A stretch of 42,978 bases of DNA. Source: Candidatus Cetobacterium colombiensis. GTDB taxonomy: Bacteria > Fusobacteriota > Fusobacteriia > Fusobacteriales > Fusobacteriaceae. Positions 1 through 42,978 of the stretch are shown here, piece by piece; within the stretch, counting starts at the first letter, position 1; each line of letters begins with the position of its first letter. The stretch is taken from NCBI RefSeq assembly GCF_033962415.1, contig NZ_JAVIKH010000018.1, forward strand, positions 1 through 42,978, written 5' to 3'. Position numbers and translations under genes: made by a program. The notes beneath the pieces were generated by a model. It saw only the letters and a list, made by a program, of their open reading frames with translations, was not told where the DNA came from and made no database searches.

Positions 1-85
1 TTAAAGGATACTATATTTTAAAAGAAAGTGTAATCTAGTCTGCCAAAATTACAGCATTGCATTCTGCCGAAAAACCTACAATTTA

Positions 86-406
86 TTATACCACTAACAC
101 CATATCAATTTTTTCATTTAAAAACAGATATTCTGCGGTCGATAAAGCCTTTATACTTTCTTCTGTTAGATTAGGATAAGTATTTTTCAATGATTTTTTT
201 AAACTTTCAAAAGAGTAATTTTTCATATTTGTATTTTTAAGTTTTTCAAATTCTCTTTCTAAGCTTTTAAGTTCTTTTCTTAAAAATTGATTCTCTTTTT
301 CTAATTCATTATTCAACTTTTTAGCTGCCTTATTGTCATATTCCTTCATATCAAATTGATAAAAATGGTTTATAATATCCTCATATCCTTTAGTCATAGT
401 TTTCAT
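86..406 (-). CDS. small coiled-coil protein, possibly C-terminally truncated
   Basis: This 106-residue protein has an acidic N-terminus followed by a lysine/glutamate-rich heptad-like stretch at about residues 30-60 (LNNELEKENQFLRKELKSLE), which is a likely coiled coil. I do not recognise a named family. The start is well placed: GGAGGT lies 7 nt before the ATG at 406. The last 20 residues (starting ALSTAEYLF) look like the beginning of a further domain that stops abruptly, so truncation is possible. Its promoter has the double TGTAA architecture shared with csx20, the PIN-kinase and the TerY-P genes, which suggests a role in the same system. Confidence 0.6.
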   Translation of the reverse strand: MKTMTKGYEDIINHFYQFDMKEYDNKAAKKLNNELEKENQFLRKELKSLEREFEKLKNTNMKNYSFESLKKSLKNTYPNLTEESIKALSTAEYLFLNEKIDMVLVV

Positions 407-447
407 AAATTACCTCCATAGTTTTGTTTTATTTATTTAACAAGGTA

Positions 448-489
448 ATTATAAAATATGTTTCTTACAAAATTTTATGTAAATTTACA
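448..489 (-). promoter_or_regulatory. double-TGTAA promoter P1 (coiled-coil gene)
   Basis: On the minus strand, TGTAA (485-489), 15 nt, TGTAA (465-469), 11 nt, TATAAT (448-453). Identical spacing is found at six other promoters in the window (P2-P7). The exact match suggests binding by a common activator or repressor. Confidence 0.75.
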
Positions 490-527
490 AAAAAAAGCCA
501 AATATAAAATTAATTTATATTTAGCTT
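490..527 (-). terminator. rho-independent terminator of the cas10-to-CARF operon
   Basis: On the minus strand a long AT-rich hairpin (AAAGC-AAATATAAA paired with TTTATATTT-GGCTTT) is followed by a run of eight Ts. It lies just after the CARF gene stop and directly abuts the upstream TGTAA box of promoter P1. Confidence 0.75.
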
Positions 528-553
528 TCAATTAGTTAATTTAAAATGTTCTT

Positions 554-2218
554 TTACATATAAAATGAATTGATTTTTAAGATATATTTATTAATAGATC
601 TATTTTCTTTATCTTTAGAATTAGTTTTTTTAAAGATAATAAAGCTTTTATTTTTTAATAAAATAGATTTAGTTGGATAGTTTTCTTCAATAACATGACT
701 TATAAAAAGATTAAAATCATTGACAAAATTATTAAGTCTAAATATTAATAGATCTTGTTGACCAGTTGTATTTTCTACATTTTCAAAATCGATTAAATCT
801 TTAAACTCATCATCAGAAAGTTCACCATTAATTTTATTAAATAAAGTAGTAAAAATTTTTTTATTTGTTTTTTTATATGAGAAATCTTTTAAGTTAAAAG
901 ATTTAGGATACCTATTTTCTCTTAATTTATACTCTTTTATTAAATCTATTTCAATTCCTGGTTTATCAATATAAAGAGTAGAACCTCTTAAAGATATAGT
1001 TTTAGGCAGTGTATATAGAATATGATCATAAAAATTCTCTAATTTTAGAGGCAATATTGTAGGTAGAGCTTTATAAGTAATTACCATGAAAGCAGTAAAT
1101 GTATCAAGGGATTTATTAATTTTGATATGATCTTCAAAACTAGAAGCATTAATAAGAATTAAAAAGTTATCAAGTTCTTTTTTGTTTAAAACATTATTTG
1201 ATTTTAATATATCACAAACTATTATTTTAAATATTGGATTATCATCAAATTTTTCTCTGAAATAGTCAAAAAGAAGACTTAAAAAGTTTATGTATTTGAT
1301 TTTTTTATCATCTGATTCTAAAAAGTTCTTTAATTCTTTTATAAAAGGACTAAGTTTAGTTTTAAGGCTTTTTCTATATTTTGTAGAGTTTATAGAATCT
1401 ATAAAGTTTTCAATGCTAGATAAAAAAGAATCATAAGAAGTCAGTGAATCGATAGAAAATAGATCTCCCAATTTTTGAAAGATATCAGCCTCTTCAATAT
1501 TATTAATGGAACTTGCTAACTCTGCAGCCTCTTGAAATTTATAACTTTCTAAAAATTTATTTATTTTATTTATAATTATTGAGTTTTTTAATTGAGGAAA
1601 CTCAATATAATTTAAAGTATCGCTTCCAGGAACACGTTTAGTAGAGTCTTTTATATTTTGACTTTGCCATGTAATTAACTTAGTTCCTTGATCAATTGAA
1701 AATTTATAAAGAGAGTAACCTACCATTTTAGGACCTAGAGTATTATCTATAAGAATATTTTTATTTTCAATATCGTTATTTGTAATTTCTTTTAATAAAA
1801 GAGTATAAACGCCTTCATAATCATTTGGATTAATATCAATAACTTCAATATTGATATCATTGGATAATATTTTCATTTTACTAATTTCAGCCTTACACTT
1901 TTCAATACTTTGAGGAGTGGCAAGAAAATAGATATTTTTTATATTTTCAAAAATTTGGAGATTTTTTTCTAGAATAGAATATTCATATTTTCCAATATTA
2001 GCTAAACTAAAAAAAGAAATATAAGTATCGATAGCTTCAATATCTATTTGTGATATTTTCTCTTTTTGTTGTTCAATATTTATTTTTCTTAAATTAAATA
2101 AAAAACTCTCCTCAATTTCATTAAGTTCTTGATCTGATATATATTTATTAACAGCTCCTATCCCAATTTCATCAAGTTCAGGACAAAGCTTTTTAATTTT
2201 CTCAATGTAGTCTACCAT
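554..2218 (-). CDS. CARF-domain protein of the type III CRISPR operon, no recognisable effector domain
   Basis: A 554-residue protein, last gene of the type III operon; its ATG follows the cas6 stop directly (cas6 ends at 2219). Residues 95-175 show a Rossmann-like beta-alpha pattern with the CARF ligand motif D158-N-T-x-G-x-K164, then a helix containing Y168. CARF domains bind the cyclic oligoadenylate made by Cas10. The rest is mainly helical, with a beta-richer C-terminus. I found no HEPN R-x4-6-H motif and no convincing PD-(D/E)XK core, so the output domain is unknown; it could be a new effector, a ring nuclease or a regulator. The same CARF motif and overall build recur in the gene at 13274-14782. 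Confidence 0.7.
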   Translation of the reverse strand: MVDYIEKIKKLCPELDEIGIGAVNKYISDQELNEIEESFLFNLRKINIEQQKEKISQIDIEAIDTYISFFSLANIGKYEYSILEKNLQIFENIKNIYFLATPQSIEKCKAEISKMKILSNDINIEVIDINPNDYEGVYTLLLKEITNNDIENKNILIDNTLGPKMVGYSLYKFSIDQGTKLITWQSQNIKDSTKRVPGSDTLNYIEFPQLKNSIIINKINKFLESYKFQEAAELASSINNIEEADIFQKLGDLFSIDSLTSYDSFLSSIENFIDSINSTKYRKSLKTKLSPFIKELKNFLESDDKKIKYINFLSLLFDYFREKFDDNPIFKIIVCDILKSNNVLNKKELDNFLILINASSFEDHIKINKSLDTFTAFMVITYKALPTILPLKLENFYDHILYTLPKTISLRGSTLYIDKPGIEIDLIKEYKLRENRYPKSFNLKDFSYKKTNKKIFTTLFNKINGELSDDEFKDLIDFENVENTTGQQDLLIFRLNNFVNDFNLFISHVIEENYPTKSILLKNKSFIIFKKTNSKDKENRSINKYILKINSFYM

Positions 2219-3007
2219 CTACCTCTCAACTCCTTCTAAATTTTCAACTAAAACTTGACCAAATCCAACGCTACTCTTAGTCCCAATGCCACAATAGAAG
2301 GCAAAATTAAGAAGAGTGTTAATATATTCAATAAAGTCTTTGTTTTTACTATCTATTCTAATGATAAGTTCTCCTACAAATCCCTCTATAAAAAACTTAT
2401 TTAAATATTCTCTTTTTAATTTTAAATCCATCTTCTCGTAGTTAATTTCATGTAAAAATTGTAATATACTTCCGTCAATTTTCTCCTCTGAATAGAGGTT
2501 ATATTTAGTTAGAAGAGATTTAAAAAGTAGATTAATCTCAGGATATCTTATAAAGAAATCACCACTTTTAAAAAGCGTAGGAGTTTTAAATGTTAATTTG
2601 TATCTTTTAGATTTTAACTCTATTTTATCCATAACTCCTGAATATTTATTATCTTTATATATAATCTCTTCAATAGAAAGGGGGATATTTTCAATAAATA
2701 TCCCCTTTGATAAAAGTATGTTTTTACATATTTCACTAGAGAAGATTTTGTATATCTTATCATTTAAAAAGGTAGCTCTAAAAAGGTAATCTTTTCCCTC
2801 TTCAAGTTTAAATCCACGGCTATTTGTTCCAAAGATATTTGAAACTGTAAATTCCTTAGGAATATCTTTATCGTGAAGTTCTTGAGCAAGTTCATCATCA
2901 GCCTCTTTTATTATATTTAAAAAAGCAGCGTGAAGTTTTTTTCCTGTAAAAAATTTGAATTCACCATTTTTTTGAGCTTTAATCCTTATTAGTAAACTGT
3001 AAAACAA
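2219..3007 (-). CDS. cas6: Cas6 crRNA endoribonuclease
   Basis: A 262-residue RAMP protein that would cut precursor crRNA within the repeats. It has the usual Cas6 layout: an N-terminal ferredoxin-like half with a candidate catalytic His26 (KLHAAF) and a C-terminal half ending in the glycine-rich loop GIGTKSSVGFGQV. The start is a TTG at 3007 with AGGAGAGG about 6 nt upstream; no ATG fits. It lies 12 nt after the large RAMP gene and abuts the CARF gene. The short repeat stem (ATCCC/GGGAT) in both arrays is a plausible substrate. Confidence 0.85.
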   Translation of the reverse strand: MFYSLLIRIKAQKNGEFKFFTGKKLHAAFLNIIKEADDELAQELHDKDIPKEFTVSNIFGTNSRGFKLEEGKDYLFRATFLNDKIYKIFSSEICKNILLSKGIFIENIPLSIEEIIYKDNKYSGVMDKIELKSKRYKLTFKTPTLFKSGDFFIRYPEINLLFKSLLTKYNLYSEEKIDGSILQFLHEINYEKMDLKLKREYLNKFFIEGFVGELIIRIDSKNKDFIEYINTLLNFAFYCGIGTKSSVGFGQVLVENLEGVER

Positions 3008-3019
3008 TTGTATCCTCTC

Positions 3020-4978
3020 CTATTTATAATCTTGAATTTTAGGAAGTTTAAAGTTGTTTTTAAAATCTTTTTTCATTTTAGTAAACCAGTTAAGAGTATT
3101 TAATTGTCCTTTTTTATCTTCTGACTCAGGGAATGGACTCTTAGAGAAATCTAGTTTATTAGTTTGATTTAGAATAACTTTTAAGTCCTTCCATTGATCT
3201 TTGTTTTCAAGATTAAATTTATTTTTGAAATCATCTATAAATTTTTGTTTATCTTCACTTTCAACATATGAAGAGTCAAAAGATTCATATCTGTTTTTAG
3301 GTTGAAGTAAAAGATTAGTTACCTTAACTTCTGAGCTACCAAATCCAAGAGCTTTAGCTTTTCCAAACTTATGAAGCATATCATTTTCCAACTCTAAAGT
3401 TAAAAGAAGAAGTCCTAACTCATCCTCTTTTAAATTTTTAAATGACACTTCAAAGTTAAATTCGTTTCCAGAATTCATGAACTGAATACTAGAGTTATGC
3501 TTTTCCTCTTTTTCAGGAGTAATAGAAGTTTTAAACTTAGAATAATCAGTGTTAAGTTTATCTTTATGATGCCAATAGAATTTTCTACCTCTTATTTTAG
3601 TTTTGTCATCATACGTTCCATTTTCTAAATAGAAACCTGTTAAAGTAGGATGAGGTTCACCTAGAGATTTGATAAGAATAGGTTTAGATTGAATATTAGC
3701 CTTATCTTTATCAATAGTGGCATCTTTAAAGAAAACTCTACCTTGAAGAGCTATTTTATCCTTATCCTCTTCCTTTTTGTCCTCGTTATTGTTACCAGTC
3801 ATTCCAAATATTCTACAAGCATAACAAGCATCTTCAAAAGTATCACAAGCTTTTAGTTCTTTTGGCACTAAATCATATGGACTATATTTGTATCTTAATC
3901 TTGGAATTTCAGAGAAAGCAAGATTTTTAGCATTTCCATTGTTATCAACTTGGAAAATAATAGGGTCTCCAGATTTGATACTTTCAATATAAAACTCTTT
4001 TCCACCCTTTTTTAAATCTCTTTCATTTCTTTGTTTTAAAAGATATTGAATATCTTTGTATTCATCCAAAGTAAATTTAAATGATTTTCCATTTTGAGTT
4101 GGGTATAGTATTTTTTCATGTTTCTTACTGAAAATATCAGAACTTATCCAAAGAATACCATCCATATCTTTTTTTCCATTAGTAACCTTTTCAAAATCAT
4201 TATTTTTATCTATATGCTCATAATTTTTTATTAGATTAGAAAGAGGTAAGTCATAAATGCTCTCTTTTCCTTTGCCTCTTCTATCTTTGTATTCAAAAGG
4301 AAGAGCTTCAGTTTTAACTTTTAAAACAGTGGCCTCAACAATAAGTCCATCCTCATTCTCAGTTGGAAGTCTTTTGATGATTCCGAAAACTCTATCATTA
4401 AAAGCTCCAGCACTAAGTCTTTTTTCAAGTCTCTCACTTTCAATATTAAGTAAACAACTGTTAGAAATAGCTTCTAAAACACTTCTAAAGCTACCCTTTA
4501 AAGAGCTTGCAGGAATAACATACTTTCCATCTTTTTTATAGAACATCTCTCTAGAGTGATTTGTAGCTACCTCATTACCTTTAGGTTCTGGAAAAAATAT
4601 AGGTGATTTATTAGTTAAAGTACAAATTATCTTTCCAGAAAATTCTCCTTTATTAACGGGCTCTCTTTCAACTTTATCTTCAATTCTAACAAAATTATAT
4701 GGATAATCAAATTTTATGTTCCCAATACTTTGTTTAGATGTGTTGCCACCAAATTTAGTGTTATTATTTCCTTTTGAGAAGCTACTTTCTAAAGAAGATA
4801 CAACTCTTTTAAAATCAAAGTTAGCTCCCTTTATATCAAACTCAATTTCAACTCCAACATCTAATTTATTAGCTAGGTTTTCACTATTCCATTTAGCTTT
4901 TCCAATTTGATACTCTTTACCTTTTATTGTTACCTTTTTAGCGTCTTTATTAATTGCTTCAATTTTTCCTTTTGCCAC
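3020..4978 (-). CDS. large RAMP protein, TIGR03986-like, type III effector subunit
   Basis: A 652-residue protein. The first 60 residues form a small beta-rich domain (MAKGKIEAINKDAKKVTIKG), followed by RAMP modules with the recognisable opening IPASSLKGSFRSVLEAI at about residues 155-172 and the ending GKAKALGFGSSEV near 550. The layout matches the TIGR03986 family, which accompanies Cas10/Csx10 systems. It is probably a backbone or cap subunit of the Cas10-crRNA complex. A CxxC-like pair (CDTFEDACYACRIFG) lies near residue 385. The start is GTG at 4978 with GGAGGG 6 nt upstream; ATG is absent. It begins 2 nt after the Csx19-like gene. Confidence 0.8.
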   Translation of the reverse strand: MAKGKIEAINKDAKKVTIKGKEYQIGKAKWNSENLANKLDVGVEIEFDIKGANFDFKRVVSSLESSFSKGNNNTKFGGNTSKQSIGNIKFDYPYNFVRIEDKVEREPVNKGEFSGKIICTLTNKSPIFFPEPKGNEVATNHSREMFYKKDGKYVIPASSLKGSFRSVLEAISNSCLLNIESERLEKRLSAGAFNDRVFGIIKRLPTENEDGLIVEATVLKVKTEALPFEYKDRRGKGKESIYDLPLSNLIKNYEHIDKNNDFEKVTNGKKDMDGILWISSDIFSKKHEKILYPTQNGKSFKFTLDEYKDIQYLLKQRNERDLKKGGKEFYIESIKSGDPIIFQVDNNGNAKNLAFSEIPRLRYKYSPYDLVPKELKACDTFEDACYACRIFGMTGNNNEDKKEEDKDKIALQGRVFFKDATIDKDKANIQSKPILIKSLGEPHPTLTGFYLENGTYDDKTKIRGRKFYWHHKDKLNTDYSKFKTSITPEKEEKHNSSIQFMNSGNEFNFEVSFKNLKEDELGLLLLTLELENDMLHKFGKAKALGFGSSEVKVTNLLLQPKNRYESFDSSYVESEDKQKFIDDFKNKFNLENKDQWKDLKVILNQTNKLDFSKSPFPESEDKKGQLNTLNWFTKMKKDFKNNFKLPKIQDYK

Positions 4979-4980
4979 AA

Positions 4981-5373
4981 CTATCCCTCCAGTCCAATAA
5001 ACTGTATTTTTTCAACTCCATCGATTAAACCTTTACGGAATCTAATCTTTTTCCCTGTAGAATATCCAGATGCTTTACTAATCTCTTTCTCATCAAAGAA
5101 TATAACTTCCTCTTTAGCATTAGGCAAATCACTAGATTTTATCTCTTCAACAAAGTACTCATCTTCATCAATTTTTACTCCATAAACCATAATAGAATCA
5201 TTGAATATATAGAACTTATAAGGAGCTGCATCTTTTAAAGATTGAAACTCTTTAGTATCTTTAGAGATAGTTATTCCATTCTCTTTTTCATAATCAACTA
5301 GTATAGTGTTAAAGCTCTCATTTGTATCTAATCCATTAATAACAGTATCTAAATTTTTTATCACTTTAATCAC
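4981..5373 (-). CDS. csx19: Csx19-like type III-D protein
   Basis: A 130-residue protein. The core YKFYIFNDSIMVYGVKID followed by an acidic stretch and VIFFDEKEISKA...RFRKG resembles the Csx19 pattern of a 'display' strand pair followed by a charged beta-strand and a terminal arginine segment. Csx19 is a small protein typical of subtype III-D and of unknown function. The assignment rests on this pattern plus the operon position between RAMP genes. The GTG start overlaps the stop of the preceding RAMP gene by 4 nt, so translation is probably coupled. Confidence 0.55.
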   Translation of the reverse strand: MIKVIKNLDTVINGLDTNESFNTILVDYEKENGITISKDTKEFQSLKDAAPYKFYIFNDSIMVYGVKIDEDEYFVEEIKSSDLPNAKEEVIFFDEKEISKASGYSTGKKIRFRKGLIDGVEKIQFIGLEG

Positions 5374-6203
5374 CCAACAACTTTCTTTAGAATTTCAAAA
5401 TTTTCCATAGCATTTTTTTCCAATTTATAAACTTTATATAGGTAGTCTTCTCCTAATTTTAAAGACTTTTTCTCATCTAAATTAAAATTAGAGCTATCTA
5501 AAGTTAAAGAGCTATTTTTAAACTCCTTATATTGAAGAGTTTTAACAGCCAGTTCAACCTCTCCAAATCCTCTAGTTTTAGAAGAACCGATTCTAATGTC
5601 ACCATCAATACTGTCTCTTATTGCAAAAAGAAGAGCTTTAAGTTCATCTTTTTCAACATTTTTAATAGTTACCTCAGTTATAAAAGGATCACAAGTATAC
5701 TCAAATTGTAAAGGAACAACAGCCCCACCACTAAATCTGTCTATAGGTGTAACTGATTTGGGTTTTTCTTTTTCAACTTTTCCAGTTCCTTCAAAATAAG
5801 CATCATCTATATGAAGTCTACTTTTAAGATTTTTAGCTCCAAAAAGTTTAGAAATTTTTAAAGATTTTTCCAAGAAGATATCCTCTCCTTTTTCTTTTAA
5901 AACATCCTCCATATAGTCCTCGTAATCATATACTTTATCGTCATTTTTATATTTTCCCTCTGGAATCTCTTTAAATTTATCCTCTTCTAAATTAAAGTGA
6001 TCATACCAAATTGTATAGAAAACCTCTTTTAACATACCTTTAAGAGTTGAACCTGGAATAAAGGGCTCTTTGCTACCAGCTGTAGTATTCCATTGGATTA
6101 AATTTCCTTTCTCCTGAACATCATCGCTAGCCTTAATTAAAAGGGGAGATTTAGGAGTGATTTTAAGAGATATTTTTATCTCGTTTTTATTAACATTAAA
6201 CAT
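5370..6203 (-). CDS. Csm3-like RAMP protein (first copy downstream of csm3-like gene)
   Basis: A 277-residue RAMP protein. The N-terminal strand SPLLIKASDD, the segment FIPGSTLKGMLKEVFYTIW (residues about 48-66), a central HIDDAYF, and the final glycine loop IGSSKTRGFGEVEL are hallmark RAMP/Csm3 elements. Csm3-type subunits line the crRNA backbone and cut bound target RNA with an aspartate in the first loop; the DD of KASDDVQ is the candidate here. The segment PIDRFSGGAVVPLQFEY fits the Csm3 beta-hairpin that reaches across the crRNA. Tight operon spacing puts it in one complex with its neighbours. Confidence 0.75.
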   Translation of the reverse strand: MFNVNKNEIKISLKITPKSPLLIKASDDVQEKGNLIQWNTTAGSKEPFIPGSTLKGMLKEVFYTIWYDHFNLEEDKFKEIPEGKYKNDDKVYDYEDYMEDVLKEKGEDIFLEKSLKISKLFGAKNLKSRLHIDDAYFEGTGKVEKEKPKSVTPIDRFSGGAVVPLQFEYTCDPFITEVTIKNVEKDELKALLFAIRDSIDGDIRIGSSKTRGFGEVELAVKTLQYKEFKNSSLTLDSSNFNLDEKKSLKLGEDYLYKVYKLEKNAMENFEILKKVVG

Positions 6204-6213
6204 AACTTTCCCC

Positions 6214-6963
6214 CTATAGTGATATTTTTGTTATTTTATTAAGAGCGTTTACATCTTTATTTTTTAAGTCACCTTTAAATATGTAGTTCTTTAAAGATTC
6301 TTTATCATTTGAATCTACAAATTTACAAGATTTTAATTCTAATCTACATTTTCCAATACCTCTAGAAAGTTTTCCACCAAATAAATCACCAGAAAGGATA
6401 TCTTTTAACCCTAGCATAATAATTTCCAATTGATAATCCTCAATATTTTCTAAAGTCATTTCTAAAAGAAATCTGTTTCCTTTTTCAATAACATTATAAT
6501 CAAATTTAGCTCCCTTTACAGTTGCTCCAGTTTTTCTAGATATTTTGATACCATCTCTAGTCACCTCTTTAGTATTGTTGTCCATAATTTTTAAGTCAGA
6601 TATATGAAGCTTAGAAGCGAAATTTTTAAAATCTTTTCCTAATATCTTACTTAATCTTTCTTTAACTTTATCATCTTTTGAGATATCAGAACTTGTATAA
6701 CCAAATATTCCAAAAACATCCCCTTCATTTAACAAATCAGTTCCAACCTTTAATCCAAAAGGTGCTCCAACTAAGAATCCTTCAACTTTACTTCTTAAAT
6801 AACCTTTAAAAGATGATCCTGGAATATAATAACCATTTTCTCCTGTTTTAATAAAAGCTGAATCAAAATCTCCTTCAACTTTTCCACTTCCAATGTGAAG
6901 AGCATTTTCAACAACTAACTCTCCTGTAATAACGTATCTATTTTTAAATTGACTAAAATTCAT
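6214..6963 (-). CDS. Csm3-like RAMP protein
   Basis: A 249-residue protein and the most canonical Csm3 homologue in the operon: ALHIGSGKVEGDFDSAFIK supplies the first loop with a candidate catalytic aspartate, YYIPGSSFKGYLRSKVEGF is the RAMP helix, SKLHISDLKI the middle strand, and LFGGKLSRGIGKCRLEL the C-terminal glycine loop. It probably forms the repeated backbone and slices target RNA. It lies 10 nt after the small subunit gene, with a GGGGAGGGG-like ribosome site. Confidence 0.8.
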   Translation of the reverse strand: MNFSQFKNRYVITGELVVENALHIGSGKVEGDFDSAFIKTGENGYYIPGSSFKGYLRSKVEGFLVGAPFGLKVGTDLLNEGDVFGIFGYTSSDISKDDKVKERLSKILGKDFKNFASKLHISDLKIMDNNTKEVTRDGIKISRKTGATVKGAKFDYNVIEKGNRFLLEMTLENIEDYQLEIIMLGLKDILSGDLFGGKLSRGIGKCRLELKSCKFVDSNDKESLKNYIFKGDLKNKDVNALNKITKISL

Positions 6964-6975
6964 TTTACCCCTCCC

Positions 6976-7362
6976 CTAAATATCCAAAGCTTTTAAAGCA
7001 TTTTCTTTTCTAAAACTAATTTTAATTAAATAAAAAATCTCTCTAAAAATCTGATTTTTAACTTTAGTATCCTCTTGAGAAGAGTTTAAAAATTCTAAAA
7101 TATCCTCTCTTTTTTCAACATAGTTTTTTAATATATCTTTAAAAAAATTAGTACTTTTATCTTTTTTTATTTTTTCGTCAATAAATAAAGTTAAATCATT
7201 ACTATTGAGATTATATTTATGTAACTCAAGTTTATCTTGTAAAGTTGCAAATTGAGATTTAGTAGCAGTTTTAAAATCAAATTTTCCTTCAACAAACTCT
7301 TTAATAATTTCATTAGATCTATTATTAACTATTTTCAAAGCCTTTTCTCTTAATAAGTCCAT
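6976..7362 (-). CDS. Csm2/Cas11-like small subunit
   Basis: A 128-residue, all-helical, lysine- and glutamate-rich protein. Size, helix content and position between csx10 and the csm3-like genes fit the Cas11 (Csm2/Cmr5) small subunit that packs along the target RNA. There is no catalytic motif, as expected. The ATG overlaps the stop codon of csx10 by one base (TAATG), indicating coupled translation. Family membership is inferred mainly from position and fold prediction by eye. Confidence 0.6.
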   Translation of the reverse strand: MDLLREKALKIVNNRSNEIIKEFVEGKFDFKTATKSQFATLQDKLELHKYNLNSNDLTLFIDEKIKKDKSTNFFKDILKNYVEKREDILEFLNSSQEDTKVKNQIFREIFYLIKISFRKENALKALDI

Positions 7363-8960
7363 TACTTTACCTCCAAATGGTTTTTACTACTGATTTCAAC
7401 ATCTCCAAATCCCTCATTTTTTCTAGATCCTATCCCTTTCTCTTGGATAGAGTTTAGTCTTTCAATCAGTTCATTAGTAAATCCAGTAGTTGAAAAAGTT
7501 AGTACTCCACCCTTTGCAATGGCAAACTCTGTTGATTTTCTAATTTTGTTTAATTGATTATAGCCACCAATTGAGATTATGTTGATAAAACTTTTGCTTT
7601 CTTCCCATACAACTGATTCTAAACCTAAAAGTTCTTTAATTTTGTCACCAATAGATACAGTATCTATAAATGGTAAAATCATATCCGAGTTAAAATCTAT
7701 TGTAAAATATTTTTTATCATTTCCAATCTCTTTTGATAATTTTTCAAGTTTATTAGAATCTACTTTTTCTTTCTTAACATTTGTAGGTTCGAAAGTTATT
7801 AGACACTTTCCAAATCCTTTACTCTTATTCTTTCCAATATAGATGTGTCTATTTGAAAGAGTTTTAGCAATATCTTCACTTAAAAGTATTTTTCCTGAAA
7901 ACTCCATATCCTTAGCTAAAAGAATCTCTTTATTGAAAAGTTTCCCCTCTTCAGAAGTTTTAGTTTCAACATCAATTGCTATATTTATTTCACTTTGTTT
8001 ATTTATAACCAGTTTTTCAAAATGTGCATTAACAACAGGAGAACCATATCTTTCAAATTTAACCTCTTTACCATCAACTTTGTCTTCAGAGTTTTTAGAT
8101 AAAAGTTTATTAACACGAACTACCTTTCCATTTTTAATAGGATATTTACTTTGGAAAATAGAAGCAGAAGCTACAAAGTGATTTTTAGGTAAACCTTGAC
8201 TCACCTTTAAATTTTTAACAAGAGCTTCAGTATCAACGTTAAACTCTCTATCTAAAAGAGAGATAATAGCTCCTCTTAAAGTTCCCCCATGGATATAGTT
8301 ATTCGTTGTAATCTCATTACCAATCTCCTGATTTTTTAAGATTAGATTCTCTAGAGGTTTAAGAGTGTAGCTGTATTCTTTAAAGCTACCTGTATCCAGT
8401 TTTTTATTTAAATTATCTTTATTTGCAGTAGTTTCTAAAACTTTAAATGTAACCTTACCTAGTCCTCTAGACTTTAAGCCACCAATAGCATCTATTCTCT
8501 CTAAACAAGCTTTGAAAAATTTTAAATTCTCTCCTTCAAGAGCATGAAAGATCTCAATCTCTCCACAAAACTTTAGCCCTTTTCTAATAAACTCATATGA
8601 GAATAGAGACCCTTCAGCAGTAGTTTTGCTAGCTTTATCTATTCTGATACCAGATCTATCGTCAGTTAAAAACTCTTTATACTCTAAATATTCTTTAGAA
8701 TCTAACGTTAAAGGAGAAAACCTCATACCAGATTCAACCTCTCCCTCTAATCCAAAATATTTATTTACAGGAAATCCAAAGTTTAAAGCTGCAGAAAATA
8801 AAGCCACCTTTTCCTTTAAAATACCTTTTACTTGAGAGGCACTAAAATATGGAAGACCATCATTATCAAGTTTTGTAATTAGATCTAAATCCTTTCCAAT
8901 AACTCCATCTTTTCCAGTCATTGCTGGAGTTTCCAAAATAACACTATATTTTATTATCAT
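7362..8960 (-). CDS. csx10: Csx10-like RAMP protein (Cas5-type subunit, III-D)
   Basis: A 532-residue protein with two RAMP modules. The first contains YFSASQVKGILKEKVALF (about residues 36-53), the segment GIRIDKASKTTAEGSLFSYE (about 124-143) and the loop GGLKSRGLGKV. The second contains NNYIHGGTLRGAIISLL, YIGKNKSKGFGKCLI and a final IGSRKNEGFGDVEI. This double-RAMP build beside an HD-less Cas10 is typical of Csx10 of subtype III-D, which takes the Cas5/Csm4 place and holds the crRNA 5' handle. Its ATG overlaps the cas10 stop (TAATG). Confidence 0.8.
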   Translation of the reverse strand: MIIKYSVILETPAMTGKDGVIGKDLDLITKLDNDGLPYFSASQVKGILKEKVALFSAALNFGFPVNKYFGLEGEVESGMRFSPLTLDSKEYLEYKEFLTDDRSGIRIDKASKTTAEGSLFSYEFIRKGLKFCGEIEIFHALEGENLKFFKACLERIDAIGGLKSRGLGKVTFKVLETTANKDNLNKKLDTGSFKEYSYTLKPLENLILKNQEIGNEITTNNYIHGGTLRGAIISLLDREFNVDTEALVKNLKVSQGLPKNHFVASASIFQSKYPIKNGKVVRVNKLLSKNSEDKVDGKEVKFERYGSPVVNAHFEKLVINKQSEINIAIDVETKTSEEGKLFNKEILLAKDMEFSGKILLSEDIAKTLSNRHIYIGKNKSKGFGKCLITFEPTNVKKEKVDSNKLEKLSKEIGNDKKYFTIDFNSDMILPFIDTVSIGDKIKELLGLESVVWEESKSFINIISIGGYNQLNKIRKSTEFAIAKGGVLTFSTTGFTNELIERLNSIQEKGIGSRKNEGFGDVEISSKNHLEVK

Positions 8961-10600
8961 TATTTACTCCCCCCTACAAAATCATAAAGTTCAATTACAT
9001 CAAAGATATTGTTTAAAATCTCTTTTAATGTATCTTCGTGAGAGTTACTTAAATTTTTCTTACCAATCCAACTTAAAATTAATTCTTTCTGTTCTGAATC
9101 AAGTTTTACAATGGTATTAATAAGTTCAAATAGATTTTCCATAGATTTATTTGGATTTTTCTCAATTTCAGCTTTTAAATCATAGTACATTCTTAACTTA
9201 TTTTTAGGGAAGTTAGAAGCTTTTAAACTTTCAATTAACTGAAGTAGGTTATCAATCTTTTTACAAGAATCCATATCTTCAATAGAGTATGGTCTTTGAA
9301 TAAGGTTTTTAACTCCTTTTCTAAAATCTCCAATATTAACCGTCCCTTCAGAACCTATAACTTGGAAATCAATAAATCCATTTTTAAAATCTACATTTTT
9401 ATTTTCATATGTTTCATATCTTTTTTTCTTTGCATTTTTTTGAAGAGTTAAGCTCTGATCAAAAAGATAGTACATAGGTGTTTTTGCCTTAGCTATAATA
9501 ACACCACCTGAAGATGTTATATTGCTACCATTATTTTTAAAGTTACAAGTTTTATAGTAATCTTTCATTTTAGAGTTAAATCTCTCTTGGAATCTTGTAG
9601 AAACTTCCATAACTATATGTCCAGGAAAGACAGCACAAACGTCATCTCCTCCAACAATTAGAAACTCTCCAAAGTGTTCATCAAGTTTATTCTCCTCTCT
9701 TAACTCTTTTAAAACTTCGATTAAGCTACCTTTAGTATGTATATCTAAAGTTTGTGAGAAATTTTTTATAAACTCTTTATATTTATCTTCACCTTTATCT
9801 TTACCTTTAAAGTTTTCCTTAGCATTTTTTAAAAATTCACCAACAGAATCTCCATCAGAGTACATAAATCCTATAAAAGATTTCTTTAATTTATATTCCT
9901 CTAAGCTATCTACAGGTTTAAATTCATCTTTAAACTCTTTTTTAAAATCTGAATAAAAACCAATTTCTTGGAAATCATCTTTAATAAGGTTTGCAGCTAT
10001 ATATTTTGCAAAACATGATGGACAAATCCCAGAAACTCCATCTTTATCAAAAATTTGATATTCAATTTTATATCTATCATTTAAAGTTTTAAGTTTTTCA
10101 TTCTCTAAATATGAGTCAAAGTTTTTAACATAGCTTTCTAAATTTTCATTAAAATTTTCTTTTTTAATCTGAACAGGATTGTCGCAACAGATGCCACATT
10201 TTTCAATAAAAGGAAGATCTAAATTTATTTTAGAAAAACCTTTATTTTTAACAACGTTAGTTGCTTTGGCTAATTTGTCCATAGCATCCCATACTTCTTC
10301 CCCTTTAGCATCTATATATGATATAGCAAGCTTTGAATCTGGAGCAAAATTATTGTAAACCTCTTTAATTTCAGCTTCTATTTTTTTAGCTACTTCTTTA
10401 TCTTTACAATAAAATTTAGCATTTCCAGCTGCAACATAGAGAATATCATCTTTTCCAACGCCATTTTTATTTAAAATATCCTTTACAACAACTTGGTTTA
10501 AATAGTCTAATAAAAAACTAGCACCTCTTATTGTTTTTAGTTTATTGGTATTAAAAATAAAATCTTTAATTTTAACAGTTTCCACTGATACTAAATACAT
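8960..10600 (-). CDS. cas10: Cas10 large subunit, HD-less, cyclic oligoadenylate synthase
   Basis: The signature subunit of the type III complex. From the ATG at 10600 it has 546 residues: an N-terminal palm-like domain, a zinc-binding pair C135-G-I-C138 and C193-P-S-C196, a DGD (about 249-251) in the first palm strand region, then the cyclase motif GGDD at about 317-320 (FLIVGGDDVCAVFPG), and a helical C-terminus. The N-terminal HD DNase domain of classical Cas10 is absent, so this complex should make cyclic oligoadenylate but not cut DNA through Cas10. The start is at 10600, not the TTG at 10621, because AAGGGGG stands 5-6 nt before this ATG. It heads the operon running down to 554. Confidence 0.9.
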   Translation of the reverse strand: MYLVSVETVKIKDFIFNTNKLKTIRGASFLLDYLNQVVVKDILNKNGVGKDDILYVAAGNAKFYCKDKEVAKKIEAEIKEVYNNFAPDSKLAISYIDAKGEEVWDAMDKLAKATNVVKNKGFSKINLDLPFIEKCGICCDNPVQIKKENFNENLESYVKNFDSYLENEKLKTLNDRYKIEYQIFDKDGVSGICPSCFAKYIAANLIKDDFQEIGFYSDFKKEFKDEFKPVDSLEEYKLKKSFIGFMYSDGDSVGEFLKNAKENFKGKDKGEDKYKEFIKNFSQTLDIHTKGSLIEVLKELREENKLDEHFGEFLIVGGDDVCAVFPGHIVMEVSTRFQERFNSKMKDYYKTCNFKNNGSNITSSGGVIIAKAKTPMYYLFDQSLTLQKNAKKKRYETYENKNVDFKNGFIDFQVIGSEGTVNIGDFRKGVKNLIQRPYSIEDMDSCKKIDNLLQLIESLKASNFPKNKLRMYYDLKAEIEKNPNKSMENLFELINTIVKLDSEQKELILSWIGKKNLSNSHEDTLKEILNNIFDVIELYDFVGGSK

Positions 10601-10632
10601 CCGATTCCCCCTTATATACAAGTATTTTATTA

Positions 10633-10661
10633 ATTATACTACATTTATATGTATTTTTCAA
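10633..10661 (-). promoter_or_regulatory. sigma-70 promoter of the cas10 operon
   Basis: On the minus strand TTGAAA (10656-10661), exactly 17 nt, TATAAT (10633-10638), 32 nt upstream of the cas10 ATG. This is near-consensus and lacks the double-TGTAA pattern of the csx20 promoter just upstream, so the effector operon can be expressed independently. Confidence 0.8.
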
Positions 10662-10671
10662 AAAAAGTTCT

Positions 10672-11052
10672 TTAATAACGCTTATAAATCACATGTTTAA
10701 ATATTGATATCTTTGAAATGCTACCATCATTATTGATAATATCTTTAGAGTTTCTTTCAGTAGTTGAATATACAGGAATAACTCCAATTTTTTTACAAAA
10801 GTTTACCATATGATAAGTATAACCCCAATCACCTTGAATAAGTGCATAGTCACCTTTTTTATAGTTATTTAAAATAAAAGTTTCAAAGTTTGTTAAATAC
10901 ATATACCCTTCATCCGTAGGGGGAGTATTGGACCAAAGCTTTTGTAACTCTTCTGGCAAATAAACTAAATTTTCACAATTTAAATCTTTTTTAGCAGATA
11001 TTATTTGTTCATTAGTTAATTTATGAGAGAAAAGTAGAAACATTGTTGTCAT
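10672..11052 (-). CDS. csx20: Csx20-type ring nuclease
   Basis: A 126-residue protein with the pattern I recognise for Csx20: MFLLFSHKLT at the N-terminus, the invariant-looking VYLPEELQKLWSNTPP (about residues 30-46), GDYALIQGDWGYTYHMVNF (about 68-86), then VIPVYSTTERN and a terminal FKHVIYKRY. Csx20 proteins are CARF-related and degrade cyclic oligoadenylate, switching off type III signalling. GAGGTGA stands 7 nt before the ATG. The gene is 71 nt upstream of cas10 but has its own double-TGTAA promoter; read-through into cas10 is possible. Confidence 0.8.
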   Translation of the reverse strand: MTTMFLLFSHKLTNEQIISAKKDLNCENLVYLPEELQKLWSNTPPTDEGYMYLTNFETFILNNYKKGDYALIQGDWGYTYHMVNFCKKIGVIPVYSTTERNSKDIINNDGSISKISIFKHVIYKRY

Positions 11053-11095
11053 AATTCACCTCACCGTTTAATTAGTAGTCACCGCTGACAAAAAT

Positions 11096-11137
11096 ATTAT
11101 AATTTATATTAATTACAATTTTTTATACAAAATTACA
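11096..11137 (-). promoter_or_regulatory. double-TGTAA promoter P2 (csx20)
   Basis: Minus strand: TGTAA (11133-11137), 15 nt, TGTAA (11113-11117), 11 nt, TATAAT (11096-11101). It is back to back with P3, with only 13 nt between the two outer TGTAA boxes, so one regulator could control both directions. Confidence 0.75.
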
Positions 11138-11150
11138 AAAAATTTAAAAT

Positions 11151-11192
11151 TGTAAATTATGTGAGTATTCTGTAATCTGCCTAAAGTATAAT
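11151..11192 (+). promoter_or_regulatory. double-TGTAA promoter P3 (PIN-kinase)
   Basis: Plus strand: TGTAA (11151-11155), 15 nt, TGTAA (11171-11175), 11 nt, TATAAT (11187-11192), then a GAGGAGG ribosome site and the ATG at 11218. It is divergent from P2. Confidence 0.8.
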
Positions 11193-11217
11193 AGAAAAAA
11201 ATTTGAGGAGGTACAAA

Positions 11218-12555
11218 ATGGTACAAAATATAGTTGTAATTGATACGTGTGCACTAATGAATAAAAATACTTTAAAATTTCTCTCTAAATCTAATATACC
11301 ACAATTTTATGTATTTGAAGAGAGTTTTCAAGAGTTAAAAAAATTACAAAAGAAGGGTAAAAATTTAGAAAAATTAAAGATAGCATCAAAAATATTAGAT
11401 TCTTTAAATAAAAAAAATAAGTTAGTACGAGTAAATTCATCAGCTACTACTCATGCTGATGCTGCCATATTATCAAGAGTTCATGATGGAGCTACAAAAA
11501 AAGATATGCTGATAATAACAGATGATAAAAATTTAGCAAGAGATTTATTAAAAACAAAAACTTGTAAATCAGTTAATTATAGAGATGTGTATATAAAAAA
11601 GGTAGATGAGTTTGGAGATTTAATAGATACGTTAGCGTATTTTGGAAAGCAAAAATCTGTTAAAGAGGGAGTAAAAGTTGAAGGATCTAAGACACTGATT
11701 AAAACATATATTCCTGAGAAAAATGATAAAATAAAGCTTATGTCAAAAGAGCAAGATATGGATATAGTTTTGCCTGAGAGTTTAGTACAAGGGGGAGAAG
11801 GGAAAATCTATTTTTATGGAGATTTAGCTATAAAAATCTTTCACGCCAATAAATTAACACAGGAAAGAGTTGAAAAACTTAAACTTTTATCTGATAAAAA
11901 TATAACAATACCTAATGTAGCAACGGTAAATGGAATTGTATTTAATGAGACAAATGACATTGTAGGTTATAGTATGAAAAAATTTGAAGGTAAAACATTA
12001 GAAGCTGTATTATTAAAATCTATCGATAGAAATAAAGCAAAAGAAATTGCTAAAAATATATTAACAACAATAAATAAGCTTCATAAAAAAAATATACTAA
12101 TGGGGGATATAAATCCAAATAACATATTGGTAGACGATAAGAATCAAATATGTCTTATAGATGTTGATTCATACCAAATTGATAACTATCCATGCTACGT
12201 TTTTAAAGAGGAGTTTTTGCCACCAGAGTTTAGTGGCGAAAATATGGGGACATATATGAGAGATGTTTCTAATGAATACTTTCCAATCTCGATACTTCTT
12301 TTTAAAATTTTAATGAACGGAAAGCACCCTTATGATCAAAGGCAAAGTGAGAAAACTTTAAGTGAAAGAATAAAAACTTTGAATTTTAAATATAGTGTGG
12401 ATGGAAAAGAATTAGAAAATACTCCAAAAGGAATTTGGAATACTCTTTGGAATGAGTTACCTGAATATATGAGATTACACTTTTATAAAGCTTTCACACA
12501 AAATGAAAAAAGATATACATGTGAGTTTTGGTTAAAACTTTTAAAAAATCTATAG
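11218..12555 (+). CDS. PIN nuclease-protein kinase fusion
   Basis: From the ATG at 11218 (GAGGAGG 8 nt upstream; the TTG at 11203 lies inside that ribosome site region) the protein has 445 residues. Residues 1-130 form a PIN RNase domain with the acidic set D9 (VIDTCALM), E34-E35, D85 (THADAAILSR) and D101-D102 (IITDDKNLA). Residues 180-445 are a protein-kinase-like domain: glycine loop QGGEGKIYF, Lys in LAIKIF, catalytic MGDINPNNILV and metal-binding LIDVDSYQ in place of DFG. The kinase half is clearly paralogous to the N-terminus of the kinase-Ppx protein at 26818-28827, and both genes have the same promoter type. It could be a phosphorylation-controlled RNase of the TerY-P network. Confidence 0.85.
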   Translation: MVQNIVVIDTCALMNKNTLKFLSKSNIPQFYVFEESFQELKKLQKKGKNLEKLKIASKILDSLNKKNKLVRVNSSATTHADAAILSRVHDGATKKDMLIITDDKNLARDLLKTKTCKSVNYRDVYIKKVDEFGDLIDTLAYFGKQKSVKEGVKVEGSKTLIKTYIPEKNDKIKLMSKEQDMDIVLPESLVQGGEGKIYFYGDLAIKIFHANKLTQERVEKLKLLSDKNITIPNVATVNGIVFNETNDIVGYSMKKFEGKTLEAVLLKSIDRNKAKEIAKNILTTINKLHKKNILMGDINPNNILVDDKNQICLIDVDSYQIDNYPCYVFKEEFLPPEFSGENMGTYMRDVSNEYFPISILLFKILMNGKHPYDQRQSEKTLSERIKTLNFKYSVDGKELENTPKGIWNTLWNELPEYMRLHFYKAFTQNEKRYTCEFWLKLLKNL

Positions 12556-12565
12556 AATAATAACT

Positions 12566-12602
12566 TCCTCTGAAAATAGGAAATTAAATCAGAGGATTTT
12601 TT
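12566..12602 (+). terminator. terminator after the PIN-kinase gene
   Basis: Stem TCCTCTGA / TCAGAGGA with a 15-nt AT-rich loop, followed by six Ts. It separates the kinase from the CRISPR leader. Confidence 0.8.
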
Positions 12603-12865
12603 ATATTTACAATATTTATTTTAATATGCTATAATAATATTATAAACCCAGAAAATTTTTCCGTGGACAAATTAGTGAATGTAAAGATTATTCAGTAGTA
12701 GGGAGATTTAACCAGCTAATTGTTTACTAAATTTCATACTTTAGTAAACAAATTACAACTGTTTTCTATCCTAGTGAGTACAAAAATCATAAAAAATCAC
12801 TAAAATTTACTAAAAGAAAAACCACTATAAATACTCTATAAATGAGAACTCTATGAGAGTTCACG
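12597..12865 (+). promoter_or_regulatory. CRISPR leader 1 with pre-crRNA promoter
   Basis: This gene-free 269-nt block is almost identical to the leader at 20162-20430. It begins with TTTACA (12606-12611), 18 nt, TGCTATAAT with an extended -10 (TATAAT 12630-12635), so the pre-crRNA should start near 12642 and carry about 220 nt of leader. It ends in GAGAACTCTATGAGAGTTCA, a small inverted repeat just before the first repeat. Conserved leaders recruit the Cas1-Cas2 integrase to the first repeat. Confidence 0.8.
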
Positions 12866-13205
12866 GTCAGAATGACAATATATCCCTGAAAGGGATTAAG
12901 ACTGGATCTATAGACTCTCTCAACATGTCCAGGATCACTTTGTCAGAATGACAATATATCCCTGAAAGGGATTAAGACAGTGTAGCTACATCTACAGCTG
13001 TATCTCCTGCCATCATTGTCAGAATGACAATATATCCCTGAAAGGGATTAAGACAAACTAAAATTAACTTCATGCACTTTATACTGTTTAGTCAGAATGA
13101 CAATATATCCCTGAAAGGGATTAAGACCTTAAACATACAGCATACATATTATGAACTTCCTCCATCGTGTCAGAATGACAATATATCCCTGAAAGGGATT
13201 AAATT
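12866..13205 (+). CRISPR. CRISPR array 1: 5 repeats, 4 spacers
   Basis: The 37-nt repeats begin at 12866, 12942, 13018, 13091 and 13169. They start GTCAGAATGA, contain the palindrome ATCCC-TGAAA-GGGAT and end GGGATTAAGAC, giving the 8-nt 5' handle ATTAAGAC typical of type III crRNAs. Spacers are 39, 39, 36 and 41 nt. The last repeat ends AATT instead of AGAC, marking the leader-distal end. The orientation (leader at left, palindrome near the 3' side) gives transcription on the plus strand. All four spacers have an open frame in reverse complement. Confidence 0.95.
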
Positions 13206-13236
13206 GGAAAAGATGACTTTAACATATGTGTAAAAT

Positions 13237-13271
13237 AAATAAGAGATGACCTATTAAGTCATCTCTTATTT
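13237..13271. terminator. bidirectional terminator between array 1 and the CARF gene
   Basis: A perfect 14-bp stem AAATAAGAGATGAC / GTCATCTCTTATTT with a 7-nt loop lies between the convergent array and the minus-strand CARF gene, two bases from the latter's stop codon. Confidence 0.8.
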
Positions 13272-13273
13272 AC

Positions 13274-14782
13274 TTATATATCAATGTATATTTTAGGGTA
13301 ATTATAATCATTTTGTACTGTAGATTCATATTTAGTAAGCCGGGTTTCTTTATTTGGAATATATCGAATTATATTTCTATAGTTTAATTGTTCTTTAAGA
13401 AATAATTCGTTTAATTCACTATTTAAAAGAATAAAATTTCGCTCTAAATCAGAAAAAGCTTTTGATATATTTTTAATTTTTAGAATTTCAATCAAATCAA
13501 TAATTTCATTCATCAATATTTCTTTATTTTTATCAATAATAATTTTTTTTAAAACTAAACTTTTCAGATCTTTTCCAAAAAAACTTTTAATAAATTTGCT
13601 ATTAAAAAAAATTTCATATCCTTCAATTTGCATTTTATTCATAGAAAAATTTATAAAATCGAAATCCTGCTCTTTTAATAAATTTGAAAAAATAAAGTTA
13701 TTTTTAAATGTTTCAACAAATCTTTTAGTAAAAAATTTATTTAAAATACTAAAATAATAACTAATTTCATTAGATTCGTAATCAATTAAGTTATTATTGA
13801 AGCATAAACTTAGGTAATTTGAAAAAACAAATTTTCTAATATTTATATTTTTTATTTTTTTTAAAATAAAAGGAATAAAAAGATAGTTAAAGAGATATTC
13901 TATTTCATCTTCTGTTATATTATCTTCAAATCCAAATTGACTTAGTGAATCAAAATTTACAATTGAAATATCAGATTCTGTCTCATTAAGAAAAAAAATT
14001 AGAAGGTTAAATGGTTCTTGAAATCTTTTTTGTGTAAAAGAAGATAATTTTGAGAAATTAAAAACAAAACTTTTGATATTTTCTTTAAAGAAATTAATAT
14101 CAATATGAGAATCATCAAATAAATAAGATAAGGATTCAAAAAAAATAGCTTTTTCATTATCATTTATACTTTTATATAAATTAGATGTATTTTTAAAATC
14201 AAAGTTATCAATGGAATTATTTAAAAGTTTAAAAAATCTATAGTTTTCATTTTTAGGATTGCTTAAAAAATCTATTCTCAAGTTATCAACACATCGAAAA
14301 AGATTATAATCCTCTTTTAGAGAATGAGTAGATACCCAGTTTAGTGATTTAATCCCTAATTCACTTCCCAATTTATAAAATGTTATACTTATAGTTTTCA
14401 TACCTTGAGTTGTATCAAAAAAAATTGAATCAAAATTTTCTGTACTAATTGTTTTTAAAATTTTAAAATAAAGATTTTTATTAGAAATATTAGTCTCTAT
14501 AGTTATGATTTGAATTTCAAAATTTTTATTACAAAGTTTATTTTTAAGGAAAACTGCATTATTTAGCGATTCATTTGTACAAAATAATGTTAATTTTTTT
14601 AAAAATGGAAAGAGAAAACAACTATTTTCCACGTTATTATTTTCATATTCTCGAACTTTAGAAAGACCTACAAAAGTTAAAAGATGATATATTTCATTCA
14701 TTTTAAATAAATTATCATTTGTAACATTATGATAAAAATTATCAACTGCATTTTTCAAATTTTCTAAGTAAATTTCTCTCAT
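13274..14782 (-). CDS. second CARF-domain protein, no recognisable effector domain
   Basis: A 502-residue protein with the CARF ligand motif D123-T-T-x-G-x-K129 (SIFFDTTQGMKTISITFYKL) after beta-alpha units at residues 60-115, followed by NWVSTH, just as the first CARF protein has TWQSQ after its motif. Residues 170-500 are mostly helical. No HEPN R-x4-6-H motif or clear PD-(D/E)XK core is visible. The N-terminal helix-rich stretch before the CARF fold (residues 1-45) is unusual. It is transcribed away from the Ubl-RT-cas1 operon and towards array 1. It probably senses cyclic oligoadenylate; its output is unknown. Confidence 0.65.
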   Translation of the reverse strand: MREIYLENLKNAVDNFYHNVTNDNLFKMNEIYHLLTFVGLSKVREYENNNVENSCFLFPFLKKLTLFCTNESLNNAVFLKNKLCNKNFEIQIITIETNISNKNLYFKILKTISTENFDSIFFDTTQGMKTISITFYKLGSELGIKSLNWVSTHSLKEDYNLFRCVDNLRIDFLSNPKNENYRFFKLLNNSIDNFDFKNTSNLYKSINDNEKAIFFESLSYLFDDSHIDINFFKENIKSFVFNFSKLSSFTQKRFQEPFNLLIFFLNETESDISIVNFDSLSQFGFEDNITEDEIEYLFNYLFIPFILKKIKNINIRKFVFSNYLSLCFNNNLIDYESNEISYYFSILNKFFTKRFVETFKNNFIFSNLLKEQDFDFINFSMNKMQIEGYEIFFNSKFIKSFFGKDLKSLVLKKIIIDKNKEILMNEIIDLIEILKIKNISKAFSDLERNFILLNSELNELFLKEQLNYRNIIRYIPNKETRLTKYESTVQNDYNYPKIYIDI

Positions 14783-14837
14783 ATAACCTCCAAAACTTCA
14801 AAATATATTTTATTAAATTAATACACAACTATAATTT

Positions 14838-14866
14838 ATTATACCATCAAATCTAAGTAAATTTTT
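14838..14866 (-). promoter_or_regulatory. extended -10 promoter of the second CARF gene
   Basis: On the minus strand TGGTATAAT (TATAAT 14838-14843) lies 56 nt before the ATG, with no good -35 hexamer. It lacks the double-TGTAA pattern. The divergent Ubl operon start lies about 90 nt away; no strong promoter for it could be picked out beyond a TATAAA at 14892. Confidence 0.45.
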
Positions 14867-14929
14867 CTTTTTTGAGGTAAAAATCAATTTGTATAAATAA
14901 GTACAATCAAAATGAGAGGAGGTTTTATT

Positions 14930-16252
14930 TTGGAAAAATATGAAATTCGTTTTAAAAAAAATAATTTGGATAAAATTTTAAAAAATTTATTTTTAAATAA
15001 AGATAAAGAACAATTTTGTATAGTCTTAGCTAAAAAAGATGTAATTAATCAATTCGTTATTTTTAAAGAAATAGAAGTATTTTATCCTAAAGAAAGTGAT
15101 GTATTGAGCTCTAGTTTAACTCATATATCTATAAAAAAAGAGTTTATTTATAGAATACTTTTAGAATTTAATCAAAGAGTTGACATTGATACATTGATAG
15201 AGATACATACACATCCTTTTTTACAGTTAAATGACAAAGTAAATTTTTCTTCGACAGATAATGAAGATGAAATTAATTTCAATGATTATTTAAAATCTAA
15301 TTATTCAAATTTAAATTATGCAAGTGTAGTTCTATCTGATAATTCTTATGAAGCGAGAATATATTTAGAAAATGAGATAGGTAAAATAAAAATAAAGGAA
15401 TTAGATGTAAATAAAGAGATTTTAAATAAAAAATACTTAGATATTTACGAAAGAAATATCGATTATATGGGACTTAATAATTTAAAAAAGATATTTTCAA
15501 CTGAAAAAATTTCAATAGTGGGAGTTGGAGGTTTAGGTTCTATAGTTGCAGAGCATTTAGTCAATATGGGGTTTAATAATTTAGTCTTAATAGACAATGA
15601 TGTTGTAGAATATTCAAATTTAAATAGATTAGTTGGTGCAAAATATAAAGATGCTCAAGAAAAAAAACTTAAAGTAGAGGTTGTAAAAAAACATTTATTA
15701 GAAATAAATCCATTTTTAAATATAAAATCTATAAGTTCAGAAGTTAAATCAGATGAAGCATTAAATGAATTAGTAGAAAGTAGTAAAGTTTTTTTGACTA
15801 CAGACAACCACTCAAGTAGAGCACTAGTTAATGATTTTTGTTTAAAATATTTTATTCCATTTATTTCAATAGGAGTAAATATTAGTGTTATAAATAATGC
15901 TATTTCAGATATAAGTGGAGAAATTATAAAAATATTTCCAGGAGATAAATTTTGTTTAAGATGTTTGCAAAGAATAAGACAAATAAATGTAGATTATGAA
16001 AATATTGAAAATGAAAAAATTAAGGAAAAAATTTTAAAAAGAGGATATCTAAAAGAGCATAAAGAACCAGCTGTAAAAACATTAAATACTATCTTAGCAT
16101 CGTTAGGTGTTGACAGTTACGTAAATGAATTTACAAACTATAATAGAGAAAGCTCAATTTTAGTTTATGAAAATAATAAAATACCAATTATTTATGAAGA
16201 TAATATAAGTATAAAAAATAAAAATAAAAATTGTTATGTATGTAATTTATAA
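14930..16252 (+). CDS. JAB deubiquitinase-like / E1-like ThiF fusion
   Basis: A 440-residue two-domain protein and first gene of the seven-gene adaptation operon. Residues 1-155 are a JAB/JAMM metalloprotease domain with E91, H93-T-H95-P and SSTD (107-110), which bind zinc and cleave isopeptide or C-terminal tails. Residues 185-440 are an E1-like adenylation domain: VGVGGLGS (197-204), IDND, NLNR (230-233), an internal CLRC and a terminal CYVC as zinc ligands. E1 domains adenylate the C-terminus of ubiquitin-like proteins. The start is TTG at 14930, 7 nt after AGAGGAGG; the ATG at 14912 precedes that ribosome site. The partner E2 lies two genes downstream. Confidence 0.85.
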   Translation: MEKYEIRFKKNNLDKILKNLFLNKDKEQFCIVLAKKDVINQFVIFKEIEVFYPKESDVLSSSLTHISIKKEFIYRILLEFNQRVDIDTLIEIHTHPFLQLNDKVNFSSTDNEDEINFNDYLKSNYSNLNYASVVLSDNSYEARIYLENEIGKIKIKELDVNKEILNKKYLDIYERNIDYMGLNNLKKIFSTEKISIVGVGGLGSIVAEHLVNMGFNNLVLIDNDVVEYSNLNRLVGAKYKDAQEKKLKVEVVKKHLLEINPFLNIKSISSEVKSDEALNELVESSKVFLTTDNHSSRALVNDFCLKYFIPFISIGVNISVINNAISDISGEIIKIFPGDKFCLRCLQRIRQINVDYENIENEKIKEKILKRGYLKEHKEPAVKTLNTILASLGVDSYVNEFTNYNRESSILVYENNKIPIIYEDNISIKNKNKNCYVCNL

Positions 16253-16264
16253 AGGAGGGAAAAA

Positions 16265-16801
16265 ATGGAAAGAGTTGGTGTAGTTTTAGATTTTTTTAAT
16301 TTTCAAAATGCGGTATCCAAATCAGGGGCAGAATTAAATTATGAAAAATTTTTAGAATATTTAGGAAGTTTAGAAGAAGGGAGAAAATTAGTTGATGCAT
16401 ATGCTTATTTCAATTTAAATTATACAACAGAAAATACAGAAAGATTATTAATAGAGGATATTGAAAAATCAGGGTTTTTAATAAAAAAAAAAATTAATTA
16501 TTCAAAAGAGGAAGAAGAGTATAATTTTTATCAAACAGAAATGATTATAGATATTTTAAAATTTGTTTCAGAATTGAAAATAGATATTCTTGTTTTCGGG
16601 TCTAAAGACAGTATATTTTATCCATTATTAAAAACACTTAGAGATAAAGGTGTCAGAGTAGAATTGATTTCGGTTGAAAATTTTGAAAATGAAAGACTAA
16701 AAGGAATTTCTCAAGGAGTAATCTCAATAAATGAGTTTATTGAAGAAAATACAGAAGAAATTAACAATATAAATAATTTAGAAAATGAGGAGGTATTATA
16801 A
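16265..16801 (+). CDS. NYN/PIN-like RNase
   Basis: A 178-residue NYN (LabA-type) protein. Strand one ends in the metal site GVVLDFFNFQNA (D9), a second acid sits in EMIIDILKF, and the third in VFGSKDSIFYPLLKTLRDKG, which matches the NYN pattern of G-S-x-D-x-x-F-x-P-L. NYN proteins are metal-dependent RNases related to PIN domains. The glutamate/asparagine-rich tail (about 160-178) is probably disordered. It lies 12 nt after the JAB-E1 gene and 1 nt before the Ubl-E2 gene, so it belongs to this operon. It might process RNA or cDNA intermediates in spacer uptake, but this is inference. Confidence 0.75.
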   Translation: MERVGVVLDFFNFQNAVSKSGAELNYEKFLEYLGSLEEGRKLVDAYAYFNLNYTTENTERLLIEDIEKSGFLIKKKINYSKEEEEYNFYQTEMIIDILKFVSELKIDILVFGSKDSIFYPLLKTLRDKGVRVELISVENFENERLKGISQGVISINEFIEENTEEINNINNLENEEVL

Positions 16802-16802
16802 T

Positions 16803-17471
16803 ATGGCAATCATAAATGGGAAAAGAGTTTCAATACCTACACCTAAAGATGTTGGGGGATCTCGAATAAAAAAAGCTGTTAATGTAAATAATAATAGAAG
16901 ACTTATAATTGAAAAAGAAGATAATAGTTTCGAAACAATAAAAGATGATGGGGTTTATAAGTTAGATGATTTTACAAAAATAAGTAATATTCCAGATAGA
17001 ACAAAAGGAAACTTTTTTCAAGTACGTTCTAATTTATCTAAAGCTGTCATAAAAAACCAGGTTATTGATATAGGTACAAAATTATTTAGAAATCAAAATC
17101 TAAAATTTGATGAAGAAAATTGTGACTGGCTAGTAGTTCCAAACTATAGATTACCTAAAAATTGGCATCATTTAAGCAAAGAAACTCCACTGTTGATTGT
17201 TTTCCCTACTGATTATCCAAATAATCCTCCAATAGGGTTTTATTTAAAAGCAGATTTACAAATATCACCAAATGGACATTTTTATAATTTAGCCTATCAC
17301 TCGGCTGCCAAAGAACCTTTAGAGTATGGTTGGAAGTGGTATTGCGTGTATGTTGAAAATGGAGCTTGGCAACCACACTTTGTAAAATATATAGAAGATT
17401 GGAAGAAAGGAGACAATCTATGGACTTATTTTCAATTAATAACAGAAGTTTTGGAGAGTACAGATCACTAA
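16803..17471 (+). CDS. ubiquitin-like domain fused to a prokaryotic E2-like domain
   Basis: From the ATG at 16803 (GAGGAGG 9 nt upstream) the protein has 222 residues. Residues 1-70 look like a small beta-grasp ubiquitin-like domain (INGKRVSIP, RRLIIEKEDNSFETIKDDGVYKL split over strands). Residues 75-222 match a Prok-E2 family E fold: DWLVVPNYRLPK, the E2 hallmark VFPTDYPNNPP, then HFYNLAYHSA and WKWYCVYVENGAW with the only late cysteine in WYCVY. With the JAB-E1 protein this provides modifier, E1, E2 and peptidase. No E3 is visible. Its 3' end overlaps the RT start by 52 nt. The exact E2 subfamily needs profile comparison. Confidence 0.75.
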   Translation: MAIINGKRVSIPTPKDVGGSRIKKAVNVNNNRRLIIEKEDNSFETIKDDGVYKLDDFTKISNIPDRTKGNFFQVRSNLSKAVIKNQVIDIGTKLFRNQNLKFDEENCDWLVVPNYRLPKNWHHLSKETPLLIVFPTDYPNNPPIGFYLKADLQISPNGHFYNLAYHSAAKEPLEYGWKWYCVYVENGAWQPHFVKYIEDWKKGDNLWTYFQLITEVLESTDH

Positions 17472-18307
17472 CATTGAAAGAAATCTCAAAGTTAAATAAT
17501 TTATATGAGGCTTATTTAAAAGTTAAAAAGAAAAATAAAGGACCAGGTATAAATAATCTTACTCTTAGAGATATTTCAGAAGAAGAGATTTATTTTTTGT
17601 CTAATTTATCGAAAATACTAGAAAATAATAATCATATTCCAAAGACAGTAAAATTAACTAGAATAAAAAAGAAAAATGGAAAAAATAGAGAAATTGGTAT
17701 TTTATGTCTAGAAGATAGAATTATCCAAAATGCAATATTAAATATCTTGTCTCCCATCTATGAAAAGGAGTTTTCAGAAGATAGTTTTGCCTATAGGAAG
17801 AATATTTCTTATTTAAATGCAGTGGAAAAAGTAATAGTCTATTTGAAAGATGGATATAGATATATATTAGATTTAGATATTGAAAATTTTTTTGATAATA
17901 TCGATCATGAAATTTTAAAAAAAATATTAGTTGAAAAAATTAAAGATCGGGAATTAATTGTATTGTTAAATAGGTATTTAAATCAAGGTATATATGATAA
18001 TGGAAAAATTTTTAAGAAGAAGAAAGGAGTTATACAAGGAGCTCCTTTGAGTCCTTTTTATTCAAATATTTATTTACACAAATTTGATATTTTATTAAAT
18101 AGAAATAATATAGTTTTTGTTAGATATGCTGATGATTTTTTAGTTTTATCAAAAAATGATTTAAATTTAAGGGAAACAATAATATATATCGAAAAAATTT
18201 TAAGAAAGTACAAATTAAATTTAAATTATGAGAAATGTAAAGTGATAGATTTTCTAAAAACAGGTAAACTTGAGTTTTTAGGACAAAAAATTTATAAAAG
18301 TAGGTGA
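17420..18307 (+). CDS. free-standing reverse transcriptase, CRISPR adaptation-associated
   Basis: A 295-residue RT of the group II intron-like branch, not fused to Cas1. Visible motifs: PKTVKLTRIKKKNGKNREIG (RT1-2, about 74-93), LDLDIENFFDNIDH (first catalytic Asp, about 150-163), GVIQGAPLSPFYSNI (about 203-217), VRYADDFLVL with the catalytic YADD at 236-239, and LEFLGQKI near the end. No maturase or endonuclease domain follows, so this is not an intron-encoded protein. The start is the ATG at 17420 preceded by GAAAGGAG; it lies inside the E2 gene. It ends 4 nt before cas1. Such RTs let Cas1-Cas2 capture spacers from RNA. Confidence 0.9.
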   Translation: MDLFSINNRSFGEYRSLTLKEISKLNNLYEAYLKVKKKNKGPGINNLTLRDISEEEIYFLSNLSKILENNNHIPKTVKLTRIKKKNGKNREIGILCLEDRIIQNAILNILSPIYEKEFSEDSFAYRKNISYLNAVEKVIVYLKDGYRYILDLDIENFFDNIDHEILKKILVEKIKDRELIVLLNRYLNQGIYDNGKIFKKKKGVIQGAPLSPFYSNIYLHKFDILLNRNNIVFVRYADDFLVLSKNDLNLRETIIYIEKILRKYKLNLNYEKCKVIDFLKTGKLEFLGQKIYKSR

Positions 18308-18311
18308 TAAT

Positions 18312-19256
18312 ATGGAAGTATTCATATCTCAAGATGGATGCGCTCTTTATAAAAGTGAAGAATTGCTGATAATTACAAATAAAAAAGAAAAATTAGAATA
18401 TTCTTATAGAGATGTATCAAGTATTTTAATATCTGGAAATGTAAGACTAACAACTGGATTTTTAAGAGAAGCTATAGAGAATAATATAGATATAGTTATT
18501 CTAGATAAATACGGCTATCCAAAAGGAAGATTTTGGAATACAGGAGTAAGTACAATATCTAAAATAAGAAAAGGTCAGCTTTTATGCTCTAAAAGTACTC
18601 TAGGATTAGAAATCTCAAAACAATGGATAGAAGACAAAGTTTTAAATATGAATTTTCATTTATCAGATTTAACTAAGCAACAAGACTTACTAGATATTAT
18701 TAAGTTTCAAAACAGTTTAAAAGATAATGTTGATTTAAATAGTATCAGAGGATTTGAGGGAAATGTGTCTAAAATTTATTTTTCAATAGTCTCACAAATG
18801 TTACCTAAACAATTTCAATTTTTAAAAAGGAGTTTTAGACCAGCGTTAGATGAATTCAATGCTTTAGTTAATTATTTTTTAGGGATTTTATATAATAGGA
18901 TAGAGAAAAGTTCATTAATAGCAGGTATAGATCCAAATTTAGGTTTTTTTCACAGAGATGATTATAATCGTCCGTCATTTGTTTTTGATTTTATTGAGAA
19001 ATATCGATATATAGCATATACATCTGCAACTAAGTTTTTTAGAGCTAATAAGGTTAGAAAAAGTTATTTTACAAATGAAAATAATAGTTTTTATTTGAAT
19101 GATGATGGTAAAAAAAATTTGATTCCACTGTACTATAACGAACTTAATAAAAGCGTTACTTTTAAAGGAAAAAAAATAAAAACTATTGATAAAATCCAGC
19201 AAGATTTATTTGAAGTTGCTAAATATTTTATAAAAATAGCAGAGGAGGTTGATTGA
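18312..19256 (+). CDS. cas1: Cas1 integrase
   Basis: A 314-residue Cas1 that integrates spacers into arrays together with Cas2. The beta N-terminal domain leads into the helical catalytic domain with the expected residues: Glu in RGFEGNVSKIYF (about residue 144), His in LGFFHRDDYN (about 217) and the acidic cluster in SFVFDFIEKYR. The length is normal. GTAGGTGAT precedes the ATG. It lies 4 nt after the RT gene and 1 nt before cas2, which supports physical coupling of RT and integrase. Confidence 0.95.
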   Translation: MEVFISQDGCALYKSEELLIITNKKEKLEYSYRDVSSILISGNVRLTTGFLREAIENNIDIVILDKYGYPKGRFWNTGVSTISKIRKGQLLCSKSTLGLEISKQWIEDKVLNMNFHLSDLTKQQDLLDIIKFQNSLKDNVDLNSIRGFEGNVSKIYFSIVSQMLPKQFQFLKRSFRPALDEFNALVNYFLGILYNRIEKSSLIAGIDPNLGFFHRDDYNRPSFVFDFIEKYRYIAYTSATKFFRANKVRKSYFTNENNSFYLNDDGKKNLIPLYYNELNKSVTFKGKKIKTIDKIQQDLFEVAKYFIKIAEEVD

Positions 19257-19257
19257 T

Positions 19258-19545
19258 ATGTATCTTATACTTTATGATATATCTTCTGAAAAAGTTAGAT
19301 CTAGAATAGTTAAATATCTTAAAAATAAGGGGTTATTGAGGCTTCAAAAATCCATTTTTGCAGGAAATATTAAAAAAATTTATATTGAAGAAATAATAGT
19401 AGAAAGTAATCAAATAATTTCTTTAGAAACTGATTCCTTTATTATATTGAAAATAGATAAGGATTCTTTTAAAACATTAAAATACTTTGGACAAAAAATA
19501 AATATACATAAATATTTAAAAGATTCTTTAATCGAGGTTATTTAA
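19258..19545 (+). CDS. cas2: Cas2
   Basis: A 95-residue ferredoxin-fold Cas2 beginning MYLILYDISSEKVRSRIVKY, with the conserved Asp in LYDIS and a Gly-Leu/Gln-Ser segment LLRLQKSIFAG. It bridges Cas1 dimers. The ATG at 19258 is 9 nt after AGAGGAGG; the TTG at 19249 directly abuts that site and is unlikely as a start. One nt separates it from both cas1 and cas4. Confidence 0.92.
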   Translation: MYLILYDISSEKVRSRIVKYLKNKGLLRLQKSIFAGNIKKIYIEEIIVESNQIISLETDSFIILKIDKDSFKTLKYFGQKINIHKYLKDSLIEVI

Positions 19546-19546
19546 A

Positions 19547-20119
19547 ATGCTTACCGTAACAGATTTAAAAAATTATATTTATTGTCCAAGAATTATTTAT
19601 TTTAAAAATTTACATAAATTTTCAGAACCTTTAAAAAATAATTCATTAGTTCAAGAAGGAAGCGATTTACATAAAAAAAGATTTAAATATAAAAATTACT
19701 TAAAAAAAATATTTAAAGAATTTGAATTTAATAAAAAAGAAGTAAAAATCTATGATAAAAATATGGATATTTGTGGAGTAGTAGACGAAATATTTTTTTC
19801 TTCTAAAGAAGCTGTACCAGTGGAATATAAATTTTCAAATTACACAGGTGAGATTTATGAAACAAATTTAATTCAATTGACTTTGTATGCATTATTAATA
19901 AAGAAAACTTATAATATAAATGTTTTAAGAGGATATATAATTTATACTAGAAATGAAGTAAAGTGTATCGAAGTAATTTTTGAAGATATGGATTTTGTTA
20001 ATTGTCTTGATAATATAAAAAAGTTAAGAGAAAATTTTTTGCAAGAATATATTCCAGAACTAAATGAAAATATAGAAAAGTGTAATTCCTGTTACTTTAA
20101 AAAAATATGTATTTTATAA
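19547..20119 (+). CDS. cas4: Cas4 nuclease
   Basis: A 190-residue PD-(D/E)XK nuclease that trims prespacers. An N-terminal cysteine in YIYCPRIIYF and three C-terminal cysteines (EKCNSCYFKKICIL) form the Fe-S cluster site; the nuclease core shows D in GVVDEIFF and EYK in VPVEYKFSN, followed by QLTLYALLI (QxxxY). It is last in the operon and is followed by a terminator. A Cas4 beside an RT-Cas1 module hints that DNA or cDNA ends are processed before integration. Confidence 0.92.
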   Translation: MLTVTDLKNYIYCPRIIYFKNLHKFSEPLKNNSLVQEGSDLHKKRFKYKNYLKKIFKEFEFNKKEVKIYDKNMDICGVVDEIFFSSKEAVPVEYKFSNYTGEIYETNLIQLTLYALLIKKTYNINVLRGYIIYTRNEVKCIEVIFEDMDFVNCLDNIKKLRENFLQEYIPELNENIEKCNSCYFKKICIL

Positions 20120-20128
20120 AAAATTTAA

Positions 20129-20166
20129 GGAGATTGATTAAAAAATAATAAGATCAATCTCTTTTT
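20129..20166 (+). terminator. terminator of the Ubl-RT-cas1-cas2-cas4 operon
   Basis: Stem GGAGATTGAT / ATCAATCTCT with a 14-nt loop, then TTTTT. The T-run is also the first base tract of leader 2. Confidence 0.8.
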
Positions 20167-20430
20167 ATATTTACAATCCTTATTTTAATATGCTATAATA
20201 ATGTTATAAACCCAGATAATTTTTCCGTGGACAAATTAGTGAATGTAAAGATTATTCAGTAGTAGGGGGATTTAACCAGCTAAATTTTTACTAAATTTCA
20301 TACTTTAGTAGACAAATTACAACTGTTTTCTATCCTGATGAGTACAAAAATCATAAAAAATCACTAAATTTTACTAAAAGAAAAACTACCATAAACACTC
20401 TATAATTGAGAACTCTATGAGAGTTCACGG
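20162..20430 (+). promoter_or_regulatory. CRISPR leader 2 with pre-crRNA promoter
   Basis: A 269-nt gene-free block nearly identical to leader 1 (12597-12865). It has the same TTTACA (20170-20175), 18 nt, TGCTATAAT (TATAAT 20194-20199) promoter and the same closing inverted repeat GAACTCTATGAGAGTTC. Only scattered substitutions separate the two copies, so both arrays should be served by one adaptation machinery and transcribed alike. Confidence 0.8.
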
Positions 20431-21276
20431 GTTAGAATGACAATTTATCCCTGAAAGGGATTAAGACGTGGGTGAGGTGTAATTATCTTTTTAATGTTAG
20501 ATATAGTTAGAATGACAATTTATCCCTGAAAGGGATTAAGACTATTAATTTTGCGAAGAATATCATGTCTTCCGGAGTTAGTTAGAATGACAATTTATCC
20601 CTGAAAGGGATTAAGACACATTATTGTTATGATATTCCATAGTAGCCGTAACTGTTAGAATGACAATTTATCCCTGAAAGGGATTAAGACTCTAGCAAGT
20701 CTATGTCTTCGATACCTAATTCAAATTGTTAGAATGACAATTTATCCCTGAAAGGGATTAAGACTTCTTCTTCAGGCATTACAAAATGAACTTTACATTA
20801 TCGTTAGAATGACAATTTATCCCTGAAAGGGATTAAGACTATATTTCCATTTTATTCCTCCAAGTTTTATATTTTATATGTTAGAATGACAATTTATCCC
20901 TGAAAGGGATTAAGACTTCTCTTCTGTTCCTTTGATAGATCCTAATGTTGTGTTAGAATGACAATTTATCCCTGAAAGGGATTAAGACTCCAATACTTCT
21001 TTTCTAATATTATAATCAAAGAAACAGTTAGAATGACAATTTATCCCTGAAAGGGATTAAGACTTTTATAAACCTCTATCTGCGTATCAGAATATTGAGT
21101 TAGAATGACAATTTATCCCTGAAAGGGATTAAGACAATACTAATTTCTTTTCCATTTTATTTCCTCCAAGTTTAGTTAGAATGACAATTTATCCCTGAAA
21201 GGGATTAAGACTAGAAATTACATCATCTATTATCTCCATTTCTTGTTCCATGTCAGAATGACAATATAGATTAAGA
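20431..21276 (+). CRISPR. CRISPR array 2: 11 full repeats, 11 spacers, one degenerate end repeat
   Basis: 37-nt repeats start at 20431, 20506, 20581, 20654, 20728, 20803, 20880, 20952, 21027, 21099 and 21175; spacers are 35-40 nt. The repeat starts GTTAGAATGA and ends GGGATTAAGAC, differing from array 1 at positions 3 (T for C) and 15 (T for A). The final copy at 21252 starts GTCAGAATGACAATATA like array 1 and lacks about 11 internal bases. Spacers 6 (20840-20879) and 10 (21136-21174) contain the reverse complement of an AACTTGGAGGA ribosome site followed by ATGGAA; spacer 5 contains a reversed TAATG stop/start junction. Confidence 0.95.
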
Positions 21277-21310
21277 TATTACTATTGAAACTGAAATTAA
21301 TGAGAATAAA

Positions 21311-21338
21311 AAAAGGTGACTTGTGAAAGTCACCTTTT
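21311..21338 (-). terminator. terminator of the membrane nuclease-like gene
   Basis: A 12-bp stem AAAAGGTGACTT / AAGTCACCTTTT with a 4-nt loop, followed on the minus strand by a T-run, 14 nt after the stop codon. Confidence 0.85.
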
Positions 21339-21351
21339 ACTTTTGCATAAC

Positions 21352-22203
21352 CTAATCAAAAAGCCCACCTATAAAACTACAAACTCCTCCAATGAAAGCC
21401 CCACCTATAAGAATAGGAGCAGCAGCAACTGCAGCAGCGGTAGCGGCTCCAACTCCAGCAACAATGACTGCCCCAGTAGCAGTAGAAGCAATAGCAGTGG
21501 CACCCGTAGCAACAGCTCCACCTATAGCAGTATCAATAGTTACATCAGCAATAGCTTCTCCAATCTCCTTGTCACCACGAATAACTTCAACAGTATTTGA
21601 ACCTATACTGATTCCCGCTCCAAATAGAGCACCATTTCTAGCTCCTTTTAATCCTGTATTATGTCCATTTCTTATAATCTCTTTAGTTTGTAAAGCTTTA
21701 GTTGTAACTAGAGAGTTTTTAGTTCCTAGAAATTTTTTCTCTGTTCTCATTAAATTAGCAGTGGTAGTAGCTTCTTTGTTAGTAACTGGAGATTTTTTAA
21801 AATCAATACCTTGTTTAGTAAGAGTTTTTGCTAAGTTTTTAGAGTCACCATTTATAACAATAGTTTGTCCATCATTAACATATCTAGAAAGATTAGTAGC
21901 TCCACTTTCATATCCACATTTAGTTTGAATTCTTTCAACTATTTTACCAGTATTAATATTTCTAACTACAATATCAGCTAAACCATTGTTGTCTATAACC
22001 TCTGCTTTTAGACCTTTTTTCATAAGCTCATAGTTCATCTCTTTAACATGTAGATGCTCAAAGATAAAACCTTTTAAATTACCTCTGTTAACGTTTAATT
22101 TAGAAATATTATTGAAAGTTTCTTTTGCAATAGTGTTTCTAGTAGCCCCTTCCTTGATAACCTTCTTTCCAATAAATATACCGCTAGCTCTTTTTTCAAT
22201 CAT
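21352..22203 (-). CDS. predicted PD-(D/E)XK-like plus glycine-zipper membrane protein
   Basis: A 283-residue protein. Residues 40-125 resemble a PD-(D/E)XK core: E in GFIFEHLHV, D in LADIVVRN and Q-x-K in VERIQTKCG, with strands in the right order. The last 100 residues are extremely rich in Gly and Ala with GxxxG spacing (GGAVATGATAIASTATGA, AAAVAAAPILIGGAF), forming a hydrophobic glycine-zipper region likely to insert in membrane. The build suggests a toxin-like or phage-defence effector, but no named family is certain. It has its own double-TGTAA promoter although it follows the radical SAM gene on the same strand, and AAGGAGG precedes its ATG. Confidence 0.6.
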   Translation of the reverse strand: MIEKRASGIFIGKKVIKEGATRNTIAKETFNNISKLNVNRGNLKGFIFEHLHVKEMNYELMKKGLKAEVIDNNGLADIVVRNINTGKIVERIQTKCGYESGATNLSRYVNDGQTIVINGDSKNLAKTLTKQGIDFKKSPVTNKEATTTANLMRTEKKFLGTKNSLVTTKALQTKEIIRNGHNTGLKGARNGALFGAGISIGSNTVEVIRGDKEIGEAIADVTIDTAIGGAVATGATAIASTATGAVIVAGVGAATAAAVAAAPILIGGAFIGGVCSFIGGLFD

Positions 22204-22233
22204 TTCAAACCTCCTTAAAATTTGTTATGACCA

Positions 22234-22275
22234 ATTATACAACTAGTGTCTTACAGAATTTGAAGCTAAATTACA
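22234..22275 (-). promoter_or_regulatory. double-TGTAA promoter P4 (membrane nuclease-like gene)
   Basis: Minus strand: TGTAA (22271-22275), 15 nt, TGTAA (22251-22255), 11 nt, TATAAT (22234-22239). The upstream box contains the TAA stop codon of the radical SAM gene. Confidence 0.8.
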
Positions 22276-24013
22276 TATTTTTAACGATATCTTTATATAG
22301 ATCCTCTTTTAAAAGCTCTAAATTTAAAAGATTTGATAACTCATTATCAATCTCTTTAGGTGAAACGACATAGATAAGTCCAGTATTTTCATTGATACCA
22401 ATACTAAAATTCCTGTTGCTACCTTTGAAAAATTTAATATTCCAATTTAAAGTTAAGTTATTAGTAAATCCAAGATGCTCTAAATATCTATCATAATTTT
22501 CCTTATCTTCAATAATTTTTCCCTCTGTTAGAAACTCAATACTACAATGATTTTTTTCACACTTAAACTCTCTTTTTTGTACAATCTCTCTATAATGACT
22601 TTCATAACTATTTTTACTCAATTTTAAAAGTTTTTCATAATTGAGATTTTTATTATTTTTATAGATATAATCAGTGAAAGCTCTTTGTCTATCTAGTTTA
22701 AAACTATTTTTATTAACTAAATTTTCAATCTCCTCTAAAGTAAATGCAGACTTATAATAAAACTCTATCTTCTCCTTTTCATTAGCCACGTTTTTGATGA
22801 TAACAGGGCTTTTGTTACCATATCTTTTAATAAGATTTTCAATAACTACATCTCCTACTTTTAAAGATTCCTCTACATTGTTATTGTCAATCTCTATCTT
22901 TTTACTATCTAGTATAAAACATGGATAATATGACATTTGAGGAGTTACATTTATCTCTCTATTTAATGGACAAACACTACACCCATTAGCACAAGTACAT
23001 TTTTGAAACTCAACAACTAAGTTGTTTTTAAATATATACTCCCCTCTTCTATAAGTTAAATTCTCTAAGAATATATCATCACCTAAATCTTTAATAGCAG
23101 ATTCTAAACTGTAGAAGTAGTTAAAAAACTTATTTAATTTATCAGTTACAAGAAGCTCTAAAAATTTAACACAGTAAGCTCCTTTTTCATTTGCAAACTC
23201 TAAAATTCTTTTAATATAATCAGGAGATGAATTTAATCCATTTAAAAGAACAAAGTTCATTTTTAGTCTGATACCATTTTCTCTAATCAGATCAATATTT
23301 TTAAGAACTTTATCAAAAGAATTTATGTCACCATTTTTAGGGTTAACAATTTGGAAGTAACTCTCTTTATCCACACTATGCATAGAGAAGTTAAATTTAA
23401 ACTCTCCTTTATATCTTTTTATTCTTTCAATTAAAACTTCATCAATTAAATATCCATTAGTTACGATAGTTAAATCAGGTGTATAGTTATTTTCCTCCAT
23501 AAAATCCATATACCTTATTAAATCGTTTTTAGCTACAAGAGGCTCTCCACCTGTGAAAGTCAAATCTTGGTAGTTTAAATCTCTCATTTTTAAAAGAAGT
23601 TCACACATCTTATCAAAATTTGCAGACTCTCTACGAGCGTTCATATCCATACCCTCTTCATGACAAAAGAAGCAACGATAGTTACAATTTTCAGTTAAAG
23701 ATAATCTAATAGCTTTTTTTTGAGTTAAAGATTTAAAAAAAGTAAATCCTTTTCTGTCACCATTTCTTAATAGATATGTTGAATCTAAAAGGAAATTAAA
23801 AGTATCTCTATATCTTTTTAACACCTCAATTTCAATCTCTTCATAATCTAAATCTCTTAACTTTTTCTCTAAAGTAACAATTTGTAAAATAGGATTTTCT
23901 AAATCACTCTCTAAAGTTACCCTCATTTTTGGAAAAACGTCAAAATAGGAGAAGTCAAAATTAACTCCTCCTACCTCAACTTTTCCTTTTCCCTCTTTTA
24001 AAATCATTTCCAT
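22271..24013 (-). CDS. MoaA-like radical SAM enzyme with auxiliary cysteine cluster
   Basis: A 580-residue protein. An N-terminal region of about 100 residues precedes the radical SAM core with C110-NYR-C114-FF-C117 and the SAM-binding GGEP at 155-158. A second cysteine group C338-x-C340-x3-C344-x2-C347 (CTCANGCSVC) probably binds an auxiliary Fe-S cluster. Residues 400-580 form an additional unrecognised domain. The HEEG after the cysteine motif and the general layout are MoaA-like, but it is far longer than MoaA. The substrate is unknown; possibly a nucleotide or peptide made for the TerY-P pathway. AAGGGGG lies 8 nt before the ATG. Last gene of the vWA-PP2C operon. Confidence 0.8.
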   Translation of the reverse strand: MEMILKEGKGKVEVGGVNFDFSYFDVFPKMRVTLESDLENPILQIVTLEKKLRDLDYEEIEIEVLKRYRDTFNFLLDSTYLLRNGDRKGFTFFKSLTQKKAIRLSLTENCNYRCFFCHEEGMDMNARRESANFDKMCELLLKMRDLNYQDLTFTGGEPLVAKNDLIRYMDFMEENNYTPDLTIVTNGYLIDEVLIERIKRYKGEFKFNFSMHSVDKESYFQIVNPKNGDINSFDKVLKNIDLIRENGIRLKMNFVLLNGLNSSPDYIKRILEFANEKGAYCVKFLELLVTDKLNKFFNYFYSLESAIKDLGDDIFLENLTYRRGEYIFKNNLVVEFQKCTCANGCSVCPLNREINVTPQMSYYPCFILDSKKIEIDNNNVEESLKVGDVVIENLIKRYGNKSPVIIKNVANEKEKIEFYYKSAFTLEEIENLVNKNSFKLDRQRAFTDYIYKNNKNLNYEKLLKLSKNSYESHYREIVQKREFKCEKNHCSIEFLTEGKIIEDKENYDRYLEHLGFTNNLTLNWNIKFFKGSNRNFSIGINENTGLIYVVSPKEIDNELSNLLNLELLKEDLYKDIVKNM

Positions 24014-24146
24014 TAAAATTTTCCCCCTTATTTTTCATTTCATCTTTTATAATTTCAAGAATATCATTCCAATCAATCTCTTTTTGAAACTCTATATCTA
24101 AACTTTGAACTAACTCTTTATCCTCATTCTCTGTGAGATTTTTCAT
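23976..24146 (-). CDS. small acidic protein overlapping both neighbours
   Basis: A 56-residue reading frame from the ATG at 24146 (GGGAG 6 nt upstream), rich in Glu, Asp and Lys. It starts inside the HD gene and ends 38 nt inside the radical SAM gene. It fills the only gap between them (110 nt), and the ribosome site is good. No motif is recognised; WNDILEIIKDEMKN is probably helical. It may be a partner of the radical SAM enzyme, or merely a translation-coupling frame. Confidence 0.5.
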   Translation of the reverse strand: MKNLTENEDKELVQSLDIEFQKEIDWNDILEIIKDEMKNKGENFNGNDFKRGKRKS

Positions 24147-24744
24147 ATTTCTCTCCCTCATTAATCTCTTTAAAAAATTGCTTTAAAAACGCCACCATAA
24201 ACTGCTCTCTTTGAAGGGCTTCTTTCTTACCAGCTTCTGTGTTCATCAAATCTTTAAGTTTTAATAACTTTTCATAAAAATGTGAAATGGTATCGTTATC
24301 TCCTTCAATATTATAGATATCTCTTTTGAGAAAGCCACCATATGTAAAAGCACGAGCAATTCCAATAGCTCCAAGGGCATCCAATCTATCAGCATCTTGA
24401 ACAATTTTACTCTCTAAAGTTTCCAAAGATTTTCCTTTGCTAAAAGAGGTATTGTTAGCAATATATACAACATGATTAATTTGCTCGTCACTTAAATTAT
24501 GTACTCCAATAGCATTTTTAATAATATTTTCCCTGTCACCATCGCTATAGCCAAATTTATGATCTGCCACATCGTGGAATAAAGCTCCTAATTTAACAAC
24601 AGTTAAGTCTACATTAGATCCATCTTTTTTTACTATATCTAGGGCATTTTCAAAAACTCTTAAAGTATGATGCCAATCATGGCCACTTTTTTCATCACTT
24701 AATCTATTTTTTACAAATAGTTTGCATTTTTCAATAATATCCAT
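24124..24744 (-). CDS. HD-domain hydrolase (YpgQ/YedJ-like)
   Basis: A 206-residue HD-superfamily phosphohydrolase with the metal ligands in order: H in SGHDWHHTLRV, HD in GALFHDVADHKFG, and D in IVQDADRLDALGAIG. The layout and length match the YpgQ/YedJ family, for which nucleotide pyrophosphohydrolase activity is known in one member. In this operon it might handle a nucleotide-like signal or product. It starts 4 nt after the small membrane protein gene and overlaps the next small frame. Confidence 0.8.
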   Translation of the reverse strand: MDIIEKCKLFVKNRLSDEKSGHDWHHTLRVFENALDIVKKDGSNVDLTVVKLGALFHDVADHKFGYSDGDRENIIKNAIGVHNLSDEQINHVVYIANNTSFSKGKSLETLESKIVQDADRLDALGAIGIARAFTYGGFLKRDIYNIEGDNDTISHFYEKLLKLKDLMNTEAGKKEALQREQFMVAFLKQFFKEINEGEKYEKSHRE

Positions 24745-24748
24745 TACT

Positions 24749-25152
24749 TTATTTTACTATATTAAGGCTTTCATTTTTTATAGCCTTAACAAACTCCTCT
24801 TTTTTAATTTTAAAAATTTTTGAAAGTCTATAGTTATTTTTAAAGCTACTTTTTTTAAAAATTAACTTTTGAATCTCAGCATAATCATCTATACTTTCAG
24901 TACCATAATACTCCATACACTCTGTTGTTAAATTATAAAAGTGTATATTTTCAATAAAGATATTCTCATTTTTTCTTTCTAACTTTTTACTCTCTAAAAG
25001 AAATATAGTTTCAGGTAGATTTCCAGCAACAGCTACATAATAATCTTTATGATCTTGAATCATTTTAAGTTTATAATAGTAAGTTCCAGACAGATAGCCA
25101 CCTATTCCTATAAAAAATAAAAGAGTTAGAAAGATGCATATTTTTTTAGCAT
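24749..25152 (-). pseudogene. small single-pass membrane protein with an A7 frameshift
   Basis: A TTTAGGAGG ribosome site precedes the ATG at 25152, but that frame stops after eight codons. One base shift in the seven-A run (25141-25147) restores a continuous protein: MLKKICIFLTLLLFFIGIGG, a perfect N-terminal membrane helix, leading into the 104-residue frame seen from 25063 (YYVAVAGNLPETIFLL and so on). The full protein would be about 134 residues. The alternatives are a real loss of function, phase variation or slippage at the A-run, or a sequencing error. The soluble part has no recognised family. It lies between PP2C (16 nt away) and the HD gene (4 nt). Confidence 0.7.
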
Positions 25153-25168
25153 CTTTCCTCCTAAAGAA

Positions 25169-25975
25169 TTAAGCACATTTTCTATATTTACTTTTCTTTC
25201 CAATTCCTCTATTAATACGAATAACTTTTTTATTAGAATTTATTGATAAAATTCCAAGAGAACAATCATCAAAAGTTTTCTTATCTCTAATACAACTATT
25301 AATAGATATTTTTAATTGCTTATTTACCTGTTTTTCAGATTTTTTATTTAAAAACTCTAAAACTCCACTTAAAATTGGATTAACACTATTTAATCTTTTG
25401 CTATAAAGGAAGTTTTCACACCCATCTGTAAATAGGAAAAACCCTTTAATCGATTTTAAAACTTCTAAATCACCTTTAAAAAGATTTAATTTAGTGGCAT
25501 TTTTAGGTGAAACAAAATATGTCATATTGGAGTATTCTCTCTCTTCACTTTTAGAAAGAATCTCTATTTTATCCCCTTTTTTCATGCAAATCATCCCATC
25601 ACCAAGATGTCCAATAATAACTTTTGAATCCTTAATGCCTATAAACATAAGAGTTGAGCTTAGTTCGCTTATAGCTATCTTTTTTTTCATAGCCTGTATT
25701 TGAAGAGAGTCCCAAAGTTTATTAATAATAAACTCTTTAGCTTCACTAGCTTTTGCCTTATAAAGAAAGTCAAAGTTTCTATTTAGTATATCACAAATCT
25801 CTGAAGTTATCACCTTAGAACCTACCTGTGAAAACTTTTTACTTCCAGCGCCATCTCCTAAAGCTATAAAACTCTTGTTACCATAGTTTTTATAAAATAT
25901 ACTATCTTGACATGGAGAGTTCTCAATTTCATGAGATCTCCCTCTAATGCTTACACCACAAACTTTAAAATTCAT
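25169..25975 (-). CDS. PP2C-family protein phosphatase (TerY-P type)
   Basis: From the ATG at 25975 (AGGGGG 6 nt upstream; the in-frame ATG at 25993 lies upstream of that site) the protein has 268 residues. PP2C metal and core motifs are visible: CQDS near residue 23, ALGDGAGS (about 43-50), IGHLGDGM, FLFTDGCENF and FDDCSLGIL. These enzymes remove phosphate from Ser/Thr. Its place directly after a vWA gene and near kinases is that of the phosphatase member of the described TerY-P triad (vWA, PP2C, kinase). The C-terminus is very basic (KKSKYRK). Confidence 0.85.
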   Translation of the reverse strand: MNFKVCGVSIRGRSHEIENSPCQDSIFYKNYGNKSFIALGDGAGSKKFSQVGSKVITSEICDILNRNFDFLYKAKASEAKEFIINKLWDSLQIQAMKKKIAISELSSTLMFIGIKDSKVIIGHLGDGMICMKKGDKIEILSKSEEREYSNMTYFVSPKNATKLNLFKGDLEVLKSIKGFFLFTDGCENFLYSKRLNSVNPILSGVLEFLNKKSEKQVNKQLKISINSCIRDKKTFDDCSLGILSINSNKKVIRINRGIGKKSKYRKCA

Positions 25976-25985
25976 AATCTTCCCC

Positions 25986-26699
25986 CTAACCATTAATAAT
26001 ATCGTTCCAATCTTTAGTTATATTTACATTAATATCAAAATTTATTGAACTTTCACTTACTTTTTTAGCACTAGAAACTAACCATTTAAATACTTGGGGT
26101 AAATCTTCAGTTCTAATTCTTTTGGAAATTTTATTAGGAGTAAATCTTTGTAGGTTATCTAAGTTACCATCATCTCCTATAATAACAGGGTAAACACTTA
26201 ATTTTCTTTTTAATGACAACTCAATGGCTCTTTTAGCAGCACTTTCAATACTGTCAGTTGGATCTCCATCACTTATGATAACTAACATCGGTTGGTAGTA
26301 TTGGATTCCACCAAGTTTATACATCTCTTTTCTTTTTTCTAACATATCTATAGCTGTATTTACTGTTGATCCTAAAGGTGTATGACCAAAAGCATTAAAT
26401 GTTGGAGTTTTTTGTGATTCCATAACACTAAATTTATTAACTACAGTAGGGTATGTTTCTCTAGCTTGAGTGTCAAATTTAAATCCAAGAACAGCTAAAT
26501 CTAAAGAGTATTTTAAAATTTCATTTTTAGAATTATTATTGATTTCCTTATAAAAATTTTCAATCTCTGAATTAAGAGTATTAATTTTTTCTCCATTCAT
26601 TGATGAGCTTGTATCAGCAATAATTACAACTGGTATTCTTGCCATTGGGTTTTCAGCTTCTTTTTCTACTTCATTATTAAAATCAAATAAAATTTTCAT
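25986..26699 (-). CDS. TerY-like von Willebrand factor A protein
   Basis: A 237-residue vWA domain with a complete MIDAS metal site: D29-x-S31-x-S33 (IADTSSSM), T in FGHTPLGS and D in VIISDGDPTDS. PVVIIADTSSSMNGEKI and YYQPMLVIISDGDPTD are typical of TerY proteins in tellurite/stress-type systems. It probably scaffolds or senses metal-dependent complexes and is reversibly phosphorylated. It leads the operon vWA-PP2C-membrane protein-HD-small frame-radical SAM. Confidence 0.85.
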   Translation of the reverse strand: MKILFDFNNEVEKEAENPMARIPVVIIADTSSSMNGEKINTLNSEIENFYKEINNNSKNEILKYSLDLAVLGFKFDTQARETYPTVVNKFSVMESQKTPTFNAFGHTPLGSTVNTAIDMLEKRKEMYKLGGIQYYQPMLVIISDGDPTDSIESAAKRAIELSLKRKLSVYPVIIGDDGNLDNLQRFTPNKISKRIRTEDLPQVFKWLVSSAKKVSESSINFDINVNITKDWNDIING

Positions 26700-26738
26700 A
26701 AATAATTCCTCCGTTTGTCTTTTTTTCTTTATATAGTT

Positions 26739-26780
26739 ATTATAAATTATGTTAATTACAGTTTTTTTGTTAGATTTACA
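26739..26780 (-). promoter_or_regulatory. double-TGTAA promoter P5 (vWA-PP2C-HD-radical SAM operon)
   Basis: Minus strand: TGTAA (26776-26780), 15 nt, TGTAA (26756-26760), 11 nt, TATAAT (26739-26744). Confidence 0.8.
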
Positions 26781-26789
26781 AATTTTGAT

Positions 26790-26818
26790 ATATTTAAGGG
26801 GAAAATCCCCTTAAATAT
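26790..26818 (-). terminator. hairpin at the end of the kinase-Ppx gene
   Basis: A perfect 13-bp stem ATATTTAAGGGGA / TCCCCTTAAATAT with loop AAA, overlapping the stop codon. No clear T-run follows on the minus strand, so termination may be partial. It lies 9 nt upstream of P5. Confidence 0.6.
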
Positions 26819-28827
26819 TAGTTTGCAATATCCATTTGGTGCATTCCAAGTTCCTCTTCTAGATGATGATAAAAAAGTCCATACCAAAGACCTGTTCCAC
26901 TTACCACAAGTTTATCTAAATTAAATCTTTTTAAGATCTCTAAAAATGCTGGGAGTCCAAGAGCTTTTGTAAGAGCTGAATCTAAAACTCTATTTTTACA
27001 GTTTGATTCATCTTCAGCTTTAAGAGCTGCTAATAGCTCTCCAATAGTTTCATATTTATCCAATAAAAATTTAATAGCATTAAAACATGATCTTTCAATT
27101 TTCTCATGAGTCATTACAGTGCAATGTTGTTTTTTGTTACCTTTTTTTCCAGTTGCCGAAGTTATAGCAGTACCAACTGAGATACACTCATGAACTTGAA
27201 TATCTCTAACCTCTTTTTTTAAGGTATTGTTAATTTTAGATTTAACAGTTTTTAAATTCTCTTCAAAGGCAGAAGCTAATGGCGTATTTAGGTTGCTATT
27301 AATAGTTAGAGTATTAAGAAGTATTGTACTTCCAAAGTTTAAACTCTTTGAAAATATAAGTGAATTATCAAAACCTCTTAAAATAGCAATCTCAGTAGAG
27401 CCTCCACCCTGATCAATGAAAAGATAGTTTTTCTTTATAGAATTTTCTAAAACCTCAGTTCCATTGGGATGTATTTTACCAGTGTATTTAAAGGCATTAG
27501 TAGTTAATTTACTCTCCTCATCTCTAGATAAAACCCTACAAGATAAATTATATTCAGTTTTTAAAAATCTTAAAATCTCATCTCTATTTTGAGCTCCTCT
27601 TATTGCAGCAGTGGCAACACAATATAGATTTTTAACATTTAACTCCCTTGCCTTTGCTAAAAATTCATGGATACTGTAATCAATAACTTTTTTTAATGCT
27701 GGGATATTCATATTACGGTTTTTATCTAAAAGTTTACCTATATTTGTTAAACGCCCCTCTCTGAAGCCACCATTTTTCTCACCAAAATCCTCATAGGAAA
27801 ACTCTTTTAATTCGTTACTAGATCCTCTAACTAAAAGTTTAATTGCCTTAGTACTAATTTCAAGAACTCCAATTTTACTTCCATTAGGATTTAAAATATT
27901 TAAAGCATTTCCAACTCCAGTTCTTCTGTCTAAAGATATAGGTCCATCGCTATTTGCTACAGTATCCTCTGAAAAAAGATTATTAGAAGCTTTGTTTTCT
28001 AAAATATCCATTTTATATTTAGTTAAAACTTCTAACCACTCCTTAGGTGAAACTCTATTTTGCGTTTTAAAAGTTTTAAAGAAGCACTCTTTTATATATA
28101 AAGGCATCTCATTCCATGTAGAAAGTAATTTTTTATCAAGTGGAGTGTTAAAATCATAATCATTAGCTAAAGGATAAGCAAAAGATCCATTTTTTATATT
28201 TTCAATAGGGCTACCACCATTTGTTACAGTAAAAGGGTGTCTTCCAGGAATCAAAATTTTAAAAAGTAAAACTCCAAGTGAGAAATATTCATTATTTAAT
28301 GTTCTAGGTGTTGTCTTAAAGTTTTTCCCCATCATCTCAGCTGGAGTAAATTCATCTGTTCCCACTTCGCAGAGATACCTATCTACTTGGAAAGAGTCAC
28401 AATCTATAAGGTATGTATTTAAATTTTTGTCTATAAGAACATTACTATCACTTACATCTCCCACAAGAACTCTTTTTGAATGAAGATAGTTAAATGATGA
28501 AGCTATTTTAGCTGCTATATCCACAAGGTTAGATCTTTTAATATTTCTTTTACCCATAGATGTGAAAAGAAGATAGTTTTTTAAATTAATTCCATCAATA
28601 TTTTTCATTGTGTAGCCAACTATGTTTCCATTTTCTTCCACTAGCTCCTTTGGAGTACAAATACTGTCTAAACTTATATTTCTTAGTTTTATTTTTTCTA
28701 ATTTTTCTTGAATTTTATTGCTAATATTATGAAACTCTTTATAAATCTTTTGATCTTTCAATTTAAGTATCTTTCCTTCTCCACCTGAAGCAATTTCAGT
28801 TTCTATTTTTAAATTATGTTTTAACAT
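26818..28827 (-). CDS. protein kinase fused to a Ppx/GppA phosphatase
   Basis: A 669-residue fusion. Residues 1-280 are a protein kinase: glycine loop ASGGEGKI (13-20), candidate lysine K30, catalytic V-G-D124-x4-N129 (VGDVSDSN) and D142-C-D144-S instead of DFG. Residues 318-669 are an exopolyphosphatase/guanosine pentaphosphatase (actin fold): GVLEISTKAIKLLV, the Ppx signature ATAAIRGAQNRDE (about 405-417), then the phosphate loop IDQGGGSTEIA (471-481). The two enzyme types in one chain suggest that kinase signalling is linked to polyphosphate or (p)ppGpp level. The kinase is paralogous to the one fused to PIN at 11218. AAGGAGG precedes the ATG. Confidence 0.85.
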   Translation of the reverse strand: MLKHNLKIETEIASGGEGKILKLKDQKIYKEFHNISNKIQEKLEKIKLRNISLDSICTPKELVEENGNIVGYTMKNIDGINLKNYLLFTSMGKRNIKRSNLVDIAAKIASSFNYLHSKRVLVGDVSDSNVLIDKNLNTYLIDCDSFQVDRYLCEVGTDEFTPAEMMGKNFKTTPRTLNNEYFSLGVLLFKILIPGRHPFTVTNGGSPIENIKNGSFAYPLANDYDFNTPLDKKLLSTWNEMPLYIKECFFKTFKTQNRVSPKEWLEVLTKYKMDILENKASNNLFSEDTVANSDGPISLDRRTGVGNALNILNPNGSKIGVLEISTKAIKLLVRGSSNELKEFSYEDFGEKNGGFREGRLTNIGKLLDKNRNMNIPALKKVIDYSIHEFLAKARELNVKNLYCVATAAIRGAQNRDEILRFLKTEYNLSCRVLSRDEESKLTTNAFKYTGKIHPNGTEVLENSIKKNYLFIDQGGGSTEIAILRGFDNSLIFSKSLNFGSTILLNTLTINSNLNTPLASAFEENLKTVKSKINNTLKKEVRDIQVHECISVGTAITSATGKKGNKKQHCTVMTHEKIERSCFNAIKFLLDKYETIGELLAALKAEDESNCKNRVLDSALTKALGLPAFLEILKRFNLDKLVVSGTGLWYGLFYHHLEEELGMHQMDIAN

Positions 28828-28855
28828 TTTTTCCTCCTTCAGTCTTTATATATTT

Positions 28856-28897
28856 ATAATAAACTATGGCTCTTACAGTTTTTTACAAATTCTTACA
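28856..28897 (-). promoter_or_regulatory. double-TGTAA promoter P6 (kinase-Ppx gene)
   Basis: Minus strand: TGTAA (28893-28897), 15 nt, TGTAA (28873-28877), 11 nt, TATTAT (28856-28861). A third TGTAA stands exactly midway (28883-28887), giving three boxes 10 bp apart. Confidence 0.75.
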
Positions 28898-28919
28898 AAA
28901 GGGAAAATCCCTTTTGTAA
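28893..28919 (-). terminator. hairpin after the second vWA gene, overlapping promoter P6
   Basis: A perfect 12-bp stem TTACAAAAGGGA / TCCCTTTTGTAA with loop AAA, 4 nt after the vWA stop. Its distal arm carries the upstream TGTAA box of P6. There is no T-run, so it may act as operator as much as terminator. Confidence 0.5.
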
Positions 28920-28923
28920 AAAA

Positions 28924-29568
28924 TTAACAGTTATACTTTTCTATATCTAGTTCATTTTCTTCAACACTTCTACTAAGCCAAGTGAAAAACTTTTTAAAAT
29001 CAGTTCCTTCAACTCTAAGAGGTTCCATATTTGGGTTTAACTCTTTAAGAACTCCAATATTTGCATCATTTCCAATGGCCACAGGGAATAAAGTTACCTT
29101 TCTTCTGTTTTGTAAATTTTTAAAAAGAGCTTTTGCATTTTCAATATCATCAGTAGGTTCTCCATCAGTCATTAAAATAACCCATGGTTGATAGTAATTT
29201 ACACCATAATCTTTATAAACTAATTTCCTACCTTGAATTTGTTCATATGCCAACTCTAAGGCTCTCCCCATAGGAGTTCCACCGTCGGCCACAAAATTAC
29301 TTTTAGTGCCACCATTCCACTGTTCAAAGTCTAAGAAAAGTTCAGGATTTTCTCCACCAAATGTAATAACAGATAAATCCAAAGCAGCTGAAGCCATCTC
29401 ATCCTCTAAAATATTATTTAAAAAAGTCTCAAACCCTAAATTTAGTTGCTCAATACAAGAGATACCACTTTTATCAATGCTTCCCATAGAACCACTAACA
29501 TCTAGTAAAAAAATAACTGGAACCTTTGTCCCTGAGAAATAATCTAAACTTTGAAAATTAAACTTCAT
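28924..29568 (-). CDS. second TerY-like vWA protein
   Basis: From the ATG at 29568 (GAGGTGAG a few nt upstream; the GTG at 29577 lies inside that ribosome site) the protein has 214 residues. MIDAS residues: D23-V-S25-G-S27 (FLLDVSGSM), T in DGGTPMGRAL and D in LMTDGEPTDD; YYQPWVILMTDGEPTD is the same TerY block as in the first vWA protein. The two are paralogues with distinct N- and C-termini, as expected for TerY1/TerY2-type pairs. It has its own promoter P7. Confidence 0.85.
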   Translation of the reverse strand: MKFNFQSLDYFSGTKVPVIFLLDVSGSMGSIDKSGISCIEQLNLGFETFLNNILEDEMASAALDLSVITFGGENPELFLDFEQWNGGTKSNFVADGGTPMGRALELAYEQIQGRKLVYKDYGVNYYQPWVILMTDGEPTDDIENAKALFKNLQNRRKVTLFPVAIGNDANIGVLKELNPNMEPLRVEGTDFKKFFTWLSRSVEENELDIEKYNC

Positions 29569-29606
29569 AAAACTCACCTCACACGTTTTCTTGTTGTTAT
29601 GCTATG

Positions 29607-29648
29607 AGTTTATCAGAACCTCATTACAGAATTTTCCAGTTTTTTACA
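29607..29648 (-). promoter_or_regulatory. double-TGTAA promoter P7 (second vWA gene)
   Basis: Minus strand: TGTAA (29644-29648), 15 nt, TGTAA (29624-29628), 11 nt, TAAACT (29607-29612) as a weak -10. The box spacing equals P1-P6; the poor -10 suggests stronger dependence on an activator. Confidence 0.65.
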
Positions 29649-29677
29649 AAAAAAAAGAATAGTTAACTGAACTACTC
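29648..29677 (-). terminator. terminator of the ROK-PHP-MFS operon
   Basis: On the minus strand the stem GAGTAGTT / AACTATTC with loop CAGTT is followed by nine Ts. It isolates the metabolic operon from the TerY-P genes and again abuts the TGTAA box of P7. Confidence 0.75.
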
Positions 29678-29734
29678 TCTTTTAAAGTTTTTTATTATTA
29701 TCGAATTTTAGTTTAGATTCTTATCTTCTTTTTT

Positions 29735-29851
29735 CTAAATAAAGAATAAGTAAGATCTTATTAAATCTTTAGCTTTATGCCATTGAGCTAATAGTTCACT
29801 ATCTCCACAATCATATAACAAACCAGCTAACATTTTTTCTCTTTCTGTCAT
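29735..29851 (-). pseudogene. N-terminal fragment of a maltose O-acetyltransferase
   Basis: GGGGAGGT precedes an ATG whose 38 codons give MTEREKMLAGLLYDCGD followed by ELLAQWHKAKDLIRSY, the N-terminal Mac domain of maltose/galactoside acetyltransferases, then a stop. The hexapeptide-repeat catalytic part is missing. It follows the MFS gene by 22 nt as the former last gene of that operon. A related but differently damaged copy lies at 37809. Confidence 0.75.
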
Positions 29852-29873
29852 TCTTACCTCCCCTTAAATATAT

Positions 29874-31040
29874 TTAACCTTGTTCTAATGATAATTGAGA
29901 TGTTTTCTCCGACATAAAATACATTGTAATTACAAGAGCAAGTAAAAAGAATGGTAACATTTCAAATCCCATAACTCCTGCTAATATTCCAAATAAAGGT
30001 GGTACTAAAGCACTTCCTATATATGCAACAGACATTTGAATTCCCATAATTTTTTGAGATATCTCTTTTCCAAATTTATTAGGTGTTTCATGAAGCATTG
30101 CCGGATAAATTGGAGCACAACCTAAACCAATTAATATTAATCCCATTAATTGAAAATTTATTGAAAGAGGCAAAATAAGTATACTTATTCCTAAAATACA
30201 AGTTATTTGTCCCATTTTAATCATTTGTTTATTTCCTAATTTTAAAGTTAAAAATCCAGATAAAAATCTTCCAATAGTTATTCCTAAATAATAAAGTGAT
30301 ATATATTTAGCAGCTTCTTCAGTTGATACTCCCTTTGTTACAACAAGGTATGAACTTCCCCAAAGCCCAGCTGTCAATTCCATGGCACAATAACTAAAAA
30401 ATGTAATAAGAGTAGATTTTACCCCTGGAATTTTTATTAAATTTAAAATCTTTGTATTAGACTTTTCCTCTGAATTTTCATTATTATCTAATTCAAATTT
30501 TTTCCATAAAGGTAGTGATAAAAATAAGAATACTACTAAAATAGATTGAATTATTCCTATTGTAGCATATCCCATTCTCCAGCCACTTTCTTTTAAAAGA
30601 TATAGTGCTATAATAAATGGTCCAGATGTTGCCCCTATTCCCCAAAAGCAATGAAGCCAATTCATATGTTTTGCTTTATAATAGATTGCCACAAAATTAT
30701 TTAAAGCGGAATCTACAGCACCCGCACCTAATCCCAAAGGGATACTAAGTAGCAATATCCAAATAAAGCTTGAAGAAATATATATTCCTAACAATGCAAA
30801 TGCAGTTAGAAAAACACTAAAAGCTGTGACTTTTCCCGTACCAAATCTACTTATCAATTTTCCACTAAAAAAACTTGAGATTACTGTTCCTGCAGTTATA
30901 ACCATGGTACAAACACCTGCTAAAGAAATGTGGACATTTAGTTCTTTATGCATAGTTGGCCAAGCTGATCCTAAAACAGCATCAGGTAACCCTAAACTAA
31001 TAAAAGCTAGATAAATTATTATTAAAAGTATATTCAACAT
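29874..31040 (-). CDS. MFS transporter
   Basis: A 388-residue major facilitator with about 12 hydrophobic segments, the first at residues 2-20, and a cytoplasmic loop near 190-205 (KKFELDNNENSEEKSN) dividing the halves. The motif GKLISRFGTGKVTAFS after helix 2 is the MFS motif A equivalent. FGIGATSGPFI-type segments (HCFWGIGATSGPF) resemble the FucP-like sugar transporter branch. Operon context with a ROK repressor and PHP hydrolase suggests uptake of a sugar or sugar derivative. It abuts the PHP gene. Confidence 0.8.
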   Translation of the reverse strand: MLNILLIIIYLAFISLGLPDAVLGSAWPTMHKELNVHISLAGVCTMVITAGTVISSFFSGKLISRFGTGKVTAFSVFLTAFALLGIYISSSFIWILLLSIPLGLGAGAVDSALNNFVAIYYKAKHMNWLHCFWGIGATSGPFIIALYLLKESGWRMGYATIGIIQSILVVFLFLSLPLWKKFELDNNENSEEKSNTKILNLIKIPGVKSTLITFFSYCAMELTAGLWGSSYLVVTKGVSTEEAAKYISLYYLGITIGRFLSGFLTLKLGNKQMIKMGQITCILGISILILPLSINFQLMGLILIGLGCAPIYPAMLHETPNKFGKEISQKIMGIQMSVAYIGSALVPPLFGILAGVMGFEMLPFFLLALVITMYFMSEKTSQLSLEQG

Positions 31041-31041
31041 T

Positions 31042-31926
31042 TTATTTGATCCTCTCTTTTAATTTTTTTATTATTTCTTCTTCATTTTCCATACAATCAA
31101 CTGATCCAATTGATATACTAGGTTTATTTTTACCGTGAAAATCACTTCCACAAGTCATAATAAGATTATTTTTTCTAGCAAAGTTTTCATAGATTATTGT
31201 TTGTTTTTCATTATGATAACTACTATAAACTTCTATTCCCTCTACTCCCATTGAAACAATATCTTCTAATAAATCTATATTTTCCTTAATATTATTTCCA
31301 GGATGTGCAAGAATTGGTATTCCACCTGTATTTAAAATAATTTTAATAGCTTCACATAAAGACATAAATTTAACTTCAACATAAGCAGGTTTTCCCTGAG
31401 CACAAAAATCCCAATAAAAATTAACATAAGGATTATCACTTCTAGACCCTCCAGTGTAGTAAGGCTTTAGTAAATTATTTTCTTTATTCTTATCAAATTT
31501 CATTGCTGCCTCAGCAATCATTTCTCCATTAATTACACCATCCTTTGATAATAAAGCAATAGTTTCATCTGAAACCTCTATTCCTAAAGAACGTACAAGC
31601 TCAACTCTTTTAATAGAGGCCTCTTGTTCTTGAAAAATAATATTTTCTTCAATTTCATTAAAAATAGGATTATTATAATCTACACCATAACCTAAAACAT
31701 GAAGGTTAACTCCATTAAAATTACAATCTAACTCCACAGCTGAAACAACATCAATACTTTTATTCTCACAATATTTTTTAGTTTCAGCTATTGATTTAAC
31801 TGAGTTATGATCAGCAATAGCAAAGTATCTAATCCCTTTTTCTAAACAAAACTCAATTATTTTTTTTGGTTCAAATTCCCCATCATCACTATAGTTTGAA
31901 TGTATATGCAAATCTATATAATTCAT
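31042..31926 (-). CDS. PHP-domain phosphoesterase
   Basis: A 294-residue PHP-family metal hydrolase. The N-terminal DLHIHSNYSDDG supplies the HxH metal ligands, followed by AIADHNS, an E-rich middle, ILAHPGNN and the final CGSDFHG. Such proteins hydrolyse phosphate esters, for example nucleotide or sugar phosphates. It lies between the ROK regulator (18 nt) and the MFS gene (1 nt), so it belongs to the same unit and may process the imported substrate. Confidence 0.8.
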   Translation of the reverse strand: MNYIDLHIHSNYSDDGEFEPKKIIEFCLEKGIRYFAIADHNSVKSIAETKKYCENKSIDVVSAVELDCNFNGVNLHVLGYGVDYNNPIFNEIEENIIFQEQEASIKRVELVRSLGIEVSDETIALLSKDGVINGEMIAEAAMKFDKNKENNLLKPYYTGGSRSDNPYVNFYWDFCAQGKPAYVEVKFMSLCEAIKIILNTGGIPILAHPGNNIKENIDLLEDIVSMGVEGIEVYSSYHNEKQTIIYENFARKNNLIMTCGSDFHGKNKPSISIGSVDCMENEEEIIKKLKERIK

Positions 31927-31944
31927 TATTTTCCCCCCTAAAGT

Positions 31945-32952
31945 TTATTTGTTTTTAATCATTAATTTTGGTTCTAAATATTTTAAAGCAATTTGTTTAA
32001 TTCCAATTTCAAAATCTATATTTATTTCCTTAGAAATAACTATTTCTGGAACCATAGCTCTTTGAATTTCAGAATTACATCGTTCTATTACTTTCTCTCT
32101 AATTGATTCTTCAATATCTCTTCCATAAAGAACAATTGTATCTGGATTGTACATACAATTAAAAGATAAAACTATTTTTATTATAATCTCATTTATATCC
32201 TCTTTATTAAAATCAAATTCATTCCAATTAATCCCTAAAGGAAGATTATTAATTTCTCCAGCTAATCCATCTCTTCCTTTATAAACTTTTCCATTAAAAT
32301 AAATTCCTGCTCCTGGAGGATATTTATCTGGAAAATAAATTCCTACAATACATTCATCATCTTCAGCTTCTTTTAAGTAAGAATATCCATATACAACAGC
32401 ATTAATATCATTTTCAAATATAACAGGCAAACTAAATTTTTTTCGAATATGTTCTGTTAATGGTTGATTATTTAAACCCTCGTAATCCACAAGAAGTTTC
32501 CCATTTATTTCTACACCTGGAATTCCAAAAGCTATAACTTTAATTGCTGGATATTTCAATATCATTTTTTCAATTAGTAAATCAAAACTTTCTAATTTAA
32601 GATCTGTAACATGAATTTTTAGTTTTTCAATTATTTCCCCATATAGATTTGATACATTAATAAATGCTGTATCTACACCATTTTCTTCATGCATATAAAT
32701 AAATAAAGCTAATGAAAATTCACTGTTAAATCTAAAAGAAGTTGCAGGTCTTCCACCGTTTGAAGGTAACACCGTATCTTCTATTGCTTCTCCATTATTT
32801 ATAAGAGTGTTTATTAAAGAGTTAATTGTCACAACACTCAATCCAGTTAACTTTGCTAAAACTGGTTTAGAAGCAACTTTTGTATGCTTCAATGCATTTC
32901 TTAAGGCATTTAGATTAATTTCTTTGATAATATTTTTATTTTCATTTTTCAT
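31945..32952 (-). CDS. ROK-family transcriptional repressor
   Basis: A 335-residue protein with an N-terminal winged helix-turn-helix (residues 15-75, KPVLAKLTGLSVVTINSLIN) and a C-terminal ROK/actin-like domain (GIPGVEINGK, FENDINAVVYG, DGLAGEINNLPLG). The usual ROK zinc cysteine cluster is not seen, so sugar kinase activity is unlikely. It is first in the operon and lies directly downstream of a perfect palindrome that it probably binds, implying autoregulation with a sugar inducer. Confidence 0.85.
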   Translation of the reverse strand: MKNENKNIIKEINLNALRNALKHTKVASKPVLAKLTGLSVVTINSLINTLINNGEAIEDTVLPSNGGRPATSFRFNSEFSLALFIYMHEENGVDTAFINVSNLYGEIIEKLKIHVTDLKLESFDLLIEKMILKYPAIKVIAFGIPGVEINGKLLVDYEGLNNQPLTEHIRKKFSLPVIFENDINAVVYGYSYLKEAEDDECIVGIYFPDKYPPGAGIYFNGKVYKGRDGLAGEINNLPLGINWNEFDFNKEDINEIIIKIVLSFNCMYNPDTIVLYGRDIEESIREKVIERCNSEIQRAMVPEIVISKEINIDFEIGIKQIALKYLEPKLMIKNK

Positions 32953-32976
32953 AAAACTTACTCCCCTACTTAAAAA

Positions 32977-33031
32977 ATATACTTTATAAAGTTCATTTAT
33001 AAAGTATATATAATATCTAAATTTTTGTCAA
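32977..33031 (-). promoter_or_regulatory. promoter and operator of the ROK operon
   Basis: On the minus strand TTGACA (33026-33031), exactly 17 nt, TATACT (33003-33008). A perfect inverted repeat, ATATACTTTATAAA (32977-32990) and its complement (32996-33009) with 5 nt between, covers the -10 and the start site, a typical repressor position. Confidence 0.85.
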
Positions 33032-33340
33032 TAATAATTAACATTTAAACTTTTTTGTAAGATCTGCAGTCTAAATAATATAAGTGTTAAAAGTAAAAGT
33101 ATAATTTAATCCCCCCCGAAAGCCTCTATTCCCCTAGAGGTTTTCTCCATTTTTTGAAAATTTATAAAAAAATTACAAAAATTGGGACTATGCTCATTCG
33201 AGGATGAAATAAATATTTTCAAAGATAACGATAAAAATAAAAACTACTTTTCAAATTTAAATTCAATAAATCTAAATAGAGTTAGAGGATATTTTCATTT
33301 GTCTTCGAATAAATATACAATTATTATGTATATTTAAATA
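33032..33340. other. intergenic region with one weak hairpin
   Basis: About 310 nt without a gene. It contains AAAGCCTCTA / TAGAGGTTTT (33119-33144), a terminator-like hairpin with a broken T-run preceded by seven Cs, and otherwise AT-rich sequence. No convincing small gene or riboswitch was seen. Confidence 0.5.
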
Positions 33341-33353
33341 GGAGGGTATGGTA

Positions 33354-33584
33354 ATGAAAAAATTATTCTTAATATTTTTAATTATTTTCCCATTTGTTTT
33401 TGCTTCTGGCACTTCTGATGAAGATGCTCAAAAATATGAATGTGATGTATGTGGTTACACTTATAATCCTGCAAAAGGAGATTCTAAGGCTGATATTCCT
33501 CCAGGAACTTCTTTTAAAAATCTTCCTGATAATTGGAAATGTCCAAGATGTGGTGAATCTAAAAGCGGTTTTAAAAAGAAATAA
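33354..33584 (+). CDS. exported rubredoxin
   Basis: From the ATG at 33354 (GGAGGG 7 nt upstream) the protein has 76 residues. Residues 1-20 are a signal peptide or membrane anchor ([16 protein letters not shown], followed by SGTSDED). Residues 27-76 are a complete rubredoxin: [14 protein letters not shown], the conserved [13 protein letters not shown], and CPRCG; the four cysteines hold one iron. Rubredoxins are normally cytoplasmic, so export to the periplasm or membrane surface is unusual and suggests electron transfer at the envelope. It stands alone between terminators. Confidence 0.85.
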
Positions 33585-33634
33585 CTATTGAATATTAACT
33601 TCTTAGCTATCAAATTTTAAATGTTTAAATGGGC

Positions 33635-33677
33635 TATCTTAGATTAAATCCTTATTACTCTAAGATAACTTTTTTTA
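33635..33677 (+). terminator. terminator of the rubredoxin gene
   Basis: Stem TATCTTAGA / TCTAAGATA with a 15-nt loop followed by a T-run. The rest of the gap up to 33893 is AT-rich and shows no gene. Confidence 0.75.
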
Positions 33678-33893
33678 TTGGTTTCTTTTTTATTGAATCA
33701 TTCCTATTTTATCAATTTGCTGACTTTTATAATCTCCACTAAAATCACCTCTTTTAAATATTAATACAGACAAAATCGTCTAATGCTTACCGATTACTTT
33801 AGTGAAAAATTAATTTGAAAAAAGAATAACCTTACTTTGGTAGTAATAATATATACGTTTTGTAAAAATATATTACATATTTGGAGGTTCTTT

Positions 33894-34331
33894 ATGGAAA
33901 ATATTGATTTTAATAATATTGAGTTTGCCATTATCATTCAATGTTCAATTGCAAAAAGAAGATGCAGTGGATTCTATTGCGTTCAATCATTTTATGATAA
34001 GAAGGGGGCATTTTCAAGTTATCCAAAAGATAAAAATATAATGTATTTATCTATGGAATGTGGAGGATGCTGCGGAAAAGGAGTTTCAAGTTTACTTGGA
34101 CATTTTAATAGAAAAATGGTTGATTTTTATAAAATTCCTAAGGATAAGATAGTAGTTCACTTAGCTTCTTGTATGACAAATGATCATCACCATTATGATA
34201 GATGTCCTCATCTTGAATATATCAAAGATATCATTGTCAGAAAGCATGGATTTAAAAATATTATAGAAGGTTCTTTTATTTGGGCTGGTTCTGAAGAGTT
34301 ACGTGAATCTGGAAAATATAATACTTATTAA
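33894..34331 (+). CDS. CGGC-domain protein
   Basis: From the ATG at 33894 (TTGGAGG 8 nt upstream; the upstream GTG-frame extension is not needed) the protein has 145 residues. It contains FAIIIQCSIAKRRCSGFYCVQSF at the start, MECGGCCGKG at about residue 62 and LASCMTNDHHHYDRCPHLEY, the conserved blocks of the CGGC domain, likely binding a metal through Cys and His. The function is not known; members are common in anaerobes. Confidence 0.8.
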   Translation: MENIDFNNIEFAIIIQCSIAKRRCSGFYCVQSFYDKKGAFSSYPKDKNIMYLSMECGGCCGKGVSSLLGHFNRKMVDFYKIPKDKIVVHLASCMTNDHHHYDRCPHLEYIKDIIVRKHGFKNIIEGSFIWAGSEELRESGKYNTY

Positions 34332-34404
34332 AATCAAAAACTAAATTTTTCTCAAGGTACTTTTTATAAACTTTAAATTTATATAACGATTGGAGGTAAT
34401 TGAT

Positions 34405-34835
34405 ATGACTGATGATGATTTTTTATTAAAAGCAAAAAATGAAAATCATGAAGCAATGGAAAAAGTTATAAATCAATACCAAAAATTCGTTTATAAAAAC
34501 AGCCGAAACTTTTTCTTAAGAGGCGGAGAAATAAATGATTTGGAACAATAAAAAAAGCTAATACAGACAAACATAAATTTTTTAATTATTTTATCATTAA
34601 GGATAGTTATTCTAAAAATATTGAAAAAATAGATTATAAAACTCTATCCTTATGATTTCATACACCAGAAGAGTTGCTTTGATAAAAATTTAAGTGACTT
34701 TGAAAAGTAAGTTTTTAGTCATTTAATTCAACAAAAAACATATATAGAAATTGCCATATTATTAAATAACATCCCCAAGTGTATAGATAATACTATTCAA
34801 AGAATTAAAAAAAGGTGAAAGGATACTTAAACATT
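34405..34835 (+). pseudogene. decayed SigH-like sigma factor
   Basis: TTGGAGG precedes an ATG with 48 intact codons (MTDDDFLLKAKNENHEAMEK, then a QYQKFVYKNSRNFFLRGGE block) that match sigma-70 region 2.1 of SigH-type factors; the frame then stops at 34549. From about 34685 a second segment (LSDFEK, stop, VFSHLIQQKTYIEIAILLNN, then IDNTIQRIKKR) matches region 4. Region 2.2-2.4 is lost and several stops occur. The gene is dead. Confidence 0.75.
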
Positions 34836-34898
34836 TATATGGAATAAAAAAAACTAGGATATGTTATAGAGTATCTTAGTAATTATAAGGAGAAAAAA

Positions 34899-35177
34899 AT
34901 GGCAATAAATAAAATAAGTATGAAAGATTATAATCGCTTTATAGAAAACATATTAAATGAGTTAGAGATTGGAAAAAGAGTAAATTTCTTAACTTTCAAA
35001 AGAGATAGAAAAGTGAGTATTATAAAAATTTCAAATGAAAAATTTGTAGTAGTAGAAGATGGTTTTAAACAAAAAAAATTTGATGATTTAAATAGACATC
35101 AAGTTATTAAATTAATGGACAAGCTTAGAGATATCGAGTTCCCAAGAAGTAATATGTTACATATAAATAGAAAATAA
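34899..35177 (+). CDS. hypothetical protein, 92 aa
   Basis: A basic 92-residue protein with a good ribosome site (AAGGAG) before its ATG. Helical N-terminus (KDYNRFIENILNELEIGKRV) followed by short strands (VSIIKISNEKFVVVEDG) and a basic C-terminal helix. The alternating pattern could be a small nucleic-acid-binding fold, but no family is recognised. It lies just downstream of the sigma factor remnant. Confidence 0.6.
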   Translation: MAINKISMKDYNRFIENILNELEIGKRVNFLTFKRDRKVSIIKISNEKFVVVEDGFKQKKFDDLNRHQVIKLMDKLRDIEFPRSNMLHINRK

Positions 35178-35274
35178 AATACTAGATATAGGTAAGCTGG
35201 CTTTTTGATATGCTCCCTTTATAGTAGATAGATGAAATAATATAAATCTGTTTATTATGAAGTGAGTTTTTTAT

Positions 35275-35484
35275 ATGGGAAAAAAATCAAAATTTTCCGT
35301 TCGAGAAAAAGAAAAAATTGTATTGAGATTTTTAAAGAATGAAATTTCAGCAAATTATATTTGCGAGTACTTTAAAGTTAATAGGTATGTTTTAAATAAA
35401 TGGGTTCGTAGATATTGTGCGCATGGTATTGTAGGATTGGAAGATAGTAAAGGATGGGCAATTATTAAACACAAGCTGTTTTAG
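35275..35484 (+). pseudogene. IS3 OrfA-like helix-turn-helix fragment
   Basis: A 69-residue frame with the IS150-type HTH (VREKEKIVLRFLKNEISANY, then FKVNRYVLNKWVRRY and GIVGLEDSKG). It ends early; a partial continuation (KYDISTDAVLYKWIKLY) follows after stops at about 35520, in the frame of the next fragment. Confidence 0.7.
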
Positions 35485-35566
35485 AAGCTTTAGACGGTAT
35501 TCCAATACTTGATATTTTAATAAATATGATATATCAACAGATGCTGTTTTATATAAATGGATTAAG

Positions 35567-36370
35567 TTGTATAATAGCCATAAAGAATTAAAAAATTCGG
35601 GAGGAAAAACTCAAATTATGGCTCATCGAAAAAATATATCTATTGAAGAAAAAATTGAAGCGATTAAATATTGTATAGAGAATAATAGAAATTATATTAA
35701 AACATCTGAAATGTTTAACGTTTCATATCAACAAATTTATCTTTGGGTAAAAAAATATGATATTAGTGGTGTTGATTCTCTTGAGGATCATCGTGGAAAA
35801 CAAAAGTTAAAGTTAAATGATGAAGATAAGCAAAAACTAGAAGTTCATAAATTACAAAAAGAAATAGAATTATTAAAAGCAGAAAATCTTTTAAATAGAA
35901 AATTTGAAGCAACACTTCCAAATGAAAAATGGGTAACAGATGTAACTGAATTTAAATATGGAGATGGTAAAAAAGCATATTTAAGTGCAATATTAAATTT
36001 ATATGACAGAAGTATTATTTCTTATGTATTGAGTCATCGAAATGATAATCCATTAGTTTTTAAGACATTAGATTTAGCTATTGCATATAATCCTATGGTT
36101 AAAGGATTACTTCATAGTGATAGAGGTTATCAATATACATCCAAGACTTTTAAGGCAAGTATGTCTAGAGTAGGAAGATGTATCGACAATGGACCTATGG
36201 AAGGATTCTGGGGAAGTCTAAAAAGTGAAAGTTACTATTTAAAAAGATTTGAAACTTTTGAAGAATTAGAAGCGAATATTACGGAATATATAAATTTCTA
36301 TAATATAAAAATATTACAAAAAAAATTAAACAGCTTAAGTCCTTTAGAATACAGGGCTCAAGCTGCTTAG
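35567..36370 (+). pseudogene. IS3 transposase with internal deletion
   Basis: A 267-residue open frame fusing an OrfA-type HTH (SIEEKIEAIKYCIENN, VSYQQIYLWVKKYD), a coiled-coil (KLQKEIELLKAENLL) and the DDE catalytic domain (D in WVTDVTEFKY, D in LLHSDRGYQY, E in GPMEGFWGSLKSE). The N-terminal OrfB region that normally lies between LLKAENLL and NEKWVTDVT is missing, probably by an in-frame deletion. The listed first codon is a TTG with no ribosome site. Confidence 0.75.
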
Positions 36371-36473
36371 ATTTTATATTATTTAAATTGTCTACTTGAC
36401 AGGGTGCAGTTCAGAGAAAGGTGGATTATAAATTTTAAGTTAACAGAAACAAAATATTTTTTAGGAGGAAAAT

Positions 36474-37043
36474 ATGAACGAAACATTAAATACTATTTTA
36501 AAAAGAAGAAGTACAAGACAATATACCACTGAAGAAGTAAAACAAGATGATTTAGATCTTATACTTGAAGCTGCCATAAATTCTCCAAGTGCTTTCAATT
36601 CTCAACCTTGGCATTTCACTGTAGTTAATGACCAAGCCATTCTTCAAGAGATAAGTGATGCTGCAAAAGAAGTTGGAAAAAATCATCCTGACAAACAAAT
36701 GCAAGCAATGGCAAATAATCCACATTTACATCTTTTTTATAAAGCTCCAGTTGCCATTTTAATATCTTGTAAAGATGATGCTCCAGAAGGTTTATTAAGT
36801 TGTGCTGCAGCAACTGAAAATATTTTATTAGCCGCTGAATCTTTAGGATTAGGAAGTTGTTGGGTTCAATTTGTTGAACTTTTATTTGCAACAAAAAATC
36901 CTATAGCAGATTCTATCTTGAAAAAACTTGCAATTCCTGAGGGATATAGTTTCAATCATGCAGTTGTTCTTGGTCACAAACTTTCTGACACTACACCACC
37001 TAAAAAATTGAAAAATGAAACAATAACTTATATAAAAAAATAA
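36474..37043 (+). CDS. nitroreductase-family flavoprotein
   Basis: A 189-residue FMN-dependent nitroreductase: RRSTRQYTTEEV near the start binds FMN phosphate, SPSAFNSQPWHF (about residues 37-48) is the family block, and AAATENILLAAESLGLGSCW and FNHAVVLGH complete it. TTTAGGAGG precedes the ATG. It probably reduces quinones or nitro compounds with NAD(P)H in the cytoplasm. It stands alone, bounded by the IS element and a strong terminator. Confidence 0.88.
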   Translation: MNETLNTILKRRSTRQYTTEEVKQDDLDLILEAAINSPSAFNSQPWHFTVVNDQAILQEISDAAKEVGKNHPDKQMQAMANNPHLHLFYKAPVAILISCKDDAPEGLLSCAAATENILLAAESLGLGSCWVQFVELLFATKNPIADSILKKLAIPEGYSFNHAVVLGHKLSDTTPPKKLKNETITYIKK

Positions 37044-37054
37044 TACATGATATT

Positions 37055-37095
37055 AAAGTAGCCAAAGCCTTATCTTCTAAGGCTTTAGCTACTTT
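37055..37095 (+). terminator. strong terminator after the nitroreductase gene
   Basis: Stem AAAGTAGC-AAAGCCTTA / TAAGGCTTT-AGCTACTTT with loop TCTTC. It is nearly symmetric and could act in both directions. Confidence 0.8.
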
Positions 37096-37129
37096 GTATT
37101 TTTTGCTAGTTATTATATATAACCAAAAC

Positions 37130-37186
37130 TAGACAAATAAATTATTATATGCTATACTTTTCTAAACTATGCAAACGTTTGCATAG
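37130..37186 (+). promoter_or_regulatory. promoter with LacI-type operator
   Basis: TAGACA (37130-37135), 17 nt, TATACT (37153-37158), then the perfect 20-bp palindrome CTATGCAAACGTTTGCATAG (37167-37186) covering the start site. The centre fits the LacI/GalR (or CcpA-like) operator pattern, so a sugar-responsive repressor is likely. No LacI-type gene is in the window. Confidence 0.8.
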
Positions 37187-37209
37187 GGTTGATTAAAAGG
37201 AGAAAATTT

Positions 37210-37809
37210 ATGAAAAATAGTATTAAATTAACTGATTTAAAGTTAGAGTGGATTAATAAACCTAAAAATTCAAAAATTGAAAGCGGTAAAGTCTCTATAA
37301 TAACAGATCCACAAACAGATTTTTGGCAACGAACTTATTATGGATTTCAAAATAATAATGCTCCAGCTTTACTATCAAAAATTGCAGATAAATATTTTTC
37401 ATTTGTAGTAAAAACAGAATTTAATTCAAAACAACGGTATGACCAATGCGGAGTTATTATTTACCAAAACTCTGATAATTGGTTTAAAGCTTCAATTGAG
37501 TATGAAAATGAAGAGTTTCAAAGACTTGGAAGTGTTGTTACAAATAATGGTTATTCTGATTGGGCAACAACAGATATTCCTACTATACATAAGTTCATGT
37601 ATTATCGTCTTAGTCGTCGTGAAAATGATTTTTGTATAGAATCATCTTATGATGGTATTAATTATAAACAAATGAGAATTTTTCATCTATTTTCTGCTAA
37701 CGAAACAATTAATATAGGTATTTATGCTTGTAGTCCTGAAAATTCAAGTTTTTGCGCAGAGTTTACAGAGATTGAATTTATGGATTGTAAATGGGAGGAA
37801 CATAAATAA
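37210..37809 (+). CDS. DUF1349 family protein (concanavalin-like fold)
   Basis: A 199-residue cytoplasmic protein from the ATG at 37210 (AAAAGGAG upstream; the TTG at 37189 has none). Blocks DFWQRTYYGF, KTEFNSKQRYDQCGVIIYQ, WFKASIEYENEEFQRLGSVV and DFCIESSYDGINYKQMRIFH match the DUF1349 / YesU-like family, a beta-jelly-roll often linked to sugar metabolism. The LacI operator upstream supports such a role. The next gene starts on its stop codon (TAATG). Confidence 0.8.
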   Translation: MKNSIKLTDLKLEWINKPKNSKIESGKVSIITDPQTDFWQRTYYGFQNNNAPALLSKIADKYFSFVVKTEFNSKQRYDQCGVIIYQNSDNWFKASIEYENEEFQRLGSVVTNNGYSDWATTDIPTIHKFMYYRLSRRENDFCIESSYDGINYKQMRIFHLFSANETINIGIYACSPENSSFCAEFTEIEFMDCKWEEHK

Positions 37810-38261
37810 TGACTGAAAAAGAAAAATGTAATGCTGGACAGTTATATAATGTAAATTATGATGCCGAACTTTTAAAAGAACGTACAAATTGTAAAGATTT
37901 ATGCTTTAAGTTCAATCAAATTTTACCATCAAACGAAGAAGAGCAAACTAAAATTATGAAAAAAATAATTGGAAAAACGGGAAACTCATTTGTTATTACA
38001 GCACCAAATTGCTGTTTTTCTACTGCAGGACATCCTATTGATTTTATTCAAAGAAATGAAGGTCTTGAATTCGCATATCCAATTAAGGTTGGAAATAATG
38101 TCTGGATAGGAGCAGGAGTTACAGTTTTGCCAGGTGTTACAATTGGTGACAATGTTATTATCGGTGCTGGCAGTGTTGTTACTAGAGATATACCTGCAGG
38201 AGTTATTGCAGTTGGTAATCCTTGTCGTATTCTTCGAAAAATAACTAATGAAGATTTATAA
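37809..38261 (+). CDS. maltose O-acetyltransferase-like protein with internal deletion
   Basis: A 150-residue protein against about 185 in the family. The N-terminal Mac domain (TEKEKCNAGQLYNVNYDAEL) and the C-terminal left-handed beta-helix (NNVWIGAGVTVLPGVTIGDN, VIIGAGSVVTRDIPAGV) are present with the catalytic His in STAGHPIDF, but about 35 residues between IGKTGNSFVI and APNCCFSTAG, which hold the first hexapeptide coils, are missing in frame. It is probably inactive or altered. Translation is coupled to the DUF1349 gene. Confidence 0.75.
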   Translation: MTEKEKCNAGQLYNVNYDAELLKERTNCKDLCFKFNQILPSNEEEQTKIMKKIIGKTGNSFVITAPNCCFSTAGHPIDFIQRNEGLEFAYPIKVGNNVWIGAGVTVLPGVTIGDNVIIGAGSVVTRDIPAGVIAVGNPCRILRKITNEDL

Positions 38262-38399
38262 TAAAGGTTTGAATAAAAGAGAGTTTCCCAAATTTAGTGC
38301 AAATTGTAAAAATTGAATATGTATATTTTACGTTCTGGGGTATGGGAGCTTGGCCTATAAAATAAAAAATACGAAGTTTAAATTTATAGGGAGGCACAA

Positions 38400-38831
38400 A
38401 TGGATATAGATATTTATAAACTTGGAGAAAAATTTAATTTAACAGAATCTGATTTTGTACATGACGTTGGACTTTCAGCTCCAATTTCTAGGTATATTTG
38501 TGATAAATTAATGATATTAGGATATTTTTCTATGATGTCTGAGTATATGGAAAGTGTTGAAAAAAACTATGAAGAAAAACCTTTGCTCATTGTAGTTTCT
38601 AAATCTGGTGAAACAGCTTCAATATTAAACCTTTGTCAAAAGGCAATGTTAAAAAATGTTCCTGTTATTGTTTTAACAGGAATGAAAAATAGCAGTATGG
38701 AAAACTGCTCTGAAATAACTTTTGTTATAAAAAATAGTAATCCGTTAGATGATAGAGGTTTAGAAAAAAATGACTTTTTCGGAAATACAATTTTATTTTT
38801 TGAGGAACTAATCGAACAGTATTTAAAATAA
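38400..38831 (+). CDS. SIS-domain protein, likely truncated RpiR-type regulator
   Basis: A 143-residue protein holding most of a sugar isomerase (SIS) domain: LIVVSKSGETASILNLCQKA is the phosphosugar-binding signature and VPVIVLTGMKNSSMENCS the second half. RpiR regulators are about 250-280 residues with an N-terminal HTH, which is absent here. GGGAGG precedes the ATG, so the short form may be translated. It converges with malH and may once have regulated it. Confidence 0.6.
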   Translation: MDIDIYKLGEKFNLTESDFVHDVGLSAPISRYICDKLMILGYFSMMSEYMESVEKNYEEKPLLIVVSKSGETASILNLCQKAMLKNVPVIVLTGMKNSSMENCSEITFVIKNSNPLDDRGLEKNDFFGNTILFFEELIEQYLK

Positions 38832-38832
38832 A

Positions 38833-38854
38833 AGCGGGAGAATAATCTCCCGCT
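38833..38854. terminator. bidirectional terminator between the SIS gene and malH
   Basis: A perfect GC-rich 9-bp stem AGCGGGAGA / TCTCCCGCT with loop ATAA, between convergent genes and 3 nt from the malH stop. Confidence 0.85.
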
Positions 38855-38857
38855 AAA

Positions 38858-41811
<2,954 letters not shown>

Positions 41812-41905
41812 AATTAACCTCCTAATTTTTTTGTAGGATCCTTTGTTAATTTTATTTTACAATACACACGGTTCAAAATCAATACTTAAAGACTTAAAAA
41901 AACAC

Positions 41906-41937
41906 ATTATACCAGATATAACATGTTACGTATACAA
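41906..41937 (-). promoter_or_regulatory. malB-malH promoter with candidate operator
   Basis: On the minus strand TATAAT (41906-41911) preceded by GG, with no good -35 hexamer. The palindrome TAACATGTTA (41919-41928) sits in the spacer, next to GTATAC. It is a plausible RpiR/GntR-type operator. Confidence 0.45.
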
Positions 41938-41964
41938 CAAAAAAAGAGTAACTTTTTCTATAAT

Positions 41965-42342
41965 GCTAAAATTGTATTACAAATAGTTTATGGTAGATCT
42001 CAAAATGATTACCCTGGAAAAGAAAGTATGGAAATTTTTGGTCCTTCTGCTATAGAAAACATAGTATTTGGAGTTACTCCAAAAGAAGCTGCAAAAGAGG
42101 ATATAAAAAAATTGTAACTCTCTTTGGAGAGGCTGCTTTAAGAGGAAAAAAAGCTGGATTTGATGGAGTTCAAATATACGCTGCTCATGGGTACCTTTTA
42201 AATCAATTTTTAACACCTTACTATAACAGAAGAACAAATGAATATGGTGGAAACATTCATAATAGAGCTCGTATTATATATGAAGTTATAAATGAAATTA
42301 AAGCTAAAGTAGGGGTTCCGTCCATAGCTGTCAATCTAAAAG
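41965..42342 (+). pseudogene. old yellow enzyme (NADH:flavin oxidoreductase) fragment
   Basis: An internal fragment of an OYE-family enzyme. The first part (KIVLQIVYGRSQ, then FGPSAIEN and GVTPKEAAKEDIKK) ends at a stop at 42115; after one extra base in the seven-A run (42105-42111) it continues LFGEAALRGKKAGFDGVQIY, AAHGYLLNQFLTPYYNRRTN and EYGGNIHNRARIIYEV. Both ends are missing, the right end being cut where transposon-like sequence starts. It cannot make an enzyme. Confidence 0.8.
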
Positions 42343-42435
42343 GCCTCGCGTCGGTTTTTTTGTCCCTCGGCACCAAATTTGCAATTTTCTCAATAAAATC
42401 AATGGCTACTCACTAGGGTAGCTTTTTTTATTCTC
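42341..42435. repeat. AGGCCTCG element, copy 1, with adjoining hairpin
   Basis: Starts AGGCCTCGCGTCGGTTTTTT and ends near AATAAAATCAATGG; a similar layout recurs at 42634. On the minus strand it reads AIDFIEKIANLVPRDKKTDA, then RPFRLTAMD, which looks like the end of a transposase. A hairpin GCTAC / GTAGC with a T-run (42403-42430) follows. Element family not identified. Confidence 0.4.
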
Positions 42436-42500
42436 AATTATCCAATTTAAGATCATAAACATTTTTTAATCCTAAATTTAAATTTCTTCAAGATACAGAG

Positions 42501-42521
42501 TATCTGATAGGGTGTAGTTCA
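42501..42521. mobile_element. solo IS3-type right end
   Basis: TATCTGATAGGGTGTAGTTC matches the right end of the IS3 element at 36392-36412 at 17 of 21 positions, with no transposase nearby. It is a remnant of a second, lost copy. Confidence 0.55.
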
Positions 42522-42633
42522 AACAAACGTATAAAAACTAAAATAACAAAGGCTTAAAATTAATTTCCGAACGTATTTTATGAACATACGTTTATTATTT
42601 ATTTAAAATGGACGTCTTAATGAAAGTTCTATA

Positions 42634-42700
42634 GGCCTCGGTTCGGTTTTCTGGAAAAAAATCATTTTTCTCTTAACTAACTCAACAAAATCAATGATTT
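42634..42700. repeat. AGGCCTCG element, copy 2
   Basis: Starts GGCCTCGGTTCGGTTTTC and reaches AACAAAATCAATGA, parallel to copy 1. The gene-free stretch 42436-42945 otherwise contains AT-rich sequence, the solo IS end and one terminator. Confidence 0.4.
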
Positions 42701-42850
42701 ATATAAAATATCTGTAAAGGTCTTTGATTTTATTAAAAAAGATGTAAATTTAAATTAAAAATTAAGTAAATAAATATTTAAAATAAACTGTAAGAAGGTC
42801 TAAATTAAAGAGAATTAGGAGTTCTTTGACCAATGTAAATGTTAAGATAA

Positions 42851-42900
42851 AAATACCCAAAAATGTCAAAATAAAATTAGACAATTTGGGTATTTTTTTA
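42851..42900. terminator. hairpin with nested stems near the right edge
   Basis: Outer stem AAATACCCAAA / TTTGGGTATTT and inner TGTC / GACA, followed by a T-run. It may be a terminator or a transposon end. Confidence 0.6.
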
Positions 42901-42949
42901 TGACTCAATGATAAAATAATCCTATCTTAAAATGCAGCTAGGAGGAGTC

Positions 42950-42978
42950 ATGAGGAAAGATATTTTAAATGAAATTAA
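42950..42978 (+). CDS. start of an unidentified gene, cut by the window edge
   Basis: AGGAGGAG stands just before an ATG followed by MRKDILNEI and the window end. Too short to identify. Confidence 0.4.

Follow-up and report, generated by a model that had tools for sequence, protein, structure and literature searches.

Ubiquitin-like conjugation takes part in bacterial anti-phage defence in the Bil (BilABCD) and CBASS (Cap2/Cap3) systems, where it works in interference: Bil modifies structural proteins of phages, and Cap2 has proteins from its own operon as partners. Bil possesses a separate JAB protein (BilC), and Cap2 is an E1-E2 fusion. In the Bub operons, which are widespread (PMC13373217), BubCD fuses a JAMM peptidase to E1, with E2 and the ubiquitin-like protein (Ubl) encoded alongside. 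For the vWA-MoxR/FtsH conflict systems, a JAB protein has been proposed to set free the Ubl part of a combined Ubl-E2 protein (PMC7159879). Among CRISPR loci, RT-associated type III modules carry a group II-lineage reverse transcriptase (RT) with a YADD motif just upstream of cas1-cas2, near type III loci. Many RT-Cas1 modules carry no ubiquitin-related (Ub) genes, and the putative conjugation cassette described here is therefore dispensable for RT-based acquisition. The RT-CRISPR papers examined make no mention of ubiquitin or NYN. The initial annotation of the locus held that Ub genes and RT-cas1 are not known to have been described together in one transcription unit with a NYN nuclease, which is nearly right but overlooks a figure legend of Altae-Tran et al. 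2023 that lists ThiF as adaptation-linked and NYN, ThiS and Prok-E2 as auxiliary CRISPR-linked genes; the accessible part of that paper holds no discussion of them as a ubiquitin-like system and no mechanism (PMC10910872).

Organization of the locus

The window, that is the whole stretch of DNA analysed (42,978 nucleotides of a contig of Candidatus Cetobacterium colombiensis), contains the following features.

554-11052, minus strand: type III effector operon (PADLOC; NCBIfam Csx20)
12598-13205, no strand assigned: CRISPR leader (12598-12866) and array 1 with five repeats (array and leader comparison)
13274-14782, minus strand: CARF-domain gene, divergent from the operon (PADLOC CARF, 2.9e-11)
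14930-16252, plus strand: JAB-E1, BubCD-like, with N-terminal JAMM peptidase and C-terminal ThiF/E1 adenylating domain (Pfam ThiF; BubCD match)
16265-16801, plus strand: NYN-domain protein (Pfam NYN, 8.1e-16)
16803-17471, plus strand: Ubl-E2 fusion (Prok-E2_E above the curated cut-off)
17420-18307, plus strand: RT of the group II intron lineage, YADD intact (RVT_1, 1.4e-36)
18312-19256, plus strand: cas1, Cas1b-like (Pfam, 1.3e-62; PADLOC Cas1b, 1.2e-79; tree)
19258-19545, plus strand: cas2 (Pfam Cas2, 1e-13)
19547-20119, plus strand: cas4 (NCBIfam TIGR00372, 3e-29; Pfam Cas4, 2.6e-13)
20162-21211, no strand assigned: array 2 with eleven intact repeats, and another copy of the leader (20162-20430, 94% identical) (array and leader comparison)

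All seven plus-strand genes of the initial annotation (JAB-E1, NYN, Ubl-E2, RT, cas1, cas2 and cas4) are present, and the recomputed intergenic gaps (12, 1, -52, 4, 1 and 1 nt) equal its values exactly. The divergent CARF gene and the CRISPR arrays on both flanks were absent from it. JAB-E1 starts with TTG, an in-frame ATG at 14912 being an alternative start. The RT gene overlaps the E2 gene by 52 nt and has both its Shine-Dalgarno sequence (AAAGGAG) and its ATG inside it. The RT, whose PDB matches are group II RTs and Cas6-RT-Cas1 (7kft, 1.5e-33), lies directly upstream of cas1-cas2, and the active-site motifs of RT and Cas1 are intact. The type III effector operon (a CARF gene, cas6, genes for Csm3/Cas7 group proteins and a Cas5-IIID-like protein, Cas10 with GGDD, and Csx20) is a neighbour here, outside the mobile module. 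The spacers are antisense-biased (37/42), and this orientation was dropped as proof of RNA acquisition because a control type III-A array without an RT nearby is equally biased (12 out of 14 spacers). All spacer matches to phages were at chance level.

The putative conjugation proteins and the NYN protein

The JAMM and ThiF domains of JAB-E1 are encoded in a single ORF. A Pfam search identified the ThiF domain (4.5e-41) and named no JAB domain in this protein; support for the JAB half comes from the JAMM motif (H99-T-H101 ... S113-x-x-D116), which is invariant in the JAB-E1 alignment, and from the match to BubCD. The E1 motifs are intact as well. A 7-row profile matched Citrobacter BubCD (9ea4) over its full length (9.4e-50, positions 15-407), and the window protein as a lone query matched it over positions 94-405 (1.8e-23). 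Residues 70-222 of Ubl-E2 constitute a Prok-E2_E domain (5.2e-6, 26.7 bits with a curated cut-off of 25), and a profile comparison relates this domain to rhizobial and Synechocystis E2s (probability 93%). All six E2 sequences (three fusobacterial and three cyanobacterial) share C181, GHF and YPxxPP without change; the WYC motif is likewise invariant, and C181 occupies the canonical place of the E2 cysteine. The profile searches that the initial annotation had proposed thereby back its E1/JAB and E2 assignments.

Of the proposed Ubl-E2 fusion, the E2 half stands by its Prok-E2_E profile, whereas the Ubl half is the weakest call and comes mainly from alignment with stand-alone cyanobacterial Ubls. 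Residues 1-69 are putatively ubiquitin-like and close in an invariant T-K-G69. Their matches to Multi_ubiq stay below threshold (best value 0.0012; window protein 0.056), a PDB search gave no match, a profile comparison with multi-Ubl proteins gave no support (probability 1.3%), and an AF2 prediction of Ubl-E2 from one sequence was uninformative (pLDDT 36). The stand-alone cyanobacterial Ubls end in ...VPKIVKG and the fused form has ...IPDRTKG-NFF, with an invariant Gly, such that Gly69 of the fused form corresponds to the last residue of the stand-alone Ubls (the Nostoc protein has 8 residues beyond the shared Gly). Since the Gly at which the stand-alone Ubls terminate is the invariant one of the Ubl-E2 junction, release by the JAMM peptidase is proposed to occur there.

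The initial annotation described the NYN protein as an RNase. Its NYN/PIN-like fold is supported by the Pfam match and by a profile match to VPA0982 (1e-5), but RNase activity is doubtful. The acidic catalytic motif GDSD is kept in all three cyanobacterial NYN proteins and lost in all three fusobacterial ones, where it reads GSKDS, GSVNS and LTRNT, which makes RNase activity improbable in this lineage.

Linkage to acquisition genes and proposed mechanism

Three genomes hold the seven genes intact and in identical order; they belong to a single family and to two genera, one of them Cetobacterium-like, and their E1 identity is 53-75%. The gaps in the two further genomes are 15/1/-52/4/-20/1 and 13/1/-52/5/1/0 nt, and the 52-nt E2/RT overlap is therefore found in all three. 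The recurrence of the block bears out the suggestion that more than chance adjacency is involved and shows that JAB-E1, NYN and Ubl-E2 genes do adjoin RT-cas1 in other genomes. The seven genes are under purifying selection (dN/dS 0.07-0.18 between the window and genome G010; 0.086 for Ubl-E2). Overall, Prok-E2_E occurs in 3 out of 98 genomes of the phylum, each time inside this module.

Outside the phylum, the Ub ensemble (NYN, Ubl, E2 and JAB-E1) was found on three cyanobacterial plasmids, beside RT-cas1-cas2 in two of them: the Nostoc and Microcystis plasmids carry RT-cas1-cas2 near NYN-hyp-Ubl-E2-JAB-E1 and a type III-B operon, and TIOX110 has cas2 and Cas10 together with this Ub cluster. 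Among 72,556 plasmids, 3 encode the cyanobacterial NYN subfamily, and they are precisely those with the Ub cluster. The cyanobacterial Cas1s belong to another lineage than the fusobacterial Cas1, and a tree test rejected a single clade of both (p-AU 5.4e-6); a common origin is neither supported nor rejected for the RTs (p-AU 0.17-0.26) and for the E1s (p-AU 0.48). JAB-E1 alone as a query retrieved just one weak ThiF relative from genome contigs, and the E2 profile found nothing in 398 genomes of that relative's phylum, in a search without a positive control. Viral contigs yielded 24 ThiF relatives, mostly weak, the best of which (L038) is a prophage JAB-E1 without cas genes. The E2 query had no match among plasmids or viral contigs.

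On balance, we lean towards the view that the CARF gene and the seven operon genes form a self-contained, relocatable acquisition module with a ubiquitin-like conjugation cassette, for which we infer cleavage, conjugation, a target and an effect on acquisition as follows. Ubl-E2 would be produced as a single chain, and the JAMM domain of JAB-E1 would cleave it after Gly69 into a Gly-ended Ubl and a separate E2. The ThiF domain would then adenylate Gly69 and hand the Ubl to Cys181 of E2, which would join it to lysine residues of proteins that the operon itself encodes, with RT, Cas1-Cas2 or NYN as the likeliest targets; the JAMM peptidase could take the Ubl off again. Tagging would turn spacer acquisition on or off, including that of RNA-derived spacers via the RT, possibly under control of the divergent CARF gene, which presumably senses cyclic oligoadenylate. 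A more specific version, in which the Ubl from the Ubl-E2 precursor, freed by JAMM-E1, tags RT or Cas1-Cas2 and reversibly switches RNA/DNA memory, with a coupling that arose more than once, is advanced tentatively, as slightly short of an even call.

It is unlikely, though worth weighing first, that the Ub genes serve effectors, with Cas10, CARF effectors or phage proteins as acceptors of the Ubl and the acquisition genes nearby for co-regulation only. The CARF gene, always divergent from the operon, lies next to the module in all three fusobacterial genomes (orthologues 72% and 47% identical), the known conjugation of Bil and CBASS acts in interference, and the cyanobacterial Ub cluster, flanked by the array and the Cmr operon, is closer to these effector genes, the array separating it from RT-cas1-cas2. 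Linkage to effectors differs between the fusobacterial genomes, however: the Cas10 operon and arrays adjoin the module in the window, whereas Cas10 is in trans in the genome of the second genus (G020). There the module, the CARF gene and an array of their own lie on contig C3, and a syntenic type III locus without the module is found on contig C10. The Ub genes therefore travel with RT-cas1-cas2-cas4, and the Ubl-E2/RT overlap, kept in every case, likewise ties them to acquisition.

Tagging might also be absent altogether: the Ubl, once adenylated by E1, would carry acyl groups or sulphur, or the uncut Ubl-E2 would serve as a structural adaptor for RT, NYN and Cas1. We regard this as very unlikely. 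In its favour, the Ubl is joined to E2, NYN resembles a dead enzyme that would suit a scaffold, and the cyanobacterial Ubls display ThiS-like matches (sub-threshold, 6e-4 to 7.5e-3). Furthermore, the E1 is ThiF/MoeB-like with a CxxC...CxxC zinc site in its C-terminal domain, and no non-zinc cysteine that is invariant across both phyla was seen in the alignment; the E1 thioester step is therefore doubtful. Against this, E2 retains YPxxPP and its canonical-position cysteine, an intact JAMM peptidase has no obvious need in a carrier system, and Ubl and E2 are separate proteins in the cyanobacteria. An independent Bub-type operon that landed by chance in a CRISPR operon is strongly disfavoured, even though defence genes cluster and Bub operons are common, given the kept overlap, the co-mobility of the eight genes, a linkage exclusive within the phylum (98 genomes), the finding of the cassette with Cas1 of two lineages, one in each phylum, and the lack of cas genes in the rhizobial and cyanobacterial multi-Ubl operons examined (L030, L035 and L036).

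Attachment of the modifier to RT, Cas1 or NYN for the control of acquisition, as suggested in the initial annotation, is the best reading left. A comparable partnership is found in unrelated cyanobacteria, on plasmids, which suggests that CRISPR memory formation in bacteria may be controlled by a ubiquitin-like tag. To the question of how cells limit spacer acquisition, above all from their own RNA, the proposed tagging would, if true, contribute a new control layer of bacterial adaptive immunity that parallels ubiquitin in the immunity of eukaryotes; it would also offer a handle on the RT-Cas1 recorders with which transcripts are logged. The module is compact, a single transcription unit, and directly testable at Gly69, Cys181, JAMM His99/His101 and RT YADD.

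Comparison with known systems

The module shares the JAMM-E1 fusion with Bub. It differs by the joining of the putative Ubl and E2 into one protein, in the window as in both relatives, and by its position inside an operon for CRISPR acquisition that also encodes NYN and RT. A DUF6527 (BubE-like) gene is absent from the module and present in the three multi-Ubl operons named above. Compared with Bil and CBASS, the module has JAB-E1 and Ubl-E2 fusions and is linked to acquisition, not interference, genes. The vWA-MoxR/FtsH systems similarly combine Ubl and E2 in one protein and possess a JAB protein but have a separate E1, a RING E3 and no CRISPR genes (PMC7159879). The loci meant among the FLSHclust CRISPR-linked genes, as far as the legend describes them, are perhaps like the cyanobacterial ones (PMC10910872). 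Relative to the RT-associated type III modules, which have the same RT lineage and gene position, the RT is here unfused to Cas1, cas4 is present, Cas1 is Cas1b-like, and JAB-E1, NYN, Ubl-E2 and the CARF gene are added.

Organization of the operon and its surroundings

The seven-gene operon (JAB-E1, NYN, Ubl-E2, RT, cas1, cas2 and cas4) occupies positions 14930-20119, and the recomputed gaps (12, 1, -52, 4, 1 and 1 nt) agree with the initial annotation. The type III operon is followed across the window by the PIN-kinase gene, a leader with array 1, a divergent CARF gene, the seven-gene operon, and a leader with array 2.

Features of the window
554-11052, minus strand: type III effector operon (cas6, Csm3/Cas7 group proteins, Cas5-IIID-like protein, Cas10 with GGDD, Csx20)
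554-2218: second CARF gene, at the end of the type III operon (PADLOC CARF, 1.2e-9)
11203-12555: PIN-kinase gene (weak PIN match, protein kinase domain)
12598-12866 and 20162-20430: leader copies (94% identity)
12866-13205 and 20431-21211: CRISPR arrays
13274-14782, minus strand: divergent CARF gene
14930-20119, plus strand: seven-gene operon
25169-29577: block of vWA proteins, kinase/Ppx-GppA-like protein and PP2C-like phosphatase beside the type III locus

The duplicated leader flanks the CARF gene and the operon on both sides, as if leader-array copies had recombined to bring the module in. The PIN-kinase gene lies opposite csx20-cas10, a position kept in three of three genomes. CRISPR linkage of vWA, kinase and phosphatase genes is among the associations reported in PMC10910872. 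Among named organisms, Cetobacterium is closest to the window's genome: DNA matches lie on Cetobacterium plasmids, and the 6-phospho-alpha-glucosidase shares 98% identity with the C. somerae enzyme.

Profile searches recovered ThiF, NYN, Prok-E2_E (barely above the curated cut-off in the window Ubl-E2) and RT, together with Cas1, Cas2 and Cas4, but Pfam did not name the JAB domain and the putative ubiquitin-like fold had no strong profile or structure support. The JAB assignment was retained because the JAMM residues H99, H101, S113 and D116 are invariant in seven homologues and the JAB-E1 profile matches the solved Citrobacter BubCD over its full length (9.4e-50; 1.8e-23 for the window protein alone). 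The NYN protein, initially annotated as an RNase, matches the NYN profile but lacks the catalytic GDSD motif; the motif is kept in cyanobacterial NYNs and reads GSKDS, GSVNS and LTRNT in the fusobacterial proteins. For the window's NYN, a role in RNA binding or as a scaffold is more probable than RNase activity. An AAAGGAG motif precedes the RT start codon within the E2 reading frame, which makes translational coupling a plausible role for the 52-nt overlap.

Cyanobacterial counterparts and the ubiquitin-like boundary

A plasmid search with JAB-E1 and RT as queries yielded three cyanobacterial plasmids, so that the sample consists of only three fusobacterial and three cyanobacterial loci. In Nostoc N6 pNPM1 and Microcystis NIES-2481 p1, RT-cas1-cas2 and a CRISPR array precede a Ub cluster made up of NYN, a hypothetical gene, a stand-alone Ubl, E2 and JAB-E1. 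The Aphanizomenonaceae TIOX110 plasmid has the same Ub cluster together with Cas10, an array, and a cas2 gene beside a transposon; the transposon (ISKra4, 7117-8192 of L029) occupies the expected place of RT-cas1, and three 82-bp tandem repeats (11648-11893 of L029) lie between E2 and JAB-E1. No further record of the cyanobacterial NYN subfamily was found among 72,556 plasmids at E < 1e-25.

The stand-alone Ubls are 65-73 aa long. Those of Microcystis and TIOX110 terminate in VPKIVKG, and the Nostoc Ubl (16695-16916 of L033) continues beyond KG with an eight-residue tail (SRIWDFKF), which looks like a precursor awaiting trimming. The fusobacterial equivalent, IPDRTKG, continues into the E2 domain, and Lys68-Gly69 is invariant in all six proteins. 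Such a pattern would be predicted with Gly69 as the conjugating end, which a peptidase would have to free in the fused and tailed forms, and the JAMM domain of JAB-E1 would be the obvious candidate. For another conflict system, a linked JAB has been proposed to release a Ubl that is part of a larger protein (PMC7159879).

The E2 domain retains YPxxPP, GHF and W-Y-C181 followed by WxP, and its profile matches eukaryotic E2s weakly (best E 0.005). GHF sits where eukaryotic E2s have HPN, and W-Y-C181 followed by WxP resembles the canonical cysteine region. In E1, only the cysteines of the CxxC pairs are invariant in the two phyla, which renders the E1 thioester step uncertain. Bub enzymes may use oxyester intermediates, and conjugation would thus still be compatible with a missing invariant E1 cysteine. 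Overall, the best-supported reading is that the acquisition module includes a Ubl cassette of its own, which would act on acquisition proteins; one rival is a cassette that serves as a non-conjugating carrier or scaffold.

Conservation and movement of the module

A total of two further JAB-E1 orthologues were found among 61 related genomes, one in the same genus (G010, 75% identity) and one in another genus of the family (G020, 54%). Both are surrounded by the whole module in the same gene order, with gaps of 15/1/-52/4/-20/1 and 13/1/-52/5/1/0, so that the seven genes co-occur and the 52-nt overlap is kept. All eight module genes are under purifying selection in a comparison of the two closest loci, and the constraint on Ubl-E2 (dN/dS 0.086, 69% identity to G020) equals that on cas1 (0.10, 63%). 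Across 98 genomes of the phylum, Prok-E2_E turned up in 3, exclusively inside these modules.

In G020, one contig (C3) carries the module, the CARF gene and its own array, and another (C10) carries a Cas10 operon whose Cas10 is 88% identical to that of the window. C10 is syntenic with the window on both sides (vWA, kinase and PP2C-like phosphatase, 680-4958 of L097, on one; PIN-kinase, Csx20 and Cas10 on the other), and an array and a different ORF lie where the window has the module. The module therefore behaves as a single unit, either wholly there or wholly missing, and the Ub genes follow the acquisition genes, not the effector. This separation weakens the alternative that the cassette acts on the interference side, which is kept alive by the cyanobacterial layout, where the Nostoc and Microcystis Ub clusters adjoin a type III-B operon.

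Fusobacterial module Cas1s group with other Cas1s of their own genome and those of the cyanobacterial loci with RT-Cas1 fusions. A single clade of the two was rejected (p-AU 5.4e-6), which argues that the partnership of Ub genes with acquisition formed at least twice, at the Cas1 level; neither the RT tree nor the E1 tree settles the origin of its protein. Among the controls, Mesorhizobium, Synechocystis pSYSX and Pseudanabaena 7367 have multi-Ubl operons that contain no cas genes, and several RT-Cas1 modules contain no Ub genes. Neither part thus requires the other, and it is their combination that is special. Chance lodging of Ub genes in a CRISPR operon is strongly disfavoured. In another genome from the family of the window's genome (G032; L076, 370-2295), an RT-Cas1 fusion lies downstream of a Cas6/RAMP-like gene, and the 3.8 kb covered contain no Ub genes.

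Spacers and comparison with known systems

Among 42 spacers from three genomes (the two window arrays; L017, 10080-11124; L019, 12055-12935; L097, 7673-8072), 37 are rich in pyrimidines (p 4e-7), the composition that antisense copies of purine-rich mRNA would have. Four contain an antisense Shine-Dalgarno and ATG (0/42 in the sense direction) and resemble mRNA starts read in antisense. A control type III-A array from the window's genome, of the same repeat family and with no RT nearby, showed the same pyrimidine bias (12/14) and no antisense Shine-Dalgarno and ATG (0/14). Spacer orientation was therefore set aside as proof of RNA acquisition; the bias fits type III RNA targeting. A type III-A-like locus on contig C25 of the window's genome (L022, 4955-6302) encodes Cas10 with HD and its own Cas1, and its array has repeats and a leader (93%) matching the window's, which suggests that the RT module may work in trans for arrays belonging to two type III systems.

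A figure legend in Altae-Tran et al. 2023 (PMC10910872) names ThiF among adaptation-module-linked domains and NYN, ThiS and Prok-E2 as auxiliary CRISPR-linked genes, without further analysis. The RT-CRISPR literature searched mentions none of the four, and the text searched of PMC13373217 presents Bub operons as putative pathways of immunity or stress and draws no link to CRISPR. The initial statement that no joint description of these genes was known thus has to be narrowed: the association is known in part, but the fused, relocatable RT-acquisition module with its Gly69 logic appears undescribed in the literature searched.
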